DNA from: Nitrospira sp.
GTDB taxonomy: Bacteria; Nitrospirota; Nitrospiria; Nitrospirales; Nitrospiraceae
Length of the DNA stretch: 64,000 nucleotides
Assembly (NCBI GenBank): GCA_029194675.1
Contig: JARFXP010000002.1
Coordinates: 310,001 to 374,000, forward strand
Reading direction: 5' to 3'
In this document: positions 1 to 64,000 of the stretch, piece by piece
Layout of the letters: every line of letters starts with the position of its first letter
Numbering within the stretch: position 1 is the stretch's first letter
Notes under the pieces: generated by a model
What the model was told of the DNA's origin: nothing
Seen by the model: the letters and a program-made list of their open reading frames with translations, nothing else
Databases searched by the model: none
Translations under genes and position numbers: made by a program

Positions 1-3000
1 TTGGATCGCCAAGTCGATTACTGGAAGGAGCGGCTGGCCGGTGCGCTCGAGCCGTTGAATCTTCCGATGGATCGTGCGCGATCACCGGTTCAGACTTCCC
101 GCGGCGCGTCGCTGACGCTTTTGTTGTCCTCTGAATTGTCCGCAGCCATGACCGAGCTCAGCCGGCGCGAGGGTGTGACCATGTTCATGACCCTACTGGC
201 GGGGTTCTATACGTTGCTGTTCAGGTATACGGGCCGGACGGACCTTATCGTCGGGTCTCCGATCGCCAACCGCACCCGTAGCGAGATCGAAGGGCTCATC
301 GGGTTCTTCGTGAACACGCTGGCGTTGCGGGCCGATCTGTCGGGAAGACAGACCGTTCGCGAGCTCCTCGCGCTGGTTCGGCAGGTGTGCCTCGGCGCCT
401 ACACACATCAGGACGTGCCGTTCGAAAAACTGGTAGAAGTGCTGCAGCCAGTGCGCGACGTCAGCTACTCGCCGATCTTCCAGGTCATGTTCGAGCTGCA
501 AAACGCCCCTGCATCGGAACTGGACATACCCGGACTTCGCATCGATACAGTGGATGTAGAATCGCTGACAGCCAAGTTCGATCTGACCCTGACGCTGTGC
601 GAAACCGACAGTGGGCTGACCGCATCGATGGAATACAACACCGACCTGTTTTCCGCTGATCGCGTCATGCGTATGCTTCGGCACTATGAATTGATTCTTC
701 AGAATATGGCTGCGAGGCCCGATGCGGCGATCGAGGAATTGCGCCTGTTGACCGGTGAGGAAGAGCAGCGCTTGTTGACGGACTGGAACGTGGGACCCAG
801 CCTTCCGGTGCCGGATCGGTCATTTTCCCGGTTGTTCGAAGCGCAGACGTCGGCGACACCGGACAGCGTGGCGGCCGTCTGGTTGGATCGGCGTGTGACC
901 TATCACGAATTGAATCGCCGGGCCAACCGAGTCGCCCACGCGTTGCTGCTCAAAGGAGTGGGGCCCGAAACGGCCGTGGCGCTTTTAGGCGACCGAGATT
1001 TGGACTTTCTCACGATGCTGCTGGGAATTCTCAAGGCAGGGGGTATTTATCTACCGCTCGACGCGGGGCACCCGGATCATCGGCTGGCGCATATGCTCGG
1101 CGAAAGCCGCGCGCCTGTGCTGTTGACCACGGAGGCCTATCGGCAGCGTGTGAAGCCACTGACGGAAGGGCTTGCAGAGAACTCAAAGCAGATCCTGCTG
1201 ACGATGGAGGAAATTCAGTCGTCGGTGGAGCAGGACAGCAATCCCAGTACGCCGTGGCATGCCGCGCAGACCGTCTATGTGATCTATACCTCCGGCTCCA
1301 CGGGACTGCCCAAAGGCGCGATGGTCGAACATCGAGGGATGCTCAATCACCTGTGGGGAAAAGTGACGACGCTTCGGCTGACCGCCACTGACGTGATTGC
1401 TCAGACGGCGTCCCAGTGCTTCGATATTTCCGTCTGGCAATTTTTGGCCCCGCTCTTGTGCGGGGGACGCGTCTGCATCGTTCCCGACGACATCGCTCAT
1501 GACCCAGCGCGGCTATTGCGCCACGTGGAAGCGGCTGGCGTCACGGTTTTCGAGACCGTGCCAGCGTTGCTGCAGGGCATGCTCGATATGGCGGCCGATG
1601 CGGACGATCGTGAGCCTGAACTCAAACGGCTGCGGATGGTTCTGCCGACTGGAGAGGCGCTGTCCGGGCAACTGTGCCGCCGCTGGCTCGGCCGCTATCC
1701 GTCGATTCCGCTGGTCAATGCCTATGGCCCGGCGGAATGTGCGGACGACGTGGCTCTGCATCAGATTATCGAGAGTCCGGACGGGGAGGCCGCCTTTATG
1801 CCGATCGGCATGCCGGTGCCCAATCTCGATCTCTATGTGTTGTCGCCGTCTCTCAAGCCGCTGCCGGTCGGAGTGGCGGGAGAATTATGCGTGGCGGGAG
1901 TCGGCGTTGGGCGGGGATACCTGTTGAATCCGGCCAAGACGGCCGAAGTATTTGTGCCCCATCCCTTCGCGAAAGAGCCGGGCGCCCGTCTGTACCGGAC
2001 CGGGGATATGGCCCACTATCTGCCGAACGGTGTCATCCAATTCATCGGCCGGATGGATCATCAGGTCAAAGTGCGGGGGTTCAGGATGGAACTGGGAGAA
2101 ATCGAGTCACAACTCCTGGCCCATCCGGACGTGCATGAGGCCGCGGTCGTCACCAGGGAAGATGCCAGGGGAGATAAACGGCTCGTCGCCTATGCGGCTG
2201 GAGGCGCGTCCAGCGAAGCACTTCGCGAGTTCTTGCGCGGACGATTGCCGGACTATATGGTGCCGTCCGTCCTTGTCGTGTTGGAATCCCTGCCCCGCAA
2301 TGGCAACGGCAAGCTCGATCGCCGCTCGTTGCCTGAACCAGCCGGCCGGGATCCGCAACAGACGTTCGTGGCGCCCCGTACGGACATGGAAACGAGGCTT
2401 GCGCGCGAATGGGCAGAGGTGCTCGGCCTGCCGCAAGTGGGAATTCACGACAATTTTTTTGATCTCGGCGGCCACTCGTTGACCGCAGTCCAGCTTGTGT
2501 CTCGCATCCAACGGATGATCGGGAATCCCGTCGCACTGCTCGATCTTTTCCAGGCTCCGACGGTCGCGGGCTTGGCGCACCGGATTTCCGGTCAAGCCGA
2601 GGCGGCGTCTTCTCCGTTTGTGGTACTTCAGGTCGGACGTGGGGGCGCGCCGCTCTTCTGTTTTGATCCGACGGGAACGCATGTCTCGGCCTATCAATCA
2701 CTCGCCTATGCGTTGGGTGAAGACCGGCCCGTCTACGGATTGACGTTGAGCTGGATCTTCTCGGAACCATGGAATGCGCTGTCGATGGATAGGATTGCCG
2801 AACACTACGCCACTATCATCCGCGAGCGGCAGCCGGATGGGCCGTATCATCTGCTCGGATGGTCCAACGGAGGGGCCGTCGCCTTGGCTGTGGGGCGACT
2901 GCTCGAACAGCAGGGGCGATCACTCGCATTTCTGGGCATTCTGGATACACAACCCCAGACGGCATCGGAATCTAGGGCTTCGGTCGGCGAGGAACTTAAT

Positions 3001-3450
3001 CATTATATACAGGGCGATCGCAGGGAGGCCTTCCTGGCTTTGCCCGAGACCGAGCGGAAGGCGCTGAAGGACGGGCTGGCGCAGTTGAACGAGGAAGAGC
3101 GGGTGGAACATGCGATCGGATGGGCTCAAGCCCGCAACCTGCTGTCTCGCGAGGAGTCCGACGCGTCCGTCGCCGCACTGAAGGTCGCCTATGCCTTGGA
3201 CCGGGAGACGGTCAGGATTCTGAACGCTGTTACGCAGAATCCCTTGCGGGCGTCGATTCATGCCTGGTGGACCAGCGCAACCCTAGACAAGTGCGGAGGA
3301 GCGCCGATCGATTGGTCACGATGCACGAGAGGTCCCGTGGAAACCGGAACGGTACTCGGCGAACACACGGATGCGGTCCGAAGTATTCAAGTCCATCAGC
3401 AGATCGGTGAAATTCTATCGCGATTCGAGAGGGTCCCGCAGCGTCGCTGA
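1..3450 (+). CDS. Nonribosomal peptide synthetase, C-A-PCP-TE module (5' end cut by window)
   Basis: The reading frame is open from base 1 and begins inside a condensation domain: the HHxxxDG active site lies upstream of the window, while later C-domain motifs (IGFFVNT near residue 100, AYTHQDVPFEKL near 130) are present. An adenylation domain follows (about 270-770) with YTSGSTGLPKG near 430, YGPAEC, YRTGD and a NGNGKLDR end motif. The carrier-protein serine is in GGHSL at residue 826. A type I thioesterase ends the protein, with GWSNGG (Ser 955) and a late His 1122, so this is a terminal module that releases a peptide. Aligning by eye to GrsA, pocket residues read roughly D-I-W-T-L-T-A-D-D; I do not know a substrate for that code. 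A methyltransferase and an RND exporter follow on the same strand, suggesting modification and export. Confidence 0.95.
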   Translation: MDRQVDYWKERLAGALEPLNLPMDRARSPVQTSRGASLTLLLSSELSAAMTELSRREGVTMFMTLLAGFYTLLFRYTGRTDLIVGSPIANRTRSEIEGLIGFFVNTLALRADLSGRQTVRELLALVRQVCLGAYTHQDVPFEKLVEVLQPVRDVSYSPIFQVMFELQNAPASELDIPGLRIDTVDVESLTAKFDLTLTLCETDSGLTASMEYNTDLFSADRVMRMLRHYELILQNMAARPDAAIEELRLLTGEEEQRLLTDWNVGPSLPVPDRSFSRLFEAQTSATPDSVAAVWLDRRVTYHELNRRANRVAHALLLKGVGPETAVALLGDRDLDFLTMLLGILKAGGIYLPLDAGHPDHRLAHMLGESRAPVLLTTEAYRQRVKPLTEGLAENSKQILLTMEEIQSSVEQDSNPSTPWHAAQTVYVIYTSGSTGLPKGAMVEHRGMLNHLWGKVTTLRLTATDVIAQTASQCFDISVWQFLAPLLCGGRVCIVPDDIAHDPARLLRHVEAAGVTVFETVPALLQGMLDMAADADDREPELKRLRMVLPTGEALSGQLCRRWLGRYPSIPLVNAYGPAECADDVALHQIIESPDGEAAFMPIGMPVPNLDLYVLSPSLKPLPVGVAGELCVAGVGVGRGYLLNPAKTAEVFVPHPFAKEPGARLYRTGDMAHYLPNGVIQFIGRMDHQVKVRGFRMELGEIESQLLAHPDVHEAAVVTREDARGDKRLVAYAAGGASSEALREFLRGRLPDYMVPSVLVVLESLPRNGNGKLDRRSLPEPAGRDPQQTFVAPRTDMETRLAREWAEVLGLPQVGIHDNFFDLGGHSLTAVQLVSRIQRMIGNPVALLDLFQAPTVAGLAHRISGQAEAASSPFVVLQVGRGGAPLFCFDPTGTHVSAYQSLAYALGEDRPVYGLTLSWIFSEPWNALSMDRIAEHYATIIRERQPDGPYHLLGWSNGGAVALAVGRLLEQQGRSLAFLGILDTQPQTASESRASVGEELNHYIQGDRREAFLALPETERKALKDGLAQLNEEERVEHAIGWAQARNLLSREESDASVAALKVAYALDRETVRILNAVTQNPLRASIHAWWTSATLDKCGGAPIDWSRCTRGPVETGTVLGEHTDAVRSIQVHQQIGEILSRFERVPQRR

Positions 3451-3523
3451 CGGCAGGTCCGTTGCGTAACAACGAGTCGACGGCAAAGGCACGATGGCGC
3501 CGCGGGAGCACGAAAGGAGCCAT

Positions 3524-4282
3524 ATGCAGTACGAGCCAAATACCAACGAGAAATTCAAGATTGTGATGAACACCTACCAGGTATTCGGATTCTGGGAAAC
3601 AGTCAAGGAGGTCATCCTGTACCTTCTCAGCCAAAAGCCGGCCGATGATTTCGACCGGAAGTACGGGGTCGCGACCTCGGGAGTCACCGAATCCTCAGAG
3701 GCCGGCATCGCCGATGAAACGGCAAGGAGCTTGGCGGTCGGGTATGTGCCGACGAGAGAGGTCGTGATCCGGCATATTCTGGAGAACACGACGAAGGGAT
3801 TCGATCTCAAGGAATATTCCTTCGTGGACCTGGGATGTGGAAAGGGCCGTGCGTTGATCGTAGCCGCTCAATTGCCGTTCAAAGAAGTGATCGGTGTCGA
3901 GCTGTCTCCATTGCATTGCGAGGTGGCGACGGCCAATGTCGAGGGATATGTGTCGAACGGAAGACATCCCGTGTTGTGCCGGAATATCAGGGTAGACTGC
4001 ATCAATGCGGCGGAGTTCAAGTTTCCGGACACTGATCTGCTCATTTACATGTACCGACCTTTCCTCGGGCCCGTGTTTAAAGAGGTCGCCGATAACATGC
4101 GCCGGTTCCAAGCCGTGACCGGACACCGCGTCTTGATCGCCTACTCCTGTCCGGTCGAGGAGCTGATGCTTCAGGAATACTCGGGGTTTGTAAAAAGAAC
4201 CGAGTATCAAGTGATCTCAATGGACTACTCGTGGAGTCTGTGGGAATGCCAGGCTGAACAAACGCAGGCTGTGCTTATCTGA
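3524..4282 (+). CDS. Class I SAM-dependent methyltransferase
   Basis: A 252-residue protein with the SAM-binding motif I, FVDLGCGKGRA, followed by an acidic strand end (VIGVELSP), as in Rossmann-fold methyltransferases. The ATG at 3524 is preferred over the in-frame ATG at 3494 because AAAGGAG ends five bases before it. It starts about 75 bases after the synthetase stop on the same strand, so it is probably co-transcribed and may modify the peptide or its precursor. No residue that I can see identifies the acceptor substrate, and it has no signal peptide. Confidence 0.8.
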   Translation: MQYEPNTNEKFKIVMNTYQVFGFWETVKEVILYLLSQKPADDFDRKYGVATSGVTESSEAGIADETARSLAVGYVPTREVVIRHILENTTKGFDLKEYSFVDLGCGKGRALIVAAQLPFKEVIGVELSPLHCEVATANVEGYVSNGRHPVLCRNIRVDCINAAEFKFPDTDLLIYMYRPFLGPVFKEVADNMRRFQAVTGHRVLIAYSCPVEELMLQEYSGFVKRTEYQVISMDYSWSLWECQAEQTQAVLI

Positions 4283-4506
4283 TTCGGGCATCGCTGCCTC
4301 TCATGTAATTTGTGCCCAGATTTTCTACGCGCATACTTCCTGCCACGCCGTACGAGTTCCAGCGAAAAGGGTTGCCTCCGAAGTGGCTACCCACACCCAG
4401 TCTGAAAACCCTTCTGCGTATGCCGTCACGCCATTTAGCCTCGATCCGGCAGGTGAGGTTTCGCGCGGTTCATCCGTCATATATACGTCTGGGGTCAGTG
4501 TACCAA

Positions 4507-4532
4507 CCTGAACAGTATGGGACTCTGTCAGG
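4507..4532. promoter_or_regulatory. Imperfect inverted repeat upstream of RND adaptor
   Basis: In the 270-base gap between the methyltransferase and the efflux adaptor, CCTGAACAG and CTGTCAGG form an imperfect inverted repeat, with one extra A in the left arm and a 9-base spacer. It ends about 22 bases before the adaptor start. It could be an operator for a local repressor, but no regulator gene is adjacent. The rest of the gap holds nothing that I recognise. Confidence 0.25.
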
Positions 4533-4553
4533 TGGCGAGAAACAATCTTGCGT

Positions 4554-5621
4554 ATGAGATCGAAAAACCTCGTGGCAGTGGTCGCAATTTGTGCCTTGCT
4601 TGCCGCCATAGGTGCCAAACTCGGAGGTTGGTCGACGAGTGAGTCTTCGACGGGAGTACCGGCATCAGAACCGAACGTTATGGTGGAAGTCGCACCCGTC
4701 ATCGTCGGTTCAGTTACAGAATCGATCCAGGCCGTGGGGACGCTGGAAGCAATCGCCTCGATCACGGTGAGACCAGAGATCGCCGGTGTGATTCGCCGGA
4801 TCCATTTTCAGGACGGACAGGTTATCGAACGCGCGGCTCCGCTGTTGGAATTGGAGCCGGAAGAGCTCCAATCACAGGTCAATCAGGCGACGGCGCAGGA
4901 AAAAATGGCACTGCTGACGTACGAGCGACTGAAGCGGCTGAACGATCAGCAAGATGTCATTGTGCCGACCCAACAGATCGATGAAGCGAGAATGGCCTGG
5001 CACGCGGCGGCGGCGAACAGCCTTCTTTACACGACGCGCCTGAAGAAAACCGTCATCCGCGCGCCGTTCGGTGGAACGCTGGGACTTCGTCGCGTCTCGG
5101 TCGGGGATTACGTGCAGCCCGGACAAAATATCGTTAATTTGGAGGATTTGAGTACCCTGCATGTGGATTTCAAGGTGGCGGAAGTATGGTTGAGTCGCAT
5201 CCATGTCGGCCAAAAACTGATTGTGATGACCGATGCGTTCCCGCACACGACGTTTGACGGACAGGTGACGGCAATCGATCCGAGAGTCGATGCGACCAAC
5301 CGGACGGTCGCGGTTCGCGCCGCGATTCCGAATCCGGCCGGCACACTGCGTCCCGGTCTCTTTGTCACCGTGCGGTTGCACCTGGGCGAGAATACCCATG
5401 CGCTCCTAATCCCGGAAGAGGCCGGGTTGCTTCGGCAAGACAAGGCGATGGTGTTTCGGCTGGAGGAACGAACCGCCCGACTTACTGAAGTCACCCTAGG
5501 TCTGCGTGAGCGGGGGCTGGTCCAGGTTCGATCCGGATTGAAGGAGGGCGACCATGTGGTCCGAACCGGCACCCACAAATTGCACGACGGCGAACGTGTT
5601 TCGATCAAATCATCCGAGTAG
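4554..5621 (+). CDS. RND efflux periplasmic adaptor (membrane fusion protein)
   Basis: A periplasmic adaptor that links an inner-membrane RND pump to an outer-membrane channel. The N-terminus has one hydrophobic anchor (about residues 5-25). A biotinyl-lipoyl-like half motif (IRRIHFQDGQVIE) and its partner (KKTVIRAPFGGTLGLR) flank a short helical hairpin containing several Gln and Ala residues, then beta-barrel and membrane-proximal domains follow. The length, about 356 residues, is usual. An ATG at 4554 or a TTG at 4548 are both possible starts; the ribosome site is weak. The pump gene starts 50 bases downstream and the TolC-type gene follows, giving a complete tripartite system. Confidence 0.92.
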   Translation: MRSKNLVAVVAICALLAAIGAKLGGWSTSESSTGVPASEPNVMVEVAPVIVGSVTESIQAVGTLEAIASITVRPEIAGVIRRIHFQDGQVIERAAPLLELEPEELQSQVNQATAQEKMALLTYERLKRLNDQQDVIVPTQQIDEARMAWHAAAANSLLYTTRLKKTVIRAPFGGTLGLRRVSVGDYVQPGQNIVNLEDLSTLHVDFKVAEVWLSRIHVGQKLIVMTDAFPHTTFDGQVTAIDPRVDATNRTVAVRAAIPNPAGTLRPGLFVTVRLHLGENTHALLIPEEAGLLRQDKAMVFRLEERTARLTEVTLGLRERGLVQVRSGLKEGDHVVRTGTHKLHDGERVSIKSSE

Positions 5622-5671
5622 AAAGGGATAATCTTTCCCCCTATGAACGTCAGCTGCCGCTCCCATCGAGT

Positions 5672-8600
5672 GTGGACGTGAGTTTGTCCGAGACCTGTCT
5701 CCATCGGCCGGTGTTCGCCGTCGTCATGACGCTCCTGCTGATGTTATTCGGCCTCCTGAGTTTTTTCCGGTTGCCGGTTCGTGAGTACCCCGACATCAAG
5801 CCACCGATTGTCTCGGTCCAAACGGTGTATCCGGGGGCCGGCGCATCCGTCATCGAGTCGGATGTGACGACACCGCTCGAGGACTCGCTCAGCGGCATTC
5901 AGGGGCTCAGGACGATCACGTCGTCCAGCCGCGAAGAAGTGTCATTGATCACGCTCGAATTTGAATTGGGGCGTGACCTGGATGGAGCGACCAACGATGT
6001 CCGCGATCGGGTTTCTCAGATTCGTCCATTGCTGCCGCTGGGCATTCTTGAGCCCTATGTCGAGAAGGCCGCGGCGGAGAACACCGAAATTCTATGGATT
6101 GCCGTATCCAGCGACCGTCATTCCGAATTGGAACTCACCGACGTCGCCGATCGATTTATCAGGGCACGGCTGGCCATGATCCCCGGAGTATCCGAAACCT
6201 ACCTCGACGGCGAACGTCGCTATGCCATGCGGATTTGGTTGGATCCAGACCGACTCGCTGCTCGCCGCCTGACCGTTGAGGACGTGGAAGACGCTATCCG
6301 AAATCAGAACGCCTCGATCCCGACCGGTCGGATCGAGAGCAATCACATGGAATTCGGCGTCTCGCTGAAGGGCACCTTAGAGACGTCGAAGCAATTCGAA
6401 TCGCTCATCGTGGCCTACCGCGACGGCTATCCGGTGCGCCTGGAGGATATTGCTCGCGTCGAACTCGGCGCGGAGGATATCCGAAAGCTTGGACGTTTCG
6501 ACGGCAAGCCGTCCTTGGGCATTTCCGTGTCCCGGCAGTCCAGAGCCAATACGCTGGCAGTGGCACGCACGGTGAAGGAGCAACTTCCTGCTATTGCGGC
6601 GGGACTGCCCGGCGGCATGCAGATGACGCTCGCGTGGGACAGTTCGACGCCGATCGAACAGTCGCTGCACGAAGTGTATGTAGCCTTGGGGCTTTCGTTG
6701 GCCCTCGTCGTGCTGGTGATCTTCTGTTTCTTGGGGAGCGTACGCGCGACGCTCGTGCCCGCTGTCGCCATCCCGGCATCGATCATCGGGGCCTTCACGG
6801 TCATGGCGGTGACCGGGTGCTCGCTGAACGTGCTGACCTTGCTCGGGCTCGTACTCGCCATGGGGCTTGTGGTGGATGACGCGATCATCGTGCTGGAGAA
6901 CATTCATCGCCGGATCGTCGCCGGTGTGCCGCCCATACGGGCGGCGATCGAGGGCACGAACGAAATCGCCTTTGCCGTCATCGCAACGACCATCTCGCTG
7001 GTGGCGGTCTTCGTCCCGATCGCCTTTCTAACCGGAATCGTGGGTCAACTGTTCGCCGAATTGGCCATCGCCGTCACGTCCGCCGTGCTGCTGTCGGGCT
7101 TCGTTGCGCTGACATTGACACCGATCATGTGCGGCTGGTTGCTACGCCAAGAAATTAGCTTCACCCGGTTTCGATCAGCCGCCCGAACCGCAGAAGGCGT
7201 GGCCCGACGCTATCGCCATGGGCTCGTATGGGCGCTTCATGCTAGGACGGCGGTTGTCGTCGTGGCGATCGGAGCTAGCCTGGTCGGCCTCTCCATCCTG
7301 ACGCGGCTCCCGTCCGAATTGGCTCCCCTCGAAGACGCTGGGTGGTTCTCCGGCTTCCTCACCGCGCCTCAGGGCGCCACCCTTCGCTATACCGATACCT
7401 ACGCCAAAGAATTGGAATCGTTGTTCAAGACGGTCCCTGAGATTACACACATTTATACAGTGGTGGCGCGAGGAGAGCGTCCGACGAGGGTTAACCGCGC
7501 CGAGAGTTGGGTCACGTTGAAGGATTGGAACGATCGCGCCAGGAGTCAGCAGGAAATTGTGGCAGGCTTGAATCAACAACTCGGCAAGTTGACCGGTGTG
7601 AAGGCCTATTTGTTGAATCCTCCCTCTATTGGAGACTGGTCAGATAAGACGCCCGTACAGTTTGTCCTCGGAGGATTGGACTATCAGGGGTTGCAGCAGG
7701 CCGCTGAAAGGTTGATGGCACGACTGGCCGACCATCCCGGCTTCGTCACGCCGGAAATAGATTTAGCGTTGAATACGCCGCATCTTGTCGTCGAAACACA
7801 TCGCGACAAGGTTGCGGATCTCGGCCTGTCCGTCACCACCATTGGGCGAACGCTGGAGACGTTGCTCAGCGGAAGGCCGGTCGGCACGTTCGTACAGAAC
7901 GGGCGTCAGTATAAGGTGATTGTGAAAGTGGACGATCGACATCGAGAAAAACCCTCGGATATCAGTCGGCTCTATGTGCGTGGGAATAAAGGTGAATTCG
8001 TGCAACTCAACAATGTCGTGACAGTCAAGGAAGTGCCGGCCCCGGAAGCATTGAACCATTTCGATCGCATGCGCGCCATCACCGTCAGCGCGGGGCTGAC
8101 GGACGGGTTCACGCTGGGGCAGGCCTTGACCTATTTGGACGAGACCGCAAAAGACCTGATCGAGCCTGGCATGCGGACGGCCTATGCGGGAGAAACCAAG
8201 ACGTTCGCCGAAAGCAATCGAAACCTCTATCTGACGTTCGGGCTGGCCTTGGCAGTGATCTTCTTGGTGCTTGCAGCCCAGTTCGAGAGTTTCCGGCATC
8301 CCTGGACGATCCTACTCACGGTGCCTCCGGCTCTGTCGGGATCATTGTTGTCTTTGGCCGTGATCAATGGAACTCTCACCATCTATAGCCAAATCGGTTT
8401 GGTGATTTTGATCGGGCTCGTGACAAAGAACGCCATTCTGATTGTGGAGTTCGCCAATCAGCTTCGCGAACGGGGGTTCGACGTGTCCCAGGCGGTGACT
8501 GAAGCGGCGACGTTGCGCCTTCGTCCAATTCTCATGACGACCTGCGCGACGATCCTCGGGGCCCTGCCGCTTGCGCTGGCCACCGGGGCGGGAGCAGCCG

Positions 8601-8794
8601 GCCGCCGTCAGATCGGTGTCGTGCTCATCGGAGGGCTGCTGGTTTCAACGCTCGTGACGCTCGTATTGGTTCCAGCCGGCTATGCCATTCTGTCGAAACG
8701 CATGAGGATTTCCGATGATCATGGAGCGAAGCAGCCATATGGCCTTCATGGCACACAGCTCATGATGGACTCGCGGTCCGCTGATCACAACTGA
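5672..8794 (+). CDS. RND multidrug efflux permease (HAE1 type)
   Basis: A 1040-residue inner-membrane proton-driven pump with the two-fold RND layout: a first transmembrane helix at residues 10-30, a large periplasmic loop, a helix block around 335-550, a second loop, and a final block around 850-1020. The motif GLVVDDAIIVLENIHRR in the first block carries the Asp pair expected in helix 4 of proton-coupled HAE1 pumps. The start is GTG at 5672, and GTG at 5678 is an alternative. It lies between its adaptor and a TolC-type gene. Because the peptide synthetase is directly upstream on the same strand, export of that peptide is a reasonable guess, not shown. Confidence 0.95.
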   Translation: MDVSLSETCLHRPVFAVVMTLLLMLFGLLSFFRLPVREYPDIKPPIVSVQTVYPGAGASVIESDVTTPLEDSLSGIQGLRTITSSSREEVSLITLEFELGRDLDGATNDVRDRVSQIRPLLPLGILEPYVEKAAAENTEILWIAVSSDRHSELELTDVADRFIRARLAMIPGVSETYLDGERRYAMRIWLDPDRLAARRLTVEDVEDAIRNQNASIPTGRIESNHMEFGVSLKGTLETSKQFESLIVAYRDGYPVRLEDIARVELGAEDIRKLGRFDGKPSLGISVSRQSRANTLAVARTVKEQLPAIAAGLPGGMQMTLAWDSSTPIEQSLHEVYVALGLSLALVVLVIFCFLGSVRATLVPAVAIPASIIGAFTVMAVTGCSLNVLTLLGLVLAMGLVVDDAIIVLENIHRRIVAGVPPIRAAIEGTNEIAFAVIATTISLVAVFVPIAFLTGIVGQLFAELAIAVTSAVLLSGFVALTLTPIMCGWLLRQEISFTRFRSAARTAEGVARRYRHGLVWALHARTAVVVVAIGASLVGLSILTRLPSELAPLEDAGWFSGFLTAPQGATLRYTDTYAKELESLFKTVPEITHIYTVVARGERPTRVNRAESWVTLKDWNDRARSQQEIVAGLNQQLGKLTGVKAYLLNPPSIGDWSDKTPVQFVLGGLDYQGLQQAAERLMARLADHPGFVTPEIDLALNTPHLVVETHRDKVADLGLSVTTIGRTLETLLSGRPVGTFVQNGRQYKVIVKVDDRHREKPSDISRLYVRGNKGEFVQLNNVVTVKEVPAPEALNHFDRMRAITVSAGLTDGFTLGQALTYLDETAKDLIEPGMRTAYAGETKTFAESNRNLYLTFGLALAVIFLVLAAQFESFRHPWTILLTVPPALSGSLLSLAVINGTLTIYSQIGLVILIGLVTKNAILIVEFANQLRERGFDVSQAVTEAATLRLRPILMTTCATILGALPLALATGAGAAGRRQIGVVLIGGLLVSTLVTLVLVPAGYAILSKRMRISDDHGAKQPYGLHGTQLMMDSRSADHN

Positions 8795-8987
8795 CGGTCT
8801 GCTGAAGACGATCAGCGATCAGAATCGAGCAGGTCACAGCTGGCTCACAGCTGTATGTGAGGAACAAGTAGGGTTGTCTCGTCATAATAACTGGATGATC
8901 TCTATCTGGAGATAGCGGTCTATCCATCCTCGTTCTGTTAATAGCATGGCAGCTCTTGTCGGAGACTCTGTCTATGGAAGGAATGTT

Positions 8988-10550
8988 ATGGATTGCAGAC
9001 AGTCGGCTCACGACAGAGTCGTAGCTATGATGCTCATCGGTTTGTGGTGCCTCTCGTCACCGGCTGAGGGCTGGAGCTTGGATGCGACACAACCGATCTC
9101 CATGGAACGGCGAGAGGCTATCTCGATGGCGGACGCAGCGATTCGCGCGCTGCAGAACAACCTCGACATCACTATCAGCCGCTATGCCAAAGAGGGTCGG
9201 TTAGCCGACATCGTCGTCGAACAAGCCAAGTTCGATCCGACCCTGAGCGTGGACGGTCGATTAGCTCGGACCGTGGATCCGCTCAATCAACCCCTGTTCG
9301 GCGGAACGGGACCGAATCTTAATCAGATCACGATTTTCGACCAGCGACATTATTCCTTTGCCATCGACGCGACCAAGAACTTGATGACCGGGGGCATGCT
9401 CGACGTGAGGTACAACCCCGCAAGGAACAATTACAATCAGGCAGTCTCCCAAGGCTTTCTCTTCAATCCGGAGTGGACCGGCGGGCTGACCTTCACCCTG
9501 ACCCAGCCGTTGCTCAAGAACGCGGGGATCGCCCTCAATAAAACCTTCATCAAGGTGGCTCAAAACAATGCGGAAGTCGAACAGCATGTCTTTCGAGACC
9601 GGGTCATGACCGTCATCGCCACGGTCGAACAAACCTACTGGGAACTGGTATTTACGATTGAGAACTTGATGGTGGCACAAGCCGCCTTGAAGGCAGCCGA
9701 AGAACTCTTGGCGAGCAACCGTGCCAAGGCCAAAGCCGGCGTGATGTCCACCGTCGATGTGCTCCAAGCCGAGGCTGCCGTTGCATCCAGGGTCGAGCAG
9801 GTCTTGGTGGCCGAGAAAGCCATTCGCGACCAGGAAGATCAACTGCGACGTCTGTTGAATCCTGGTGAAGCGGCCCTGAGGAAGGATATGCATCTCACAC
9901 CCCTCGATGCTCCCGTCACGGTTCTTGAACCCATCAGCCTGGAGGCAGCGATCGATACCGCGATTGAGTTGCGTCCTGAAATCGTCCAGGCGAAAAAGCA
10001 TGTCGAGTCCGGCGAACTGAATACACAATATGCCCGCAACCAATTACTTCCCACCCTATCGTTTCAAGGGACCATGGGGCTCACCGGGATAGGAAGCGAT
10101 TTTAACAGTTCTTTCAACAGAAACTTCAGCGGCGATTTCTACAATTATGGGGCGGGCCTGCTGTTCAGCTATCCGATCGGGAACCGCTCTGCCATCAGCA
10201 CCTACAACAAGCGCCGACTCGAGGCCAGAAGTGCAGAAGCGGCACTCGCCAGCGTCCGCCACGAGATTATTGTCGGCGTCCGTGAAGCGGTGCGCCGGGT
10301 CCAGACAGACTTTAAACGTATCGAGACCACGCAGTCGGCGCGCATTTTGGCGGAAAAACAGTTGAAGACGGAGCAGGAACGGTTGAAGGTGGGACTCAGC
10401 ACGACTCGTTTTGTGCTCGATTTTCAGCGCGACCTTGCAACTGCGCAGGGAAACGAGTTACGGGCCATTATTGATTACAACAAGTCGCTCTCAAACCTTT
10501 CACGTCATAAAGCCACGACGTTGGACCGTTATCATCTCGAACTGTCGTAG
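8988..10550 (+). CDS. TolC-family outer-membrane efflux channel
   Basis: An outer-membrane channel protein of about 520 residues. The ATG at 8988 follows GGAAGGA with five bases between and yields a signal peptide (hydrophobic stretch VVAMMLIGLWCL), so it is preferred over the in-frame ATG at 8946. Two internally similar halves of long helices are visible, each with strings of Ala, Glu and Gln typical of the coiled-coil tunnel (for example VDVLQAEAAVASRVEQVL), and beta segments rich in alternating aromatic residues. It is separated by 190 bases from the RND permease on the same strand and completes the tripartite pump. The gap contains no gene. Confidence 0.93.
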   Translation: MDCRQSAHDRVVAMMLIGLWCLSSPAEGWSLDATQPISMERREAISMADAAIRALQNNLDITISRYAKEGRLADIVVEQAKFDPTLSVDGRLARTVDPLNQPLFGGTGPNLNQITIFDQRHYSFAIDATKNLMTGGMLDVRYNPARNNYNQAVSQGFLFNPEWTGGLTFTLTQPLLKNAGIALNKTFIKVAQNNAEVEQHVFRDRVMTVIATVEQTYWELVFTIENLMVAQAALKAAEELLASNRAKAKAGVMSTVDVLQAEAAVASRVEQVLVAEKAIRDQEDQLRRLLNPGEAALRKDMHLTPLDAPVTVLEPISLEAAIDTAIELRPEIVQAKKHVESGELNTQYARNQLLPTLSFQGTMGLTGIGSDFNSSFNRNFSGDFYNYGAGLLFSYPIGNRSAISTYNKRRLEARSAEAALASVRHEIIVGVREAVRRVQTDFKRIETTQSARILAEKQLKTEQERLKVGLSTTRFVLDFQRDLATAQGNELRAIIDYNKSLSNLSRHKATTLDRYHLELS

Positions 10551-10776
10551 ATCTTGTCTGGTCCACGACCGCTCACCCCCTAGGCAATGCTGGACCTGTC
10601 GGTTTTGTCGGCAATTCCCCGTGCCATCGGCCTTGTCTCGGCATGGTTGTGAGAGGGCCTATGGACATGCGCTCATTGATCGCATCTGCTGCTCCACCAA
10701 GGTCGACTGCTGTCCGCATCGTGACGGTTTCATGGGGCGTAGTCGTGCCGCCGCCAGACGAGCCTGTTGAGATGTC

Positions 10777-10989
10777 TCAGGAGGGAAAGCGTTTCAGCCA
10801 AGCTTTGAGCCGTCGTGTGCGAATCGATCGCACCAGTCCCCTGGCCTGCCCTCGTTGACGCTGGAACCGTTGACACTTTGGACACCAGAGCAGGGGACTC
10901 TGGTGACCTGTAGGTCGGTTGCAGCGCATGCAGGTCGTCACACCTGTTTCGGAAGTGGAGCATGAGACGTGAGACTCTGCTTGTTGCAT
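10777..10989 (-). CDS. Possible small zinc-ribbon protein
   Basis: In the otherwise empty stretch 10551-11026 a minus-strand frame encodes about 70 residues with two CxxC pairs (CMRC and CPKC) 15 residues apart and a strongly basic C-terminus, as in small zinc-ribbon proteins. It lies just downstream of the peroxidase gene on the same strand. An in-frame ATG at 11043 would lengthen it and overlap that gene. I see no clear ribosome site, so it may be a chance frame. The remainder of the stretch holds nothing recognisable. Confidence 0.3.
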   Translation of the reverse strand: MQQAESHVSCSTSETGVTTCMRCNRPTGHQSPLLWCPKCQRFQRQRGQARGLVRSIRTRRLKAWLKRFPS

Positions 10990-11026
10990 GGGTACACAGT
11001 TTCTCATCTCAGTACCAGACGGTCGA

Positions 11027-12763
11027 CTATTGATAGTCCTCATTCAACGACTTGAGGAATGCCACCAGGGAGGCGATGTCGTCGGGCTTCATCGCGATAC
11101 CTCGAAGTTGGATATCTCCGTTACGGAGTGTTCCAGCACGAGATTGATCCGAAACCTCGATGTAAAAATCGATGATGTTATCCAAGGTGTCAAATTGCCC
11201 ATTGTGCATGTAGGGTGCCGAATGTCCGAGGTCACGGAGGCCGGGTGTCTTGAATCGCGCGATGGCACGGTCAAGTAAGATCGAATCGGATAAGGGGCAT
11301 GGGACCTGGTCATCGCACAAGATGGCTCGGATTTTTGCTTGCGGGTTCGGCATATCGAGGTTGGCGAAGACGTTCCACAGGCCCAGATCGGTCAAGGTAG
11401 GGTCGGCAAGCAGGGGGATGGCTCGGAAGCGTCCTGAGGCGTTGGGATGGTTTTCTGTGGCAGGGAGGAAGGCATCGTAGTTTCCGTCGCGAACGGCAAG
11501 GCTTGGGATCACGAGAGCGCCGAATGCAGCGGCACCGTGAATGGCGTCGTACGCTTTTTGCGTCGTGCCGGTATTATGCAACTTGAAATCGGTAAAGTTG
11601 GGTGCGGCATGGCAGGCAATGCAATTGCCGATCTTGCCTGCGGTGAGCTCGGCGGGCGACGCGGGCAGCGCAGTCGGCTCCGCCAGGAACATCCTCAATC
11701 CGGCCAGCTCGGTTGCGCCGAACGCGAACGCCTGAGAGTGGAACTGAAACTGTCCATTCGATCGGTTGGGGTTGGAGGTCACAAATTGCGGAGAGAAGCT
11801 TGGCGCATTGATCAGCGTCCGAAGCCGTCGGCTATAGGAGAGCGGAGGCTCATTCGGATTTGGCTGCTGAGGTAAGCCGTTGATCGCCAGGAACACATCA
11901 AACGGCGAGCGAATCGGTATCCCATTGTCGTCGGTCTTAGAAAACCGGAGACCGTTCACGTACGCCGTGACGACTTTCACGACTGCGTCAAAGATCTCTT
12001 GGTCGGTGCCAGAACCGATAAGGGCGCGAAATTGAGGCGGCAGGCGCAGTTCGTCAGGAATATTCGGGCTGGTGCCGGTAAATAACTCTCTGTAAGCCAA
12101 GCCGGTGTCGGTCAGATCAAAGGAACCATCGTCTTCCCGAACCACTTTTGCGATATGTGAAATCGCCTGAGCCTTTTCGCCGGGAAGCCAGCCAAAGTTT
12201 CGACCGGTAAAGGTCCCAACGACCAGGTCCTCCATGGAATTGAACTCGGCGTCGAAGTGGAACAAGACGCCGCCGGGCCGATTCAGGGTGGAATTGACCA
12301 GCGGAGGAGAATTTCTTGGTGTGCTGGTATTGCCGTCGGCTCTTGTTGGAACAGGACTTCGGCGCGCGAAGTCGGCATAGGACCGCATGCCGCCGCCTGG
12401 AGATGAGAGGGCATCATCCACCAAGTGACAGGTCCGGCAGTTCATCGACATGCCTTTGAATGGCCCCGGGTTGATCGGGGCTCCCAAGGTTTCGAGGGTA
12501 GCGACAACCACATCGCCGGAGTTGGGATCGTTGACCTTGCCGCCGTTGTCCATGAACACCTTGAACGACTGGGTAAATCTGGTGTCAAGGAACAGCCGTT
12601 CGCCGACCGCCTCTTCGGCGCCTGGCGTACCTGTCGAAACGGGAGATGGGGCCGGAGGCGAGCTCTCACCGCCCGAACAGGCAACCAGGCCGATGAGGAG
12701 AAGGACGGAGCCTAGAAGGGCTAGGTACGTCGGTGTTTGAGGAGGCACATAGGCATGGCTCAT
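11027..12763 (-). CDS. Di-haem cytochrome c peroxidase / MauG-like lipoprotein
   Basis: A 578-residue exported protein with a lipoprotein signal ending in LVAC. It has two haem c attachment motifs, CRTCH near residue 110 and CIACH near 380, plus the APYMHNGQF segment that usually supplies a distal haem ligand in the C-terminal domain of the CcpA/MauG family. It is longer than typical peroxidases (about 330 residues) because of an extended N-terminal half. It probably reduces peroxide or oxidises a protein or small molecule in the periplasm using electrons from a small cytochrome. GGAAGGA lies ten bases before the ATG. It is transcribed alone, with no partner visible. Confidence 0.88.
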   Translation of the reverse strand: MSHAYVPPQTPTYLALLGSVLLLIGLVACSGGESSPPAPSPVSTGTPGAEEAVGERLFLDTRFTQSFKVFMDNGGKVNDPNSGDVVVATLETLGAPINPGPFKGMSMNCRTCHLVDDALSSPGGGMRSYADFARRSPVPTRADGNTSTPRNSPPLVNSTLNRPGGVLFHFDAEFNSMEDLVVGTFTGRNFGWLPGEKAQAISHIAKVVREDDGSFDLTDTGLAYRELFTGTSPNIPDELRLPPQFRALIGSGTDQEIFDAVVKVVTAYVNGLRFSKTDDNGIPIRSPFDVFLAINGLPQQPNPNEPPLSYSRRLRTLINAPSFSPQFVTSNPNRSNGQFQFHSQAFAFGATELAGLRMFLAEPTALPASPAELTAGKIGNCIACHAAPNFTDFKLHNTGTTQKAYDAIHGAAAFGALVIPSLAVRDGNYDAFLPATENHPNASGRFRAIPLLADPTLTDLGLWNVFANLDMPNPQAKIRAILCDDQVPCPLSDSILLDRAIARFKTPGLRDLGHSAPYMHNGQFDTLDNIIDFYIEVSDQSRAGTLRNGDIQLRGIAMKPDDIASLVAFLKSLNEDYQ

Positions 12764-12895
12764 GGCGCATCATTCCTTCCATTAATCGAACCTCCGGGGG
12801 AGGCGAGGGTCCTCGGGAGGTGAGGGCCCTCGCCTGCAAAGTGGGAGAGGTGGGTTCCCACTTCACGGGCTGGCGTAGGCGGGGCACCGGCTGTG

Positions 12896-13588
12896 TCACC
12901 GAGGAGGTGTTTCTTCTAAATAGGTGGTTTCTGTTTCTCCCATCGGTTGGACCAAGAGATCGACGACAAGGGGATCGAATTGGGTTCCGGAGGCCACCCG
13001 CAGGATTCGGAGCGCGATACGATCACGCAAAGATCGGTCGTGGACATGGGGAACCTGAATAGCCTCGAATGCGTCGGCGACGGCGAGAATCCTCGCGCCC
13101 AGTGGGATGAAGTGTCCCCTCAGGCCGTAGGGATAGCCTGACCCATCCCATCGCTCATGGTGATGGGCGATCAGGATCGTCGCGTGACGAAGGAATGAAA
13201 AGGGCTCGAGCAAGGTCGCTCCGAGTCGCGGATGATTCTGAATGGCCACGTACGAGTCCGGATCTCTGGCCTCTCGTCCGGTTTGGAGGTGAGGCGGAAG
13301 CATCAGGAGACCGATGTCGTGAAGCAAGGCGGCCAGTTTCAATTGATGTAACAGCTCGTCGCCGAGGTTCGCAGCATGCCCCATACGAACCGCAACAGCT
13401 GCCGTCTCTTGGCCATGCCCTGCTTGCCACGGCAGAAGCCGATCCAGTTCCTGCGTCACTTGCCGAACCAGAATACTCTCCAGATCACATCGCGATGTCG
13501 CTGGAATATGAAGGCGGTCGATCTTCTGCAGCATGCCTTGAATCTTCAGCACGGCTGGTTCAACCTGATCTGCCATGTGAACTTGCAT
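12896..13588 (-). CDS. HD-GYP-domain protein, motif altered
   Basis: A 231-residue protein with an HD-GYP domain: LLHDIGLLMLP near residue 105, HPRLG, HHERWDGSGYP with the GYP signature, and a late AVADAFEAI. HD-GYP proteins hydrolyse cyclic di-GMP. Two positions differ from the usual pattern: HDIGK reads HDIGL, and ADxFDA reads ADAFEA, so activity is uncertain. It lacks a receiver domain. The ATG at 13588 follows GGAGGTG by five bases. A frame extension back to 13744 exists, but its residues look non-coding and would overlap the next gene. Confidence 0.85.
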   Translation of the reverse strand: MQVHMADQVEPAVLKIQGMLQKIDRLHIPATSRCDLESILVRQVTQELDRLLPWQAGHGQETAAVAVRMGHAANLGDELLHQLKLAALLHDIGLLMLPPHLQTGREARDPDSYVAIQNHPRLGATLLEPFSFLRHATILIAHHHERWDGSGYPYGLRGHFIPLGARILAVADAFEAIQVPHVHDRSLRDRIALRILRVASGTQFDPLVVDLLVQPMGETETTYLEETPPR

Positions 13589-13611
13589 CGCATCACCTCC
13601 GTACAAACGAA

Positions 13612-13642
13612 GAGCCCAAGACACTGATGTGACCCTGGGCTC
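13612..13642 (-). terminator. Candidate Rho-independent terminator
   Basis: GAGCCCAAG and CCTGGGCTC form a nine-base stem with one mismatch and a 13-base loop. Read on the minus strand it is followed by TCTTCGTTTGT, a T-rich run. It lies just after the stop of the four-helix membrane protein and before the HD-GYP gene, so it could end the envelope redox operon. Confidence 0.45.
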
Positions 13643-13692
13643 TGGGTGAATAACCGCTGGCCGCTGGAAAAGTTCTGTAGACGATCTGAGTC

Positions 13693-14211
13693 CTATGATT
13701 CTTGCGGTCCTTTCCCTCCCATCAGCGGCTGTCCAAGCACCCACATCTCATACAGTGGGACAATCAGCATCACTAGAAAACTGAGGGTCATCAGCGTATC
13801 ACCGGTCAACATCGAGATGACGAAAATAGGGGAGACATAGTTGATCAACCATGGCGACAGAAGGTCGAGAATCACACCGCCGAAGCCGGCCCAGGTAAGG
13901 ACCGCTTTCAGTCTATGGCTCGCACTCGTCAGATACATCACGTGGATCAAAATCATGAACACGACCGGCATCGTAAAAAGATGGAAGTGAGTAATTTCCG
14001 CCAGTTCTCGAAACGACATCGGCTCCCCGAACGTCGTATCAGACCCTCGATAGTGATCGGCGATCCCTTGAGGTGACAAGCCCGTCATGCTATGCGCCCA
14101 AAAGAAAGAGAAGGCAAAGCCGGCCAACATCAGGAGCAAGAACAAGGTATAGAGCAACCGAATATGTCGATCAGTATCACGGAGCCTGAATTTCTGGTTA
14201 AAGTTCCGCAT
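13693..14211 (-). CDS. Four-helix membrane protein, unknown function
   Basis: A 172-residue protein with four predicted transmembrane helices (about residues 20-42, 72-95, 103-125, 135-158) separated by short loops. The second helix region holds several His residues (THFHLF, LIHVMY, SHRL), which could bind haem or metal. I do not recognise a named family. It follows the FMN-binding protein gene by 25 bases on the same strand, so the pair may form a membrane/periplasm electron-transfer unit; this is inferred from context and the His residues only. Confidence 0.7.
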   Translation of the reverse strand: MRNFNQKFRLRDTDRHIRLLYTLFLLLMLAGFAFSFFWAHSMTGLSPQGIADHYRGSDTTFGEPMSFRELAEITHFHLFTMPVVFMILIHVMYLTSASHRLKAVLTWAGFGGVILDLLSPWLINYVSPIFVISMLTGDTLMTLSFLVMLIVPLYEMWVLGQPLMGGKGPQES

Positions 14212-14236
14212 GCAGGGACGCGCGGTCCGCTCGAAG

Positions 14237-14905
14237 TTAGTTCCCGAATATGGACGAGAAGAATCCTCTATTTTTTTTCGCCATTGTGTCGCTGCCGATT
14301 CCGGCCGGTTTCAAGTAAAACTCGTCGATCAATACCAATACTCGTTTGACCCCGGCGCTCATCGAGCGAACGGACATCGTGGCGCCGGTGATGTTGGTGA
14401 TGTCGCTTTTGATCCGGATCGGATCGAGAACGGTCTTGCCTTCGTACTGGGCGTTAAACCGCTTTTTCCCAACATCGCTCCCGCGCGATTCGCGGAACAC
14501 AAGGAGCTCAACGTCCGATACGGAACCCTCATTATCGACGCCGACCAGGTAGGTCATCGGCTTGTGCTTACCGATCGTGTGTTGGACAACCGCATAGCCG
14601 TCAACCTGGCTGCCGGACTCTCCGATATAGACCTCGAACGATTCTTCCGGGAATTTCCAGCCGATCCGTTCCTGAATGTGGGCTTTCTTTTCCTGGCTGA
14701 GCGTGATCACCTCCTTGCGAACTCGTTCGGATTTCGGGAGCATGATCCTGACCCCCTCTTCCTCGCTCATGAACTCTTCGGCGGCGGTCATTTCCTGCTG
14801 CGTCAGAAAACGCTTGAGGTCGTTATCCCAAATTCGCTCAGCTCTCGCATGGGTGAGTGGCATCATGAGGATGGTGATGAACACAGCAGACAGACGCGTT
14901 ATCAT
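14237..14905 (-). CDS. Exported FMN-binding-domain protein
   Basis: A 222-residue protein with a signal peptide (about residues 1-22) and a C-terminal FMN-binding domain. The motif TGATMS near residue 175 matches the pattern in NqrC and RnfG in which the last Ser/Thr is covalently loaded with FMN by ApbE. An apbE gene is present 3 kb away at 18010. The ATG overlaps the stop of the upstream lipoprotein by four bases (ATGA), so the two are translationally coupled. It probably carries electrons on the periplasmic side. The N-terminal half (about 25-95) is charged and unassigned. Confidence 0.85.
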   Translation of the reverse strand: MITRLSAVFITILMMPLTHARAERIWDNDLKRFLTQQEMTAAEEFMSEEEGVRIMLPKSERVRKEVITLSQEKKAHIQERIGWKFPEESFEVYIGESGSQVDGYAVVQHTIGKHKPMTYLVGVDNEGSVSDVELLVFRESRGSDVGKKRFNAQYEGKTVLDPIRIKSDITNITGATMSVRSMSAGVKRVLVLIDEFYLKPAGIGSDTMAKKNRGFFSSIFGN

Positions 14906-15378
14906 GATGAGGCCTCACAACCTTTCTCCTTGAGTCGAAGATGGAGTTTCTCGGTAACCGCTTTCGTCACTTCCTCGGATGGTTCGACAGCCCACCATTT
15001 CATGGCCTGCTGGGACGCACCGCCCCTAGCATGCCAACGCTGACGCGTTTCCAACACGTTGACAGAAGTGACGTCGTCCATTTTCTTGACGGCCACCGTC
15101 AAGCGGGCCCGCTCGATGTTGCCGAACCCCTCGCGCCGGAACACCCCATACGGCCGCCTCTCACCCTCCATTTCAATCCACGCGGTTTCGATGGTCCCAT
15201 CGGTCTTGTTGAGCGCGGTGATTGAGTAGCCTTTCGTCGATTCCACCGCTGCCTCCCAGACGGTGTCATAGGAGCAGACGAAGTAAGAATCTCGTCCGCC
15301 GCTGAAGCCGGCACAGGCGGTCAACGCCAGCAGTGGCACAATGAGCATAAGGCCCATAGGTCGTGTTCCGTACATCAA
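14902..15378 (-). CDS. Small lipoprotein, unknown function
   Basis: A 158-residue protein with a lipoprotein signal ending in LTAC. The mature part starts with a short Gly/Ser-rich stretch and then a single alpha/beta domain with no motif that I can name. The segment SYDTVWEAAVES followed by beta strands resembles small periplasmic lipoproteins found beside envelope redox genes. The stop overlaps the FMN-binding protein start. It probably sits on the inner leaflet of the outer membrane. Confidence 0.72.
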   Translation of the reverse strand: MMYGTRPMGLMLIVPLLALTACAGFSGGRDSYFVCSYDTVWEAAVESTKGYSITALNKTDGTIETAWIEMEGERRPYGVFRREGFGNIERARLTVAVKKMDDVTSVNVLETRQRWHARGGASQQAMKWWAVEPSEEVTKAVTEKLHLRLKEKGCEASS

Positions 15379-15429
15379 ATTATCTTTTGCGGAGAGACCT
15401 CCTCTAGGAGAAACCTCCCCGTCAACTCC

Positions 15430-16917
15430 CTAGAAATAGGTGGCAGCCGAAATCACGAAGGCACTATCGTGAATCCGTTGTTCCGTATTGGGATTAAATG
15501 CCATAGGCTGATATTGATAGCTCATCTTGAAGACTGTGTCCTGGATGGGTCGATAGTTCAAACCGAAGGAAAATTGCTGCAGATTACCCCAGCCTCCTGT
15601 GCCATTGAAGTTATCCAGATCCGTGTTCACCCTGTCGTACCGGAATACAGCTGTGAAGGTGGAACCCTCACCAAACCGCTTCGGGGCAAGTTTCGTCAAG
15701 AACGCCGGCATGAAGTGATAGTTGCCCTGGATATAGAAGCCACTTCCGCGCTGCGGCGGGATTCCAGGGCCGCTATTGCCGGGTATCCCCGTCAGGAGTG
15801 AGCCTGGGGCAAATCCAATCGTGTTGCCGTTAATCGCTCGCGAGTTTCCCCTTGCATAGGACCAGGCGGCTTCGCCGATCAGTTCAAATGGTCCCCGCTG
15901 AAGCGTCCAGTCGAACGCGAAAATGCTGAGAGGGTTGTAACTTGAGTTGGGTGCTCCGTTGCCATAATATCCAGACCCCGCCACTTCGACTCCAAGCATA
16001 GGACTGAAGGCCACACGTCCGACAACGGCCTTACCGTTGTTGATATCCAGTCCATCGTCCGACGGGCACTTCCGCTGCCGTGCCCCTCGTGTGCCATCTT
16101 GCTCGTTGATTCTAGGAGTTCCGTTGCTGTCGTATGAGCATGGTCCCGTCGTGAAATAGAACTCGTAGTCCATTTTGCCGGTTCTTCCTGGATAAAAGGT
16201 TCCGTAGAATCCGGCTCCGGTTTCAGACATGGTGCTAGGAATAACCAGCCGACTGACCAAGGGACGATCGGTGAGGTCGTTGAGCGGGGAATCATGAAGC
16301 AGGTTAAACTTGCCGACCGGAAGCAGCAAAATTCCGGCGCGAAGGTTGATAGGTTCCGCGATGAGATAATCGATCGTGGCAAATTCTATCCCGACTTCTA
16401 TTCCTTGCGTGGAATCCTCACGAATGCCGTGCTCAAACTCAATTTCAGACGCGAACTTCACGTACTCTGTGATGTCCGCATAGATAAACGGGACGAACCT
16501 CTGCTGATCGAAAGTGTTCGTTGTGCCACCATAACCGTTCTCGATGCTTGCTTGTCGTTGGCTGCGGAATTGGATATCCGCGTAGCCGCCAAGAATCGCC
16601 TTTGGCGACGACACGAAGGGCTTGGCATACACCAAGCGGCCAGATCCGGTTGATCCAAAGGAAAGAGGCGCTTGCTGCTTCGTTCGACGCTCCTTCGCGA
16701 CCTCCTCCAGAGAGCCGATCCCTGGCTGGGTATCTTCTACCGGAGGACCTTCCTTCTGTTCGCCAAGTCCCTCGTGGCGGTCGCGTTCTTGCAGGCGTTT
16801 TTCCACTGCTTCATCGACCATCTTCTTGATCTCCTCAGGGGTCATCTCTGCAGCCCACGCCGGCAGGACTGCTAGGCTGGCGATGACGAGAGCCCCGAGG
16901 ATTGACCGCATCTTCAT
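15430..16917 (-). CDS. Outer-membrane porin-like protein
   Basis: A 495-residue protein with a clear signal peptide ending in AWA, a short coiled-coil-like acidic and basic segment (residues 25-75, EEIKKMVDEAVEKRLQ), then a long region of alternating hydrophobic and polar residues ending in an aromatic strand (AATYF with terminal Phe), as expected of a 16- to 18-strand barrel. The coiled-coil followed by barrel recalls OprP/OprO-type porins, which often bind anions. The substrate is not deducible. It is upstream of the lipoprotein, FMN-binding and membrane genes on the same strand. Confidence 0.82.
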   Translation of the reverse strand: MKMRSILGALVIASLAVLPAWAAEMTPEEIKKMVDEAVEKRLQERDRHEGLGEQKEGPPVEDTQPGIGSLEEVAKERRTKQQAPLSFGSTGSGRLVYAKPFVSSPKAILGGYADIQFRSQRQASIENGYGGTTNTFDQQRFVPFIYADITEYVKFASEIEFEHGIREDSTQGIEVGIEFATIDYLIAEPINLRAGILLLPVGKFNLLHDSPLNDLTDRPLVSRLVIPSTMSETGAGFYGTFYPGRTGKMDYEFYFTTGPCSYDSNGTPRINEQDGTRGARQRKCPSDDGLDINNGKAVVGRVAFSPMLGVEVAGSGYYGNGAPNSSYNPLSIFAFDWTLQRGPFELIGEAAWSYARGNSRAINGNTIGFAPGSLLTGIPGNSGPGIPPQRGSGFYIQGNYHFMPAFLTKLAPKRFGEGSTFTAVFRYDRVNTDLDNFNGTGGWGNLQQFSFGLNYRPIQDTVFKMSYQYQPMAFNPNTEQRIHDSAFVISAATYF

Positions 16918-17049
16918 CGGTATCCTCCCTTATGAGTAAGGTTGTGGTCTGACTCGGGACTCGATGGTCTCTGGCCTTTAAGCGAACAAAAGAGATGTAC
17001 TCATGTAATTGAGGTGCGGTCGCTTCGCCTCCCTTCGCACAATGGATCA

Positions 17050-17226
17050 TCATGTTCCGGTCCCCCAGCCTTCAATCGAGGAAAAGGGAATCACGACGAT
17101 GCGCTTGCACCGTTTGCACTTCAGCTCCAGCCCTTGCTCGCACACCTTGGCGATTAATTGTCCGCACTCACAGCGCGTTTCCTGCCCCTTGGCCCGATGG
17201 CGTTCGGGCACGTGCGTCATAATCAT
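17050..17226 (-). CDS. Com-like zinc-finger protein, 58 aa
   Basis: A very small gene. The protein carries a zinc-finger pattern CEC, then 15 residues, then CKRC, in the context GQLIAK...GLELKCKRCK, which closely resembles the Com regulator of phage Mu and its relatives. Com activates translation of the phage mom gene by binding its mRNA. No mom-like or prophage gene is near, so here it may be a domesticated regulator. ATG codons at 17226 and 17220 are both usable; no strong ribosome site is seen. It sits between the porin promoter region and the next plus-strand gene; the rest of 16918-17379 is empty. Confidence 0.65.
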   Translation of the reverse strand: MIMTHVPERHRAKGQETRCECGQLIAKVCEQGLELKCKRCKRIVVIPFSSIEGWGTGT

Positions 17227-17379
17227 TGTGACGGTTGATCCGCTTTGGAATTGAGAACAGTTATTAATATCGGCGGCGAATCTATCCTACTCTGTGCTCG
17301 GTGTCAAGGGGAGAGCAATCGGCCACATCACGCCGAATGAGCGGAGGGCGCTGCTCTGCGGATAGCGTATAATGACCGC

Positions 17380-17994
17380 ATGTCGGCGGGATGGAATTCA
17401 TTTCTCACGGGACTAGCAACGACGACCTTACTCCTCCAGGGCTGTGCGTCGTATCTACCGGCCATTCCCGATCCCGAGCTTGTTCACGGGACGGTGGTGG
17501 TTGGCCGAGCCGCAGTGGTGATTACAGGAGAACGCGCTCGTTTGTACATGCCTGAAATCCGTTTCTTCGAGATTCAGAACCGCCGGACGCACGAACGGTT
17601 TATCGTTGAGATGAACTCGAAAAACGAGCGATTTGTCCTGCCGCTTCACCCGGGGGAGTACGAGTTAGATCGTGTTCAGATCAGTGAAGGGCCGTTTCTG
17701 TCTATGGCTCAGTTGACCGTGACCTTCCTCGTGAGGAATGACCCCATCACCTACGTCGGGTTTTGGCGGTTTGGGGCGGATTCCCCCAGATATGGGCGCA
17801 TGCTCAGCCTGTCAATGGAAGATGAAGAGGACGATCGCGCCTGTGCAACCGAATTCTTGATGAGGACCTACCCATCGTTGGACAAACAAACCGTCGTGAG
17901 TGTCCTGCCAAATCCTCCCATTCTTCAAGCACGTCTGTTCGAAGTAATGCCGTACCCGCGCTATCCCACCTATTTTCGCCGGCAGTGGTGGTAA
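17380..17994 (+). CDS. Lipoprotein, unknown function, 204 aa
   Basis: A 204-residue protein with a lipoprotein signal whose lipobox is LLQGC. The mature part looks all-beta (residues 40-140) with repeated aromatic and charged strands, and ends in a basic tail rich in Tyr, Pro and Arg. I know no family for it. It ends 15 bases before apbE on the same strand, so the two are probably co-transcribed, which links it to the flavin-transfer set. Confidence 0.7.
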   Translation: MSAGWNSFLTGLATTTLLLQGCASYLPAIPDPELVHGTVVVGRAAVVITGERARLYMPEIRFFEIQNRRTHERFIVEMNSKNERFVLPLHPGEYELDRVQISEGPFLSMAQLTVTFLVRNDPITYVGFWRFGADSPRYGRMLSLSMEDEEDDRACATEFLMRTYPSLDKQTVVSVLPNPPILQARLFEVMPYPRYPTYFRRQWW

Positions 17995-18009
17995 GGACAT
18001 TCTGCCGCT

Positions 18010-19035
18010 ATGAGGTTGCCTGGCGGGGATGATCTCAGGAAGGCGATGGTCAGCCTGGTACTAACCGGTTTGGTCGGCTGTGTGGAGGTGTCACCCGTTC
18101 CCGAGTCTGTCGTTGTCAAGCGGACCCAGATGCACATGGGGACGCTGGTTTCCATCACGGCAGTGGCGTCCGATGACAAGGTGGCGCATAGGGCGATTCA
18201 GGCGGGGTTCGATGAAATCAAACGTCTCGAACGGTTGTTGAGTACCTGGATTTCCTCAAGTGAGCTATCCCACGTCAATGCTGAAGCTGGTCGTCATCCT
18301 GTCGAAGTCAGCCGAGAGACCTTAGACATCGTGGCGCGATCCATCGAGATAGCTCGTCTGACGCAAGGGGGGTTCAATATCGCTCTCGGTCCTGCCGTCG
18401 ACTTGTGGAGCGTTACCGAGCGACAGTACATTCCGAGCGATGCTGAGTTGGATCAGCTGAAGGCTCTGGTCGATTGGACGAGCATTGAGCTCAATCGGGA
18501 TGGCCGGACTATCTTTCTTCCTCACGAGGGAATGCGGATCGATGTGGGCGGAATCGGAAAGGGCTATGCCGCAGATCGTGCGGTCGACGAAATGAAACGG
18601 GCCGGCGCACAGGGAGGAGTTGTCGCCTTGTCTGGCGATATCAAAACGTTCGGCGCGCTCCCGGACGCAGGAGGATTCCCGGTAGGTATCAAGCATCCGC
18701 GTGAAGAAGGGGCGCTGATTGCCGTCATCGACCTGAAGGACGAGGCCATTTCAACGGCCGGAGATTACGAACGGTTCTTTGAACGGAACGGCGTCCGCTA
18801 CCATCACATCCTGGACCCCCAAACCTTGCGACCTGCTCGTGGTTGTCAAAGTGTCACGGTCATCGCCAAGGATGGCACGATGGCTGATGGTTTGGACACA
18901 GGGATCTTTGTGTTGGGACCTGAGCGCGGGATGGCCTTGGTGGAACGCTTGCCGCATGTTGAGGCGATCATCATCGACAACGAAGGAAAGATGACCGTTT
19001 CATCCGGGCTCCGTGATCGGCTGCGTGTACCATAA
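18010..19035 (+). CDS. apbE: FAD:protein FMN transferase (ApbE)
   Basis: A 341-residue protein that transfers FMN from FAD to a Ser or Thr of target proteins outside the cytoplasm. It has a lipoprotein-like N-terminus (LVGC near residue 24), the MGTLVSI start of the ApbE fold, the IDVGGIGKGYAADRAV segment near 175-195, SGDIKTFG, and the late ISTAGDYERF and HHILDP motifs that shape the FAD and metal site. The likely target is the FMN-binding protein at 14237-14905, which has a matching acceptor motif. It is in an operon with the lipoprotein ahead of it. Confidence 0.93.
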   Translation: MRLPGGDDLRKAMVSLVLTGLVGCVEVSPVPESVVVKRTQMHMGTLVSITAVASDDKVAHRAIQAGFDEIKRLERLLSTWISSSELSHVNAEAGRHPVEVSRETLDIVARSIEIARLTQGGFNIALGPAVDLWSVTERQYIPSDAELDQLKALVDWTSIELNRDGRTIFLPHEGMRIDVGGIGKGYAADRAVDEMKRAGAQGGVVALSGDIKTFGALPDAGGFPVGIKHPREEGALIAVIDLKDEAISTAGDYERFFERNGVRYHHILDPQTLRPARGCQSVTVIAKDGTMADGLDTGIFVLGPERGMALVERLPHVEAIIIDNEGKMTVSSGLRDRLRVP

Positions 19036-19090
19036 CAGGGTTTTCAACGTCCACCGGTAGCGTGTGAACACAAAGAAGAGGTATGCCGCA

Positions 19091-19447
19091 ATGATGGCGA
19101 CTCTACGATTCTCGCGATACGTGTTGATGATCGGATTTGGGGTGATGTCCGCTTGTGGCCTGATCGGGACAGAATATCTCCAAACCAAGGTGGACTAAGT
19201 TATTTAGAATGCGGTGGTGCGCCGGTATGGTGAGCCACACAAGGTGGACAAGTTGCCGGAGGAACGAGCAGTCTGGGTCTATTTCGATCGAGGCAGCAGA
19301 ACAGCAGCTTATGGCGGTTATGCTTCTCCGGAGCCATGCAAAGCGTATCTCCTAACGTTTGATCAGGCTGGCGTACTGCGTGATCGACAGCAACAGGACT
19401 ATACATCTCGGAAAACGACTACCGAGCCTCCTTCAAACCATAACTGA
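19091..19447 (+). pseudogene. BamE-like small lipoprotein gene with two in-frame stops
   Basis: One frame gives a lipoprotein signal (MMATLRFSRYV...SAC at residue 22) and a mature part up to KVD, then TAA, two codons, TAG, and then continues without change of frame as NAVVRRYGEPHKVDKL... to 19447. The downstream part has the short alpha/beta pattern of BamE/SmpA-like proteins (V..RYGEP, then VWVYFDR and a final strand with TFDQAGVL). The frame is otherwise clean, so two nonsense changes, or one small rearrangement covering both, are the simplest explanation. A related intact lipoprotein is at 58275-58595. Confidence 0.65.
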
Positions 19448-19544
19448 TTGAAAACCTCACCGACATGTGGGGCGTTCCAGTGGACACCACCTATCCAGCG
19501 TCATCGGGCTGGTACGACGGTCCCGCAGTAGCATCGAACGTTCA

Positions 19545-19931
19545 TCACAGCCGAACGACCTCCAAGCTGACCTGCTGAAAGCCTAAGCCACGAATCTCAT
19601 CGACCAACGCGACGAACTTTTCGAGCAATGTGACCTTGTCCGCTCGCACGACCACGGCCGATTCGCGAGCCCTGATGCCCAAGACCGATGGGAGACCCCC
19701 GGAGGGAACCGGAGCATCATTTAAGAACAAGTTTCCATCCGCAGTCAATGAAATCACGATGGGAACGTCCTTGTGGTCGCTTACCTCTTTGGCCTTGGCC
19801 AAGTTGACGGGAATCTGCCCCGTGCTGATGAAGGTGGCCGTGGTCAGCACGATGACGAGGAGGACCAACATGACATCCACGAGCGGGATGACGTTGATTT
19901 GATCAATGTTCCGTTCCATGTTGCACTCCAT
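19545..19931 (-). CDS. exbD: ExbD/TolR-family proton-channel component
   Basis: A 128-residue protein with one N-terminal membrane helix that carries the essential Asp (INVIPLVDVMLVLLVI), followed by a periplasmic domain. ExbD with ExbB uses the proton gradient to energise TonB or a related protein. The start at 19931 overlaps the exbB end by 29 bases, typical of this pair; the internal ATG at 19919 is also possible. It is the last gene of the iron-uptake cluster. No tonB gene is present in the window. Confidence 0.9.
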   Translation of the reverse strand: MECNMERNIDQINVIPLVDVMLVLLVIVLTTATFISTGQIPVNLAKAKEVSDHKDVPIVISLTADGNLFLNDAPVPSGGLPSVLGIRARESAVVVRADKVTLLEKFVALVDEIRGLGFQQVSLEVVRL

Positions 19932-20337
19932 ACTCAGTCAGAAGTTCGGTGACGCGACGACGAAGCACATTGTTCATCACGACGCAGGGAATGGCGACTA
20001 ATAGACCGATGGCAGTCGCCTTCAAGGCCAGGCTCAAGCCGATCATGATGGTGTTGACCGCCATCGTTCCCGACGTTCCCATTGTATGGAACGTCAACAT
20101 GATCCCAAGGACAGTTCCGAGCAGGCCGATATATGGGGCATTGGCGGCCACGGTACCGATAATCACCAGTCGCTTGGTCAGCGTGATTTCCAGCAGCCGG
20201 GCATTTGAAAACTGTGAGAAATTGACCCGCCGGTAGTAGAGCCAGCGTTCGACGGCGACCGCGACAGACCAGAGGCTCAAGACCAGCAAGAGCCCGACGA
20301 CCCCATAATCAATGGTATTTTTCAGCGCATCCATCAT
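19903..20337 (-). CDS. exbB: ExbB/TolQ-family proton-channel component
   Basis: A 144-residue protein of the MotA/TolQ/ExbB family with three membrane helices and the conserved APYIGLLGTVLGIM and ALKATAIGLLVAIPC stretches that line the proton path. It is shorter than E. coli ExbB because the cytoplasmic loop is reduced, as in many short ExbB forms. AAGGAG sits just before the tandem ATG start. It follows fbpC by 122 bases on the same strand. Confidence 0.9.
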   Translation of the reverse strand: MMDALKNTIDYGVVGLLLVLSLWSVAVAVERWLYYRRVNFSQFSNARLLEITLTKRLVIIGTVAANAPYIGLLGTVLGIMLTFHTMGTSGTMAVNTIMIGLSLALKATAIGLLVAIPCVVMNNVLRRRVTELLTEYGVQHGTEH

Positions 20338-20459
20338 AACTCCTTACGACATGAAAATGTGGTGCTATCCGGTAGGCTGGGAACCAGCGTATCTGTCTAT
20401 CCATGCCAGACCGAGGGGGAAGCTGTCAATCCGCACACTCGTTCGTTCCCACCCGGTTT

Positions 20460-21614
20460 CTAGGAGCGAGGAGGCTGTTCGGCAGGAAAAAGTACGGTGT
20501 GCGTGGCAGAGACGCGGAGTTCCACTGCGGTTCCTTCCTGGTAGACGCTGGTCGAGCTCTCGCTGCTGTGGACCATTTGTCCTGAGGGCAGGCGGATCGT
20601 ATAGAGGTTCTCCGAACCCCGGAACAGGCGAGCCGCAATCCTCGGCTTCGCCGATTTGTTGGGCACCAGCTGGATGTCGTCAGGGCGAATCATCACGACG
20701 ACTTCGCTTTCCTCAGGGCGATTGAGGGTATTGGGGAACTCTCCCAGTTCAGTATGGACCAGGCCCTGTCGGACCTGTCCGGTGATAAAGTCGGCTTGGC
20801 CCACAAAATCGGCCACGAACCTGGTAGCCGGAAGATGGTAAATGAGCTCCGGCGAATCCAGCTGTTCGAGCATTCCCTGATTCAGTACGGCGATGCGGTC
20901 GGCCATGGCAAAGGCTTCGTCGTGATCGTGCGTCACTAGAATCGTCGTGGTTTTCATTCGATGCAACAGGGCATGGAGCTCTTGCCGCATGCGGCCGGCC
21001 ATATCGGGATCCAGGTTGCTGAACGGCTCATCCAGGAGGAGCAAGACGGGATGCTGCACGAGTGCGCGTGAAAGGGCCACTCGTTGCTGTTGCCCTCCCG
21101 ATAACTCATGCGGGTAACGTCGGTCGAATCCTTCGAGGCCGGTCAGCCGCAGCATTTCTTGGACACGACATCTCCGTTCCGCCCGCGACAGGTGGCGGAG
21201 CCCGAAGGCGATGTTATCGGCGACGCGCAGGTGAGGAAAAAGCGCATACTCCTGAAAGACCATGCCCACACGGCGTTCCTCCGTCGGAATCGTCTCCGAG
21301 GAGGAGGAGACCAATCGGCCCGATAAAAATATTTGTCCGGCCCGCACCGGTTCGAAACCCGCGATCGCCCGCAAGATGGTCGTCTTGCCGCAGCCTGACG
21401 GTCCCAGCAGACAGAGAATTTCACCTTCCCGGGCGGAAAATGAAATATCGCGGATCGCAGGCCTGCTTGGATCATAGGCACAGGACACAGAACGAAGCTC
21501 CAAGATGGAAGAGGCCGGCTGGTAGAGATTCACTTGGCCGTCGAGCTGCTCGGCATCCACCTGTGTGCTGTGCGATGGTGTGTTCATGGTAGTTTTATGC
21601 TGCCCGCCAATCAC
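20460..21614 (-). CDS. fbpC: Ferric-iron ABC transporter ATP-binding protein
   Basis: A 384-residue ATPase with Walker A GPSGCGKTT, the Q-loop VFQEYALFPH, signature LSGGQQQR, Walker B VLLLLDEPF and the switch His in VTHDHDEAF. The C-terminal third is a TOBE-like regulatory domain found in FbpC/PotA-type transporters. The start shown is a GTG overlapping the permease gene by 20 bases; an ATG at 21587 just after that stop would shorten it by nine residues, and neither has a good ribosome site. Together with the two genes before it, this forms a complete iron(III) importer. Confidence 0.9.
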   Translation of the reverse strand: MIGGQHKTTMNTPSHSTQVDAEQLDGQVNLYQPASSILELRSVSCAYDPSRPAIRDISFSAREGEILCLLGPSGCGKTTILRAIAGFEPVRAGQIFLSGRLVSSSSETIPTEERRVGMVFQEYALFPHLRVADNIAFGLRHLSRAERRCRVQEMLRLTGLEGFDRRYPHELSGGQQQRVALSRALVQHPVLLLLDEPFSNLDPDMAGRMRQELHALLHRMKTTTILVTHDHDEAFAMADRIAVLNQGMLEQLDSPELIYHLPATRFVADFVGQADFITGQVRQGLVHTELGEFPNTLNRPEESEVVVMIRPDDIQLVPNKSAKPRIAARLFRGSENLYTIRLPSGQMVHSSESSTSVYQEGTAVELRVSATHTVLFPAEQPPRS

Positions 21615-23178
21615 GGGAGAGCAATAAGACCAGCGCCGGCAAGCCTACGAGCACAATCAATAAGGCGGATGGAGCCGCCAGCTGATAGTACTCTTCGCTT
21701 GCTTCCAGCCAAACACGAATTGCCAAGGTGTCGAATCCCACCGGTCGCAGCAGCAACGTTGCCGGGAGTTCCTTCATCGTCTGCAAAAAGATCAAGACCC
21801 ACGCCACGATGACCCCGTTGCGGATGAGGGGTAATGTCACGCGACGCCAGGTCTCTCGAACGGTAAGACCCAGGGTGCGGGCGACTTCCTCCAGATTAGG
21901 CGTGATTTGTTGAATCGACGGTTCGAGCGACTGGAGACCGGCTGGGAGAAAATGTAGAACATAGGCGATGATCAATACGATCACCGTACCATACAAGAAC
22001 GGCAGGACTTTTAGAAAGAGGACCAACACCGCGAGCGCAGCGACTGGTCCGGGTAGGACGTACCCGGCGTAAGCAGCCTGCAAACAGCCGACATTGAGCC
22101 AGGTCGGTTTGCGGCTGGCCAGGTAGGCGAGGGGCAGTCCGACGAATACTCCTCCCGTGGCGGCCAGGGTGGAAAGTAAGGCGCTGTTCCACACAAACCC
22201 GAAAAAGCGGGCGTCGAGGATCGTCTGAGCCTCCGGGGACAGGCTCCATATCACCAGTAGACAGGCCGGGATTCCGAAGGCCAAGCCGATGACGGTGGCC
22301 AAGCATGCCGTCAAAGCGGCAGCGTGCAACCATCCGCACCGGATTCGTTGCGGTGTCCGAAAGCGTCCGGAGGTCTGGTAAAACCGGCTCTTTCGACGAA
22401 ACCATCGTTCGGTCAATAAGAACAGAAGCGCCAGGAAGACCAATAAGATGCTCAGGATGCTCGCGGCCTGATTGTCGGACCGGCCGGTCATTTGCTGAAA
22501 CACGGCGTAGGTCAGTGTTTGGTAGCGGAGTAGAGAGACGGCACCGAAGTCTGAGACGACATACAGGAGGACAAGGGCGAGACCGGCGACGATGGAGGGG
22601 CGTAGTAATGGGAGGGTGACGAACAGCATTCTGTGAAGTGGTGAAGCGCCACAGGTACGGGCCACTTCTTCAAAGGACACATTAAAGCTCAGGAGCGCAC
22701 TACGTGTGAGCAGGTAGACGAAAGGAAACGTGTCGAGTGCCATCACGACAGTGACGCCCCAAAAACTTTGAGGTGAGATGATTCTGGCTTGAGAACCTGC
22801 GATCGTCTGCCAGAGCTGTTCTACTGGACCGCCGAATCCCAAGAGATAGTTGTACACATAGGCCAAGACATACGTCGGCATGGCCAACGGAAGCACCAGG
22901 GCGAGTTCCCAGATACGGCGACCGGTGAATTCGAATCGCGTGACCATCCAGGCGGTTGATACGCCGAGCACGAATGTGAGCAAGGCCACGGCACCGGCCA
23001 GGGAAACCGTATTCAACAGCAGTTCAGGGACACGGGTGGCCCAGAGACGATGCCAAATCGCAACATCGGCCGACAAGGCGAGGGCAGTGACATAGCCCAA
23101 TGGCAGGAGGACCAGTGTGGCGCCGGCGAGGGCCGCGAGTTGCAGGGGAGAGACAGATGATCGGTGTATGGCAATCAC
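21595..23178 (-). CDS. fbpB: Ferric-iron ABC transporter permease
   Basis: A 527-residue inner-membrane protein with about twelve helices in two homologous halves, as in FbpB/SfuB iron permeases where two permease units are fused. Each half carries an EAA-type loop for contact with the ATPase (VSFEEVARTCGASPLHRM and NLEEVARTLGLTVRETW). The start is a GTG, 15 bases after the fbpA stop. It is encoded between its binding protein and its ATPase. Confidence 0.93.
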   Translation of the reverse strand: MIAIHRSSVSPLQLAALAGATLVLLPLGYVTALALSADVAIWHRLWATRVPELLLNTVSLAGAVALLTFVLGVSTAWMVTRFEFTGRRIWELALVLPLAMPTYVLAYVYNYLLGFGGPVEQLWQTIAGSQARIISPQSFWGVTVVMALDTFPFVYLLTRSALLSFNVSFEEVARTCGASPLHRMLFVTLPLLRPSIVAGLALVLLYVVSDFGAVSLLRYQTLTYAVFQQMTGRSDNQAASILSILLVFLALLFLLTERWFRRKSRFYQTSGRFRTPQRIRCGWLHAAALTACLATVIGLAFGIPACLLVIWSLSPEAQTILDARFFGFVWNSALLSTLAATGGVFVGLPLAYLASRKPTWLNVGCLQAAYAGYVLPGPVAALAVLVLFLKVLPFLYGTVIVLIIAYVLHFLPAGLQSLEPSIQQITPNLEEVARTLGLTVRETWRRVTLPLIRNGVIVAWVLIFLQTMKELPATLLLRPVGFDTLAIRVWLEASEEYYQLAAPSALLIVLVGLPALVLLLSRDWRAA

Positions 23179-23193
23179 TGGGAGCTCGCGGAG

Positions 23194-24261
23194 TTACCGC
23201 ATCCCTACCTGTTCGATGAGCAGCAGGGTAGGTTCTCGGAGTTCTGCGAGTTTCGCCAACGGGACGAGGGCCGCTCGGAAGCTTGTCCGTTCGGTAAGCG
23301 CGGGATCAGCCTTGACCTCAGGATGGAGTGGGTATTCCTTGTCGAGGTCGGCGAACAGCTTCTGGCCGGCCTGCGCAACGAGAAATTCCACGAGCAATTT
23401 GGCGTTTTCCAAGCGTGGAGTGTGTTTCAGGATGCCGATGCCGGCTACGTTCATAATGGCGCCCATGCCTCCTTCTTGTTGGTCGGGCATCAATACCGCC
23501 AACGGAGCAGTGGGTTGTGTCGCGAGATGTCGGTACACGTAGTAGTGATTCACGATGCCCAACGCGACCTGACCCTTGGCGACGGCGTCGACGATCTGCG
23601 AGCTCTTCTGATAAACCTGGGTGCCGGCATTATCCCGAAGGCCTTCAAGAAACTTCCTGGTTTGATCGTCACCGACGCTCGCGCGGATAACCGACACACC
23701 CGCTTGCAAATATTCGCTGCCGGCATTGGGGATGGCGATCTTGCCTTTCCATTGTGGCTCGGCCAAATCCAGCAGCGATTTGACCTGGTTGGGCTTGACC
23801 ATCGTCGTGTTGTACACAACGATCCAAAACCGTCCTGACAAACCGATCCAACTGTTGTCCGCTGCGCGAAATTGAGGAGGAATGGCCCGTTCGACCTCCC
23901 GCATATTCAACGGGCGAAGGAGTCCCGCAGCGCGGGCCATTTCCAGACTGCCGGCATCATTGGTAATAAAGACATCGGCGGGGCTGCGCTTCCCTTCTGC
24001 CTTCATTCGATTCACCAACTCCGTGGTGCCGGAGGAGAGCAACTCTATTTGAATACCGGTCTTCGCGGTAAACGCATCGAGTACCGGCTTGATCAGCCGT
24101 TCGGCTCGACCGGAATAGACGGTCAACTTGTCGGCAGCCGATCCGACAGGCGGCATGATCAGCCAAAAGAGCGTGAGAATGCCGGCAACTGAAACACCGA
24201 GGAGCTTGAGTTGAGAGGCAATAGCCGTGGCGCGAGGTGAACGTCGGCAAAATAAGTGCAT
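23194..24261 (-). CDS. fbpA: Ferric-iron ABC transporter substrate-binding protein
   Basis: A periplasmic binding protein of about 355 residues. The N-terminal hydrophobic segment ends near residue 43 and works as a signal or anchor, followed by KLTVYSGRAERLIKPVLDAF, the typical start of FbpA/FutA-type proteins; two domains follow with TGIQIELLSSGTTELV and a C-terminal Tyr-containing loop (NHYYVYRHL) where iron-binding tyrosines normally lie. The ATG at 24261 has AGAAGGG six bases upstream, better than the TTG at 24267. It is preceded by fur and followed by fbpB. Confidence 0.9.
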   Translation of the reverse strand: MHLFCRRSPRATAIASQLKLLGVSVAGILTLFWLIMPPVGSAADKLTVYSGRAERLIKPVLDAFTAKTGIQIELLSSGTTELVNRMKAEGKRSPADVFITNDAGSLEMARAAGLLRPLNMREVERAIPPQFRAADNSWIGLSGRFWIVVYNTTMVKPNQVKSLLDLAEPQWKGKIAIPNAGSEYLQAGVSVIRASVGDDQTRKFLEGLRDNAGTQVYQKSSQIVDAVAKGQVALGIVNHYYVYRHLATQPTAPLAVLMPDQQEGGMGAIMNVAGIGILKHTPRLENAKLLVEFLVAQAGQKLFADLDKEYPLHPEVKADPALTERTSFRAALVPLAKLAELREPTLLLIEQVGMR

Positions 24262-24345
24262 GACCAACCCTTCTGTCTAGGTGGAGGGGAGTTGAACCCG
24301 GCAAGCCGCCTTAAAAAAAACGAATACCAGAAACAGCAACAGGGG

Positions 24346-24780
24346 TCAATGACGGCAGCGAGAGCAGAGTCCGTACAGCTCGAGGCGGTGAGTTTGGATG
24401 GTAAAACCGTTCCGCGATGCCACTTCTTCCTGAAGACGCTCAATGTCGCAGTTCTCGAATTCCACTATTTTCCCACAGCCTGTGCAAATAAGATGATCAT
24501 GATGGCCCTTATGCGACACATTGTCGTACTGGGTTTGCGTACCGAAGTGCCTGGCCTGGGCCAGACCCGCGTCGCAGAAGAGATTGAGCGTGCGGTAAAT
24601 GGTCGCGAGGCCCAGGTGTGGATCTTTGCGCGCCAGCTGGTGGTACATCGCTTCGGCCGTGATGTGTTCCTGCTTCAGAAAGGCATCGAGGATCAATTCA
24701 CGCTGCCGCGTAAATTTGAGCTGGTGCTTTCCAAGATGCTCCTTCAGGACCCCCATTTCTTTGACATGTTTCGACATCAT
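24346..24780 (-). CDS. fur: Fur-family metal-dependent repressor
   Basis: A 144-residue winged-helix repressor. It has the DNA-binding helix region (FTRQRELILDAFLKQEHITAE, AMYHQLARKDPHLGLATIYRTL), the metal segment HHDHLICTGCGKIVEF, and a C-terminal CSRC that with the earlier CTGC builds the structural zinc site. The ATG at 24780 is chosen because family similarity begins there; AGGAGG lies 12 bases upstream, slightly far. A frame extending to 25083 does not look coding. It is 78 to 84 bases ahead of fbpA on the same strand, so it probably controls the iron importer and itself. I did not find a clear Fur box. Confidence 0.92.
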   Translation of the reverse strand: MMSKHVKEMGVLKEHLGKHQLKFTRQRELILDAFLKQEHITAEAMYHQLARKDPHLGLATIYRTLNLFCDAGLAQARHFGTQTQYDNVSHKGHHDHLICTGCGKIVEFENCDIERLQEEVASRNGFTIQTHRLELYGLCSRCRH

Positions 24781-25073
24781 GATCAGACCGAGCCTCCTAG
24801 ATGGAGAATTAAAGACGAAACTGAGCAGCCGGTCAAGAGTGTCTTCGTCGAATGGATAGCCATCTCTAATTCCCTTTGACGGCTGCTTCTCCGGCTGTCT
24901 ATAGTGGAGCCCCACGGCTTGATAACCGTGGTTCCCTGGTGATTCTGCGGCGACACCTCGCCGAAGCGTGTTCGCCTTCGCCAAGGCTTCGGCGGACACC
25001 CGCTGCGCATTAGTTAACAGCCGTGGCTTCTTGCGCAGGCGGGTGAAGCGCCGACGCACGTCGCGAGGAGACC

Positions 25074-25670
25074 TTGAGAACACCCAGCCAGATCACAGTT
25101 GATCGTGCTCTTCTCTTGTATGTCCTGCAGCTCGCAGAGCCCTACGAGGGGATGAGCGATGTCAAGTTGCAGCAGCTGTGTTTTCTGTGCGAACTCCAAA
25201 CCTTTGCCAAAGGCCTGAAAGCGTTCCATTTCGAATTCTTTCGCTTCGCCTATGGAGCCTTCAGCAAAGATCTCGATAACGACCTGACCTCTCTCCGTCG
25301 GAAAGGGCGGATCGAGAATTTCACGGTATCGGATCAGGTCAAGGAGGAGGCGATACCATTACTCCTGAACGCGATCGAAGGGGTGGAGGTCAATGAGAAG
25401 GCCAAAGACATTGTCGATGCCGTCGTCGCCGCCTATGGACATCAAGACAGCGGTACCATCACGAGTTCCGTCGAATCGGTTCAGCTGAGCACACCCCAGG
25501 ACCCTGAACTCAAGATTCCCATTCGAGATATTGTGTTCCACACCACGCTGCTCGTGCCGCATCGGATCGAGGTGCAGGCTGAAGTTGCATTGTCTCCAAC
25601 CATCCTGGCAAAGCTCAACGCCGCAATGGGCTATGAGAGCCGACCTGTCATCGATGCTCAAAGTTGGTAG
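25074..25670 (+). CDS. Panacea (DUF4065/SocA-like) domain protein
   Basis: A 198-residue protein with the Panacea pattern: a helix with KLQQLCFLCELQ, FHFEFFRFAYGAFSKDLDNDL, then a helical region. Panacea domains act as antitoxins or as adaptors that hand targets to proteases. A partner toxin would be expected next to it, but the flanking genes are fur (divergent) and an M32 peptidase (convergent, overlapping 13 bases), so this is an orphan. The start is TTG with GAGGAG upstream. The C-terminal third (about 125-198) is extra and unassigned. Confidence 0.7.
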   Translation: MRTPSQITVDRALLLYVLQLAEPYEGMSDVKLQQLCFLCELQTFAKGLKAFHFEFFRFAYGAFSKDLDNDLTSLRRKGRIENFTVSDQVKEEAIPLLLNAIEGVEVNEKAKDIVDAVVAAYGHQDSGTITSSVESVQLSTPQDPELKIPIRDIVFHTTLLVPHRIEVQAEVALSPTILAKLNAAMGYESRPVIDAQSW

Positions 25671-27190
25671 ATCTCGCCGTATTTCTTTTCTACATAGTTG
25701 AGAAAGGGCTCGGGACTTATGGTCGAACCGGTCACGCGTTGCGCGAGATGGGCCGGCGTAAACATGCGGCCCCACCGGTGAATTTTCTGTTCCAGCCACC
25801 GGCGCAAGACCATTAAGTGACCGGCGGCAATCGCATCCTCCAAGCGTGGAATCTCCAGCTTAGCCTGCTCGAAGAATTGCACGGAGTAGAGGTTGCCTAA
25901 GGTATAGGTGGGGAAGTACCCGAATGCGCCGAACGACCAGTGCACATCTTGCAGCACTCCTTCTGCGTCGGAAGTCGGAATGATGCCCAAGTAGTCCTTC
26001 ATCTTCTGATTCCAGATCGCCGGCAAGTCGTCGGGCTGAGTCCTGTTCTCCACGAGCGCTTGCTCGATCTCGAACCGCAGCATGATATGGAGATTGTAGG
26101 TCAGCTCGTCGGCTTCCACGCGGATCAGCGACGGCTTCACGCGATTGATGGCGGCATAGAACCGGTCGATATCCACGCCGCGTAGTTGATGGTGAAAGGT
26201 CTGCTGCAAAATCGGGTAGAAAAAGCGCCAAAAAGATCGCGAACGTCCGACGCAATTTTCCCAGAGGCGAGACTGGCTTTCATGGATGCCCAGGGAGACC
26301 GAATCGCCCAACGGCGTGCCGAAATACCGTTGATCCAATCCCTGGTCATACAGCCCATGCCCTCCTTCATGGATGCAACTGAAGAGGCAGGATTGTAATT
26401 CATGTTCATGAACGCGGGTGGTCACGCGCACGTCGGTCGGATGAAACGATGTGGTGAAGGGATGGGCTGAGAGATCCAGTCGTCCGCGCTCGAAGTCATA
26501 CCCCATCGCGATCAAGACCAATCGACCGAACTCCAGCTGTCGAGCCTGATCGTAAGAGTGGTGCAGCATACCGTCGTCGATCCGGGTCCGGCACTCCGTG
26601 ATTGTTTTGAGCAACGGTACCAAGCGAGCCTTGAGCGCAGCAAAGAGGGGCTGCAAGTCCGCGATGGTCGCGCCCGGTTCATAGACGTCCAACAGGGCGT
26701 TGTAGGGTGAATCGTGATAGCCGAGATACTCGGCTTCTTCTCGCTTGAGCTGCAGCACCGTCCGGAGATTCGGCAGAAACATGTCAAACTTGTTTTGCTC
26801 CTTCGCCTCGGCCCACACTTGCTGGGCGAGCGAGCATTCGCGGCTGAGCTTCACGACGAAATCCGACGGCAGCTTCTTCGCGCGGCTGAAATCCCGCCAC
26901 ACTTCGCGCAAGAGCGAGCGTGAGGGCTCATCCCATGTCTCACCTGGTTGGTCGGCTGCCTGGCCGGTGGCAGGATCGACCCATTGTGACAAGAGATGCT
27001 GAACCTCCGACGAGACCAATTTCTGATGGGCCAGGCCCTGAAGCACGGCGATCTGCTCGGCTCGCGCTTCCCCCCCGCCGGCCGGCATGTAGGTTTCTTG
27101 ATCCCATGAGAGCACTGATGCGGCGCTATTGATGCGCTGAATTTCCAGCAGTCTGGTGGTGAGGGGTTCTAACGTCGCAAAGGTTTTCAA
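25658..27190 (-). CDS. Carboxypeptidase Taq-type metallopeptidase (M32)
   Basis: A 510-residue all-helical cytoplasmic zinc carboxypeptidase. The HEGGH zinc motif is at residues 274-278 and the third ligand is in GIHESQSRLWEN about 25 residues later; both are M32 signatures, as is SWDQETYMPAGG near residue 30. M32 enzymes remove C-terminal residues from peptides. The start is TTG with AAGGAGG upstream. The length is normal. It overlaps the end of the Panacea gene tail to tail by 13 bases. Confidence 0.95.
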   Translation of the reverse strand: MKTFATLEPLTTRLLEIQRINSAASVLSWDQETYMPAGGGEARAEQIAVLQGLAHQKLVSSEVQHLLSQWVDPATGQAADQPGETWDEPSRSLLREVWRDFSRAKKLPSDFVVKLSRECSLAQQVWAEAKEQNKFDMFLPNLRTVLQLKREEAEYLGYHDSPYNALLDVYEPGATIADLQPLFAALKARLVPLLKTITECRTRIDDGMLHHSYDQARQLEFGRLVLIAMGYDFERGRLDLSAHPFTTSFHPTDVRVTTRVHEHELQSCLFSCIHEGGHGLYDQGLDQRYFGTPLGDSVSLGIHESQSRLWENCVGRSRSFWRFFYPILQQTFHHQLRGVDIDRFYAAINRVKPSLIRVEADELTYNLHIMLRFEIEQALVENRTQPDDLPAIWNQKMKDYLGIIPTSDAEGVLQDVHWSFGAFGYFPTYTLGNLYSVQFFEQAKLEIPRLEDAIAAGHLMVLRRWLEQKIHRWGRMFTPAHLAQRVTGSTISPEPFLNYVEKKYGEIYQL

Positions 27191-27286
27191 CCAGGCCTCC
27201 TTCTCATGCTCACTATGCTAAGATCGGCACGGCGCCTCGCAGTGTACGCAGGACGATGGGCTTTTTCAAACCACGAAAGGAATTCC

Positions 27287-27928
27287 ATGAACCGGTTGGT
27301 TTCGTCCGACATTGAAACGTACGCCGAAGCCCATTCCACGCCGGAGTCGTCGGTCTGTTGCGCATTGCGCGAAGAGACCCATCGGACCATGGAGTACCCC
27401 CAGATGCTGGTCGGTCCCTTGGAAGGGGCGTTTCTGAAAATGATGACGCAGTTGGTGGGCGCGAAACGGGTGCTCGAGATTGGGATGTTTACGGGCTACA
27501 GCGCGTTGTGCTTTGCGGAAGCCTTGCCGGAAAACGGAACGGTGATCACCTGCGAAATCGATGAGAAGTCAGCGGCGGTCGCCCGGCGCTATGTTGCGAA
27601 GTCGCCATTTGGCGGCAAGATCAGCATCCGAATGGGACCGGCTCTTGATACCATGAAAACACTGAATGGCCCCTTTGATCTGATCTTCATCGATGCCGAC
27701 AAAACCAATTACCTTAATTATTACCGCCATTCGCTCGACCTGCTCGCCCAGAACGGGGTGATCTTGATCGACAATGTGCTCTGGAGCGGCGAGGTCTTGA
27801 AACAGCCGCCGCCGGATGCTTCCACTGCCGCCATTCAGGAACTCAACCGGACCGTAGCCGCTGATCCCCGCGTCACCGCCGTGCTGGTCACGATCCGGGA
27901 CGGGATTCTGGTGGTGAGAAAAACGTAG
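27287..27928 (+). CDS. SAM-dependent O-methyltransferase (CCoAOMT-like)
   Basis: A 213-residue protein with the O-methyltransferase family 3 layout: KRVLEIGMFTGYSALCFAEALP as SAM motif, FDLIFIDADKTNYLNYY as the metal-binding segment, and NGVILIDNVLWSGEVL. These enzymes methylate catechol-like groups. The ATG at 27287 has AAAGGA before it; an earlier ATG at 27206 lacks support. Its last 60 or so codons are repeated, with divergence, at three downstream sites (28738, 30562, 33560), so the 3' end has acted as a boundary for inserted modules. Confidence 0.93.
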   Translation: MNRLVSSDIETYAEAHSTPESSVCCALREETHRTMEYPQMLVGPLEGAFLKMMTQLVGAKRVLEIGMFTGYSALCFAEALPENGTVITCEIDEKSAAVARRYVAKSPFGGKISIRMGPALDTMKTLNGPFDLIFIDADKTNYLNYYRHSLDLLAQNGVILIDNVLWSGEVLKQPPPDASTAAIQELNRTVAADPRVTAVLVTIRDGILVVRKT

Positions 27929-28055
27929 AATTCTGCCTCACTTCGGCCACCCTTCGCTTTCCCTGCTTTTCCAATCTTTCTCTAGTGCTTTCCGCCATCG
28001 CTCTTTCCGGACTCCATAGCTTGACGAGCCTCTAGCTTATGGTGTCCAATGCCCT

Positions 28056-28348
28056 ATGCCGAAGGGCAGATTGGTCCTCCATACCAAGTACATTGACGAG
28101 GTTGGAGGCATCACCGAACTGAAGGTCTATCAGGTCCCAAAACGGCGAGCACGCCGCGAGGTTACAAGTATTCTCTGGTGTACGTCTTCAATGGTCAGCG
28201 ACTGGTTGGCTACGACAATCATGAACGAAAAGGAGATCACCGGCACCATCGGGATGAGACGGTCCCATATGCATTCACGTCTCTCGAGACGTTGGTGAAA
28301 GATTTTCTCGCGGACGCGGCGGCCATGAGAAAGGAGCTACGGAAATGA
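28056..28348 (+). pseudogene. DUF6516-family toxin-like gene with one-base frameshift
   Basis: The first 29 codons (MPKGRLVLHTKYIDEVGG...VYQVPK) and the following downstream frame (PRGYKYSLVYVFNGQRLVGYDNHERKGDHRHH... to a stop at 28348) are the two parts of one DUF6516 protein. The frames join at CCAAAACGG near 28137-28145; one more A there restores a single frame. The loss is in a short A run, so a sequencing error or a slip is possible. The stop overlaps the start of the next gene by four bases (ATGA), as in the known pairing of DUF6516 with an HTH partner. Confidence 0.7.
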
Positions 28349-28719
28349 AGGTCAAAAGGCTCAAAGTCGGAGTACGGTCCCTTGAAGAGGGGCTGTCGGA
28401 ATTCAAAGAGACACTCAAGGCCATTAAAGCCGGACGGAGGGTCACGAAGCGAACCGGTGTGTATTTTGTCAGCGTAGAAGCCATGCGTCAGGTACTCACG
28501 GAGCCTCGATTAGCCCTTCTCCATGTAATCCGTACACGACGACCGCAATCGCTCGCAGAACTCGCAAAACTGGTACATCGGGATTTCAAGAACGTACGTG
28601 CCGATGTCAAAGTGCTGAGCGATCTTGGGCTCGTGGAAGCCAAATCGGGACCTCGGCTGCGAGATGCGGTCATCCTATCGGTCCCCTATCAGCGCATCCA
28701 ATTCGAGATCGCCGTCTAG
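28345..28719 (+). CDS. HTH antitoxin-like protein (HVO_A0114-type partner of DUF6516)
   Basis: A 124-residue protein. Residues 55-105 form a winged helix-turn-helix (LLHVIRTRRPQSLAELAKLVHRDFKNVRADVKVL), with a preceding helical segment of charged residues. Proteins like this sit next to DUF6516 genes and are thought to be transcription-regulating antitoxins. The start overlaps the stop of the broken toxin-like gene. Its frame is intact while the partner's is not, as expected if losing the toxin is tolerated. Confidence 0.75.
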   Translation: MKVKRLKVGVRSLEEGLSEFKETLKAIKAGRRVTKRTGVYFVSVEAMRQVLTEPRLALLHVIRTRRPQSLAELAKLVHRDFKNVRADVKVLSDLGLVEAKSGPRLRDAVILSVPYQRIQFEIAV

Positions 28720-28737
28720 CCGTCGACCACATGAGTA

Positions 28738-28789
28738 CTGGTACGATTCGTGACGGGAGTTCGGTGGTGAGAAGGGCTCAGAACTAGGG
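28738..28789 (+). repeat. Shortest relic of the O-methyltransferase 3' end
   Basis: The stretch TGGTACGATTCGTGACGGG and then GGTGGTGAGAAGGGCTCAG aligns with the last 45 bases of the O-methyltransferase gene (ACGATCCGGGACGGGATT...GGTGGTGAGAAAAACGTAG). It follows directly after the HTH gene and no longer encodes protein. It is the first of three downstream copies of that gene end. The rest of 28720-28956 has only the leader repeat below. Confidence 0.65.
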
Positions 28790-28815
28790 TTTTGCCGCTA
28801 GCACTGCATTGCCCC

Positions 28816-28956
28816 TTCAATTCGTTACGTATAGATTTGGAGTCGCTGGAAGCAAGGCGACTCTTGTGGAGGCGGCTGCCGAACTCTGCAACGAGGCGAT
28901 CGGACTTCAGCTATAGCTGAGCGCGCTTAAGCGATGTCGTATGTTATGACTGGATC
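28816..28956 (+). repeat. Leader repeat A, upstream of TIR-FGE copy 1
   Basis: The sequence from TTCAATTCGTTACGTATAG to ATGACTGGATC immediately before the TIR-FGE start is matched, with many substitutions, by 34736-34885 ahead of the third TIR copy, and its first part by about 31720-31760 ahead of the second. It therefore travels with the cassette and probably contains its promoter and ribosome site. I see no protein in it. Confidence 0.6.
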
Positions 28957-30279
28957 ATGAGTAGAATCCTTATTTCCTATCGCCGCGAGGATAGCGCCGA
29001 CGTCACGGGGCGTATCCATGACCGGCTCATCAAAGTGTTTCCAAAGGCGGTCTTCAGGGATGTGGATAATATCCCCTATGGAGCTGACTTCCGCATTATT
29101 TTAGAACAGCAGGTGAGCAAGTGCGATGTGTTTCTCGCCGTGATCGGGCCAGGCTGGATGGAGGCGAAAGGCAGCGAGGGCCAGGTCAGACTTGAAGACC
29201 CGAAGGATTTCGTTCGGATTGAAATCGAGTCGGCACTGAAACGTCAGATCCCGGTGATTCCAGTGCTTGTCCGAGGGGCCAAGATCCCAGCCGCAGAACG
29301 GCTGCCGGCAAGCATCCAAGATTTGTCTTACCGTCACGGCATCGAGGTGCGACCAGACCCGGACTTTCATCGGGACATGGACCGGTTGATCGAAGCTCTG
29401 AAACAAAACATTGAGGCCCCGGTCGATCAGCGAACGGAACTCTCCATGGTTGGCAAGCCCGAGAGTACGAAGGGAAGGCCTGCCCTCAAAGCGGAAGAGA
29501 AACCCTCGCCAAAGCCAGTGAGGGCCAAGAAACAAACTGCCCGCCAGTCAAGCATCCGGAGTTCCGAAAAGCCGCGACAGGAAGCGCCCTTTGAGATGGT
29601 CAAGGTGCCGAAGGGGCCATTCTTGTATGGCGAGCAGAAGACACGTGAGGTGATCGACTACGACTATTGGATCGATCAGTATCCGGTGACCAACCAAAAG
29701 TATGCAGCCTTCATCGCGGCTGGAGGCTACGCAAACCAGCAATACTGGTCAGAAGAAGGGTGGAATTGGAAAGCAGATAAGAACCTTTCTGTTCCGGAAT
29801 CTTGGAACGACGCGGAATCGAAGAGAGCGGACCACCCTGTCGTTGGTGTCAGCTATTACGAAGCAGAGGCCTATGCAAAATGGGCAGGAAAACGTCTGCC
29901 GACCGAGCGAGAGTGGGAAAAGGCTGCACGTGGCACGGATGGGAGGGTGTATCCCTGGGGGGACCAGTTCGATGAGAGCGCATGCAACAGTGCGAAATCA
30001 GTTTTGGGAGGAATATGGAAGGCATTTACAGCCAGCATTCAGACCACACCAGTTACCCAATATCCGAACGGAGTCAGCCCCTATGGATGCTATGACATGG
30101 CTGGGAATGTCGGTGAGTGGTGCGCAGACTGGTATGACTGGAACAAAGATACACGCGTGCTCCGTGGTGGCTCCTGGTACGATGAGGCGGCCCTCGTTCG
30201 ATCCGCGTTCCGGAACAGGCTCATTCCCTCGAAACGGTTCGACGCTATCGGGTTCCGTTGCGCCCGGGACATTCCGTGA
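28957..30279 (+). CDS. TIR domain fused to FGE-sulfatase (SUMF1/EgtB-like) domain
   Basis: A 440-residue protein. Residues 1-145 are a TIR domain (SRILISYRREDSADVTGRIH, DVFLAVIGPGW, FVRIEIE with candidate catalytic Glu 89 or 91). A charged, Pro/Lys-rich linker follows (about 150-210). Residues 210-440 are an FGE-sulfatase domain ([70 protein letters not shown]). TIR domains often degrade or cyclise NAD. FGE-type domains here usually bind ligands and need not be enzymes. It is the only intact copy of three in the island, and a SLATT fragment follows it. Confidence 0.9.
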   Translation: MSRILISYRREDSADVTGRIHDRLIKVFPKAVFRDVDNIPYGADFRIILEQQVSKCDVFLAVIGPGWMEAKGSEGQVRLEDPKDFVRIEIESALKRQIPVIPVLVRGAKIPAAERLPASIQDLSYRHGIEVRPDPDFHRDMDRLIEALKQNIEAPVDQRTELSMVGKPESTKGRPALKAEEKPSPKPVRAKKQTARQSSIRSSEKPRQEAPFEMVKVPKGPFLYGEQKTREVIDYDYWIDQYPVTNQKYAAFIAAGGYANQQYWSEEGWNWKADKNLSVPESWNDAESKRADHPVVGVSYYEAEAYAKWAGKRLPTEREWEKAARGTDGRVYPWGDQFDESACNSAKSVLGGIWKAFTASIQTTPVTQYPNGVSPYGCYDMAGNVGEWCADWYDWNKDTRVLRGGSWYDEAALVRSAFRNRLIPSKRFDAIGFRCARDIP

Positions 30280-30342
30280 TCCGATACCCTTTTCGCTTTA
30301 ACCCTTTTCCCTTTTCTCCGAATTCTTTCTTGCGAGGTGACC

Positions 30343-30534
30343 ATGCTGAAGAAACCAAAAGATCCTGAGCAGATGCGGTCGGAGATGGCCAAGCTCATTG
30401 AGGCGTTGGAGCTGCCGGAGCTGAACAGGCAGTTCCTGCGCGCGCGGTGGTTGGAGCAGGTCATTTGGATGGACGAGAAGGCGCAGGAGTCTGTGTGGTG
30501 GTATCGTGTGCTGCCCCTGATGAAGCCAGCCTAA
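30343..30534 (+). pseudogene. Truncated SLATT/DUF4231 gene, copy 1
   Basis: About 60 codons that match the N-terminus of the intact SLATT protein at 35271 (EQMRSEMAKLIEALELPEL, ARWLEQVIWMD, AQESVWWYR), then the similarity stops and the frame closes at once. The two membrane helices are missing, so no working membrane protein is made. The break lies about 30 bases before the O-methyltransferase tail relic, and copy 2 at 33342 has almost the same break and joining sequence, so the truncation predates the duplication of the unit. Confidence 0.8.
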
Positions 30535-30561
30535 CCAGCACCCAGACCTACACAGCGTTCG

Positions 30562-30759
30562 CTCGATCTGCTTACTCCCAAGGGCGTGATCTTGATCGAC
30601 AACGTGCTGTGGAGTGGCGAAGTCTTGAAACAACCACTGCCGGACGCCTCCACCGCCGCCATTCAGGAACTCAATCGGGTGGTGGCAAAAAAACCGCGAG
30701 TGACTGCCGTGCTCGTTACGATTCGTGATGGGATTCTGGTGGTGAAGAGAGCGATCTAG
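30562..30759 (+). pseudogene. O-methyltransferase 3'-end relic, copy 2
   Basis: An open stretch of 65 codons, LDLLTPKGVILIDNVLWSGEV...RDGILVVKRAI, aligned without gaps to the last 65 codons of the O-methyltransferase at 27287-27928, but with many silent and some amino-acid changes. It has no start of its own beyond the junction and is too short for a methyltransferase. The intact frame and the divergence from the parent gene suggest that it came from another lineage along with the TIR-FGE unit rather than by recent local copying. Confidence 0.85.
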
Positions 30760-31172
30760 ATCAGTTCGACCATGGCGGTGCGGAACGCACGCAGATCATC
30801 AAGACGCGTTGCAACGATCTCATACACCTGTCCGTAGTCGATTTTCCAGTAGACATGGACCAGCATGTTTCGGAAGCGTGCCATCTGCTGCAGGCGGCTG
30901 GAAAGCTCCGGGGAGATCAGTCCGGCCCGTTCAAGTGTGCTGAAGCAGCCTGCATATTCCTCCGGCACCTGATGCAGTTGTTTGGCAGACACATGAAAAC
31001 AGAGCGCCAGCGCGGCCTCAATCGCAATGAGTAGGCGATAACAGGCCACATCAAGAGTGTCTTGGCTGGAGAGGAATATCTCGCGAGACAGACGACGCAA
31101 CCCTTCAAGTCGGCCCAACGAAACATCGATTTCAGTGCAACGCGCCCGGATGAGATCCGGATTGAGGCTCAT
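30756..31172 (-). CDS. HEPN toxin of MNT/HEPN system (HepT-like, DUF86)
   Basis: A 138-residue helical protein with the RNMLVHVYW motif near residue 110, the Rx4-6H signature of HEPN ribonucleases, followed by a Tyr two residues later as in HepT. Such proteins cleave RNA and are silenced by AMP addition to the conserved Tyr by the partner nucleotidyltransferase. The start overlaps the partner's stop by four bases. The pair is on the minus strand between two plus-strand TIR cassettes, and its stop overlaps the O-methyltransferase relic. Confidence 0.88.
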   Translation of the reverse strand: MSLNPDLIRARCTEIDVSLGRLEGLRRLSREIFLSSQDTLDVACYRLLIAIEAALALCFHVSAKQLHQVPEEYAGCFSTLERAGLISPELSSRLQQMARFRNMLVHVYWKIDYGQVYEIVATRLDDLRAFRTAMVELI

Positions 31173-31588
31173 GCAGCGAAGGCATCCTTCGTGCTGATGC
31201 GGAGGAGCGGAGCGAGATCGAGATAGCGTCGTGCCACGTCTTCCATCATGTCGGTCAAAAAGGCCTCGTCTCGACAGAGCAGAAGGTGTCCCCGTAGCAC
31301 GTGATACAGAAATGACAGCGGCGCGTCATTGATCACCCGGACATCGACGGGCAACCCGAATGTAGCGGTAAGCTTCGCTGAGAGCGTATCGGTAACCCCG
31401 GCTTTTTGTGTAACCGCCGCGTCCTCGAGAAAGATTCCGACGTCCACATCATGGATTCTGTCGGACTCAAGCAAGGACCCATAGAGATAGGCAAACCGTA
31501 CGTCTGGTTCTCGCTCCAGCTCCACACGAAGCCGAGCGAACAAATCCTCCCGCTTTTCCGGGTGAACGGTGTAGGTAACAGCTTTCAT
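31169..31588 (-). CDS. Minimal nucleotidyltransferase antitoxin (MntA-like)
   Basis: A 139-residue protein with the MNT signature GSLLESDRIHDVDVGIF near residue 45 (GS followed by DxD), which defines the nucleotidyltransferase active site. MntA enzymes AMPylate the HEPN partner. The ATG at 31588 is chosen because family similarity starts there; GAGAAG lies just before it. A longer frame to 31921 runs into the leader repeat of the next cassette and is not likely to be used. It is the first gene of the pair. Confidence 0.85.
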   Translation of the reverse strand: MKAVTYTVHPEKREDLFARLRVELEREPDVRFAYLYGSLLESDRIHDVDVGIFLEDAAVTQKAGVTDTLSAKLTATFGLPVDVRVINDAPLSFLYHVLRGHLLLCRDEAFLTDMMEDVARRYLDLAPLLRISTKDAFAA

Positions 31589-31639
31589 GCGCTTCTCAAC
31601 AAGGCTGATTAAGCACGCGATAACCAGCCTCATCTTACC

Positions 31640-31760
31640 TCGACCGACGGCGGAGAACAAGAAAGGCGGGCTTGACCGCCGGATACCGCCACGGCCACCC
31701 GTTGGCACCGCGTTGACCCCCCATCTCGTTAAGTATAGATTTGCGTCGAGCGAAGGCTGG
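31640..31760 (+). repeat. Leader repeat B, upstream of TIR-FGE copy 2
   Basis: Bases such as AAGAAAGGCGGGCTTGACCG, CCGCGTTGACCC and CTCGTTAAGTATAGATTTGCG match the leader ahead of the third TIR gene (AAGAAGGCCGGATTGACC, CATTGACCC, TTCGTTAAGTATAGATTTGAA), and the last part matches leader A. It starts just upstream of the MntA gene, and the TIR gene begins 84 bases after it. It probably carries the promoter of the cassette. Confidence 0.6.
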
Positions 31761-31843
31761 AAAACATCTGCATTCTGGAGTGCCGAGCAGTTGAAGGGGT
31801 AACGGCACTTCACGAAGCTCGGTGCCTTTGCGGTGGCTAGGTC

Positions 31844-33277
31844 ATGAGCACAATCCTGATTTCCTACCGACGCGAGGATAGCGCCGATGTCACGGGGCGC
31901 ATCTACGACCGGCTCGTCCAACAGTTTGGCGCAGGGTCAATCTTCCAGGACGTCGATTCTATTCCCTTCGGTGTCGATTTTCGAAAGTATCTCGATGAGC
32001 AGGTAGGCAAGTGCGATGTATTTCTCGCCGTTATCGGGCCAGGCTGGGTGGAGGCGAAAAACAGCGAGGGCCAGGCAAGACTTGAAGACCCGAAGGATCA
32101 CGTTCGGATTGAAATCGAGTGGGCGCTGAAACGTAAGATCCCGGTGATTCCAGTGCTTGTCCGAGACGCCAAGATCCCAGCCGCAGAACGGCTGCCAGCA
32201 GCCATCCAAGATTTGTCCTACCGTAACGGCATCGAGGTGCGACCAGATCCGGACTTTCATCGAGACCTGGATCGGTTAATTAAATTTCTGAAGCAAGAGA
32301 TCAAGGGACTGGTCGACCAACCTCCGGAACCATCCGTGGCTGGTAAGGCTGTGGTCGAGGATCTGTCAAGGCGGCCCTCTTCTGTGTCGGAGGAGCGATT
32401 CTCGCCGGTTTCAAAAGAGAAGCCCGGGCCGGGGCCGAAAGAGAAACCCAAGAGGGTCACTCAAGAGGGTCACTCAAGAGAAACTCTCGCCAAAGCCAGC
32501 GAGGGCCAAGAAACAAACTGCCCGCCAGTCAAGCGTTAGGAGTCTAGAAAAACCGCGACAGGAAGCGCCCTTTGAGATGGTGAAGGTGCCGAAAGGGCCC
32601 TTCTTGTACGGTGACAACAAAGTTCGAGAGGTGATCGACTACGACTATTGGATCGATCAGTATCCCATGACCAACAAAAAGTATGCAGTCTTCATCGCGC
32701 TGGAGGTTACACAAACCAGCAATACTGGTCAGAAGAAGGGTGGACGTGGAAGATGGAAGATAACATTACTATCCCATTTGATTGGGAAGGCGCGGAATGG
32801 AAACGAGCGGATCACCCTGTTTTCGTCAGTTATTACGAAGCCGAGGCCTATGCAAAATGGGCAGAGAAACGGTTGCCGACCGAGCGGGAGTGGGAAAAGG
32901 CTGCCCGTGGCACGGATGGGAGAAAATATCCCTGGGGGGATCAGTTCAATAAGAACGCATGCAATTATGGCAAATCTTTTTGGAGATGGCTACGGAAGGC
33001 ACTTGCATTTGGAAGCAACGTTGATGGAAGGAGCATTGACACCACACTGGTCAACCAGTATCGCAAGGGAGTGAGTCCTTATGGGTGCTATGACATGGCT
33101 GGGAATGTCTGGGAGTGGTGCGCGGGCTGGTATGACGCGGACAAAGATGGACGCGTGGTCCACGGTGGGTCCTGGATCAATGTACCGGCCGACGTGCGGT
33201 CTGCGGCTCGGGCCGGGCTTCCTCCCACGGATCGGAGCGGCCATGTCGGCTTCCGTCTTGCCCAGGACATTCCCTAA
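31844..33277 (+). pseudogene. TIR-FGE copy 2, broken by two frameshifts
   Basis: It has the same TIR-linker-FGE plan as copy 1 and close protein similarity in all parts. The TIR part is intact (STILISYRREDSADVTG, DVFLAVIGPGW, VRIEIEWALKR). At 32450-32475 the 13-base unit AAGAGGGTCACTC is repeated twice in tandem; removing one unit restores the linker frame exactly. At about 32699 one G of a GCGGCTGG stretch is missing relative to copy 1, giving a second shift. After it the FGE frame runs cleanly to GFRLAQDIP. As read, only a TIR with a partial linker (231 residues) would be made, which might still be active. Confidence 0.88.
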
Positions 33278-33341
33278 CCCTTTGCCCTTTGCTCTTTGAC
33301 CCTTTGTGTTCTGAATTGAAATGCTTTCTTATGAGGTGACC

Positions 33342-33535
33342 ATGGTGAAGAAACCAAAAGATCCTGAGCAGATGCGGTCGGAAATGGGCAAGCTCATTGA
33401 GGCGTTGGAGCTGCCGGAGCTGAACAAGCAGTTCCTGCGCGCGCGGTGGTTGGAGCAGGTCATTTGGATGGACGAGAAGGCGTGGGAGTCCGTGCGGTGG
33501 TCTCGCAGGAGTTCCGGATGGTGCTGGCCTAACCA
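33342..33535 (+). pseudogene. Truncated SLATT/DUF4231 gene, copy 2
   Basis: The 5' end of a SLATT gene, nearly identical to copy 1 at 30343 (EQMRSEMGKLIEALELPEL, ARWLEQVIWMD), breaking off after the WWYR equivalent. The joining sequence GCCTAACCAGCGCCCAAACC before the O-methyltransferase relic is shared with copy 1 (GCCTAACCAGCACCCAGACC). The helices are absent. Confidence 0.8.
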
Positions 33536-33559
33536 GCGCCCAAACCTACGCAGCCCTCG

Positions 33560-33772
33560 CTCGACCTGCTTGCCCCGAAAGGCGTCATCCTGATCGACAA
33601 CGTGCTGTGGAGCGGCGAAGTCTTGAAACAACCGCCGTTGGATGAATCCACTGTAGCCATTCAGGAGCTGAACCGTGTCGTCTCAAACGATCCGCGCGTC
33701 ACCGCCGTCCTGGTCACGATCCGGGACGGGATTTTGGTGGTGAGAAGAGCGGAGAGTTTCGAATCGCGGTGA
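33560..33772 (+). pseudogene. O-methyltransferase 3'-end relic, copy 3
   Basis: It begins at the same codon as copy 2 (LDLLAPKGVILIDNVLWSGEV) and runs open to RDGILVVRRAE plus a short extra tail before TGA. It aligns without gaps to the O-methyltransferase C-terminus but differs from both the parent and copy 2 at many bases. It marks the end of the second TIR-FGE unit. Confidence 0.85.
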
Positions 33773-33790
33773 TTGAGAGCACTCTGTCAA

Positions 33791-34219
33791 TCAACCCCGC
33801 GGCAAGACACTAAAACCTTCACGATGGCCAGCCTCTCGCAATCGTTGGTCGAGGCACACAAACTCTCGGTGAGATGGAGCACCTTGGCACCATACCATCG
33901 CTGCCGCTAATTGCAGAGAATCGGCAGCTCGTAAGGGATGCAGCCGCAAGACGCGAGCAGCCTGTTCTCGAACAGCTTCACTCGGTTCCACCTCTGTCCA
34001 AGCGGCCACCAGTGCTCGCAAGATAATTTGTGCCTGCCTTTCTTCTTCGATGCCGAGAACCGCCTCTCTTCTAAGCCTTGAGAGAGCCGAGAGGCACTCA
34101 ATCGGCGAAGCCCACCACGCGATGATGGATTGGTCTGTCTGAAGCAGTTTTCTTAAGGAAGGGCTTTCGCGTTCCTGAAGGCACAGAGGGATCAGCGCGG
34201 AAGCGTCCCAAAACCTCAT
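33791..34219 (-). CDS. vapC: PIN-domain toxin (VapC-like)
   Basis: A 142-residue PIN ribonuclease. The acidic residues expected in the active site are visible: Asp in RFWDASAL near residue 5, Glu in PIECLSAL near 41, Asp in RAADSLQLAAA near 99, and Asp in CLDQRL near 124. These toxins cut RNA. Its start overlaps the stop of the antitoxin gene by four bases. The pair is on the minus strand right after the third O-methyltransferase relic. Confidence 0.9.
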   Translation of the reverse strand: MRFWDASALIPLCLQERESPSLRKLLQTDQSIIAWWASPIECLSALSRLRREAVLGIEEERQAQIILRALVAAWTEVEPSEAVREQAARVLRLHPLRAADSLQLAAAMVWCQGAPSHREFVCLDQRLREAGHREGFSVLPRG

Positions 34220-34506
34220 CGCCCCTCTGACCGATCAGTCAAAATGGCTTTAAGCCCTCGACCCTTTCGATCCTTGGGTCGTGGTAGTTTCCAGAAGCCA
34301 GCCGGTAATTTACCGGTTCCCAAGCGAACCAGCCCGGCACGAGCAAGATCGCGCAGGGTGTCACTCTCATGACTGTCTTTCGACAAGGGCACGAGCTTCG
34401 CGATAGGCTTCCCTCGCTCGACCACCAGTACCTCGTCACCGGCTTTGACCTTGGCAAGACAGGCACTCAGGGTGGCTTTCAGCGTAGAAACTGCAGCACG
34501 TTTCAT
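34216..34506 (-). CDS. vapB: Phd/YefM-type antitoxin
   Basis: A 96-residue protein. The first 55 residues follow the Phd/YefM pattern (AVSTLKATLSACLAKVKAGDEVLVVERGKPIAKLVPL), which binds operator DNA. The C-terminal half, rich in Arg, Lys, Gly and Pro, should bind the PIN toxin. It is the first gene of the pair and probably represses it. It is transcribed away from the third TIR leader. Confidence 0.88.
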   Translation of the reverse strand: MKRAAVSTLKATLSACLAKVKAGDEVLVVERGKPIAKLVPLSKDSHESDTLRDLARAGLVRLGTGKLPAGFWKLPRPKDRKGRGLKAILTDRSEGR

Positions 34507-34664
34507 GACGACTCCTTAGTGCATGTACATGTGACCAATATAGTCCATTCAGAAGAACGGTGCAAGGAAAGCGAGGATAGATCAACTGCGTGGGCCGCGG
34601 TCTCAGGCTGTCCTCAAACTCGCCGAACCGAAGAAACGACCGTAGGCCTAATCATAGCTCGATA

Positions 34665-34885
34665 TCAAGAAGCACAAGAAGGCCGGATTGACCACCGGAT
34701 ATCGCCACAGATGGCGGTTTGTACCACATTGACCCATCAATTCGTTAAGTATAGATTTGAAGTCGCTGAAAGCCAGGCGAGTGATGGAGCCGTTCTGTGG
34801 GCTGTGGCTAAGCTATGCATAGAGGCGAACGGACCTCAGCTATGCCTAAGCGAGCTTCAGCGATGTCCGATGTGATGACTGGATC
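34665..34885 (+). repeat. Leader repeat C, upstream of TIR copy 3
   Basis: It matches leader B in its first half and leader A in its second half, up to TGATGACTGGATC directly before the TIR start codon. It lies in the 379-base gap between the antitoxin start and the third TIR gene; the first part of that gap (34507-34664) should hold the antitoxin promoter and shows nothing else. Confidence 0.6.
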
Positions 34886-35171
34886 ATGAGCAGGATTCTG
34901 ATCTGTTACGGCCGCGATGACAGCGCCGATGTCACCGGGGCGGATCTACGACCGTTTGGTTCAGCAGGTTGGCCGGGATACGGACTACAAGGATATCGAT
35001 TCCATTCCCTTCGGTGTCGACTTTCGGAAAGATCTCGATGAACAGCTAGTCAAGTGCACTGTGTCCCTCGCGATGATTGGGCGGGACTGGATGAAAAAAC
35101 TGAGCAGTAAGGGTAAATCCAGGCTCGATGATCCGAGGGATTTCGTCCGCATTGAGATCGAGATTGTGTAA
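34886..35171 (+). pseudogene. TIR copy 3, frameshifted and lacking its FGE part
   Basis: MSRILICYGRDDSADVTG is followed by a one-base shift (GTCACCGGGGCGG against GTCACGGGGCGC in the other copies), then the TIR continues (RIYDRLVQQVGRD, DIDSIPFGVDFRKDLDEQ, DPRDFVRIEIE) and stops abruptly. The bases after the stop (TAACCCTGTGGCC...CTTTGACCCTTTG) match the sequence after the FGE stop in copy 2, so linker and FGE were deleted between TIR and the 3' flank. The conserved Tyr-Arg pair of the other copies reads Tyr-Gly. Confidence 0.82.
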
Positions 35172-35270
35172 CCCTGTGGCCTTTGTTCTTTGACCCTTTG
35201 CTCTTGACGACAAGGGCCATGAGAGACGATCAACCTTTCTGTTGCAATGAACGACTCGATGGAGGAGCCT

Positions 35271-35828
35271 ATGAATAGTATAAGCAAGACGACAGACCAT
35301 GAGTCTATGCGGGCCGAGATGGACAAGCTCATCTCATCCCTAGAGTTACCGGAGCTGAACAAGGAGTTCATGCGGGCGCGATGGTTGGAGCTGGTCATTT
35401 GGATGGATGGGAAGGCACAGGAGTCCGTCTGGTGGTATCGCAGGCTACGTCTGGCGACGATCATCGGCGGCGTGATTGTACCGGCGTTGGTCAGTTTGAA
35501 TGTCGGCAGCGAGATGCAAGGACTGATTCAAGCGATCACGTTCATCGTCAGCCTTGCGGTGGCGATGAGTGCGGCCGTGGAGGAATTCTTTCGCTACGGC
35601 GAGCGATGGCGACACTATCGGCGGATGACCGAGTCACTCAAGAGCGAAGGATGGCAGTTTTTGCAACTGAGCGGAAGCTACGCCAACCAAACCCACATTC
35701 AAGCGTACCCGACCTTCGCGGCACGGGTTGAAGGGTTGAGCCGTGAAGAAGTTGAGTCCTACATCACGCAGGTGTTCACAGAAAAAAAGGAGACGAACGA
35801 CAAAATAGACGCACCCTCTACCACGTGA
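35271..35828 (+). CDS. SLATT (DUF4231) membrane protein, intact
   Basis: A 185-residue protein: a soluble N-terminal helix region (ESMRAEMDKLISSLELPEL), then two membrane helices (about 62-82 and 90-108), then a C-terminal helical part (ERWRHYRRMTESLKSEGWQF). This is the SLATT plan; such proteins are thought to form pores that kill the cell when an associated sensor is triggered. The start has GGAGG five bases upstream. It is the full-length form of the two fragments at 30343 and 33342 and follows the third TIR copy, so TIR(-FGE) plus SLATT is the ancestral cassette. Confidence 0.87.
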   Translation: MNSISKTTDHESMRAEMDKLISSLELPELNKEFMRARWLELVIWMDGKAQESVWWYRRLRLATIIGGVIVPALVSLNVGSEMQGLIQAITFIVSLAVAMSAAVEEFFRYGERWRHYRRMTESLKSEGWQFLQLSGSYANQTHIQAYPTFAARVEGLSREEVESYITQVFTEKKETNDKIDAPSTT

Positions 35829-35944
35829 AAGGATAGGTGCTCGTGTCGACTTGTTGACACGGTTTCTCATCGGCAGTAGCCTGGCGCAGGCGTTGCCACT
35901 GAACGGATTGAGGTCGCGCCACCCGCCAGTCACCGAGGACTTGG

Positions 35945-37189
35945 ATGTCCAAAAACGTCTTCATTTCCTCAACTTTCAAAGATCTTGAATCGTTTCGCAG
36001 GACGGTCATTGACGCTGTCAGGCAGTTAGGTGCCGTTGATGTCTCCATGGAGCACTTTGGAGCACGCGACGATCGCCCGAAGGATGAATGTATCAAGTTG
36101 ATCCGTGAACGGTCGGATGTCTTCGTGGGGATCTATGCCCATCGATATGGGTACGTCCCTGATGGGGATTCGATTTCGATTCTCGAAGCAGAATATGACG
36201 CGGCGACATCGGCCCAGGTGCCTCGCTTTATCTACATGCTGAAAGACGAAGCGGCTTGGCCGGCCGATCTCAAGGATTCCGGGGAGTCGGCAACGAAGCT
36301 GTCGGGCTTCAAACAGCGGTTGCTGAAACTGCACATCGTGCAACGGTTCACCAATAAAGACGATGTTGCGACGCATGTGGCGGCTGATCTCGGGCGATAT
36401 TTTTCAGAAGGGGTCATCGCCGCTGACGGATGGCATCGAGGGATTCTGCACGAACCACCGCCCAATTGGGTGGCGCCGCTCGCGCAGAATCGCCGGCGTT
36501 ACAAGGTTGTGGCGTTCGACCTCGACGGTACATTACTTCGGGGAGACCAGTATCAATTCTCTTGGGAACTCTTCTGGAACGGCCTCGGTTTTTCAGGGAA
36601 GATACAGAAAGACTTGATTCGAGAGTACCGGAACAAAGCCCAACAAGGGGAGGGTCGAGCACAACGGGTGCTCGCGTATCGAAACTGGTGCCAGCAGGCC
36701 TGTCAGAAGTTTATGACGAGGAAAGTGACCAGAGCGCAACTGACCCGGATGGTGGCCTCGCTCCGGCTCACCGTGAATTGTTGCAGCACACTGAAAGCCC
36801 TGCGGGATGAAGGTATTGTGTTAGCCATTGTCTCGGGTGGAGTCAGCCTGTTGTTGGAGGAGAAATTATCGGACTTTCAAGATCTCTTTGACTTTGTATT
36901 CATCAATGAACTCCTCTTTGATTCCCGTGGCTACCTAAACGATGTGGTGTCAACCGAGTATGACTTCGAAGGCAAAGCGGAAGCGTTGGCGTATGTGTGC
37001 CAACGGGTCGGGTGCGAACCGAAAAGCGAGGCTGTTTTTGTCGGAGACGCATTTAATGATGAAACGATCATGCTGTCGGTGAGTTTGGCGATCGCCTATC
37101 CTCCCAAAGATAAGGTTGTCGAGGGAATCGCCACGCCGATTGAAGAGGACGACCTCGAACTTGTCCGTCAACAGATCGTCAAGGAGTGA
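35945..37189 (+). CDS. DUF4062 domain fused to HAD-family phosphatase
   Basis: A 414-residue protein. Residues 1-165 are a DUF4062 domain (KNVFISSTFKDLESFRRTVID, RDDRPKDEC, SDVFVGIYAHRYGY), usually the N-terminal part of STAND-type defence NTPases. Residues 185-410 are a HAD hydrolase: FDLDGTL with Asp 192 and Asp 194, the Ser/Thr segment LAIVSGGVSLL, a Lys in the FEGKAEAL region and FVGDAFNDE near the end, most like SerB-type phosphatases. Joining a conflict-system sensor to a phosphatase in place of an NTPase is unusual. GAGGA precedes the ATG by six bases. It follows the SLATT gene by 116 bases on the same strand. Confidence 0.85.
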   Translation: MSKNVFISSTFKDLESFRRTVIDAVRQLGAVDVSMEHFGARDDRPKDECIKLIRERSDVFVGIYAHRYGYVPDGDSISILEAEYDAATSAQVPRFIYMLKDEAAWPADLKDSGESATKLSGFKQRLLKLHIVQRFTNKDDVATHVAADLGRYFSEGVIAADGWHRGILHEPPPNWVAPLAQNRRRYKVVAFDLDGTLLRGDQYQFSWELFWNGLGFSGKIQKDLIREYRNKAQQGEGRAQRVLAYRNWCQQACQKFMTRKVTRAQLTRMVASLRLTVNCCSTLKALRDEGIVLAIVSGGVSLLLEEKLSDFQDLFDFVFINELLFDSRGYLNDVVSTEYDFEGKAEALAYVCQRVGCEPKSEAVFVGDAFNDETIMLSVSLAIAYPPKDKVVEGIATPIEEDDLELVRQQIVKE

Positions 37190-37277
37190 GGGGCTGAGTT
37201 GAAGAAAGCAGATCGTGCGCGGCAATGAGGCTAATCGATTGATCAGCCCACATGCTCGTTGAGACTCGGGGAGGCTC

Positions 37278-37525
37278 ATGAAACCCCATGCCTTTGTGGC
37301 GATGCCGTTTGGCGTGAAGTTGGCGTGAAGAAGGACGGTCAGGGCAACGAGGTTGATTTCAATCGCGTCTATGCGGAGCTGATCAGACCGGTGCTGGAGG
37401 CCACAGGGGTGGAGGTCTTTCGGACGGACGAAGAAGAGTCTGCAGGGGATATTCGCACAGATATGTTTCAAGAGTTGCGTCTGGCAGCTCTCGTCGTAGT
37501 CAATCGGGTGCGGGGCCTTGCCATC
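37278..37525 (+). pseudogene. Relic of a deoxyribosyltransferase-like (DUF4071-associated) gene
   Basis: MKPHAFVAMPFGVK is followed by the 11-base unit TTGGCGTGAAG repeated twice in tandem (about 37310-37331), which shifts the frame. Taking one unit out gives a continuous frame: KKDGQGNEVDFNRVYAELIRP, DEEESAGDIRTDMF. This matches the N-terminus of the protein at 42237 (FVLMPFGRK, DFDAVYAELIAP). Similarity ends near 37500, before the ADLTGANANVFYELG part, so the 3' part is lost too. Confidence 0.75.
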
Positions 37526-38099
37526 ATCGTGGCAGCGAGAGTACATTGCCCAACACTTAGACTGTAAACGTTTTCGAAATCGTGCTACTAGCGGGGAATA
37601 GAAGTTTGGAGTGAACATAACCAATGAGGATGCACATGAAGCTCATGCGCGTCGATCTTCGAAGCAAGCAACCCGTAACCTTCACCAGTTCCCCTCAATC
37701 TGGGTCTCTGCGGTTCGGATACCAACAACGAATACGTGGTGGTATTTGCTCGCGACAAACGCTGGGCAGGTATCTAGTGGGCAAGTTTATGCGGATTCTC
37801 TCCCGTCAGCGTTTTTGCGAATCGGTCAAGTAACATATCAAACAGCATGACTTCGCTGCCTTCAATGTTTGGGAGAGGACTTGGGCAAAACGGCTGCCCA
37901 CCTAGTTCAGAGCTGGTTTGGAATATGGCCGTAAGCGGTGCTGTTATAAGAAGAAGATAAGTGTCCGTGGTGGATTACGGAGAATCCCGTGACGGCGGCA
38001 ATCCACTTTGTCGACCGTGAGTGAACACCCAACACTGATGCAGATGATCTCCAATATTCTTGCGGTACGGAATTTTCATCTAACATGCGGTAACCTGGG
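37526..38099. other. Gap without a convincing gene
   Basis: After the relic there are short frames on the plus strand around 37611-37850, but none shows a ribosome site, a recognisable motif or consistent codon use. One short frame ending near 37772 (NNEYVVVFARDKRWAGI) looks protein-like and could be another gene fragment. The last 100 bases should hold the promoter of the following operon; no clear -35/-10 pair was identified. Confidence 0.5.
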
Positions 38100-38771
38100 A
38101 TGCATATGACCCTGCGGGACTGCTATTTCTGTGGGCAGATCAAAGGACGACCTGAACGTGACCTCATCGCCCAGATGCTCCCTGGGTCAAAATACGTTCG
38201 TCGAGTGATGATGGAAAGCGACGCGTTCGCGGTCATACCAAGCCTCGGTCAACTGACCGATGGTCACGCCTTGCTGTGCCCCAAATGGCACGTGCGTAGC
38301 TTCGCCGCGCTTGGTCCTGATCTGCACGTTGAGTATGACGCCATGAAACGACGATTGCAACAGGCGCTCAAAGCGCTCTACGGCGACACGGTGCTGTTGT
38401 TCGAACATGGTATGGCTGCTACGGGCCGTCGGATTCCTTGCTCGGTGGATCACGCTCATTTGCATTTTGTGCCACTGCCTGCGGAGGTTGCGGCCACCTT
38501 GGTTCCTGTCCTTCGCTGGCGAAGGTTCGACGGCTCGATTGCGATGTTGAGTAGCCTGGCTGGCGGTGACGAATATCTTCAACTTGAGACTGCCGACGGT
38601 ATCTGTCGCATCGCGACACAGGGCGCGGAAGGTTTCGAGTCGCAACTCATGCGCAGGGTGATTGCTGCGAGGGCAGGGAGCGAAGGGGAGTGGAACTGGC
38701 GCGATCTGCCCAAACCAGACGCTGCGCATGCCACCTGGCAGCACTTCAGGTTGCGTTGGCGGGGGCTTTGA
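38100..38771 (+). CDS. HIT-family nucleotide hydrolase/transferase, first copy
   Basis: A 223-residue HIT protein. The N-terminal CYFC may bind zinc, GHALLCPKWHVRSFAAL is the usual HIT strand-helix, and the active-site triad HAHLH is at residues 118-122 with all three His present. HIT enzymes split nucleoside phosphoramidates, dinucleotides or nucleotide-linked adducts. The C-terminal 90 residues are not part of the core fold. It is the first gene of a tight operon; its stop shares one base with the next start. Its neighbours bind or cut nucleotide sugars, so its substrate may be a product of theirs. Confidence 0.88.
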   Translation: MHMTLRDCYFCGQIKGRPERDLIAQMLPGSKYVRRVMMESDAFAVIPSLGQLTDGHALLCPKWHVRSFAALGPDLHVEYDAMKRRLQQALKALYGDTVLLFEHGMAATGRRIPCSVDHAHLHFVPLPAEVAATLVPVLRWRRFDGSIAMLSSLAGGDEYLQLETADGICRIATQGAEGFESQLMRRVIAARAGSEGEWNWRDLPKPDAAHATWQHFRLRWRGL

Positions 38772-39967
38772 TGAACAACTATTGCTTTGTCATCATGCCC
38801 TACGGAAGAAAGAAGGGTGTGGGTGGCCGGCGGATGATCGATTTCGACAAAGTGTATGAAGACATGATTGTCCCAGCAGTCGACGGCTTCCTCGATCTAC
38901 ACTGCATACGGTGCGACCGCATCGACGAGCCGGGTTCGATCCACAAGCGGATGATGACGCAAATTTTCGAAGCGCGAGTCGCCATTGTTGATACCTCCAC
39001 CCTGAACGCCAATGTGTTCTATGAACTTGGGGTGAGGCATGCCCTCACGCGTTCGGTCACGGTACTGATTCAGGAGGAGGAAACCGAATCGCCGTTCAAC
39101 ATCGCCGGGATGGCCACAATTCGCTACGGCGCAAACAAACAGAGCATGGCGCATACGAAGGACACCATACGGGCCTACGTCAGGAACGCATTGTCCAACC
39201 CCAATGGCACGGATAGCCTTGTGTATGAGGCTTTGCCGCAATTGAGGGTGCAACGGACGCAACAACAGGTCTCGAAGTTCACCGTCACACACTATCGCCT
39301 CAAAGGCTGTCCTGAAACCGGAATAAGCCGACGTAGGGTGGGATTCGTTACGGGTGATCGGCGTGACATCAATGTAGGCCAGATATGGGTCAATTCTGAG
39401 AACACCAATATGCAGATGGACAGTTTCTACGGCAAGTCCACCTCCGCGACTATTCGCTACCTTGGCGCCGAAAAAGACGCCATCGGTATGGTGGCCCGCG
39501 ATACCATCGGTGACGCGCTGCGCGCAAAGCTGGATGGTCGTCTCGTGGTCGATCCGACGACCGTGATCCCTACAACGGCCGGGGCGCTGGAAGCAACCAA
39601 TAACGTCAAGTGGATCTTTCACGTTGCCGCGGTTATCGGCCAGCCGCTGGTGGGGTATAGACCGATTGAACAGGTTGATCAGTGCGTGAAGGCAGCGTTG
39701 CGACTTGCCAATCACCAGGATTTCGCAAACGACGAGATTCGCTCCATATTGTTTCCCATCTTCGGCACCGGACCGGGGGGCGGCGATCTGGAATCCACGA
39801 TCAAGGCATGCCTTGATGCGGCAGTAGAACATTTGGGGCGCAGCTGTGAACAGCCAAGGGGGATGCGTGACATCTACTTCTATGTTTGGGGAGCGCGGGA
39901 TCTTGAGATCTGCACAACGGTTGCCTCCAAGAACCCCGCACTGCTTGCCGATGACAGCCCCGTTTGA
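38771..39967 (+). CDS. Deoxyribosyltransferase-like domain fused to a macro domain
   Basis: A 398-residue protein. Residues 1-130 are a nucleoside-deoxyribosyltransferase/TIR-like domain (NYCFVIMPYGRKKG, DRIDEPGSIHKRM, STLNANVFYELGVRHAL). Residues 165-380 fit a macro domain: GDRRDINVGQIWVNSENTNM, VIPTTAGALEATNNVKWIFHV, RSILFPIFGTGPGGGDLE. Macro domains bind ADP-ribose or related nucleotides. The fusion suggests a protein that makes or cuts a nucleotide-sugar bond and senses the product. It overlaps the genes before and after by 1 and 17 bases. Confidence 0.85.
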   Translation: MNNYCFVIMPYGRKKGVGGRRMIDFDKVYEDMIVPAVDGFLDLHCIRCDRIDEPGSIHKRMMTQIFEARVAIVDTSTLNANVFYELGVRHALTRSVTVLIQEEETESPFNIAGMATIRYGANKQSMAHTKDTIRAYVRNALSNPNGTDSLVYEALPQLRVQRTQQQVSKFTVTHYRLKGCPETGISRRRVGFVTGDRRDINVGQIWVNSENTNMQMDSFYGKSTSATIRYLGAEKDAIGMVARDTIGDALRAKLDGRLVVDPTTVIPTTAGALEATNNVKWIFHVAAVIGQPLVGYRPIEQVDQCVKAALRLANHQDFANDEIRSILFPIFGTGPGGGDLESTIKACLDAAVEHLGRSCEQPRGMRDIYFYVWGARDLEICTTVASKNPALLADDSPV

Positions 39968-40820
39968 AGTGGAAATCGGCATCGGCCCCCTGTCCGATGT
40001 CTATTTCGATTGCGACGAAACCCTCATACCCTGGGGGGTTGTTGAAGCCTTGGACGTTCGTCACATCCGAGCAGTCGGTTCGTTCACCGATCGACCGAGA
40101 CGCATACACAACGCTGCCACCAGACTGCGTGGGTGCTCCGGTCTTGTGTGTGCTTCGCTCAATACGGAGATCGCTGAGGTGGCTCGAGAGCAAGGGCTTC
40201 CCGTCCTCGCCATCTCCGATCAGTCTTCAGCCAATCTGGACGAGTTCTGCCGAGCGGTGGTTGCTCATCCGTGCACCGTGCGCTCCTACGCTTTCTACAT
40301 CGGTCGCCTGGAGCGTGATTTTGTCCATGCGCGCGAGGCGATTCGGGTTGCAGTCGAAAGCGAGGCTGGAATGCATTTCCTGTGCATCGACGACGGCTGT
40401 CATACCACCAATGTCGCTGGCATTCGCGAACGGACGCGGTTGCTGGTTCGGCATGCCGCTTTCTTGATCGCTGACCTGACGCTGGGCATCGAGAATCCGA
40501 GGTGCGAGAACCCCAGCCGGGCTCATGAGATCGGTATGGCCATTGCCTATGAGCGGCCGCTGTTCCTAAGCAGTCAAGAACCGCGGCGCTATCCATATTT
40601 TTCCGTGGCCGACATGCAGATGAGCTTCTGGGCGCGTGAAGATGAACTTGAGACAGCCCTACGTAGCTGGATACGCACTCACCGAATGGCGGTGGCGCGG
40701 CGGGTGCTTAACTACTCGCTGGCGAAAGCAGTTGTGTCGGAGCCCAAATTTCAATTTGATCCTAACCGACGCTTCATCGGGCCGAACTTCGCAGATCAGT
40801 CGGTACGGGTGGAGTGTTGA
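39951..40820 (+). CDS. Two-domain protein with deoxyribosyltransferase-like C-terminal half
   Basis: A 289-residue protein. Residues 118-235 have the same fold pattern as nucleoside deoxyribosyltransferase-like conflict proteins: YIGRLERDFVHAREAI, HAAFLIADLTLGIENPRCEN, HEIGMAIAYERPLFL. The N-terminal 110 residues (DVYFDCDETLIPWGV, GLVCASLNTEIAEVAREQGLPVLAIS) look like another Rossmann-type unit that I cannot name. The ATG at 39951 lies inside the end of the macro gene, so translation is coupled. It probably acts on the same nucleotide pool as its neighbours. Confidence 0.75.
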   Translation: MTAPFEVEIGIGPLSDVYFDCDETLIPWGVVEALDVRHIRAVGSFTDRPRRIHNAATRLRGCSGLVCASLNTEIAEVAREQGLPVLAISDQSSANLDEFCRAVVAHPCTVRSYAFYIGRLERDFVHAREAIRVAVESEAGMHFLCIDDGCHTTNVAGIRERTRLLVRHAAFLIADLTLGIENPRCENPSRAHEIGMAIAYERPLFLSSQEPRRYPYFSVADMQMSFWAREDELETALRSWIRTHRMAVARRVLNYSLAKAVVSEPKFQFDPNRRFIGPNFADQSVRVEC

Positions 40821-40827
40821 GGCCAAC

Positions 40828-41469
40828 GTGTCCACTGCTTGTGTTTACTGTTTACACAATGGGCATCTGCGCGACGAGCAGATCCTTCTGCGCGGCGATA
40901 CTTTCTACCTGTGTGCGCCACGAGGACAACTTGTCGAAGGGTTCCTGGCGATAGCACCCTATCGCTGTAAGGGCTGTCTGGCTCAGCTGCCAGCTACCGA
41001 CATCGACGAGTTATTGGCCATGCAGGATCTGGTTCGCGACTTTTATGCCAGGAGCTACCACACGCAGGCGGTGATCTTCTATGAACAAGGCCGCGCTGGT
41101 GGCGGGGCGCTCACCGACTTCAGAGAGCGTTTCCCGCTACATGCGCACCTGTGCGGCTTACCGGCTGTTGTTGATCTCCACGGGTACCTCCGCCACACAT
41201 ATTTGCCGGTGCCGGTGGGAAGCCTCGCCGGGTTGGCAACAGCTGTGGGTGGGCAGCCATATCTATATGTCGAGGCATCCGATCTATCGCTGGCGTACCT
41301 CGCGCGGCGAAATGACCAAGCCACCGTGCTGGAACGGGCCCGTTTGAAGCCTGTCATCGCGCAGTTGATGGGCATCAGCGAGCGAGGAGACTGGCGAGCC
41401 TATCCCGGAGACCGCGAACTCCAACACCTGGTTGAGAACTGGAGGCACTATTGGGATGGGCAAGCATAA
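40828..41469 (+). CDS. HIT-like protein, second copy, third His replaced by Cys
   Basis: A 213-residue protein that starts at a GTG seven bases after the previous stop. It has the N-terminal CVYC pair, a second pair CKGC, the strand GFLAIAPYRCKGCLAQL in place of GHALLCPKWH, and PLHAHLCGLP where the HIT triad should be: the first two His are kept, including the likely nucleophile, but the third is Cys. A HIT protein on the operon's first gene suggests an enzyme plus a diverged binder. GGAG is seen upstream. It overlaps the next gene by 19 bases. Confidence 0.72.
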   Translation: MSTACVYCLHNGHLRDEQILLRGDTFYLCAPRGQLVEGFLAIAPYRCKGCLAQLPATDIDELLAMQDLVRDFYARSYHTQAVIFYEQGRAGGGALTDFRERFPLHAHLCGLPAVVDLHGYLRHTYLPVPVGSLAGLATAVGGQPYLYVEASDLSLAYLARRNDQATVLERARLKPVIAQLMGISERGDWRAYPGDRELQHLVENWRHYWDGQA

Positions 41470-42080
41470 AGGTCTTGCAGCGCAAGGCCCAGTTGCAAAA
41501 AAAAGCAGGTGAGGCTGATGCCGCCGCAAAGACACTCCTCACCGCGATGCGCATTGCCGCAGCAAGCCTGGCGGATTTGCATGGGACCCTGGGTGGTGTG
41601 TTTTGGGACCAGGGGCGGCTTGCAGAAGCCACAAATGAGTATGATCGTGGGTATCGGATCGAGCAACGCTACGGCATCGTCAGCTCCTACAATGCACTCA
41701 ACCGACTGTTGACGCGTCTGATGGCGGATGGAGCAAAACCAGATGGCAAAGCAGTGGCTAAGGGTATTCGCATTCAAGGTGGAGTCGACATCAACACGGA
41801 ACTGCGGCGCCTGCAGCTGCAGTTGACAGGCCAATTACGTGGGATCGATGCAGTTGAATTCTGGACGGCCGGCGACCTCGCGGTAGTCGCGGCGCTTAAC
41901 GATGACCTACGGGCGATGAGGAGGGGGCTCGCGTTGTTTATGGTGCCATCGACGCCGCGCTCCGCATACGAGGCATATCTGAAGACGGTAGCCAGACTGC
42001 TCAGCAGCAAGCATCCACGCAATCGTGGTTTGCCCATCTTGCATCGTGAATTGTTGCGCGGTGTAGACCAGCGGTGCTGA
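41451..42080 (+). CDS. TPR-like helical protein
   Basis: A 209-residue protein starting at TTG inside the end of the HIT-like gene. Residues 10-100 contain helix pairs of the TPR type (RKAQLQKKAGEADAAAKTLLTAM, GVFWDQGRLAEATNEYDRGY), and residues 100-209 are a second helical region. It has no catalytic motif. It likely serves as a scaffold joining the enzymes of this operon. Similar repeats occur in the proteins at 42237 and 45987. Confidence 0.7.
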   Translation: MGWASIKVLQRKAQLQKKAGEADAAAKTLLTAMRIAAASLADLHGTLGGVFWDQGRLAEATNEYDRGYRIEQRYGIVSSYNALNRLLTRLMADGAKPDGKAVAKGIRIQGGVDINTELRRLQLQLTGQLRGIDAVEFWTAGDLAVVAALNDDLRAMRRGLALFMVPSTPRSAYEAYLKTVARLLSSKHPRNRGLPILHRELLRGVDQRC

Positions 42081-42236
42081 GTCTTATGCACTCTTGAAGA
42101 ACCGCGTGGGCGCGGTCCACGCGAATACGTTCAGTGTGCGAGGCTCAGGTGGGGAGACGTACTGTGATTCGCCATTGAGAAGCCAACTGCCGTTGTTTCA
42201 GTTCGTGCTACGGCGGCATGCCCGGAGGGTCCTGGA

Positions 42237-43580
42237 GTGACGACGCCCCATCCGCTCTGCTTTGTGCTGATGCCATTCGGCCGCAAACCAGGCCTCGGCT
42301 GCGGCATCGTCGATTTCGATGCCGTGTATGCGGAGTTGATCGCACCCGCGATAGAAAAGGCCGGTCTTGAACCTTTGCGTGCCGACGAAGAAATGGCGGG
42401 CGGCATCATTCACAAACCGATGTTCGAGCGGCTGATTCTGTGCGACTATGCCGTCGCCGATCTTACCGGCGCCAATGCCAATGTCTTTTACGAGTTGGGT
42501 TTGCGGCACGGAATCAAGCCGGCTAGCACGGTGTTAATTTTTGCTGATAGCGGCGGGGTGCTTCCGTTCGATGTTGCTCCACTCAGGGCGATACCCTACA
42601 AGCTCGGTCCCGATGGGAAGCCAACCGCAGCGACTGAAGGCCGGCAGGCGCTGGCGGAAAAGTTACTCGCTGCCCGAAGCGGGCTTGTTGACAGCCCGGT
42701 GTTTCAGCTGATCGATGGTTTTCCGGATATCCAGCGGTTGAAGACAGATGTCTTCCGTGATCGAGTAGAGTATGCGCGGCAGCTGAAGGAACGGTTGGCA
42801 AATGCGCGGGAGTCAGGATGGGAAGCACTAAAGGTGATCGAGACTGAGCTCGTCGAAGCTCCAGGCGGTCTGGCGGATGCTGAGGGCGGGGTTGTCATTG
42901 ACCTCTACCTCTCCTACCGTGCGATTAAAGCGTGGGATGCCATGATCGCGTTGGCAGATAAGATGTCGAAGCCTTTGGCGGCAACACCTTTGGTTCGGGA
43001 ACAATTGGGTTTGGCCCTAAACCGCGCTGGCCGTGGTGATGAGGCAGAGAGCGTGCTCCTGGAATTGATCACGCGGCGTGGCACGTCCAGCGAGACCTGT
43101 GGAATGCTGGGACGGGTCTACAAGGATCGCTGGGATGCGGCGGTGAAGTGCGGCGACACCTTTGCGGCGCGTGGGCTGCTCAATAAAGCGATCGATGCCT
43201 ATCTTCGTGGGTTCGAAGCCGATTGGCGCGACGCCTATCCCGGGATTAATGCTGTGACGCTGATGGAGCTGAAAGACCCGCCCGATGCCAGGCGCGAGCG
43301 GCTCATACCGGTGGTCGCATACGCGGTGGAGAGACGTATTGCGTCCGGCAAACCGGATTATTGGGACTATGCCACGCTCGTGGAGCTAGCGGTACTTGCC
43401 AAAGACGAACAAAAGGCCGAGTCAGCCCTGGCCGATGCGCTTGCGGCCATGCGCGAACCTTGGGAACCGGAGACGACGGCCAGGAACCTAAGATTGATTC
43501 GCGAAGCCCGCGAGCGGCGCGACGAATCTATCCAGTGGGCGAAGGTCATAGAAGCTGAATTGGAGCGTCGCTCGGAATAG
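42237..43580 (+). CDS. Deoxyribosyltransferase-like domain plus TPR/DUF4071 (MAP3K TRAFs-binding-like) region
   Basis: A 447-residue protein. Residues 1-130 match the N-terminal domain of the macro fusion: PLCFVLMPFGRKPGLG, RADEEMAGGIIHKPMF, ADLTGANANVFYELGLRHGI. Residues 200-440 are TPR-like helices with LGRVYKDRWDAA and GINAVTLMELKD, the pattern of DUF4071, the bacterial relative of the N-terminal region of animal ASK-type MAP3 kinases. Such proteins are effectors in bacterial conflict systems. The GTG start has GGAG nearby; the 156-base gap ahead has no gene. A broken relative is at 37278. Confidence 0.85.
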   Translation: MTTPHPLCFVLMPFGRKPGLGCGIVDFDAVYAELIAPAIEKAGLEPLRADEEMAGGIIHKPMFERLILCDYAVADLTGANANVFYELGLRHGIKPASTVLIFADSGGVLPFDVAPLRAIPYKLGPDGKPTAATEGRQALAEKLLAARSGLVDSPVFQLIDGFPDIQRLKTDVFRDRVEYARQLKERLANARESGWEALKVIETELVEAPGGLADAEGGVVIDLYLSYRAIKAWDAMIALADKMSKPLAATPLVREQLGLALNRAGRGDEAESVLLELITRRGTSSETCGMLGRVYKDRWDAAVKCGDTFAARGLLNKAIDAYLRGFEADWRDAYPGINAVTLMELKDPPDARRERLIPVVAYAVERRIASGKPDYWDYATLVELAVLAKDEQKAESALADALAAMREPWEPETTARNLRLIREARERRDESIQWAKVIEAELERRSE

Positions 43581-43740
43581 TAATGCATGCCTGATAAGCA
43601 TTGCGCATCAGGCAACTTTCCGCGGTCGTTCGTGCGAGGATTGTTAACCAGGCCGCCTCAGAACGCCGTCTCATACAGCAGAATTCACACGGGGGTGGTA
43701 CCACGGGAGAGATTATTTTGGATAGCAGTGGGAGGAGCTA

Positions 43741-43875
43741 TTGGTTGACCCTGAACAATTACCCAATAACGGCCGATACTTTCAAGACACAATGCATTAT
43801 GGGGAATTAGTTCGTGGGTTCCGCGAGAAGGGTTACATGGCAGATGCCCAAGATTGGAAAGTTGTGGGAGGATAG
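43741..43875 (+). CDS. 44-residue ORF coupled to the TIR gene
   Basis: GGGAGGAG ends four bases before a TTG at 43741 that opens a 44-residue frame, MVDPEQLPNNGRY...QDTMHYGELVRGF...EKGYM, with protein-like composition (Tyr, Phe and Trp spread along it, balanced charges). It stops five bases before the ATG of the TIR protein, and the TIR ribosome site lies inside it. It may be a leader peptide, a small partner of the TIR protein, or the end of a decayed gene. I know no relative. Confidence 0.45.
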   Translation: MVDPEQLPNNGRYFQDTMHYGELVRGFREKGYMADAQDWKVVGG

Positions 43876-43880
43876 CGCTC

Positions 43881-44744
43881 ATGCCTGGCTCAAATTCAAT
43901 GGATATAATGGATATAAAGGGTGCCAAGATTTTCATCAGCTATTCACGCAGCGACCATGAGATAGCTGCTCGAATTGCGAATGCACTCAAGAAAACCCAA
44001 TTTGAGGTATGGCTAGATATCGATCGCATTCAGCCAGGCCAGAATTGGGTTCGGGTCATTGATCAAGCGCTCACTGATGCCGGCTATCTTATTGCCTTGC
44101 TATCCAAAGCTTCCTTGGAATCCCTGTGGGTGCAACAGGAGTGGACAACTGTTCTGACGAGGCAACTGTCAGGCACCAATGGTGGCGTGGTGATCCCGTT
44201 GCGTTTGGAGCCCATTAGTCTGCCAACCATCTTGCGCGCAATGCAGGCCATTGACTTATTCCCTGATTTTGACGAAGGGCTCAAGAAGTTGGTTGGGTTT
44301 CTCTTGTGTGATACCAGGCCTGCCTGGCTCGTTCAGCATGAGTTTCATGCCACGAGGCAGATCGATAACTTGGCCGACTCTCCGTCCTTGCAGACGCTAA
44401 AGACTGAACCCGCGAGATACTCCAATGCTACATGGAACGCGTGGCATCAGGCGTTGCATTCTGAACAAGTCACTGACCCGGCTCTGGCAAAGCTGGACAA
44501 TCGAACCATACGCCGCATTGCTCTGAGATGTCTTAGTCAAGCGGAATTGCAAAGTTTCTGCTTTGACAATGGTATTCAGCCAGGTTCGGTGGCGGGAAAC
44601 AGTTTGAATGAGCAAATTCTTTCTCTTCTTCAGCAGCTATTGAGAGATGGCATTCTGGAGCAGTTCATCAAATGGCTTGCAGAGGAGAGTCCGCGTTGCG
44701 TAGAAAACGCCATCAAGATTTTCATGCCAACTTCTCCGAACTAG
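43881..44744 (+). CDS. TIR protein with C-terminal effector-associated (death-like) helical domain
   Basis: A 287-residue protein. Residues 10-140 are a TIR domain (AKIFISYSRSDHEIAARIA, VWLDIDRIQPGQNW, YLIALLSKASLESLWVQQEW with the candidate catalytic Glu). Residues 200-280 are a helical bundle resembling effector-associated domains: RRIALRCLSQAELQSFCFD, LNEQILSLLQQLLRDGILEQF. Those domains recruit effectors by pairing with like domains on partners. No second copy of such a domain stands out in the window, so the partner may lie elsewhere. GGGAGG precedes the ATG. Confidence 0.85.
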   Translation: MPGSNSMDIMDIKGAKIFISYSRSDHEIAARIANALKKTQFEVWLDIDRIQPGQNWVRVIDQALTDAGYLIALLSKASLESLWVQQEWTTVLTRQLSGTNGGVVIPLRLEPISLPTILRAMQAIDLFPDFDEGLKKLVGFLLCDTRPAWLVQHEFHATRQIDNLADSPSLQTLKTEPARYSNATWNAWHQALHSEQVTDPALAKLDNRTIRRIALRCLSQAELQSFCFDNGIQPGSVAGNSLNEQILSLLQQLLRDGILEQFIKWLAEESPRCVENAIKIFMPTSPN

Positions 44745-44769
44745 GAGTCCATGACGCTGAAATAAGTAT

Positions 44770-44852
44770 GGAAACATGTGATAACCGGAGCTATGCGGAC
44801 TCCCGAAACTCCCTTGTTGGCTTCCGTCTCGTCCGGGACATTGAGCCCTAAC
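44770..44852 (+). pseudogene. Scar of an FGE-domain 3' end
   Basis: In one frame the bases encode DNRSYADSRNSLVGFRLVRD followed by IEP and TAA, which is the C-terminus of an FGE-sulfatase domain (compare GFRLAQDIP in copy 2). The flank TAACCCTTTGTTCTT...TTTGACCCGTTGCTCTTG also matches the 3' flanks at 33277 and 35171. The rest of the gene is absent. So another TIR-FGE cassette once ended here, about 10 kb from the others. Confidence 0.7.
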
Positions 44853-45036
44853 CCTTTGTTCTTTATTCTTTGACCCGTTGCTCTTGCCCGGAAAATCAGG
44901 AAGGGAACAACAACGTCGGCAACCATTGATGAGGCTTGCAGGTATCTGTCTGGAGCAGTGGCGTGGTTTGATGCCGCGGATAAAGGATGGTTGTAGCCAT
45001 GGCGTGATGTACATTTCTCAAACACAAGGAGGCTTC

Positions 45037-45975
45037 ATGCCACACGTCACATTTATTCATGGACTTTCTAATAAGCCAGCGGCAGACATTCTTCATCAAA
45101 TCTGGCGGCGCGCGCTCGCAAAGGGCAGTGGCGGTTTGGATCTCGGAGCGAAAGGTGTGACCACCAGAATGGTGTACTGGGCCGATGTGGTCTATCCAGA
45201 GCCAGATCCAAATGTAGCTGCTTACGAAAGTACGTCAGAACGAACGGCCCAAGAAGTCGATGCGAGCGGAGATGCGCACATTCCCGTGGGTGAGAACGCC
45301 AAGGAAAAGCGTTTTATCCAAGCGATGCGAGCACAAGACACCAGGATGACCGATGCAGAAATCGAGAAGGCGGGGGACCAGGGCTCGACCGACGAGAGTG
45401 CCACCAAGCTCGAGCGCATTCCCCTTCCGTGGTGGATCAAGAAGAAAGTCATGGAGGCGAAGGTGCGGGACGCCTATCTCTACCTGTTCAACAAGGAGTT
45501 CTCCCCAAGACCAGGCATAGCCTACAAGGTGCAAGACCACATCCGCAAACTGTTCATCGATGCAATCAAAGCTGCGCCAGCTCGTGGTCCACATGTCGTG
45601 GTCAGTCACAGCATGGGGACGATTATTGCTTACGACTGCCTGAAGCGTGTCCCCGGGTGCCCAGTCATCGACGGCTTGATGACACTAGGCAGTCCGCTTG
45701 GCATCGATGAAGTGCAAGATTGTTTGGAGCCGGAATGGTCACGTTCTAACGGATACCCCACATCGCTGATAAGGTCACAATGGGTGAACGTCTACGACCA
45801 TCTCGATGTTGTCTGCGGAGCCGATCCAATAATTGCCAACGATTTTTGCGAAGGGAGTGTCAAGCGTATCCAAGACGTCAGCGTGACCAATGAAGGGGCT
45901 TGGCGCCATTCAATCGTGAAATACTTTGCGCGTGACGAAGTGCGTAACGCCCTACGCCAAGCTCTTGGGTTTTAA
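45037..45975 (+). CDS. Alpha/beta-hydrolase (lipase/esterase-like), 312 aa
   Basis: A 312-residue protein with HVTFIHGLSNKP at the start, an oxyanion-type HG motif, and the nucleophile elbow VSHSMGTI with Ser 192. Possible Asp and His partners are in YDHLDVVCGADP and WRHSIVKYF near the end. Residues 65-150 form a charged insert. AAGGAGG stands four bases before the ATG. The next gene, a TPR-trypsin protein, starts 11 bases later, so the two form an operon. In bacterial conflict systems such hydrolases serve as effectors on membrane lipids; that role is inferred. Confidence 0.85.
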   Translation: MPHVTFIHGLSNKPAADILHQIWRRALAKGSGGLDLGAKGVTTRMVYWADVVYPEPDPNVAAYESTSERTAQEVDASGDAHIPVGENAKEKRFIQAMRAQDTRMTDAEIEKAGDQGSTDESATKLERIPLPWWIKKKVMEAKVRDAYLYLFNKEFSPRPGIAYKVQDHIRKLFIDAIKAAPARGPHVVVSHSMGTIIAYDCLKRVPGCPVIDGLMTLGSPLGIDEVQDCLEPEWSRSNGYPTSLIRSQWVNVYDHLDVVCGADPIIANDFCEGSVKRIQDVSVTNEGAWRHSIVKYFARDEVRNALRQALGF

Positions 45976-45986
45976 GGGAGGGCTGG

Positions 45987-47597
45987 ATGGACACACAACA
46001 GAAGGCAGACAAGAAGGTCCAGCGCACCAGAGAGTTGCTGGGCCGCGCTCACTGGCCTATGGGAAGTGCAGATGCCCGCGAGGCCTTGCAACTGAGCAGT
46101 GATCTCAAGGACCTGCGCCAGTTTGCCCTGCTCGCAGATCTCAGTGAACGCGTGGTGCGAATGCAGCCCAACGCGATAACTGAGCAAAAAGTTTACGCAC
46201 AGGCCCTGATCGAAACCGGCCAGGCGACCGCCGCGATCGCCGTGGCCGAGAAGGCCTTGGACGGACTCTCTTCCCGTCATAAGGAATGGAACGAGCTCAC
46301 CGGTCTGATTGGACGTGCGTACAAACAAATTGCCATCGACACCGGAGATCCCCATTGTCCGGAAAGCCGAACGGCGCTCGCACGCGCGCTCGACGCCTAC
46401 AGTAAACCTTACAAACGGAATCCGAAAAACACCTGGCATGCCATCAATCTTGTCGCGATTGCTGCATTCGCCAAGCGGAGCGGCGTGGCCATCCCGACGT
46501 CGATCAATCCCACCACACTTGCCAGGAATATCATTGCGACGATCAACCATAAACCAAAGCGTATGCGCGACCGCTGGGATGCGGCGACGTTAGCCGAAGC
46601 GTACTTGGCGCTGCACGATCTGGATGCGGTGGAGCAGTATCTACACATCTATCTCTCGGATTCCAAGATACGCCCCTTTGAGGTCGGTAGTACCCTCAGG
46701 CAATTCAGTGAGGTCTGGGGATTGCGGGACGCCACCGATTCTCGCAGCAAAGGCCTCTTGCAAGCTTTGCGGGCACGGCTCATGTGCCTTCCAGGGGCGC
46801 AGTTACATCTCTCATCCAGTGACGTAGCACTTCAGCGAAAGATGCCTCCGCCGGAGGAACGACAACTTGAAGCAATCCTTGGAAACGAAGGGACCCAATC
46901 CTACGAATGGTGGAAGTGGGGGTTGGACCGTGCCTGCTCGGTGGCCGCCATCTATGCCGGCATCGGGCAGCGTGTGGGAACGGGATTTGTCGTGTCGGCA
47001 CGAGATCTGACGTACGCCGATACGGATGAATTAGTAGTCGTAACGAACTTTCATGTGGTGAACGAAAAAGGAACTAGCAGGGCTCTGAGGCCAAGCGACG
47101 CCCAGATCGTCTTCGAGGCCATCAATCCCCGCAAGCGATACAGCATTAAGGAAATCGTGTGGTCGTCCCCAGTCGACCGTCATGACGCAAGCATCCTTCG
47201 CCTGGCCGAACAGCCTTCCACCGTGACCGCCATCCCTCTTGCCAAGAACCTCCCCATTGTGGAACCGACCGCAAAAGTTTACATCATCGGCCATCCGGGG
47301 GGAGGTGGATTGGAGTTTTCATTCCAGGACAACGCGCTACTCGATCATGAAGGGGTAGAGGGGGGGAAGCCGAGTACGCCCGACGTGTGTCGCCTCCACT
47401 ACCGTGCTCCAACAGAAAAAGGAAGTTCGGGCAGCCCCGTGTTCAATGCCGGCTACTGGGAAGGCATTGCCTTGCATCATGAGGGAGGCATCCTATCAAA
47501 ATTGAACGGCCAGCAAGGGACCTACCCGGCCAATGAAGGGATCTCCCTTCTCTCGATCGCTGAAGCGATTGCCAACAAAAGAAATTATCACTCATGA
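45987..47597 (+). CDS. TPR/DUF4071-like protein with C-terminal trypsin-like protease
   Basis: A 536-residue protein. Residues 1-290 are TPR and DUF4071-like helices (LIGRAYKQIAIDTGD, WHAINLVAIAAFAKR, RDRWDAATLAEAYLALHDLD). Residues 315-530 are a trypsin-fold serine protease with the triad His 356 in TNFHVV, Asp 400 in RHDASIL and Ser 481 in GSSGSP. It has no signal peptide, so the protease acts in the cytoplasm. Proteases of this kind in conflict systems act as initiators that cut partner effectors, and the hydrolase gene just upstream is the obvious candidate. Confidence 0.87.
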   Translation: MDTQQKADKKVQRTRELLGRAHWPMGSADAREALQLSSDLKDLRQFALLADLSERVVRMQPNAITEQKVYAQALIETGQATAAIAVAEKALDGLSSRHKEWNELTGLIGRAYKQIAIDTGDPHCPESRTALARALDAYSKPYKRNPKNTWHAINLVAIAAFAKRSGVAIPTSINPTTLARNIIATINHKPKRMRDRWDAATLAEAYLALHDLDAVEQYLHIYLSDSKIRPFEVGSTLRQFSEVWGLRDATDSRSKGLLQALRARLMCLPGAQLHLSSSDVALQRKMPPPEERQLEAILGNEGTQSYEWWKWGLDRACSVAAIYAGIGQRVGTGFVVSARDLTYADTDELVVVTNFHVVNEKGTSRALRPSDAQIVFEAINPRKRYSIKEIVWSSPVDRHDASILRLAEQPSTVTAIPLAKNLPIVEPTAKVYIIGHPGGGGLEFSFQDNALLDHEGVEGGKPSTPDVCRLHYRAPTEKGSSGSPVFNAGYWEGIALHHEGGILSKLNGQQGTYPANEGISLLSIAEAIANKRNYHS

Positions 47598-48288
47598 ATT
47601 CATCAGCCACCAATCCATTGATGCTCCTTTGAGATGGAAACGGGATCGTATTGTTGCAGGCCAATTATCAATGTCCGTACCGATTACCAAACTTGATTGT
47701 GACATTGTCCTCAGTCGTTCGCACAAGGACCGCCATTTTGGCTTGTAACTCGAACAGTGGCTATCCGCAATGATCTTTCCCTCACGCAGGGCGTCTGCAG
47801 TGGCGATCTCTTGTTCGCCGCAGCTTGCCAGCAACGTGGAGTCAGGGTGCAGTGGCTACGTCAGCTTTCATATGGCATCAGCAAGGTCCAATTCATCTGT
47901 CTCCGGGACGGGGGTGGGGGCGACGGTCCCGGCGGCACCGCGCACATGTATCGGGAAGTGAACCGCCGGACAGGTCAGGTGACCTGGATCGATACTCGAT
48001 CTCTTTAATTCGAAACCCACCGTACCCATTTCGATACAGTCCCGTATCGGTTTAGATTCTCCACCCAATTGCTACGACCAGTCTCGCAGCGGTTTTATAC
48101 CTTCTTCACAGCCGTTGAAGAAACCATAGTGAAAAAAATCCTTAGAAAGAGTACATAGGGATGCAATCAAGCTAAGTCCCTTCTGCCGGTACGTATTGGC
48201 AAGATGATTGCTCAAGTCACAGGTCGACACTATCTCGAGTTTCGTCCCGGTCGGTCTTGCACCTATTACATCACAGAAAGGAGTGCAT
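47598..48288. other. Gap with one doubtful ORF
   Basis: Between the protease and the caspase-like gene I find no clear gene. A plus-strand frame at 47757-48008 encodes 83 residues ending in a Gly-rich stretch (DGGGGDGPGGTAHM) and RTGQVTWIDTRSL, which looks protein-like, but it has no convincing ribosome site or family; the first part of it may be out of frame. The last 40 bases hold the ribosome site AAAGGAG of the next gene. Confidence 0.35.
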
Positions 48289-49125
48289 ATGGCAAAACGA
48301 GCGGTGCTCATCGGGATCAACAAGTATCAGGTTCCTGGGTCGGATCTGAACGGGTGTGTCAATGACGTGAAGAACCTGAGTGGAGTGCTGAAGACATACT
48401 ATGGTTTTGCGGACAAAGACGTCATGACCCTCACCGATCTGAAGGCAACGAAGAAGGCGATGCAGTCGGCGATCCAGAAGCTGATTGCGAGCGGGAAGAA
48501 GGGCGATGTCCTGCTCCTCCATTATTCTGGGCATGGGTCGAATGTGCCGGATGACAACGGCGACGAGGCGGATCATCGGGATGAGATCTTGTGCCCGACC
48601 GATCTGGATTGGAAAGACACGCTGCGCGACGATTGGCTTCGAAAGACGTTCGACAAGCTACGTAAGGGCGTCAGCCTCACGGTGATCATGGACTGTTGCC
48701 ACTCCGGCAGCATCACTCGCGCTATCACGCCGCTGGATGCGCCCAGAAGAGAACGGTTCCTTCCGTGCCCGTTGGATCTGATGGCCACTGAGTCCGGCAG
48801 AAAGCTGCGAGGAACGATTCGCGGTCAGCTGGGAAAAGCTCCCCGAGAACGGAAGAGAAAGAGCGATATCGTCCATGCCGACATTCAAGAGCTGTTGATC
48901 ACTGGCTGTCGGGATACCCAAACGTCAGCCGATGCCGATATCGGAGGGACCTATAATGGGGCGCTGACCTATTACCTCGTCGAATCGATCAAAGAAGCTG
49001 AGGGTAAGCTGACCTATCGAGAACTGCACCAGCGGACCACCGCAAGACTGAAGAAGAACGATTTCGATCAGGTGCCTCAACTTGAAGGACAGCGCGCCTC
49101 GTTCGATCGGCAGTTTCTGAGCTAG
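48289..49125 (+). CDS. Caspase-like (metacaspase-type) protease
   Basis: A 278-residue C14-family cysteine protease: KRAVLIGINKYQVPGSDLNG at the start, the catalytic His 82 in HYSGHGS and Cys 137 in DCCHSGS, with the usual substrate-pocket Asp residues around them. It has no signal peptide or adaptor domain, so it must be recruited or activated by something else. AAAGGAG precedes the ATG by five bases. It follows the TIR and protease genes and is followed by a patatin relic. Caspase-like proteases in bacteria act in cell-suicide defence, cutting partner effectors. Confidence 0.92.
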   Translation: MAKRAVLIGINKYQVPGSDLNGCVNDVKNLSGVLKTYYGFADKDVMTLTDLKATKKAMQSAIQKLIASGKKGDVLLLHYSGHGSNVPDDNGDEADHRDEILCPTDLDWKDTLRDDWLRKTFDKLRKGVSLTVIMDCCHSGSITRAITPLDAPRRERFLPCPLDLMATESGRKLRGTIRGQLGKAPRERKRKSDIVHADIQELLITGCRDTQTSADADIGGTYNGALTYYLVESIKEAEGKLTYRELHQRTTARLKKNDFDQVPQLEGQRASFDRQFLS

Positions 49126-49158
49126 AGAGGCGGGGAAAACGGTGAGAAAGGAGGCACC

Positions 49159-49290
49159 ATGATGCGCACCTAAAGGCACGCATCACGGCCAAAGGGCCCA
49201 AGAAAATTCTTGCCCTCGATGGCGACGGCATTTCCCGGATGACGACGATCGAGGTGTCGCGGACATTGAGCGTCTGATTCCGTGCGGGAC
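49159..49290 (+). pseudogene. Patatin-like phospholipase relic
   Basis: After a good ribosome site (AAAGGAGG) an ATG starts a short frame. With two single-base corrections it reads ...KARITAKGPKKILALDG...RMTTIEVLADIERLI, the N-terminus of a patatin phospholipase (KKILALDGGGIRG in the family). The oxyanion motif DGGG reads DGDG and the following part is missing. It lies 33 bases after the caspase-like gene on the same strand, so the two were probably an effector pair. Confidence 0.7.
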
Positions 49291-49316
49291 GATCATCGCC
49301 CCGCACGAGCGGTGGA

Positions 49317-49859
49317 TCACTTTGCTGGGTCGTACGCGACATCCAGGACTTTGACGTCGAAGAAGAGTGTTTTGCCGGCCAGCGGATGGTTGAAATCCAG
49401 GACGACCGTATCGTTTTTCACCTCGGAAACACGCGGAAACACCTTTCGTCCCTCAGGGGTTTTGCCTTCCAACCGTGCCCCAACTTTTTGAGCATCCGCC
49501 GGTATCATTTTTTTGTCGATCTCCTGAAATGCTTTCGGATCAATGGTGCCGTAGCCGTCGGTTGGGGCCACCGAGAACTTCTTTTTCTCGCCAACCGCCA
49601 TACCCTCGATCTGTTTCTCGACCCCGGGAATAATTTGGTGACTACCCTGAGTGACTTTTAACGGTTGCCCACCGACGTTGGTATCGACGACTGATTGATC
49701 GTCCAGTTTCAGGGTGTACTCCAGGCTCACTTGTTTTCCGTTCGAGACTGTTATTGGTGAGGTTCCTTTCTTCTGGTCTCCGGCACATGCAGCCACAGTC
49801 GAGAACAACAGCACTGCGCTCCAAGCGGACAGCACAAAGGATAGGTATGGACGTCTCAT
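49317..49859 (-). CDS. FKBP-type peptidyl-prolyl isomerase, lipoprotein
   Basis: A 180-residue protein with a lipoprotein signal ending in VAAC near residue 25. The remaining part is a SlyD-like FKBP domain: VSLEYTLKLDDQSVVDTN, IIPGVEKQIEGMAVGEKK, then an insert-in-flap region (PEGRKVFPRV) and VVLDFNHPLAGKTLFFDVKVLDV at the end, which are typical of this family. It would catalyse proline isomerisation and act as a chaperone in the periplasm. It converges with the defence island on the other strand. Confidence 0.92.
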   Translation of the reverse strand: MRRPYLSFVLSAWSAVLLFSTVAACAGDQKKGTSPITVSNGKQVSLEYTLKLDDQSVVDTNVGGQPLKVTQGSHQIIPGVEKQIEGMAVGEKKKFSVAPTDGYGTIDPKAFQEIDKKMIPADAQKVGARLEGKTPEGRKVFPRVSEVKNDTVVLDFNHPLAGKTLFFDVKVLDVAYDPAK

Positions 49860-50181
49860 AGGTATCGTACCTCCTGTGAGAAATGGTTCGTCTGTAGACT
49901 GGAATGGGTCGCGGGACCGGATGCGCGACAGGACGGGCGATCGGTTCCAGACTATGTTGCTGGGTTACTTATCACGCTACCACATGAGTGCGCCTGATGC
50001 TACCCAGTAATTTACCGACCGTTCAACTTTGATACAGCGCGAGAAATGCGATGTTGCCACCGAACTGTGGCCCTGTTACTCCCTGGCAGAGGAGCAGTCA
50101 TGATCTGTGGCATCTATTTTCAGGTGATAAGGCTCGCGTGGTGATGGCCACGTCTCGTTAAATGCTTTCGGCCACGATGCT
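49860..50181. other. Gap without a gene
   Basis: This stretch lies upstream of the FKBP gene and downstream of the first VOC gene, both on the minus strand. It should contain the FKBP promoter. I see no coding frame, repeat or hairpin of note. Confidence 0.5.
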
Positions 50182-50673
50182 TCATGTGCCGTCGTAAGCC
50201 TGTTGGATCTTTTGAAGATCCGGCTTAGTCATTTGAAGGATGGCCTCCATGACTCGTTCCGATTTCTTGATATCTTTGTCTCGCAGCATTTTGTCCCATT
50301 CCGGAGAGACGATTTGCCATGAGAGCCCATACTTATCCTTCAGCCAGCCGCATGGCCCAGGTTCCCCGCCTTGGGAGAGTTTGTCCCACATCTCGTCGAT
50401 TTCGGCTTGCGTCTCGCACTTCACCATAAAAGAGACTGCCTCGGTGAATTTGAAGAGAGGGCCGCCGTTCAGGGCCACGAATTCCTGGTTTTCGATCTCA
50501 AACGTGACGGTCATCACCGATCCCTTCGGCTGTCCGAATTGAGCGCCGGCTTCTCCATAGCGTGTTATGGGACCCATCCTCGAATGCTTGAATATCGACA
50601 GGTAGAACTTCGCCGCCTCTTCGGCTTGGTCGTCGAACCAAAGACAAGGGGTAATTCGTTGTATAGTAGGCAT
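50182..50673 (-). CDS. VOC-family protein (PhnB/3-demethylubiquinone-methyltransferase-like)
   Basis: A 163-residue protein of the vicinal-oxygen-chelate fold, of the PhnB type: ITPCLWFDDQAEEAAKFYLSIF, MTVTFEIENQEFVALNGGP, GPCGWLKDKYGLSWQIVSP. No substrate is known for most members. The ATG at 50673 has GAGGAAGG upstream and is preferred over an extended frame to 50727. A second VOC gene lies just upstream on the same strand. Confidence 0.88.
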   Translation of the reverse strand: MPTIQRITPCLWFDDQAEEAAKFYLSIFKHSRMGPITRYGEAGAQFGQPKGSVMTVTFEIENQEFVALNGGPLFKFTEAVSFMVKCETQAEIDEMWDKLSQGGEPGPCGWLKDKYGLSWQIVSPEWDKMLRDKDIKKSERVMEAILQMTKPDLQKIQQAYDGT

Positions 50674-50736
50674 TGTGCCCCTTCCTCCTCGCACGTGGAC
50701 TGTGAATGAGGCTGCATTCTGATGCAAGTCGAACTG

Positions 50737-51201
50737 TCAGCCACAGGCCTTTCGTGCCGCCTCCTTCAATTCATCCGGGTTGACGTCTCGAACGTGCGTG
50801 GCGATCGACCACTGATGCCCAAAGGGGTCTTCCAGCAGGCCGTAACGATCTCCCCAGAACATGTCGGCGACCGACATCATGATTTTCGCGCCGGCTGCGA
50901 CGGCTTGGTTGAAGACCGACTCTACATCCTGGACATAGAGATGGATGGTGACCGGTGAACCTTTCAGCGACTTCGGCCCGAATGAGTTGTGATCGGGAAA
51001 TTCATCGACGAGCATGACGGGAGAGTCACCGATTCGGATCAGGGCATGGAGGAGTTTCCCCTCTAGTCCTGGTACCTTGCACAACTCCACGGCATTGAAG
51101 GCCTTCTTGTAAAATTCAATTGCATCGGCGGCACCGGCGCACACCAGGTGCGGGGTCACAGTATGCATCCCATCTGGAATCGGCTTGACCGGCTTGTTCA
51201 T
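50737..51201 (-). CDS. VOC-family protein (PhnB-like), second
   Basis: A 154-residue VOC protein with two beta-alpha-beta-beta-beta units: VTPHLVCAGAADAIEFYKKAFNA and VTIHLYVQDVESVFNQAVAAGAK, and the end motif YGLLEDPFGHQWSIATHV. It probably acts on a small molecule and may bind a metal ion through the Glu and His of the last motif. It is co-oriented with the first VOC gene, 63 bases apart. Confidence 0.9.
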   Translation of the reverse strand: MNKPVKPIPDGMHTVTPHLVCAGAADAIEFYKKAFNAVELCKVPGLEGKLLHALIRIGDSPVMLVDEFPDHNSFGPKSLKGSPVTIHLYVQDVESVFNQAVAAGAKIMMSVADMFWGDRYGLLEDPFGHQWSIATHVRDVNPDELKEAARKACG

Positions 51202-51261
51202 CGCGTGCTCCTTTCGGTTGATCCCTCGGGTGACTTATTCTTGGTTTCTATGTTGCGGGAA

Positions 51262-51558
51262 CTATCCTCCCGCCATGGCTCCCACGATGAGGAACGGCTC
51301 GCTTCCCATGACAACGGCGTCGGGCAGGGGACTATCCGGCAATTCATGGGACAGATCCTGCTCACAGGCAAAGAAACGGATAAACGGTCTGCGTTTGAGC
51401 GTGACGTGATCACGGACTGTTCCCCGTAACACCGGATAGCGGGCTTCAAGCGCGTCGAGCACCGACCGTTGCGTCGCCGGACCTTTGACCTCAAGGGTCA
51501 CTTCACCGTTCACACGCGCCAGGGTCCGTAGATGTTGAGGAAGGATGACGCGAATCAT
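51262..51558 (-). CDS. MoaD/ThiS-like small sulfur-carrier-type protein
   Basis: A 98-residue ubiquitin-fold protein ending in VGAMAGG with a C-terminal Gly-Gly as required for thiocarboxylate formation. The body ([23 protein letters not shown] and [17 protein letters not shown]) is typical of MoaD. No MoaE or E1-like gene is close. It lies next to a BNR-repeat protein gene, a pairing that I have met elsewhere, here in decayed form. Confidence 0.85.
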
Positions 51559-51629
51559 TTGTCACTCGTCTCTTGTAACGCTTGGTTACCGTATGGTCTT
51601 CCGACTCAGCACTCAGTCTTCAGCACTTC

Positions 51630-51910
51630 TCATGGGAGCGTCTGTACCTCTACGGAAAGCACTGCCGGCAGATCCCTTACAATCGGCGCCCAACTGTCGC
51701 CGCCATCGGCCGACCGTTGATCACCTGGCCGAACCAACTGCTGGTTTGGGAGGCATAGATGCGATCCGGATCGGCTGGCGAGGCGTTCAGGTGGTACAGC
51801 TCCCATCCGCCGAAGTGAGGGCCTTGTACCTCCCATCGTTTGCGCGTGCCGTCCGATGTCAGAATGAACGCCCCCTTTTTGGTGCCGACCAGCAGTCGTA
51901 CGCTGCTCAT
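51630..51910 (-). pseudogene. BNR-repeat (sialidase-like) protein gene with internal deletion
   Basis: The 5' part ([46 protein letters not shown]) is the start of a BNR-repeat protein normally of about 350 residues. After WFGQVI the frame must shift to reach [20 protein letters not shown], a later BNR repeat and the protein end. The middle, including most repeats, is gone. AAAGGG precedes the ATG at 51910. It is downstream of the small secreted gene on the same strand. Confidence 0.75.
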
Positions 51911-51982
51911 GGTGTGATCCCTTTCTCGTGATGACCGGTTTTCGGCGGTCAGCGTCAGCCGCTTCGTCAAGTTGTCGTCCGA

Positions 51983-52192
51983 TTACAGTTTCCTGCTGTA
52001 GATGATCTCCAGAAATTTCGTTTCTTTTTGCTTTCCGTGGGCACCGTACATCTCGAACGTAGGGTTGTTGGCGTCGGCGATTTTCCAGTGCTGTGGGTCC
52101 ATCGCTCTTTCATGCTTCTTCTCTTTGGCGAAAACCGGCCAGCCGGTCAGCATGATGCACAATGTGGTCACTGCCAAGGGTTTCAACTGCAT
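51983..52192 (-). CDS. Small secreted protein, 69 aa, unknown
   Basis: A 69-residue protein with a signal peptide (hydrophobic VTTLCIMLTGWPVF, cleavage after FAK or near it). The mature part (KHERAMDPQHWKIADANNP, FEMYGAHGKQKETKFLEIIYSR) has no known family. AGGAGG sits seven bases before the ATG at 52192. It probably acts in the periplasm. Confidence 0.6.
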   Translation of the reverse strand: MQLKPLAVTTLCIMLTGWPVFAKEKKHERAMDPQHWKIADANNPTFEMYGAHGKQKETKFLEIIYSRKL

Positions 52193-52295
52193 GGTGGCCT
52201 CCTGCCGGTTAAGTTTTGAGCAAAACCGCGTTCGATACGATTGATAGTCGATTGCATGGGCCGGTTTCTCAGCATCATGCTGGCTCATGAAGCGG

Positions 52296-52355
52296 CTAGG
52301 CGTCGGCGAGGACCTTGAATCCACCGTAGGCCATTCGTATGCAATCGAAAACCAT
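52296..52355 (-). pseudogene. DUF1428 C-terminal relic
   Basis: The last 20 codons read GMVFDCIRMAYGGFKVLADA and stop, which resembles the C-terminus of DUF1428 proteins (FDGKRMxYGGF). There is no matching sequence further upstream, so only this tail is left. It lies between the small secreted gene and the YciI gene. Confidence 0.5.
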
Positions 52356-52412
52356 GCCTGCGTTTGATTGCGCAGCCCGCTCGTTTCGTCCCGGCCTTTG
52401 AACGGGACATCA

Positions 52413-52838
52413 TTATTTCCTTTTGGCAGTCTCTGCCCGCAATCGTTCTTCCTGCCCTCGCAGTTCCGGCGTGAACTCGGCACCGAAGTCGTCCGCTTCG
52501 AAGACTTGACGAATTTCGATCTCGGATTCTCCCGGCATGGGGTTGGGGCAGCGTTTGACCCATTCGATCGCCTCTTCCTTCGATTTCACCTGCCAGAGCC
52601 AATAGCCGGCAATAAGCTCTTTAGTTTCGGCAAAGGGGCCGTCGATCACGGTGCGTGTCTTTCCCGAAAATATGACACGTGTACCCTTCGAACTCGGCTG
52701 GAGCCCTTCACCCGCAAGCATCACCCCCGCCTTCACCAGTTCTTCGTTGAATTTGCCCATTTCGGTCAGCAGTTGTGTACTCGGCATGACACCAGCTTCC
52801 GACTCCTTTGTCGCTTTCACAATGACCATGAATCGCAT
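52413..52838 (-). CDS. YciI-family protein
   Basis: A 141-residue protein with the YCII ferredoxin-like fold: MRFMVIVKATKESEAG, GVMLAGEGLQPSSKGTRV, DGPFAETKELIAGYWLWQV, and a His/Asp-free active pocket typical of this subgroup. GAGGAGG is just before the ATG at 52838. It groups with the two VOC genes and the DUF1428 relic, a set often found together, possibly in small-molecule detoxification. Confidence 0.9.
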   Translation of the reverse strand: MRFMVIVKATKESEAGVMPSTQLLTEMGKFNEELVKAGVMLAGEGLQPSSKGTRVIFSGKTRTVIDGPFAETKELIAGYWLWQVKSKEEAIEWVKRCPNPMPGESEIEIRQVFEADDFGAEFTPELRGQEERLRAETAKRK

Positions 52839-52877
52839 ATCAACCTCCTCTGTCGTCTCATTTGTGGGTTCGGCCAA

Positions 52878-53379
52878 TGGTTCCGTCTATCTGTAGTCGA
52901 ACGAGTAGACCTGAAATCGACAGCGATCTTCAATGCTCTTCTACGTTCAGAAACGTTTTGTGATGTCCGCACTTCATTCAGAAGGTTATGAGAGCGTCAC
53001 GCGGCGCTTGCACCATAGCCTCGACCAAGCTTGCAGCCAGACGAAGGCTGGGCGCGGCTATCCCCGGTCTGATGGGGCGTACTGCGCGGCCAGGATGGCA
53101 ACCAACGCAAAGGCCGGGAGGAAGTATAGGGAGGAAAGGAGTAAGCCGATCATCGTTGCCCTGCGCGGCTTTCCGTGCATTCATTCAGGAAGCCAACTCC
53201 ACCTGAGTTGCCCAACTGTTCACCGATTGCAACCCTCTGAGATGCGATGACCTTCAGGGTCAGACCTGGTATAGCCGGGTCCAACGGCACAGACCACGAG
53301 CGACCAGGTTCCTATTAATAGACTGGCTGTAGGTATGATGCTTCCGCTCATTGCTTTCGCTTCAGATCGATGATACGGG
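52878..53379. other. Gap with one doubtful small ORF
   Basis: No clear gene lies between the YciI and STAS genes. On the minus strand 53058-53180 encodes 40 residues with one membrane-helix-like segment (IGLLLSSLYFLPAFALVAIL); without a ribosome site or relative it is doubtful. Otherwise I see nothing. Confidence 0.4.
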
Positions 53380-53646
53380 CTATCTTGAGCCGGTAATTTC
53401 TTCGACGAGGTGTCCGGTACAGCATCCTGTTGCGATCAATTGAGCTCCCTCTCGCCACAGCTGTTTCAGTAGAAGCTTACCGTCCTCTCCCACAAAGGTC
53501 ACACCCGTGAGGTCCACGACGAAAGGGACTGCTTCGACCGATTGGATAGTTCGCCACTCCTGCTCGAGTTCACCGACCCAGGGTCCGGTCAGGCTGCCCT
53601 CCAGTCTGAGTCGCATCGAATTCTTCTCTGAGGTGATCTTCAGCAT
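53380..53646 (-). CDS. STAS-domain protein
   Basis: An 88-residue protein with the STAS pattern: MRLRLEGSLTGPWVGELEQEW, VPFVVDLTGVTFVGEDGKLLL, and a final helix. The usual phosphorylatable Ser/Thr after the central Asp is replaced by Gly (GVTFVGEDG), so it may be a constitutive binding module. It is directly after the second RND permease on the same strand (38 bases), maybe in the same transcript. Confidence 0.82.
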   Translation of the reverse strand: MLKITSEKNSMRLRLEGSLTGPWVGELEQEWRTIQSVEAVPFVVDLTGVTFVGEDGKLLLKQLWREGAQLIATGCCTGHLVEEITGSR

Positions 53647-53684
53647 GCGAATATCCTCGGAACTATTCCATCACAACCATCCAC

Positions 53685-56600
53685 TCATGCGGGTGTTTCC
53701 ATCGGCAGCAATTTCTCCTCTTCGAGATTAAACGACGCCGCTTCAGGCTCTAAGATCGGTCGGTGTTGGGCAGCGATCAGCGAGTAGAACACCGGCACCA
53801 CGAACAGCGTGAAGATCGTGCCGACCGTCATCCCCGTGACCAAGACCATGCCGATGCTGTTGCGTGCCGCTGCGCCGGGCCCGGATACCAGCACCAGGGG
53901 AAGATGTCCGAAGACGGTGGCCGCCGAGGTCATCAGCACCGGACGCAGTCTGGTCAGGGCCGCCTCACGCACCGCGTCGAGACGAGCGAGTCCGCGAGCC
54001 TGAAGCTTGTTGGCGAATTCCACAATCAAGATGCCGTTCTTCGCGATCAACCCGACCAGCGTGATCAACCCGACTTGTGAGTAAATGTTGATGGTCGTGA
54101 AATCCAAGAAAGTAAAGATCAGTGCGCCGGAGATCGCGAGCGGCACTGAGCCCAACAAGACGATCAGCGGATCTCGGAAGCTGTGGAACTGGGCGGCCAA
54201 TACCAAATAAATGAGCACGACGGCGAAGCCCAGTGTAACGGTCAAGGCAGCGCTCTCTTGGCGGATCTGTCTGGACTCGCCCGCATAGTCGAGCATGACA
54301 GGAGGATTGCTTGCCTTCGCCGCAGCCGCTTCCAGCACCCGCAGTCCTTGATCTTTCGTGACGCCGGGCTTGACGCCGCCGAAGATGCGCACGGCGTTCC
54401 GCTGCTGAAAGCGGTTCAGGGTACGAGGCGCGGTACTCGTTTCGATGTGCGTGAACGTCGACACCGGCACCAGTTGGCCGCCCGGTGTTTTAATCTTCAG
54501 ATCGAGCAGGGGACCGACGGTCGAACGGTCCTTGTCTCCGAGCTGCGGGATGACCTTATAGCTTCGATCGAAGTAGTTGAACCGGTTCACATAGGCCCCG
54601 CCGAGCATGGTGCCGAGTTCGCGGCCGATTCCGGCCAGGTCGAATCCAAGATCGGCGAGACGCTCCCGGTCCAGCACGACACGCGCCTCGGGCAAATCGA
54701 TTTTCAGGTTTGTGTCGACGTACAAGAACATGCCGCTCTGCCACCCGGCGTTCAGGACTGCCCCCGTCGTTTCGAGTAATCGCTCGATCGGCAGGTCGCT
54801 CTGCAACAGCAGTTCGACGTCATATTGGCCCGGCGTCGGCAGAGGCGGGTCCAAACGCGGGAAGACCCGGAGGCCAGGCACCTGAGAGACCAGGCCGAAC
54901 ATCTCACCGTACATTTCCTCGGTCGAGCGTGTCCGCTCGTGCCAATCCTTCGCGACCAAGCCCCCGAAACCGCCCCAGGACGTCGTCAGTGACCAGGTGA
55001 ACTTCGTTTCAGGAAGGGACGTGATGGCTTGGACGACGTTCAGATGTTCGCGGTTGCTGGCGGCAACCGTCGAGTCTGGGGACGCTTCGAAGAACAAGCT
55101 GATGTGGCTTTGATCCTCCACCGGCGCGAGTTCTTGTCGCGAAAACAGGTAGAGCGGCCAGATCATGGCCATGATCAGTAATGCCGCCGCCACGATTCCC
55201 CAACGCATGGTCAATGCGCCGTCGAGCAGCCAGGCGTAGGCGCGGCGTGCCTCTTCGAACCGTCGGTTGACAAAGGCGGTCAACCGGCCTTCCTTCCCTT
55301 GCGGGTGGACAAAGCGCGAGCTCATGACCGGCGAGAGCGTGATGGCGACGACGCCCGACAACACCACTGCCACGGCGAGCGTAATGGCAAACTCCAAGAA
55401 GAGCGAGCCGGTTAACCCTCCCTGGAATCCGATCGGCGTGTAGACCGTAGCCAGCGTGATCGTCATGGCGATGATCGGACCGAGCAGTTCGCGGGCTCCG
55501 ATCAACGCCGCCTCGATCCGCGACTTGCCTAGGCGCACATGCCGCTCGACGTTTTCAACGACGACGATCGCGTCGTCCACGACCAGCCCGACCGACAGGA
55601 CGATCGCGAGCAACGTCAGGAGATTGAGGCTGAAGCCGAACGCAACCATGAAGATAGCCGCGCCGATCAGCGATACCGGCATCGCGACGAGGGGGACCAG
55701 CGCGGTTCGCACCGAGCCCATAAAGAGGAACACGACGAGGGCGACGATCAAGATCGTCTCAGACAATGTCTTCGTGATTTCCGTCAGTGCATTCCGCATG
55801 AACATCGTGCCGTCCCACACCAGCTGCATGTCGATGTCGGGGGGCAGTGTCGGCCGGATGCGCTCCATCTCGTCGACCAACCGATGCTGGACCTCGATTT
55901 CATTCACACCCGGTACCGGCCAGATCCCGAGGTACACGCCTTCCGTCGCGTTGTACTTGGCGATCATGTCGGCTTCTTCGGCCTCGCGCTCGACCTTCGC
56001 AATATCTTTTAGCCGGACGATGGCCCCGCCTCGATCGGCGACGATCAGCTCCTCGAACTCGGTAGCGGAGCGAAGATCGGTGTTCGCGAGCAGATTGATC
56101 TGAGCGAAGTTTCCCTTCGTCCGCCCGACCGCGGCCAGGTAGTTGTTGCGCCGCAGCGCGTTCTGCACGTCTCCGGGCGACAGATTGAAGGATGCGAGGC
56201 GGTCGGGATCGATCCAGATGCGCATGGCGATTTGGCGACCGCCTTCGAAGGTGACTCGCTGGATGCCGGCGAGTGTGGACAGTTGCGGCTGGAGCGTGCG
56301 CAGCAGCCAGTCCGTGACGGCAGGCACAGTTCGTTCGCTGGAGGCGAAGCTGAGGTAGAACGAAGCGTAGGGCCGATCGGCCCGCTGCAGCTCGATCACC
56401 GGCGGTTCGGCTTCCACCGGCAGTTCGGCGCGCACCTGTTGGAGTCGTGCCGTGACCTCGGCTAGGGCCGCCGTACTGTTATGGTTGAGTTTCAGGTGTA
56501 CCGTGACGGTGCTGACACCGGCCCGGCTGGTTGACTCCACGTAATCGACGCCGCTGATTGCAGAGACCACTCGCTCGATCGGTGTGCTCAAAAATCCGCG

Positions 56601-56780
56601 AACCGTTTCGGCGCTCGCGCCGTAGTAGACAGTTGTGATGATGACCGATGAGCTTTCGATCTGCGGGTACTGCTGCACAGGCAAGGACATCAACGCTCGC
56701 CAGCCGACGAGGATGATCACGAGGTTGACGACCACGGCAAGGACCGGATGCTTGATAAAGATGTCTGTGAATGAGCGCAT
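53685..56780 (-). CDS. RND efflux permease (HAE1/MdtB-like), second system
   Basis: A 1031-residue inner-membrane pump. Visible features: first helix (VLAVVVNLVIILVGW), PVQQYPQIESSSVIITTVY, the helix-4 motif VGLVVDDAIVVVENVERHV with paired Asp, and the second block ending with VFYSLIAAQ. It has the usual two-fold repeat. It differs from the first system at 5672 in most positions. It follows its adaptor by 32 bases; no outer-membrane channel gene is nearby, so it may share the TolC at 8988 or use one elsewhere. Confidence 0.95.
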   Translation of the reverse strand: MRSFTDIFIKHPVLAVVVNLVIILVGWRALMSLPVQQYPQIESSSVIITTVYYGASAETVRGFLSTPIERVVSAISGVDYVESTSRAGVSTVTVHLKLNHNSTAALAEVTARLQQVRAELPVEAEPPVIELQRADRPYASFYLSFASSERTVPAVTDWLLRTLQPQLSTLAGIQRVTFEGGRQIAMRIWIDPDRLASFNLSPGDVQNALRRNNYLAAVGRTKGNFAQINLLANTDLRSATEFEELIVADRGGAIVRLKDIAKVEREAEEADMIAKYNATEGVYLGIWPVPGVNEIEVQHRLVDEMERIRPTLPPDIDMQLVWDGTMFMRNALTEITKTLSETILIVALVVFLFMGSVRTALVPLVAMPVSLIGAAIFMVAFGFSLNLLTLLAIVLSVGLVVDDAIVVVENVERHVRLGKSRIEAALIGARELLGPIIAMTITLATVYTPIGFQGGLTGSLFLEFAITLAVAVVLSGVVAITLSPVMSSRFVHPQGKEGRLTAFVNRRFEEARRAYAWLLDGALTMRWGIVAAALLIMAMIWPLYLFSRQELAPVEDQSHISLFFEASPDSTVAASNREHLNVVQAITSLPETKFTWSLTTSWGGFGGLVAKDWHERTRSTEEMYGEMFGLVSQVPGLRVFPRLDPPLPTPGQYDVELLLQSDLPIERLLETTGAVLNAGWQSGMFLYVDTNLKIDLPEARVVLDRERLADLGFDLAGIGRELGTMLGGAYVNRFNYFDRSYKVIPQLGDKDRSTVGPLLDLKIKTPGGQLVPVSTFTHIETSTAPRTLNRFQQRNAVRIFGGVKPGVTKDQGLRVLEAAAAKASNPPVMLDYAGESRQIRQESAALTVTLGFAVVLIYLVLAAQFHSFRDPLIVLLGSVPLAISGALIFTFLDFTTINIYSQVGLITLVGLIAKNGILIVEFANKLQARGLARLDAVREAALTRLRPVLMTSAATVFGHLPLVLVSGPGAAARNSIGMVLVTGMTVGTIFTLFVVPVFYSLIAAQHRPILEPEAASFNLEEEKLLPMETPA

Positions 56781-56812
56781 GCGGATATCCTTTTTGTGCC
56801 TTTTCGGCTGGT

Positions 56813-57937
56813 TCAGCGTCTGCTGAGCAAGTGACTCAGCCGATTCTCTTTACCCTGTTCATCGATGATGGCCACCAGCACACCGTCGCGTAACTTGAAG
56901 GAGCCGGATGCCGCCACCATCTCGTCGACCGACAACCCTGTGTGGATGACGATCTCGTCGCCGACCATCGCGCCGCTTTCGACGGACCGCACATGCGCCC
57001 GCATCTTCTGCTCTTGATCCGGCGCGATCACAAATACCTGATCGCCTCCCGGCCCCTTGCGCAACGCACTGACCGGAACGGCGACCGCCTTCCGGAGGGG
57101 CCCGACCGGCACGCGCACCCGGACTGACGTGCCGGGGGTCAGCCTATGGCTTGTACCATCAACCCGCGCCCGCACCATGGCATTGCGAGTCGTCGGATCT
57201 ATCCGCGCATCGAGGGCGACGATGGTGGCTCTGGTGGCCGCCGCTTCACCGGCCGCGAACACCTCGACCATCTCCCCATCCCGTAAGCCGGATGCGACTT
57301 GCTGTGCCACGGTGAAATCCACATGTACCGCATCGCTCACGCCCTGGAGCGTTGTGAGCAATGTTCCTTCGTTCAGGTATTGGCCTGGGTGAACATCGGC
57401 GATCCCTACGTGTGCCAGGAACGGCGCCCGAATCGTCTTCTTGGCGATGATCGCCTTGGTACGGGCAATCTGGGCGCGGGCAATATCCAAGTCGGCACGA
57501 GCCCGGTCGACTTCCTCCTGAGTTGTGGCGAGTTCCTGATTGAGGTTCTGTCGACGATTGAGCACCGTCTTGGCAAGAGCGGCCTGGGCTTCCTGCGCCT
57601 GCAGCTCCGCTTCCTCGACGGAAACGTCGAGCGCGACCAGCAAGGTGCCAGCTTCCACGATCTGTCCCGGCGTGAGCCGGACTTCGCGGACTGTCCCGGC
57701 GAGTTCGTTCTTCAGCATGACCGAACGTAAGGCCAGAACCGTGCCGATCGAGGTGGTGGTCTGTCGATGTTCAATGTCCCTGGCCGCAGCGACCATGACC
57801 GATTCCATCGGCTCCGGTTGCCTGGCGGAAGCCTCGGCACTGGCTTGAACGGATGCATATTTCCACAATCCCAAGCTGAGACCGATAGAGATTATGCTGA
57901 ACAACAGTAAGGAGCTGAGCCACCCACGACGATTCAT
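56813..57937 (-). CDS. RND efflux periplasmic adaptor, second system
   Basis: A 374-residue adaptor with an N-terminal anchor (SSLLLFSIISIGLSLGLW). Lipoyl-like halves (VREVRLTPGQIVEAGTLLV and KTIRAPFLAHVGIADV) flank a coiled hairpin, followed by a beta-barrel region and a membrane-proximal domain. AGGAGG is nine bases before the ATG at 57937. It starts the operon with the permease and the STAS gene. Confidence 0.93.
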   Translation of the reverse strand: MNRRGWLSSLLLFSIISIGLSLGLWKYASVQASAEASARQPEPMESVMVAAARDIEHRQTTTSIGTVLALRSVMLKNELAGTVREVRLTPGQIVEAGTLLVALDVSVEEAELQAQEAQAALAKTVLNRRQNLNQELATTQEEVDRARADLDIARAQIARTKAIIAKKTIRAPFLAHVGIADVHPGQYLNEGTLLTTLQGVSDAVHVDFTVAQQVASGLRDGEMVEVFAAGEAAATRATIVALDARIDPTTRNAMVRARVDGTSHRLTPGTSVRVRVPVGPLRKAVAVPVSALRKGPGGDQVFVIAPDQEQKMRAHVRSVESGAMVGDEIVIHTGLSVDEMVAASGSFKLRDGVLVAIIDEQGKENRLSHLLSRR

Positions 57938-57958
57938 GATCAATAACCTCCTGCCCAC

Positions 57959-58274
57959 TGGCGTGAATCTGACAGAGGGAGTTCAGCAATGGACGTTCCA
58001 GCAGGTGTTGCGAGCCGGTAGAATGTGTAACGCATGAATATAATAGTGAAATATTTATTCCGCTGGAAGAATCTTGGAACAAAAAGAAAGGCATTGCCGG
58101 TAGGAGTCTGCCGTCAGTTCGACAGGTGCCGAAATATCGGCGAATGTCAGTGAGATGAGAAGTGTCAAACTGATGATAGATGCCCTCGGTCTCCTTCGTG
58201 GAGACGAACTCCGGAATGTCTGGAAACAATAGCGCGGCGATTATACCTATACCCGGTTTGTTCCTTCACGTGTA
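57959..58274. promoter_or_regulatory. Promoter region of the second RND operon
   Basis: No gene is seen. On the minus strand an AT-rich stretch (AATAAATATTTCACTATTATATTC around 58030-58060, partly shown here as short pieces) contains a TATATT-like -10 and could drive the adaptor; the -35 is unclear. No inverted repeat stands out. Confidence 0.3.
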
Positions 58275-58595
58275 TCATTGCTCTTTCGGCCAGTAGTCCC
58301 GTTGAAATTCCTTCAAGACTCCGTCTGGGCCGAACGTGAGAATCTTATTCCAACCCTGAGCACCGCCGTAGCCCCGAAACTCCCATCGCAAGATTTCTCC
58401 ACCGTCTCCAGCTTTCGCTCGCTTCGTCGGCCGTCCCCATTCGCGCACATAGTAATCCTTCGTCTTCACGCCGACCTCCTGCCGCATCTGCGCGTCAAAC
58501 GCCTCCCAACGTTGTTCCAAGGTCCAATAGCATCCGGAGAGGAGCGGTACGGTGGCAGCCAACACAACAGAGAACAGCAAGGTCACAGTCTTCAT
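58275..58595 (-). CDS. Small lipoprotein, BamE-like pattern
   Basis: A 106-residue protein with a lipoprotein signal ending in LLSGC. The mature part has the small alpha/beta pattern with YVREWGRPTKRAKAG and ILRWEFRGYGG, close in plan to the broken gene at 19091 (VVRRYGEPHKV and VWVYFDRGS). It may be involved in outer-membrane assembly, but it is too diverged to be named. It is followed by a NAT gene upstream on the same strand. Confidence 0.65.
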   Translation of the reverse strand: MKTVTLLFSVVLAATVPLLSGCYWTLEQRWEAFDAQMRQEVGVKTKDYYVREWGRPTKRAKAGDGGEILRWEFRGYGGAQGWNKILTFGPDGVLKEFQRDYWPKEQ

Positions 58596-58628
58596 GCTAC
58601 ACCTCTCGAATTCTTGAGAAGTCTTGCA

Positions 58629-59489
58629 TCATGGCGCCTTCGCTATCAGCCGGGCCAGTGCGCCGTCGAGTTCAGGCGCGTCCGGCAGAACGATCCGAAA
58701 CTCTCCTTCAAGCGTTTCCCTCATATCGGTCACGCTCGTAATCAGATGCCGGTCTTTACCGCCGGCTCGATGATGCACGGTCAGTTGGTTGTTGAGCAGC
58801 CCATATCGTCGATCCGGTGCGGGCCTGGCCGCCAGAAGACTGCTCACAAACCGAGAATTCGGGTGGGTGGATACGTACCAATTTGCCATCTCATAATCGG
58901 GCAACAATTGCTCGGCCAAGCTGAACCAGTACAGCGAGACCCAGTGGTCGTCGATTTTGACTTGCTCGATAAATTCCTCAAATTTCTCCTGGGCCTTCAC
59001 CAGACGGAAGGGTTCATGCGGGGTGGTTTGCTCGATATCGAGTTCGAGCCGTAATGGGCCCGTCAGCGTGATCCCACCGAATCCGGCGTCCACGACGTAG
59101 CGCTCCCCGTCGAGATCGACCAGAAGCAACATATGACTCCGGGGAGGCACGGTTCCTTCCGGCATGCTCCATAGCACGCGCGCCGCCAGTCCGGTGACGC
59201 GAAACCCCAGCGCGTCGAGCGCATGTTTGAGCAGGAGATTGTGTTCGAAGCAATAACCGCCGCGACCGTCCCGCACCAGCTTCTGCTGAAGCGACTCCGC
59301 ATCTAAGCGAACCGGCCATCCCATCAAGGGATTCAGGTTTTCAAACGCAATGGTCTCGGCGTGCCGGAGCTGGATGGCGGCCAAAGTATCCAGCGTCGGC
59401 TTGCGTGCTCCCTCGTAGCCGATACGCTCGAAATAGGCGGTTAAGTCGATTGCCGTCGTCGGAGCCCGTTGCAGCGTCGGACTATCCAT
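58629..59489 (-). CDS. nat: Arylamine N-acetyltransferase
   Basis: A 286-residue cytoplasmic enzyme that transfers acetyl from acetyl-CoA to arylamines and hydrazines. The catalytic triad is readable: Cys 80 in RGGYCFEHN, His 119 in RSHMLL and Asp 134 in YVVDAGFGG. It has the family N-terminal pattern (LTAYFERIGYEG, LQLRHAETIAFENLNPL-like segment). The length is normal. Confidence 0.96.
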   Translation of the reverse strand: MDSPTLQRAPTTAIDLTAYFERIGYEGARKPTLDTLAAIQLRHAETIAFENLNPLMGWPVRLDAESLQQKLVRDGRGGYCFEHNLLLKHALDALGFRVTGLAARVLWSMPEGTVPPRSHMLLLVDLDGERYVVDAGFGGITLTGPLRLELDIEQTTPHEPFRLVKAQEKFEEFIEQVKIDDHWVSLYWFSLAEQLLPDYEMANWYVSTHPNSRFVSSLLAARPAPDRRYGLLNNQLTVHHRAGGKDRHLITSVTDMRETLEGEFRIVLPDAPELDGALARLIAKAP

Positions 59490-59944
59490 GCATGCTCTTG
59501 AGAGCCGGTACGGCTGTACCGCTCTCGTCGTGACAGGATGCGATCATACCGTAGGCTCCGCGCGGTATACCCAAACCTTCGGCAACAAGAGGTTTGTGGC
59601 GATGACCGCAAGCACACAAACTACACCGCCGCTCCACAGACTGATAGAAACGCAGCTCTGCGCAGTGACCCAGCCGGCGCGCCGTGCAGGGGACCGGGTG
59701 TTCGGTGAGGGGGTAGACGCAGGCGGGGTGTCCTCAATCCCGCGCTGGTTTTGGTCTTGAGCGAACTCGGGTCGGTCGAGGCGATCAAGACGATTGAGAT
59801 ACTCCAAGGTGCTCGGCATGTGTTTGGTGATGCCCATGCCGGGCCAGCGCAAGACGATTCACGGCAGGCCGAGGCTCAGAAGCACCACGAGGCCCGCCGT
59901 GACATTCTGTCGACGGGTTTAGCTCATGCTCTTGCCCATCCGCG
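59490..59944. other. Gap without a recognisable gene
   Basis: Between the NAT gene and the GYD gene both strands have short frames, the longest on the minus strand at 59544-59852, but none has a family, ribosome site or steady codon pattern. It may hold a decayed gene. Confidence 0.45.
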
Positions 59945-60253
59945 CTATTTCTTCTTGCCTATCGTTTGTTGCAGGAGAGATTTCCATTCGTCCCGGTTGA
60001 CGGACGGCATCGTGGTAATCTGAATATGACCCATCGAGGCATTCAATACTGCTGCTTTCATGGCCGTCTTATTATCTGGAAATTCCCAAATGGCGACGAC
60101 GTCGTATTCGCCCAGGCAATAGTACGCCTGGATCAACTTGCCGCCGAGCGTCTGAGCGTTCTTCTTGACCATGTCGGCGCGCTCGGTCCCTTTGTCTTTC
60201 ATGGTTTGAAGACCATGCTGCGTGAACTTGATGAGGCTGACGTAACTCGGCAT
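59945..60253 (-). CDS. GYD-domain protein
   Basis: A 102-residue protein of the GYD family: YVSLIKFTQHGLQTMKDKG, the strand IQAYYCLGEYDVVAIWEFPD with the GEYD motif in place of GxYD, and ITTMPSVNRDEW at the end. Members form small ferredoxin-like dimers of unknown role. The ATG has AGGAGG upstream. Confidence 0.9.
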   Translation of the reverse strand: MPSYVSLIKFTQHGLQTMKDKGTERADMVKKNAQTLGGKLIQAYYCLGEYDVVAIWEFPDNKTAMKAAVLNASMGHIQITTMPSVNRDEWKSLLQQTIGKKK

Positions 60254-60548
60254 AGTAGACCTCCTTGGTGGGTCGACGCAGAGGGAGCGTCGAGTTGCGG
60301 AATTTTAGACGCTTTCGGACGGCCAACACAAGCGAGAAGTCAAGTGGATGGTTAAGCTCGGAACCCACACTATTCATGAACGTCTCTACTGCAACCCCGG
60401 ATATGCCTCTGCGACGAGCTTGGCGAGGAGTTCGCACGGCCAAACGGGCTGGGTGGGCCGGTCAGGTTCTTACGGTAATCTTCGGTTCAGGCGCGTGTGC
60501 TCTCGCGTTCATTCGCGCATCTCACTGGTACCAGGTCGACGCTGACTA

Positions 60549-61404
60549 GGGCGTGTCATCAATTAAGCCATGTCATCGAAGCAGCGAGATAGATGGCACC
60601 GAGGAAATTGGCGGCGCGTTTATCATAGCGGGTGGCGATGGCACGGAATTGCTTGAGTCTCGCGAAAAAGTTCTCGATCAGATGGCGGGCTCGGGAGAGG
60701 TCTTGATCGTATTCACGTGGGGTTGTTCTGTTGGATTTGGGTGGGATGACGATGGTCTTCCCTGCTTTTCGCAGCGGTTCAATCACCCGTTCATCGGCAT
60801 CGAAGGCTTTATCGGCGATGACGGTATCCGCCTCAATGCCGGGTAGCAAGACATCGGCGCCCTCCAGATCATGCGCCTGTCCTGGGGTGAGATGAAACCC
60901 GGTCGGATTACCCAGCGCGTCACAGGTGGCGTGGATTTTCGTGGTCAGGCCCCCCTTGCTGCGTCCGATGGCTTCCTGCACTTGGTGCCCCCTTTTGCCC
61001 CAGCGCTGTGCTGGTGGGCACGGACGATGGTGGAATCGATCATCGCGTATTCATTGTCGAGATCCTCGGCCAGACGCGCAAACACCCGTTGCCAGACGCC
61101 GCGTCGACTCCAGCGCGTATGGCGCGTGTGGATCACTCGGAAATCTCCGAACCGCTCCGGCAGATCCCGCCACGGGATTCCCGCGCGATACCGGAACAAC
61201 ACCGCTTCCACAAATAGCCGGTTGTCCTGCGCGGTCACCCCCACCGTGCCTTCACGCCCAGGCAACAGGGTTTCAATCTTCTCCCACTGGTCATCCCGCA
61301 ACCCGTACCGTCTCACCATCCGCAGGCCCCTCCTTCGGCCTGGGACGGAGTGAATCACACCACGATGGCTTTGTGAACCTAGAAAATTAATTGATGACAC
61401 GCCC
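60549..61404 (-). mobile_element. IS5-family insertion sequence, 856 bp
   Basis: Perfect inverted ends (GGGCGTGTCATCAATTAA at 60549 and its reverse complement ending at 61404) with a TA on each side at 60547-60548 and 61405-61406, as in the IS427 group of IS5, which duplicates TA. The single transposase is on the minus strand. The element lies in a gene-free stretch between the GYD and NADH-dehydrogenase genes. Confidence 0.93.
60559..61319 (-). CDS. IS5-type transposase, two overlapping frames
   Basis: The first frame (61319 to 60945) encodes the N-terminus (VRRYGLRDDQWEKIETLLPG, IPWRDLPERFGD, IDSTIVRAHQHSAGAKGG with the first catalytic Asp). The second (60981 to 60559) continues with EAIGRSKGGLTTKIH, DKAFDADERVIEPL with the second Asp, and RARHLIENFFARLKQFR with the Glu. 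A -1 shift in the 36-base overlap would join them, as in other IS427 members that use programmed shifting, but no classic A-rich slippery site is seen; a mutation is also possible. Confidence 0.85.
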
Positions 61405-61570
61405 TAACCTGAACCGGCATACTTTTCAATTCTTCTTCCGCCGGTCGTAGGGTAGGTGGGCGAGTCGTTCAGGGCGCAAGCCGTATCGCGGAGGTCTGGG
61501 CGAGGCTTCGTCCCCAGTTGCTGGTAATCCGGCGTCTGGTTGACGGTTGCTGATGCGAGGCGTGACAGAT

Positions 61571-62881
61571 TCAGGCAGGGTTCTGCCGGTTGGCTGCCGC
61601 ATGCGGGATCCGGGAGCGCTTCGTTCGAAAGTGGACCAGGTCCTTCGAGAAGAGCACATCCAGCGTCCAGTCCAAGGCCACGAGCAGTTTCTTTTCAAAG
61701 CGAGGCAGTTTCAGCAAGTAGATCGTCCGCCACAACCACCAGGCGATGAAGCCGGAGAAATTCACCCCGAGAATGTTCGCGACGCCGGTCCGTTTCCCAA
61801 TGGGAGCCAGCAGCCCGAGCGTCGAGTAGACGAAGGGCTTCATGCGCTCCCCTCGCAGGGTCGCCAGGATATTCCGCGCCGCCACTCTCCCTTCACGCAG
61901 CGCATGTTGCGCGGTCGGAGGATGGAAGGCTCCGGTTTTACGATCCGGCACGAGCGCGCAGTCGCCGAAGGCCCAGAGGCCCGGCCACCCCGGCACTTCC
62001 AGGTACTCGTTGACGAGGACCCGGCCCTTCGTTTTCGGGCAGGGCAGGGTCTCCAAGAGGGCATGCGGGCTGATGCCGGCGGTCCAGACCAGCGTATTGG
62101 TCGACACTGTCGTCCCATCGCTGAGGGTGACATCGAGGTCCGTCACGGCGGTGACTTTACAACTTGAATGGATTTCCACCTTTTGCTCGATGAGTTTGCG
62201 CTGGGCGTAGGTGCCGAGCTCCTCCCCCAGTTCCGGCAAGATGAATTTCCCCGCACTGACCAGGATGATCCGCAGCATGTCCGCCCGCAGATGCGGGAAG
62301 AACTGCACTGCCTCCCGCAGAAAGTCATTCATGGCCGCGATGGTCTCGACCCCGGCGAACCCGCCGCCGGCCACGACGAAATTCAGTAAGGGCGCCCGGA
62401 GCGACGCTCCGCACTCATAGTCCGCCTCTTCCAGATTCGCGATGAGGTGGTTGCGCAGCACAATCGCATCATCCAACGATTTCATGGTCAGCGCCCGGTC
62501 GGCCAAGCCGGGGATGTGGAAGAAGTTCGTGGTGGACCCGAGGGCCAGCACCAGGTGGTCGTAGGGCAGCGAGTGGCAATGGGCCTCGTGCCCATGCGAG
62601 AGGCCGACGCGCTTGTGCACGAGATCAATGGCTTCGATCTCGCCGTGAAAGAACGTCACGCGCCGCAGCAGCTTCCGGATCGGGCTGACGATATTGGTGA
62701 TATCCAGGTCGCTCGCCGCGACTTCGTGCAGCATCGGGGTGAAGAGGAAAAAGTTGTCCTGGTTGACGAGGGTGACGTCCAAGTCGGCTCCGCGTGTCAG
62801 GGCCCGTTCGAACTCCAGCGCGGCATACATCCCGCCGAACCCCCCACCCAGAATCACCACGCGCGGTTTTCCGTTAGACAT
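61571..62881 (-). CDS. ndh: Type II NADH dehydrogenase (NDH-2)
   Basis: A 436-residue flavoprotein. FAD-binding VVILGGGFGGMYAA is at the start, NADH-binding NFVVAGGGFAGVE near residue 170, and WAFGDCALVPD near 300. The end (WLWRTIYLLKLPRFEKKLL, then a hydrophobic-basic helix) should attach it to the inner face of the membrane, where it passes electrons from NADH to quinone without pumping protons. GAGGAGG stands before a TTG/ATG pair; the ATG at 62881 is preferred. Confidence 0.94.
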   Translation of the reverse strand: MSNGKPRVVILGGGFGGMYAALEFERALTRGADLDVTLVNQDNFFLFTPMLHEVAASDLDITNIVSPIRKLLRRVTFFHGEIEAIDLVHKRVGLSHGHEAHCHSLPYDHLVLALGSTTNFFHIPGLADRALTMKSLDDAIVLRNHLIANLEEADYECGASLRAPLLNFVVAGGGFAGVETIAAMNDFLREAVQFFPHLRADMLRIILVSAGKFILPELGEELGTYAQRKLIEQKVEIHSSCKVTAVTDLDVTLSDGTTVSTNTLVWTAGISPHALLETLPCPKTKGRVLVNEYLEVPGWPGLWAFGDCALVPDRKTGAFHPPTAQHALREGRVAARNILATLRGERMKPFVYSTLGLLAPIGKRTGVANILGVNFSGFIAWWLWRTIYLLKLPRFEKKLLVALDWTLDVLFSKDLVHFRTKRSRIPHAAANRQNPA

Positions 62882-63000
62882 CAATCCTCCTCAATGGCGA
62901 GCATTTTCTTGGGAATATGAAGCTAGGGAGGTGAGAAATCGAGGCGCGAGAAGTGACGGTTCCTGAGGGGATTGTCGAAGGTGCGAGCCTCCACCTGTTT

Positions 63001-63549
63001 TCATTCCACCACCCAGATCGCAAATCCTTTGGCGGTGTGCAGGAGATGGTCGGTCGTGCCGCCGCCGAACATCTGTTTGATCCGCGATATCCCCTGCCGA
63101 CCCACGACGATGGTATCGTGATGCCCGTTTCGAGCCTCTTCGAGGATATTTCTGGCGATGTTGTCGTCATGACCATATTTTACCATCACTCGGTTCATGT
63201 CGAACCCGGATCGTGTCAACGTCTCACAGGCCTGTTTCAGGACATGACACTCGGATTCCCGCTCCTTTTGAATCCAGGCGTCCTGCTCATTGCGCAACTG
63301 GGCGCTCAATTGCGCCTCGACCGCCGGGTTCTCCGATCCACCATGCTCCAGGAACCTCCGCGGCATGGGCTTGAGCACATGAAAGAGGGTGATGACGGCG
63401 TTGGGCGTTCGGCTCAGCAGAGATCCAACATACTGGACCACGCGATGGGAGTTTTCGGACTCGTCCACAGCCAGAAGAATTCGCCCAGCGACCGACCTAC
63501 TTGCTTCCTTCTCTCCATTCTCTATATTCTGCTCTGCCTGTTGAAACAT
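63001..63549 (-). CDS. Universal stress protein
   Basis: A 182-residue protein with the USP fold: GRILLAVDESENSHRVVQYV at the start, TLFHVLKPMP, and the nucleotide-binding end HDTIVVGRQGISRIKQMFGGGTTDHLL. The GxxG...G(S/T) pattern suggests ATP binding, with Thr as the last ligand. GGGAGG lies six bases before the ATG at 63549; the GTG at 63555 is an alternative. It is next to the NADH dehydrogenase gene on the same strand (119 bases apart). Confidence 0.93.
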   Translation of the reverse strand: MFQQAEQNIENGEKEASRSVAGRILLAVDESENSHRVVQYVGSLLSRTPNAVITLFHVLKPMPRRFLEHGGSENPAVEAQLSAQLRNEQDAWIQKERESECHVLKQACETLTRSGFDMNRVMVKYGHDDNIARNILEEARNGHHDTIVVGRQGISRIKQMFGGGTTDHLLHTAKGFAIWVVE

Positions 63550-63708
63550 AGGCACCTCCCAAATCCTTGACAGGTTTCATCTAGAGCCATGCCTTCACAC
63601 TCACGACATGAGTGCTTGAATCTCGTCTTGAGTTGAGCATCGATATTTCCCCAATGCGGCCTACTCCAATTACTTGGGCCGAGAAGACAGATGCTAAACA
63701 CAGTCCGC

Positions 63709-63837
63709 TTACCTCATCCCACCCCTCATTTCCGGCATGACGAACCACACAATTCCCAGCACTACGAACCACAGCATCAGCCCAAATGAGCTGACCGCGC
63801 TGACCATCACGAGACAACAGAGGAAGATAAGCGGCAC
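63709..63837 (-). CDS. Possible small membrane protein, 42 aa
   Basis: A GTG at 63837 opens a frame of 42 residues that is almost entirely hydrophobic (PLIFLCCLVMVSAVSSFGL, LWFVVLGIVWFVMPE), as expected of a small membrane protein with two helices. No ribosome site is seen and the frame is open further upstream. The rest of 63550-64000 shows nothing. Confidence 0.3.
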   Translation of the reverse strand: MPLIFLCCLVMVSAVSSFGLMLWFVVLGIVWFVMPEMRGGMR

Positions 63838-64000
63838 CCGGGTTATAACCTCACAGGAATCTACGCACCACTTCGCATATCGCCGGCGCGTTACCGATGT
63901 TGAGCAGCCGGTTCTTCATGATGTTGCTCCTGACCGAGGGACCACTCGTGGTTCATCAGGCTCATGTGATAGCTCAGACCCACTCGATGGAGTGCGATCA

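What the first reader, a model, noticed from the sequence alone, without database searches (positions are those of the whole stretch)
35945..37189. DUF4062 joined to a HAD phosphatase
DUF4062 usually precedes NTPases in defence proteins. Here it is joined to a complete SerB-like HAD domain with its catalytic Asp residues. That could make a phosphatase effector acting on a phosphorylated metabolite or nucleotide, an arrangement new to me.
Basis: partly seen in the sequence, partly recalled or inferred. Interest (0 to 1): 0.6.

Follow-up and report, generated by a model that had tools for sequence, protein, structure and literature searches.

The report
TIR-like NADase fused to HAD phosphatase
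A gene in a bacterial immune-gene island of Nitrospira really does join, in one protein, a domain now known in relatives to destroy the cell's NAD+ with an intact phosphatase domain, a rare combination that may stop phages by wrecking nucleotide metabolism.

Summary
Confirmed: 35945-37189 (+) is one intact 414-aa ORF with DUF4062 (aa 5-87, E=1.7e-24) and a HAD-IB phosphatase domain (about aa 186-391) carrying all four catalytic motifs. It is not a misassembly: a second Nitrospira genome has the same join in one reading frame (67-77% identity), though its copy is decaying. The intact stretches show strong purifying selection. The fusion occurs in 2 of 79 genomes of the genus and in no other genome, plasmid, phage or viral contig I could search. 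The HAD module was seen nowhere else in the order.

The interpretation needs correcting. A May 2026 preprint shows that DUF4062 is a TIR-like NADase. Our domain keeps the invariant Glu (E83) that aligns with catalytic E97 of the Swarozyc protein KpSwz, and its model has the TIR/deoxyribosyltransferase fold. So DUF4062 is probably itself a catalytic effector, and the HAD sits where other members carry a sensor. Best reading: a single-protein NADase-type abortive-infection factor whose auxiliary domain is an active phosphatase. It is not Swarozyc proper (no AUX domain; tree places it elsewhere). HAD phosphatases in defence are already known (Chp, DS-9). The HAD's substrate and any defence activity are untested.

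The parts
35945..37189 (+). DUF4062-HAD fusion gene, 414 aa
   Evidence: orthologous in-frame junction in G015
35945..36409 (+). DUF4062 TIR-like domain, aa 1-155
   Evidence: Pfam; KpSwz match; AlphaFold2 pLDDT about 95 over most of it; TIR/NDT fold matches
36191..36193 (+). codon of E83, predicted catalytic Glu of the NADase domain
   Evidence: Glu in 47 of 47 aligned members; aligns with an Ala in the KpSwz structures, which were solved as E97A (PMC13174449)
36410..36499 (+). linker aa 156-185, with GWxRG at aa 162-166
36500..37186 (+). HAD-IB phosphatase domain, about aa 186-391, and C-terminal tail to 414
36518..36526 (+). HAD motif I D192-L-D194
36833..36835 (+). HAD motif II S297
36974..36976 (+). 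HAD motif III K344
37046..37060 (+). HAD motif IV D368...D372
35247..35828 (+). SLATT (DUF4231) membrane-effector gene upstream; more likely belongs to the TIR-FGE-SLATT repeat array than to this gene
   Evidence: terminator-like hairpin 35841-35862, count not above chance; not upstream of the gene in G015
42237..43580 (+). TIR/NDT-like + TPR-S (MAP3K_TRAF_bd) gene; its 71%-identical orthologue lies directly after the fusion gene in G015

Best explanation
The gene encodes a single-chain immune effector. The N-terminal DUF4062 domain is a TIR-like NADase held inactive until infection and then assembled so that E83 cleaves NAD(P)+ to ADP-ribose(-phosphate) and nicotinamide, stopping growth and phage production. 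The C-terminal HAD-IB domain takes the place of the sensor (AUX) or NTPase module of other DUF4062 proteins and is a working Mg-dependent phosphatase. I think it most likely acts alongside the NADase on phosphorylated nucleotides or NAD(P)-derived products, or by turning over the phosphorylated ligand that gates the NADase. Shown here: the intact fusion, both sets of catalytic residues, the TIR-like fold, purifying selection, the defence-island setting. Inferred: NADase activity (from KpSwz and TEP1), phosphatase activity (from the motifs), abortive infection, and the division of labour between the domains.
For: DUF4062 and HAD both score above Pfam cut-offs. The N-terminus matches KpSwz, E=6e-10, whose NADase and abortive-infection activity are reported. 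E83 is invariant. TIR-STING, SPARTA-TIR, SARM1 and NDT/DNPH1 folds are the top structural matches, Z up to 13.6. All four HAD motifs are conserved in both fusion genes, with dN/dS 0.08-0.09 where measurable. The neighbourhood includes TIR-FGE, SLATT, TIR-macro, TPR-S-trypsin and caspase genes. Another Nitrospira (G222) fuses a macro-like domain to DUF4062 near the same TPR-S gene, so DUF4062 joined to nucleotide-handling domains recurs.
Against: No activity of this protein has been measured. The fusion is known from only two genomes, and one copy is a pseudogene, so the combination may be marginal. The fold cannot separate an NADase from a nucleotide N-glycosidase: DNPH1 and MilB match as well as TIRs do. 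The HAD could be a non-catalytic or regulatory module; in Chp, HAD active-site mutants stayed toxic while deletion of the domain did not. The HAD could not be modelled.
Confidence: 0.55

Rival explanations
1. The HAD domain is the sensor/regulator: it binds or dephosphorylates a phosphorylated metabolite that phages change, and this releases the DUF4062 NADase. Phosphatase turnover is a switch, not the weapon.
For: In KpSwz the C-terminal AUX domain senses the phage portal and gates the NADase. The HAD occupies the same position here, and accessory domains of TIR proteins are usually sensors.
Against: The full HAD catalytic set is conserved, more than pure ligand binding needs. No ligand is known.
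Confidence: 0.25
2. The phosphatase is the main effector and DUF4062 mainly an oligomerising or regulatory module.
For: Complete HAD active site. HAD phosphatases act in defence: Chp depletes ATP and IMP, and DS-9 contains a HAD.
Against: DUF4062 keeps the invariant catalytic Glu and TIR-like fold, and reported relatives are NADases.
Confidence: 0.13
3. DUF4062 here is a nucleotide N-glycosidase (DNPH1/MilB-like) and the HAD removes phosphate from the resulting (deoxy)ribose 5-phosphate or from nucleotides: a two-step nucleotide-degrading enzyme.
For: DNPH1 and MilB are the closest structural matches, Z 13-13.6, and share the catalytic-Glu architecture. A phosphatase would be a natural second step.
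Against: SPARTA-TIR chains score the same. The two tested DUF4062 proteins, KpSwz and TEP1, cleave NAD(P)+.
Confidence: 0.1
4. The gene is a chance fusion without immune function, drifting towards loss; the HAD does ordinary metabolic work.
For: Present in only 2 of 79 genomes of the genus, and one copy is broken.
Against: Strong purifying selection on both domains; defence-island location; sporadic presence and decay are typical of defence genes; far below the serB cut-off.
Confidence: 0.1

Closest known systems
Swarozyc (KpSwz), DUF4062 NADase phage-defence protein (PMC13174449; PDB 10wc)
   Same: N-terminal DUF4062 TIR-like domain with the catalytic Glu; defence-island gene; single protein; a second domain after DUF4062.
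   Different: The second domain is a HAD-IB phosphatase instead of the portal-binding HTH/winged AUX domain. In the tree this DUF4062 groups with other Nitrospirota (mostly STAND-fused) DUF4062, not the Swarozyc-like clade.
Chp, CARF-HAD phosphatase effectors of type III CRISPR (PMC12715507)
   Same: A HAD phosphatase domain fused to an immune domain in a predicted growth-arrest effector.
   Different: No CARF match here; the HAD is C-terminal and of the SerB-like HAD-IB kind; the partner is an NADase domain, not a cyclic-oligonucleotide sensor.
DS-9 metallophosphatase + HAD phosphatase operon (PMC13092281)
   Same: A HAD phosphatase in a validated phage-defence locus, substrate unknown.
   Different: Two genes and no DUF4062 reported in that paper.
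SerB / phosphoserine phosphatases (MtSerB2 3p96, MjPSP 1f5s)
   Same: Same HAD-IB fold family and catalytic motifs; E about 1e-10 to 1e-7 by sequence.
   Different: About 20-24% identity, cap about 17 residues longer, bit score far under the SerB equivalog cut-off, fused to an immune domain.

Membership tests
DUF4062 TIR-like NADase family | Match to PF13271 above the curated cut-off | tested here: met
   86.2 bits against a 24.7 cut-off
DUF4062 TIR-like NADase family | Conserved catalytic Glu (KpSwz E97) | tested here: met
   E83 is Glu in 47 of 47 aligned proteins and aligns with the Ala of the E97A structures; the numbering match is inferred
DUF4062 TIR-like NADase family | TIR/NDT-like fold | tested here: met
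   Model pLDDT about 95 over most of aa 1-155; TIR and NDT/DNPH1 folds are the best matches, Z 12-13.6
DUF4062 TIR-like NADase family | Hydrolyses NAD(P)+ to ADP-ribose(-phosphate) and nicotinamide | not testable with these tools
   needs biochemistry
Swarozyc | C-terminal HTH/winged AUX domain that binds phage portal | tested here: not met
   HAD occupies aa 186-391; the KpSwz match ends at aa 151-153
Swarozyc | DUF4062 of the Swarozyc-like clade | tested here: not met
   Groups with Nitrospirota (mostly STAND-fused) DUF4062, support 0.80-0.82; shares the GWxRG junction motif only
Swarozyc | Portal-triggered abortive infection | not testable with these tools
   needs phage challenge
HAD-IB phosphatase | Motifs I-IV: DxD, S/T, K, D...D | tested here: met
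   D192/D194, S297, K344, D368/D372, kept in G015
HAD-IB phosphatase | Phosphatase activity | not testable with these tools
   needs biochemistry
SerB (phosphoserine phosphatase) | Equivalog-level score to TIGR00338 | tested here: not met
   47.7 bits against a 144.15 cut-off
SerB (phosphoserine phosphatase) | Substrate residues equivalent to MjPSP E20 and R56 | tested here: inconclusive
   The acid is kept (D201, Glu in G015), but the Arg position is ambiguous because the cap is longer; MjPSP numbering is from memory
Chp (CARF-HAD) | CARF domain | tested here: not met
   No CARF family in the Pfam scan; the only other domain is DUF4062

The most novel reading that the evidence does not exclude
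A bifunctional immune enzyme: DUF4062 destroys NAD(P)+ while the fused HAD phosphatase dephosphorylates the products or salvage intermediates (ADPR-2'-phosphate, NMN, or the ADPR-pyrophosphate that phages make to rebuild NAD+), closing the phage route for NAD+ reconstitution. That would be a counter-counter-defence built into one protein.
Probability: 0.12. Interest if true: 0.8.

Novelty: new variant of a known kind. Interest (0 to 1): 0.45.

Why it matters
DUF4062 was assigned NADase activity only in 2026, and its partner domains are mostly uncharacterised. An NADase fused to an intact phosphatase is a compact two-residue test (E83A against D192N) of whether HAD phosphatases in immunity are weapons, switches or product processors, a question left open for Chp and DS-9. 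If the HAD acts on NAD-derived nucleotides, it would link NAD+ depletion to blocking of phage NAD+ repair.

Tried and rejected
Misassembly or gene-pair artefact: rejected, same junction in G015. Housekeeping SerB: rejected on score and sporadic distribution; the HAD module has no close relative in its own genome or order outside the two fusion genes. My first choice of catalytic residue was E81, by assuming a numbering offset for the PDB chain; corrected to E83, because the structures are E97A mutants, the aligned chain residue there is Ala, and E83 is 47/47 while E81 is 37/47. The GWxRG motif after the domain suggested a Swarozyc origin, but the tree does not support it. SLATT as operon partner: not supported, different upstream gene in G015 and a possible (chance-level) terminator between. 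Searches for further fusions in plasmids, phages, IMG/VR and GTDB contigs found none beyond G015; the GTDB scan used only two exact peptide patterns and its limit was then spent, so rarity outside Nitrospirota is not established. None of 46 DUF4062 proteins from viral contigs carries a HAD. No DUF4062-HAD mention found in the papers searched; supplements were not available.

Full report
What is there. The ORF at 35945-37189 (+) is a single uninterrupted frame of 414 aa. Pfam finds DUF4062 at aa 5-87 (E=1.7e-24) and HAD hydrolase at aa 186-372 (E=3.4e-14 and 6e-11), all above curated cut-offs. The HAD is of the HAD-IB, phosphoserine-phosphatase-like kind, but far under the SerB equivalog score, with a cap about 17 residues longer than SerB's. 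Motifs I-IV are complete: D192/D194, S297, K344, D368/D372.

The fusion is real. Within the genus (79 genomes) two genomes carry it. The second, G015, is Nitrospira sp. isolate S1bin.12, which places the window in or next to Nitrospira. Its gene runs from the C-terminal half of DUF4062 through the linker and into HAD motif I in one frame, at 77% identity, and 67% over the rest of the HAD. That copy has lost its first 80 codons and carries a frameshift, so it is a pseudogene. Across the intact stretches dN/dS is 0.08-0.09 where synonymous change is not saturated; over the HAD dN is 0.23 with dS saturated. Both halves were therefore under purifying selection as one gene.

Distribution. In 395 Nitrospirota genomes about 50 DUF4062 genes were hit and only these two loci have this HAD. 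The HAD module itself was found nowhere else in 235 genomes of the order or elsewhere in its own genome. No fusion was found in plasmids, phages or IMG/VR, and none of 46 DUF4062 proteins from viral contigs has a HAD. A pattern scan of about 85,000 genomes found only G015, but it used just two exact peptide patterns, so rarity elsewhere is not proven.

What DUF4062 does. A preprint of May 2026 (PMC13174449) shows that DUF4062 is a TIR-like NADase. [quoted passage not shown] human TEP1 is also active. Our domain aligns with KpSwz over aa 4-151 (E=6e-10). The structures were solved as E97A; the chain's Ala in the motif SFTEKAFDYA aligns with our E83, which is Glu in 47 of 47 family members. The domain was modelled with high confidence, and its best structural matches are TIR-STING, SPARTA TIR, SARM1 and the deoxyribosyltransferase/DNPH1 group. 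NADase activity is therefore predicted, not shown; a nucleotide N-glycosidase is a structural alternative.

Is it Swarozyc? No, by two tests: the AUX domain is replaced by the HAD, and the tree puts this DUF4062 with other Nitrospirota, mostly STAND-fused, DUF4062 domains (support 0.80-0.82). A GWxRG motif after the domain is shared with Swarozyc-like proteins but does not outweigh the tree. It may still work like Swarozyc.

Surroundings. From about 28.9 to 49.1 kb the window is an island of immune-type genes: three tandem copies, in different states of decay, of a TIR-FGE-SLATT module, toxin-antitoxin pairs, a TIR-like-macro protein, HIT-like proteins, a TIR/NDT-like-TPR-S protein, TIR-EAD7, TPR-S-trypsin and a caspase. 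In G015 the fusion gene is directly followed by a 71%-identical orthologue of the TPR-S gene at 42237-43580; but that gene also occurs in other genomes without the fusion, so a functional pairing is only a hint. In G222 the same gene lies near a macro-like/DUF4062 fusion.

Mechanism. Most likely (about 0.55): a single-protein abortive-infection factor whose DUF4062 depletes NAD(P)+ and whose HAD is an active auxiliary phosphatase. Within that, whether the HAD is a second weapon, a product processor or a catalytic switch is not settled by sequence. HAD enzymes in defence are precedented: Chp depletes ATP and IMP, with the caution that its active-site mutants stayed toxic, and DS-9 carries a HAD of unknown target. 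The most novel reading not excluded is that the HAD destroys NAD-rebuilding intermediates such as ADPR-pyrophosphate used by the phage NARP1 pathway (pathway described in PMC12774641, seen in the abstract); I give it 0.12.

Verdict. A real, rare and so far undescribed domain combination built from known kinds of parts: a new variant of the DUF4062 immune-protein kind. Its interpretation is partly right, since the phosphatase is complete but the likely executioner is the DUF4062 domain.

Noticed in passing
window 28864-35828: Three tandem copies about 3 kb apart of a TIR(-FGE sulfatase)-SLATT module at different stages of decay (FGE split from its TIR in copy 2, TIR remnant with intact SLATT in copy 3), interleaved with MNT/HepT and PIN/Phd toxin-antitoxin genes.
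   Followed up: partly
window 37259-37567: N-terminal remnant of a TIR/NDT-like 'MPFG' protein right after the fusion gene; an apparent 11-bp tandem duplication (GGCGTGAAGTT) breaks its frame.
   Followed up: partly
window 38690-39967: TIR-like N-terminus joined to a macro (ADP-ribose-binding) domain, preceded by an overlapping HIT-like gene at 38100-38771.
   Followed up: no
L138 9689-10831 (G222): Apparent macro-like domain fused to DUF4062 in another Nitrospira, in an island with TIR genes and the same TPR-S gene: another DUF4062 joined to an ADP-ribose-handling domain (macro read by eye; DUF4062 by HMM).
   Followed up: partly
window 42237-43580: TIR/NDT-like + TPR-S protein matching the ASK1-type MAP3K TRAF-binding region (PF13281, E=1e-45), at 71-72% identity in several Nitrospira TIR-rich islands.
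   Followed up: partly
window 45987-47597 and 48208-49125: TPR-S-trypsin-like peptidase followed by a caspase-like peptidase: possible protease-based immune genes at the end of the island.
   Followed up: no

What the first reader, a model, noticed from the sequence alone, without database searches (positions are those of the whole stretch)
38100..43580. Compact operon of HIT, macro, deoxyribosyltransferase-like and TPR proteins: candidate nucleotide-signal conflict system
Six co-directional genes, five of them overlapping or nearly touching, encode two HIT proteins, a deoxyribosyltransferase-like/macro fusion, another deoxyribosyltransferase-like protein, a TPR protein, and a deoxyribosyltransferase-like/DUF4071 protein. 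These families make, bind or cut nucleotide-sugar compounds; TIR-type genes that use NAD lie on both sides. I infer a system that generates and reads a nucleotide (perhaps ADP-ribose-like) signal, with HIT enzymes to remove it. I do not know this gene order as a described system.
Basis: partly seen in the sequence, partly recalled or inferred. Interest (0 to 1): 0.85.

Follow-up and report, generated by a model that had tools for sequence, protein, structure and literature searches.

The report
Candidate nucleotide-signal operon in defence island
A tightly packed bacterial five-gene operon, in a stretch full of likely anti-virus genes, encodes enzymes that could make, sense and destroy a small nucleotide signal; the parts are of known kinds, but this combination turned up in no other genome examined, and its function is untested.

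Summary
Five genes (38100-42080) overlap or lie within 7 nt of each other: HIT1, a DRT-like/macro fusion, a protein with a DRT-like C-terminal half, HIT2, and a weakly TPR-like protein. A sixth (42237-43580, DRT-like + TPR-S/MAP3K_TRAF_bd) follows after 156 nt and is probably a separate unit: relatives on 4 of 5 plasmids read sit with TIR and/or DUF4231 genes, as here. The region is a defence island (TIR-FGS, SLATT, TIR-EAD7, TPR-S-trypsin, caspase).

The gene order did not recur. Of 97 non-own loci held (many only ~3.4 kb), none carried homologues of two of the five families, apart from one DRT cross-match. The best DRT-macro relative (41%) lies on a short contig with radical-SAM-like and TIR-FGS genes, no HIT. 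HIT1 belongs to a rare full-length CWF19L1-like family; the four other carriers among 395 phylum genomes have it in a different four-gene module.

Best reading, inferred: a Thoeris-like circuit in which the DRT-like domain makes an ADP-ribose-type product, the macro domain reads it and HIT1 removes it. A macro-TIR fusion beside SIR2 in the same genus and the published Thoeris HIT protein ThsC support the logic. Not a Thoeris member. New variant of a known kind, one occurrence.

The parts
38100..38771 (+). HIT1: full-length (223 aa) CWF19L1-like HIT protein with intact HAHLHFV triad
38771..39967 (+). DRT-like domain (about residues 1-140, NANVFYELG) fused to a macro domain (about residues 168-392)
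   Evidence: Pfam Macro 25.2 bits, cut-off 22; model vs macro domains Z up to 18.9; DRT half 35% identical to gene 6
39951..40820 (+). Gene 3: unknown N-terminal half plus DRT-like C-terminal half (residues about 124-252, HEIG)
   Evidence: 3e-8 to a DRT-like protein; 0.054; no other relative found
40828..41469 (+). HIT2: paralogue of HIT1 (25% identity) with triad HAHLC, third His replaced by Cys
41451..42080 (+). Weakly TPR-like protein (TTG start), last gene of the tight unit
   Evidence: TPR_8 0.0088, TPR-S 0.041; no relative in the 145 other genomes
42237..43580 (+). DRT-like + TPR-S / MAP3K_TRAF_bd protein, 156 nt downstream, probably a separate unit
43854..44744 (+). TIR + EAD7 protein, likely partner of the 42237 gene
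   Evidence: TIR_2 107.3 bits; EAD7 30.9, cut-off 32
44878..45975 (+). Alpha/beta-hydrolase-like protein (weak)
45987..47597 (+). TPR-S + trypsin-like peptidase, candidate effector
   Evidence: Trypsin_2 71.7 bits, TPR-S 51

Best explanation
The five genes at 38100-42080 are one operon of a defence island and most likely form a small nucleotide-signal circuit. The DRT-like domain of the fusion protein (and perhaps that of gene 3) cleaves an N-glycosidic bond, most likely in NAD+ or a related nucleotide. The attached macro domain binds the ADP-ribose-type product and so switches the complex. HIT1 hydrolyses or transfers the nucleotide and ends the signal. HIT2, with an altered triad, modulates HIT1 or binds without cleaving. 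The TPR-like protein is a scaffold. Killing or proteolysis would come from neighbours (TPR-S-trypsin, TIR-EAD7, caspase) or from nucleotide depletion. Shown by sequence: gene layout, families, the DRT Glu, the HIT1 triad, the macro fold of the model. Inferred: co-transcription, substrate, signal, direction of each step, anti-phage role.
For: Tight overlaps and coding frames. Macro family and fold. The DRT profile aligns its NVFYELG motif with the GYELG motif of the DNPH1/Rcl nucleotide N-hydrolases, though weakly (E 0.02). The DRT half of the 41% relative hits Nuc_deoxyrib_tr (20.1 of 28.8 bits) and the CAP12/Pycsar TIR model (18.9 of 24.7), both below cut-off. Two relatives in a Nitrospirales MAG keep the DRT-macro fusion. 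In a genome of the same genus (G023) a macro-TIR fusion lies beside a SIR2 gene and an nSTAND1 gene: the same logic with TIR in place of DRT. Of the 12 actinobacterial macro loci, five carry both RES NAD+ phosphorylase and CHAT homologues beside the macro gene, as does an S. clavuligerus plasmid. [quoted passage not shown] a HIT protein ThsC joins 2.4% of Thoeris loci and was proposed to form or degrade the signal (PMC8565338, passages); DRHyd and Macro domains are listed among domains of vWA-associated conflict systems (PMC7159879, passages).
Against: No second copy of the operon was found. The closest DRT-macro relative has no HIT on its 5.4-kb contig, although that contig is short (847 nt upstream). 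The HIT1 relatives sit in another module or beside dCTP-deaminase-like, ThyX/DHFR or cysteine desulfurase genes, which fits nucleotide metabolism as well as signalling. PADLOC found no Thoeris model for any of the five proteins at E<=0.1. One DRT-macro relative (L045) has Gln where the Glu should be. The authors of PMC11204291 detected no NADase activity for EcThsB2, the tyrosine-type ThsB; whether the DRT domain here has that tyrosine was not tested. No direct test of substrate or phenotype.
Confidence: 0.38

Rival explanations
1. Direct effector rather than signal: the DRT-like proteins destroy NAD+ or nucleotides on infection, the macro domain holds the product or the target, and the HIT proteins clear adenylylated by-products; no second messenger exists.
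For: PADLOC's nearest models for the DRT half are TIR effectors (1.2e-6); TIR, caspase and trypsin effectors surround the operon.
Against: A macro reader in the same chain and two HIT proteins are more than a plain effector needs.
Confidence: 0.24
2. Nucleotide metabolism or clean-up operon (salvage, removal of damaged or modified nucleotides) that merely lies in a defence island.
For: HIT1 relatives on plasmids lie with ThyX and DHFR (Parabacteroides, as annotated), dCTP-deaminase-like (Pfam), NTP pyrophosphohydrolase and cysteine desulfurase genes (Streptomyces), and genes that I read by eye as cysteine desulfurase and phosphoribosyltransferase (Rhizobium); the PDB relatives of the DRT domain are nucleotide N-hydrolases (weak).
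Against: The nearest HIT1 relatives, in the same phylum, lie in a module whose methylase, tested in G016, matches PADLOC PD-Lambda-5_B at 1.1e-107; the macro domain and DUF4071-type DRT domain point to conflict systems.
Confidence: 0.2
3. No common function: genes brought together by recombination in a hot spot, co-transcribed by accident.
For: No recurrence; the island upstream shows triplicated and decayed TIR-FGS/SLATT units, so gene turnover is high.
Against: Five ORFs with overlaps of 1, 17 and 19 nt, two of them paralogous HIT genes, and codon usage in frame for most argue for a maintained unit.
Confidence: 0.18

Closest known systems
Thoeris with macro-type ThsA, and the HIT-containing 'Thoeris type II' of PADLOC (ThsC)
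   Same: TIR/DRT-like enzyme, macro domain and HIT protein are its parts (PMC8565338, PMC11204291; passages read)
   Different: Here the enzyme is DRT-like rather than TIR, it is fused to the macro domain, there are two HIT proteins plus a second DRT-like protein and a TPR-like protein; PADLOC gave no Thoeris hit for the five proteins
TPR-S / DUF4071 (MAP3K_TRAF_bd) NAD-signal systems (Burroughs and Aravind 2020, recalled; paper not held)
   Same: Gene 6 is a clear member by Pfam and sits with TIR, SLATT and TPR-S-trypsin genes
   Different: Genes 1-5 are not part of that architecture as far as I recall
Macro-TIR + SIR2 + nSTAND1 locus of a genome of the same genus (L043)
   Same: Nucleotide-cleaving TIR-like domain fused to a macro domain
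   Different: TIR instead of DRT, reversed domain order, SIR2 and STAND partners, no HIT found
HIT + membrane protein + D12-type methylase + ~885 aa module (L067, L098, L099, L100)
   Same: Full-length CWF19L1-like HIT protein, up to 41% identical to HIT1
   Different: Shares no other gene with this operon
DRT-macro + radical-SAM-like + TIR-FGS locus in a Deltaproteobacteria MAG (L044)
   Same: DRT-macro relative, 41% over 361 aa; a TIR-FGS gene also occurs in the window island
   Different: No HIT, gene 3 or TPR homologue on the 5.4-kb contig

Membership tests
Thoeris (ThsA/ThsB) | ThsB-type TIR protein in the operon | tested here: not met
   Genes 1-5 have no TIR hit above cut-off; DRT-macro only 14.9 of 24.7 bits to CAP12 TIR; no ThsB model hit
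Thoeris (ThsA/ThsB) | ThsA of SIR2-SLOG or TM-macro type | tested here: not met
   Macro present but fused behind a DRT-like domain; no PADLOC ThsA hit. No membrane-helix prediction was run. ThsA missing from the structural list is not counted
Thoeris type II of PADLOC | HIT protein of the ThsC family | tested here: inconclusive
   No PADLOC hit for HIT1 or HIT2 at E<=0.1; I did not verify that the library holds a ThsC model
TPR-S / MAP3K_TRAF_bd systems | DRT-like N-terminus with MAP3K_TRAF_bd and TPR-S | tested here: met
   Gene 6 only: 156.8 bits (24.1) and 97.2 bits (27.6)
Macro domain | Macro family score and fold | tested here: met
   25.2 bits, cut-off 22; Z 18.9, rmsd 2.5, 184 aligned to 6fy5_B
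MacroD-type ADP-ribosyl hydrolase | Gly-rich loop with catalytic Asp after the NAAN motif (motif recalled) | tested here: inconclusive
   By reading, VNSENTN is followed by MQMDSFYGKSTSATIRYLG, with no GGGVDG; but the profile alignment to PDB starts after this loop and model residues 212-224 have pLDDT under 50
HIT hydrolase/transferase | H-x-H-x-H-x-x triad | tested here: met
   HIT1 HAHLHFV; HIT2 is HAHLC, not met for it
DRT / DNPH1 nucleotide N-glycosidase | Catalytic Glu in the (Y)ELG motif (role recalled) | tested here: met
   Glu in 4 of 5 aligned DRT-like domains incl. DRT-macro and gene 6; L045 has Gln; alignment to DNPH1 at E 0.02. Gene 3 has HEIG aligned to YEVG
DRT / DNPH1 nucleotide N-glycosidase | Cleavage of a nucleoside or nucleotide bond | not testable with these tools
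   needs enzyme assay

The most novel reading that the evidence does not exclude
A self-contained second-messenger immunity circuit in one operon, in which a deoxyribosyltransferase-type enzyme, not a TIR, makes an ADP-ribose-like signal, its own fused macro domain reads it, and two diverged paralogous HIT proteins, one with an altered triad, set its lifetime.
Probability: 0.2. Interest if true: 0.75.

Novelty: new variant of a known kind. Interest (0 to 1): 0.5.

Why it matters
If the circuit works as inferred, it would show that DRT-type enzymes, and not only TIR domains, can make immune signals that macro domains read, and it would make testable the proposal that HIT proteins switch such signals off (PMC8565338, passages). 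DRT-like domains of this type are common in bacteria (matches in 35 of 146 genomes, own included, and in 93 plasmid records), and their substrate is, to my knowledge, unknown. The main limit is that the operon was seen once.

Tried and rejected
Conserved system: searched for and not found. Gene 3: no match in the 394 other phylum genomes, plasmids, viral contigs or genome contigs; the last two find close relatives only. HIT2: none in the 145 other relatives, plasmids or viral contigs (close relatives only). TPR: none in the 145 other relatives. DRT-macro: 35 of 146 genomes matched, own included, but only the own genome and G127 (two copies) far into the macro domain. Macro profile: 13 of 395 phylum genomes, own included (of the other 12 I read the neighbourhood of G023 only), 0 viral contigs, 15 loci in genome contigs from one short pattern. 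Macro part of the fusion protein alone: 0 phage records, 16 plasmid records, all Streptomyces clavuligerus. HIT1: 1 of 145 other relatives, 5 plasmid records, 0 viral contigs (close relatives only), 7 phage records over about half its length. Limits: of the 97 loci in the co-occurrence test many are about 3.4 kb long and some overlap each other, so a neighbour further off could be missed; of 93 plasmid records with a DRT match I read five.

Counter-defence gene carried by a phage: rejected as unlikely, since the macro domain has no phage relative at E 0.01 and the flanks are defence genes; against this, PHROGs families do match the DRT half (5.7e-25) and HIT1 (3.5e-14).

Structure of gene 3: the model failed (mean pLDDT 39.9) and was not searched. 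Its N-terminal half had only chance-level PDB matches (best 0.77), and profile comparison with the DRT alignment was weak (probability 1.6%). The DRT half of the DRT-macro model was barely tested by the fold search, because macro matches fill the list. Promoter and terminator scans found no more sites than shuffles.

Literature: searches for combinations of macro domain, HIT domain, deoxyribosyltransferase, conflict systems, histidine triad and anti-phage gave no paper on this combination (the only joint hit was PMC11204291). A broader search, any two of histidine triad, HIT protein and phage-defence terms, matched 701 papers, of which I saw 15 in the listing. ThsC with Thoeris gave only PMC8565338. 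Passages of PMC8195603, PMC7159879, PMC9503650 and PMC10972558 were seen. The library holds only open-licence PMC papers, and the paper most relevant to TPR-S was not held.
Full report
WHAT IS THERE. The window is G000:C2:310001-374000 of a 5.2-Mb, 16-contig genome. A genome of the same order (G127) has contigs of the same lengths (189282 and 73021), with matching places, as those named Nitrospirales bacterium OFTM313, so the host is probably a Nitrospirales bacterium. Five ORFs run from 38100 to 42080 with overlaps of 1, 17 and 19 nt and one 7-nt gap; a sixth starts 156 nt later. Codon usage trained on 12 well-identified genes of the window favoured the annotated frame in 10 of 12 ORFs tested. 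The exceptions were HIT1 (second by 0.01 to an antisense frame) and TIR-EAD7 (tie).

THE PROTEINS. HIT1 (223 aa) has an intact HAHLHFV triad. It scores just below the Pfam HIT cut-off (20.0 of 21.5 bits) but matches solved HIT proteins (best 6.7e-5). HIT2 (213 aa) scores 31.6-32.3 bits for CwfJ_C_1 (cut-off 21), is homologous to HIT1 over its length (25% identity, 1e-9 for that single comparison) and has HAHLC, the third His being Cys. A profile of eight such proteins matches CWF19-like protein 1 over nearly its whole length (profile positions 9-204 of 214, 2.9e-9). The fusion protein has a DRT-like domain 35% identical to that of gene 6 and a macro domain (25.2 bits, cut-off 22). Its AlphaFold model, from a four-row alignment, has mean pLDDT 68.5; residues 168-392 align with macro domains, best Z 18.9, rmsd 2.5 over 184 residues. 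Gene 3 has no relative found as a whole; its C-terminal half matches a DRT-like protein of a sister genome (3e-8 for that single comparison; 4.1e-5 against the 97 loci), and its N-terminal half is unknown. Gene 5 is weakly TPR-like. Gene 6 is a clear MAP3K_TRAF_bd/TPR-S protein.

ACTIVE SITES. The likely catalytic Glu of the DRT-like domain (NVFYELG) is present in the fusion protein and gene 6, and in 4 of 5 aligned domains; L045 has Gln. The domain profile aligns with DNPH1/Rcl nucleotide N-hydrolases at the same motif, weakly (E 0.02). In the macro domain, VNSENTN stands where the usual NAAN motif lies, and by reading I see no Gly-rich loop with Asp after it; this suggests binding rather than MacroD-type hydrolysis. 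The motif is recalled, the profile alignment to PDB does not cover that loop, and the model is poor there (residues 212-224).

DOES THE ORDER RECUR? Not in what I searched. By tblastn of the five proteins (E<=1e-3) against 97 held non-own loci (105 held at that point; several overlap each other and many are about 3.4 kb long), no locus carried homologues of two of the five families, except that DRT-macro and gene 3 both matched DRT-like genes on L027/L005, which are one place. Most DRT-macro matches covered the DRT half only: 35 of 146 relatives had a match, own included, and only the own genome and G127 reached far into the macro domain. The nearest full relative, 41% over 361 aa, is on a 5.4-kb contig of a Deltaproteobacteria MAG, followed by a radical-SAM-like gene (26.8 of 29.5 bits in Pfam; viperin-like in PADLOC, 3.9e-10) and a TIR-FGS gene. 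The two Nitrospirales relatives have no HIT1, HIT2 or gene 3 homologue in their loci. The remaining 12 loci are actinobacterial macro proteins in which only the macro part matched; five of them carry both RES and CHAT homologues beside the macro gene, like the S. clavuligerus plasmid.

HIT1 LINEAGE. With the profile of eight, 173 of 395 phylum genomes had some HIT match, but full-length matches (E 5.5e-30 or better) occurred in only 5, the own genome included; the next match was 4.7e-12 and shorter. In the four others (G016, G386, G264, G246) the HIT gene lies with a 192-213 aa protein that looks like a membrane protein, a 276-311 aa D12-type methylase and a protein of about 885 aa. The methylase was confirmed by Pfam in G016 and read by eye in the other three. 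The long protein has a PRA-PH or MazG-like region below cut-off in three and no Pfam hit at 0.05 in G016. The G016 methylase matches PADLOC PD-Lambda-5_B at 1.1e-107; the other three G016 proteins match no PADLOC model at 0.01. PD-lambda-5 is a tested anti-phage system described as a compact prophage version of an RM+Abi system (PMC9519451, passages). On plasmids, HIT1 relatives lie with ThyX/DHFR (Parabacteroides), dCTP-deaminase-like and cysteine desulfurase (Streptomyces), PRA-PH (Caulobacter) and, by eye, cysteine desulfurase genes (Rhizobium). This family is therefore often beside nucleotide-handling genes and, in one genome tested, beside a methylase of a known defence family, but was not seen with DRT-macro outside this window.

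GENE 6 AND THE ISLAND. Of five plasmid neighbourhoods of DRT+TPR genes read (of 93 records matched), four have TIR and/or DUF4231 genes close by (Agrobacterium, Acinetobacter, Klebsiella, Rhizobium); one (Aliarcobacter) does not. In the window the same kinds of partner occur: SLATT/DUF4231 at 35247, TIR-EAD7 at 43854, TPR-S-trypsin at 45987, caspase at 48208 and TIR-FGS at 28957. I therefore read gene 6 as belonging to this described type of system (Burroughs and Aravind 2020, recalled; not held), with the five-gene operon lying beside it.

MECHANISM. The combination of a nucleotide-cleaving domain, an ADP-ribose-binding fold and HIT enzymes parallels Thoeris. Macro-type ThsA binds ADPR and imidazole adenine dinucleotide, and some ThsB proteins found only with it have a NDT/DNPH1-like active-site tyrosine, although no NADase activity was detected for the one studied, EcThsB2 (PMC11204291, passages). 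A HIT gene, ThsC, was found in 167 Thoeris loci and proposed to form or degrade the signal (PMC8565338, passages). In the same genus, G023 has a macro-TIR fusion next to SIR2 and nSTAND1 genes. I commit to maker (DRT), reader (macro) and eraser (HIT1), at 0.38. Substrate, signal and phenotype are all untested.

VERDICT. It is not a member of Thoeris: no TIR protein and no ThsA architecture in the operon. It is best filed as a new variant of TIR/DRT-macro nucleotide-signal systems, known from one genome among those searched.

Noticed in passing
L067:7390-12188, L098:3623-8340, L099:4428-9306, L100:6855-11800: Conserved four-gene module: full-length CWF19L1-like HIT + membrane-like protein + D12-type DNA methylase + ~885 aa protein with a sub-threshold PRA-PH/MazG-like region in three of four. 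Present in all four other phylum genomes (of 395) with this HIT; the G016 methylase matches PADLOC PD-Lambda-5_B at 1.1e-107. A candidate defence system of its own.
   Followed up: partly
L043:8676-13015: Macro-TIR fusion followed by SIR2 and nSTAND1-FHA genes in a genome of the same genus.
   Followed up: partly
L044:848-4157: DRT-macro + radical-SAM-like (viperin-like by PADLOC) + TIR-FGS genes in a Deltaproteobacteria MAG.
   Followed up: partly
window 28860-35830: Three tandem units of about 3 kb with TIR-FGS and downstream sequence; the first TIR-FGS gene is intact, the second appears split, the third reduced to remnants beside a SLATT/DUF4231 gene.
   Followed up: partly
window 37278-37567: Apparent broken remnant of a DRT-like (DUF4071 N-terminal type) gene upstream of the operon, by reading; no Pfam hit for the 37280-37564 stretch.
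   Followed up: no
L028:7485-12950 and L047, L048, L049, L051, L055: Streptomyces cassette: macro protein + ~236 aa protein + RES NAD+ phosphorylase + CHAT protein in tandem.
   Followed up: partly
window 35945-37189: DUF4062 domain fused to a HAD phosphatase-like domain.
   Followed up: no
L065:6450-9746 and L066:6444-9744: Streptomyces plasmid cassette: dCTP-deaminase-like (scanned in L065 only) + HIT + ~313 aa unknown + cysteine desulfurase, near a NTP pyrophosphohydrolase gene.
   Followed up: no
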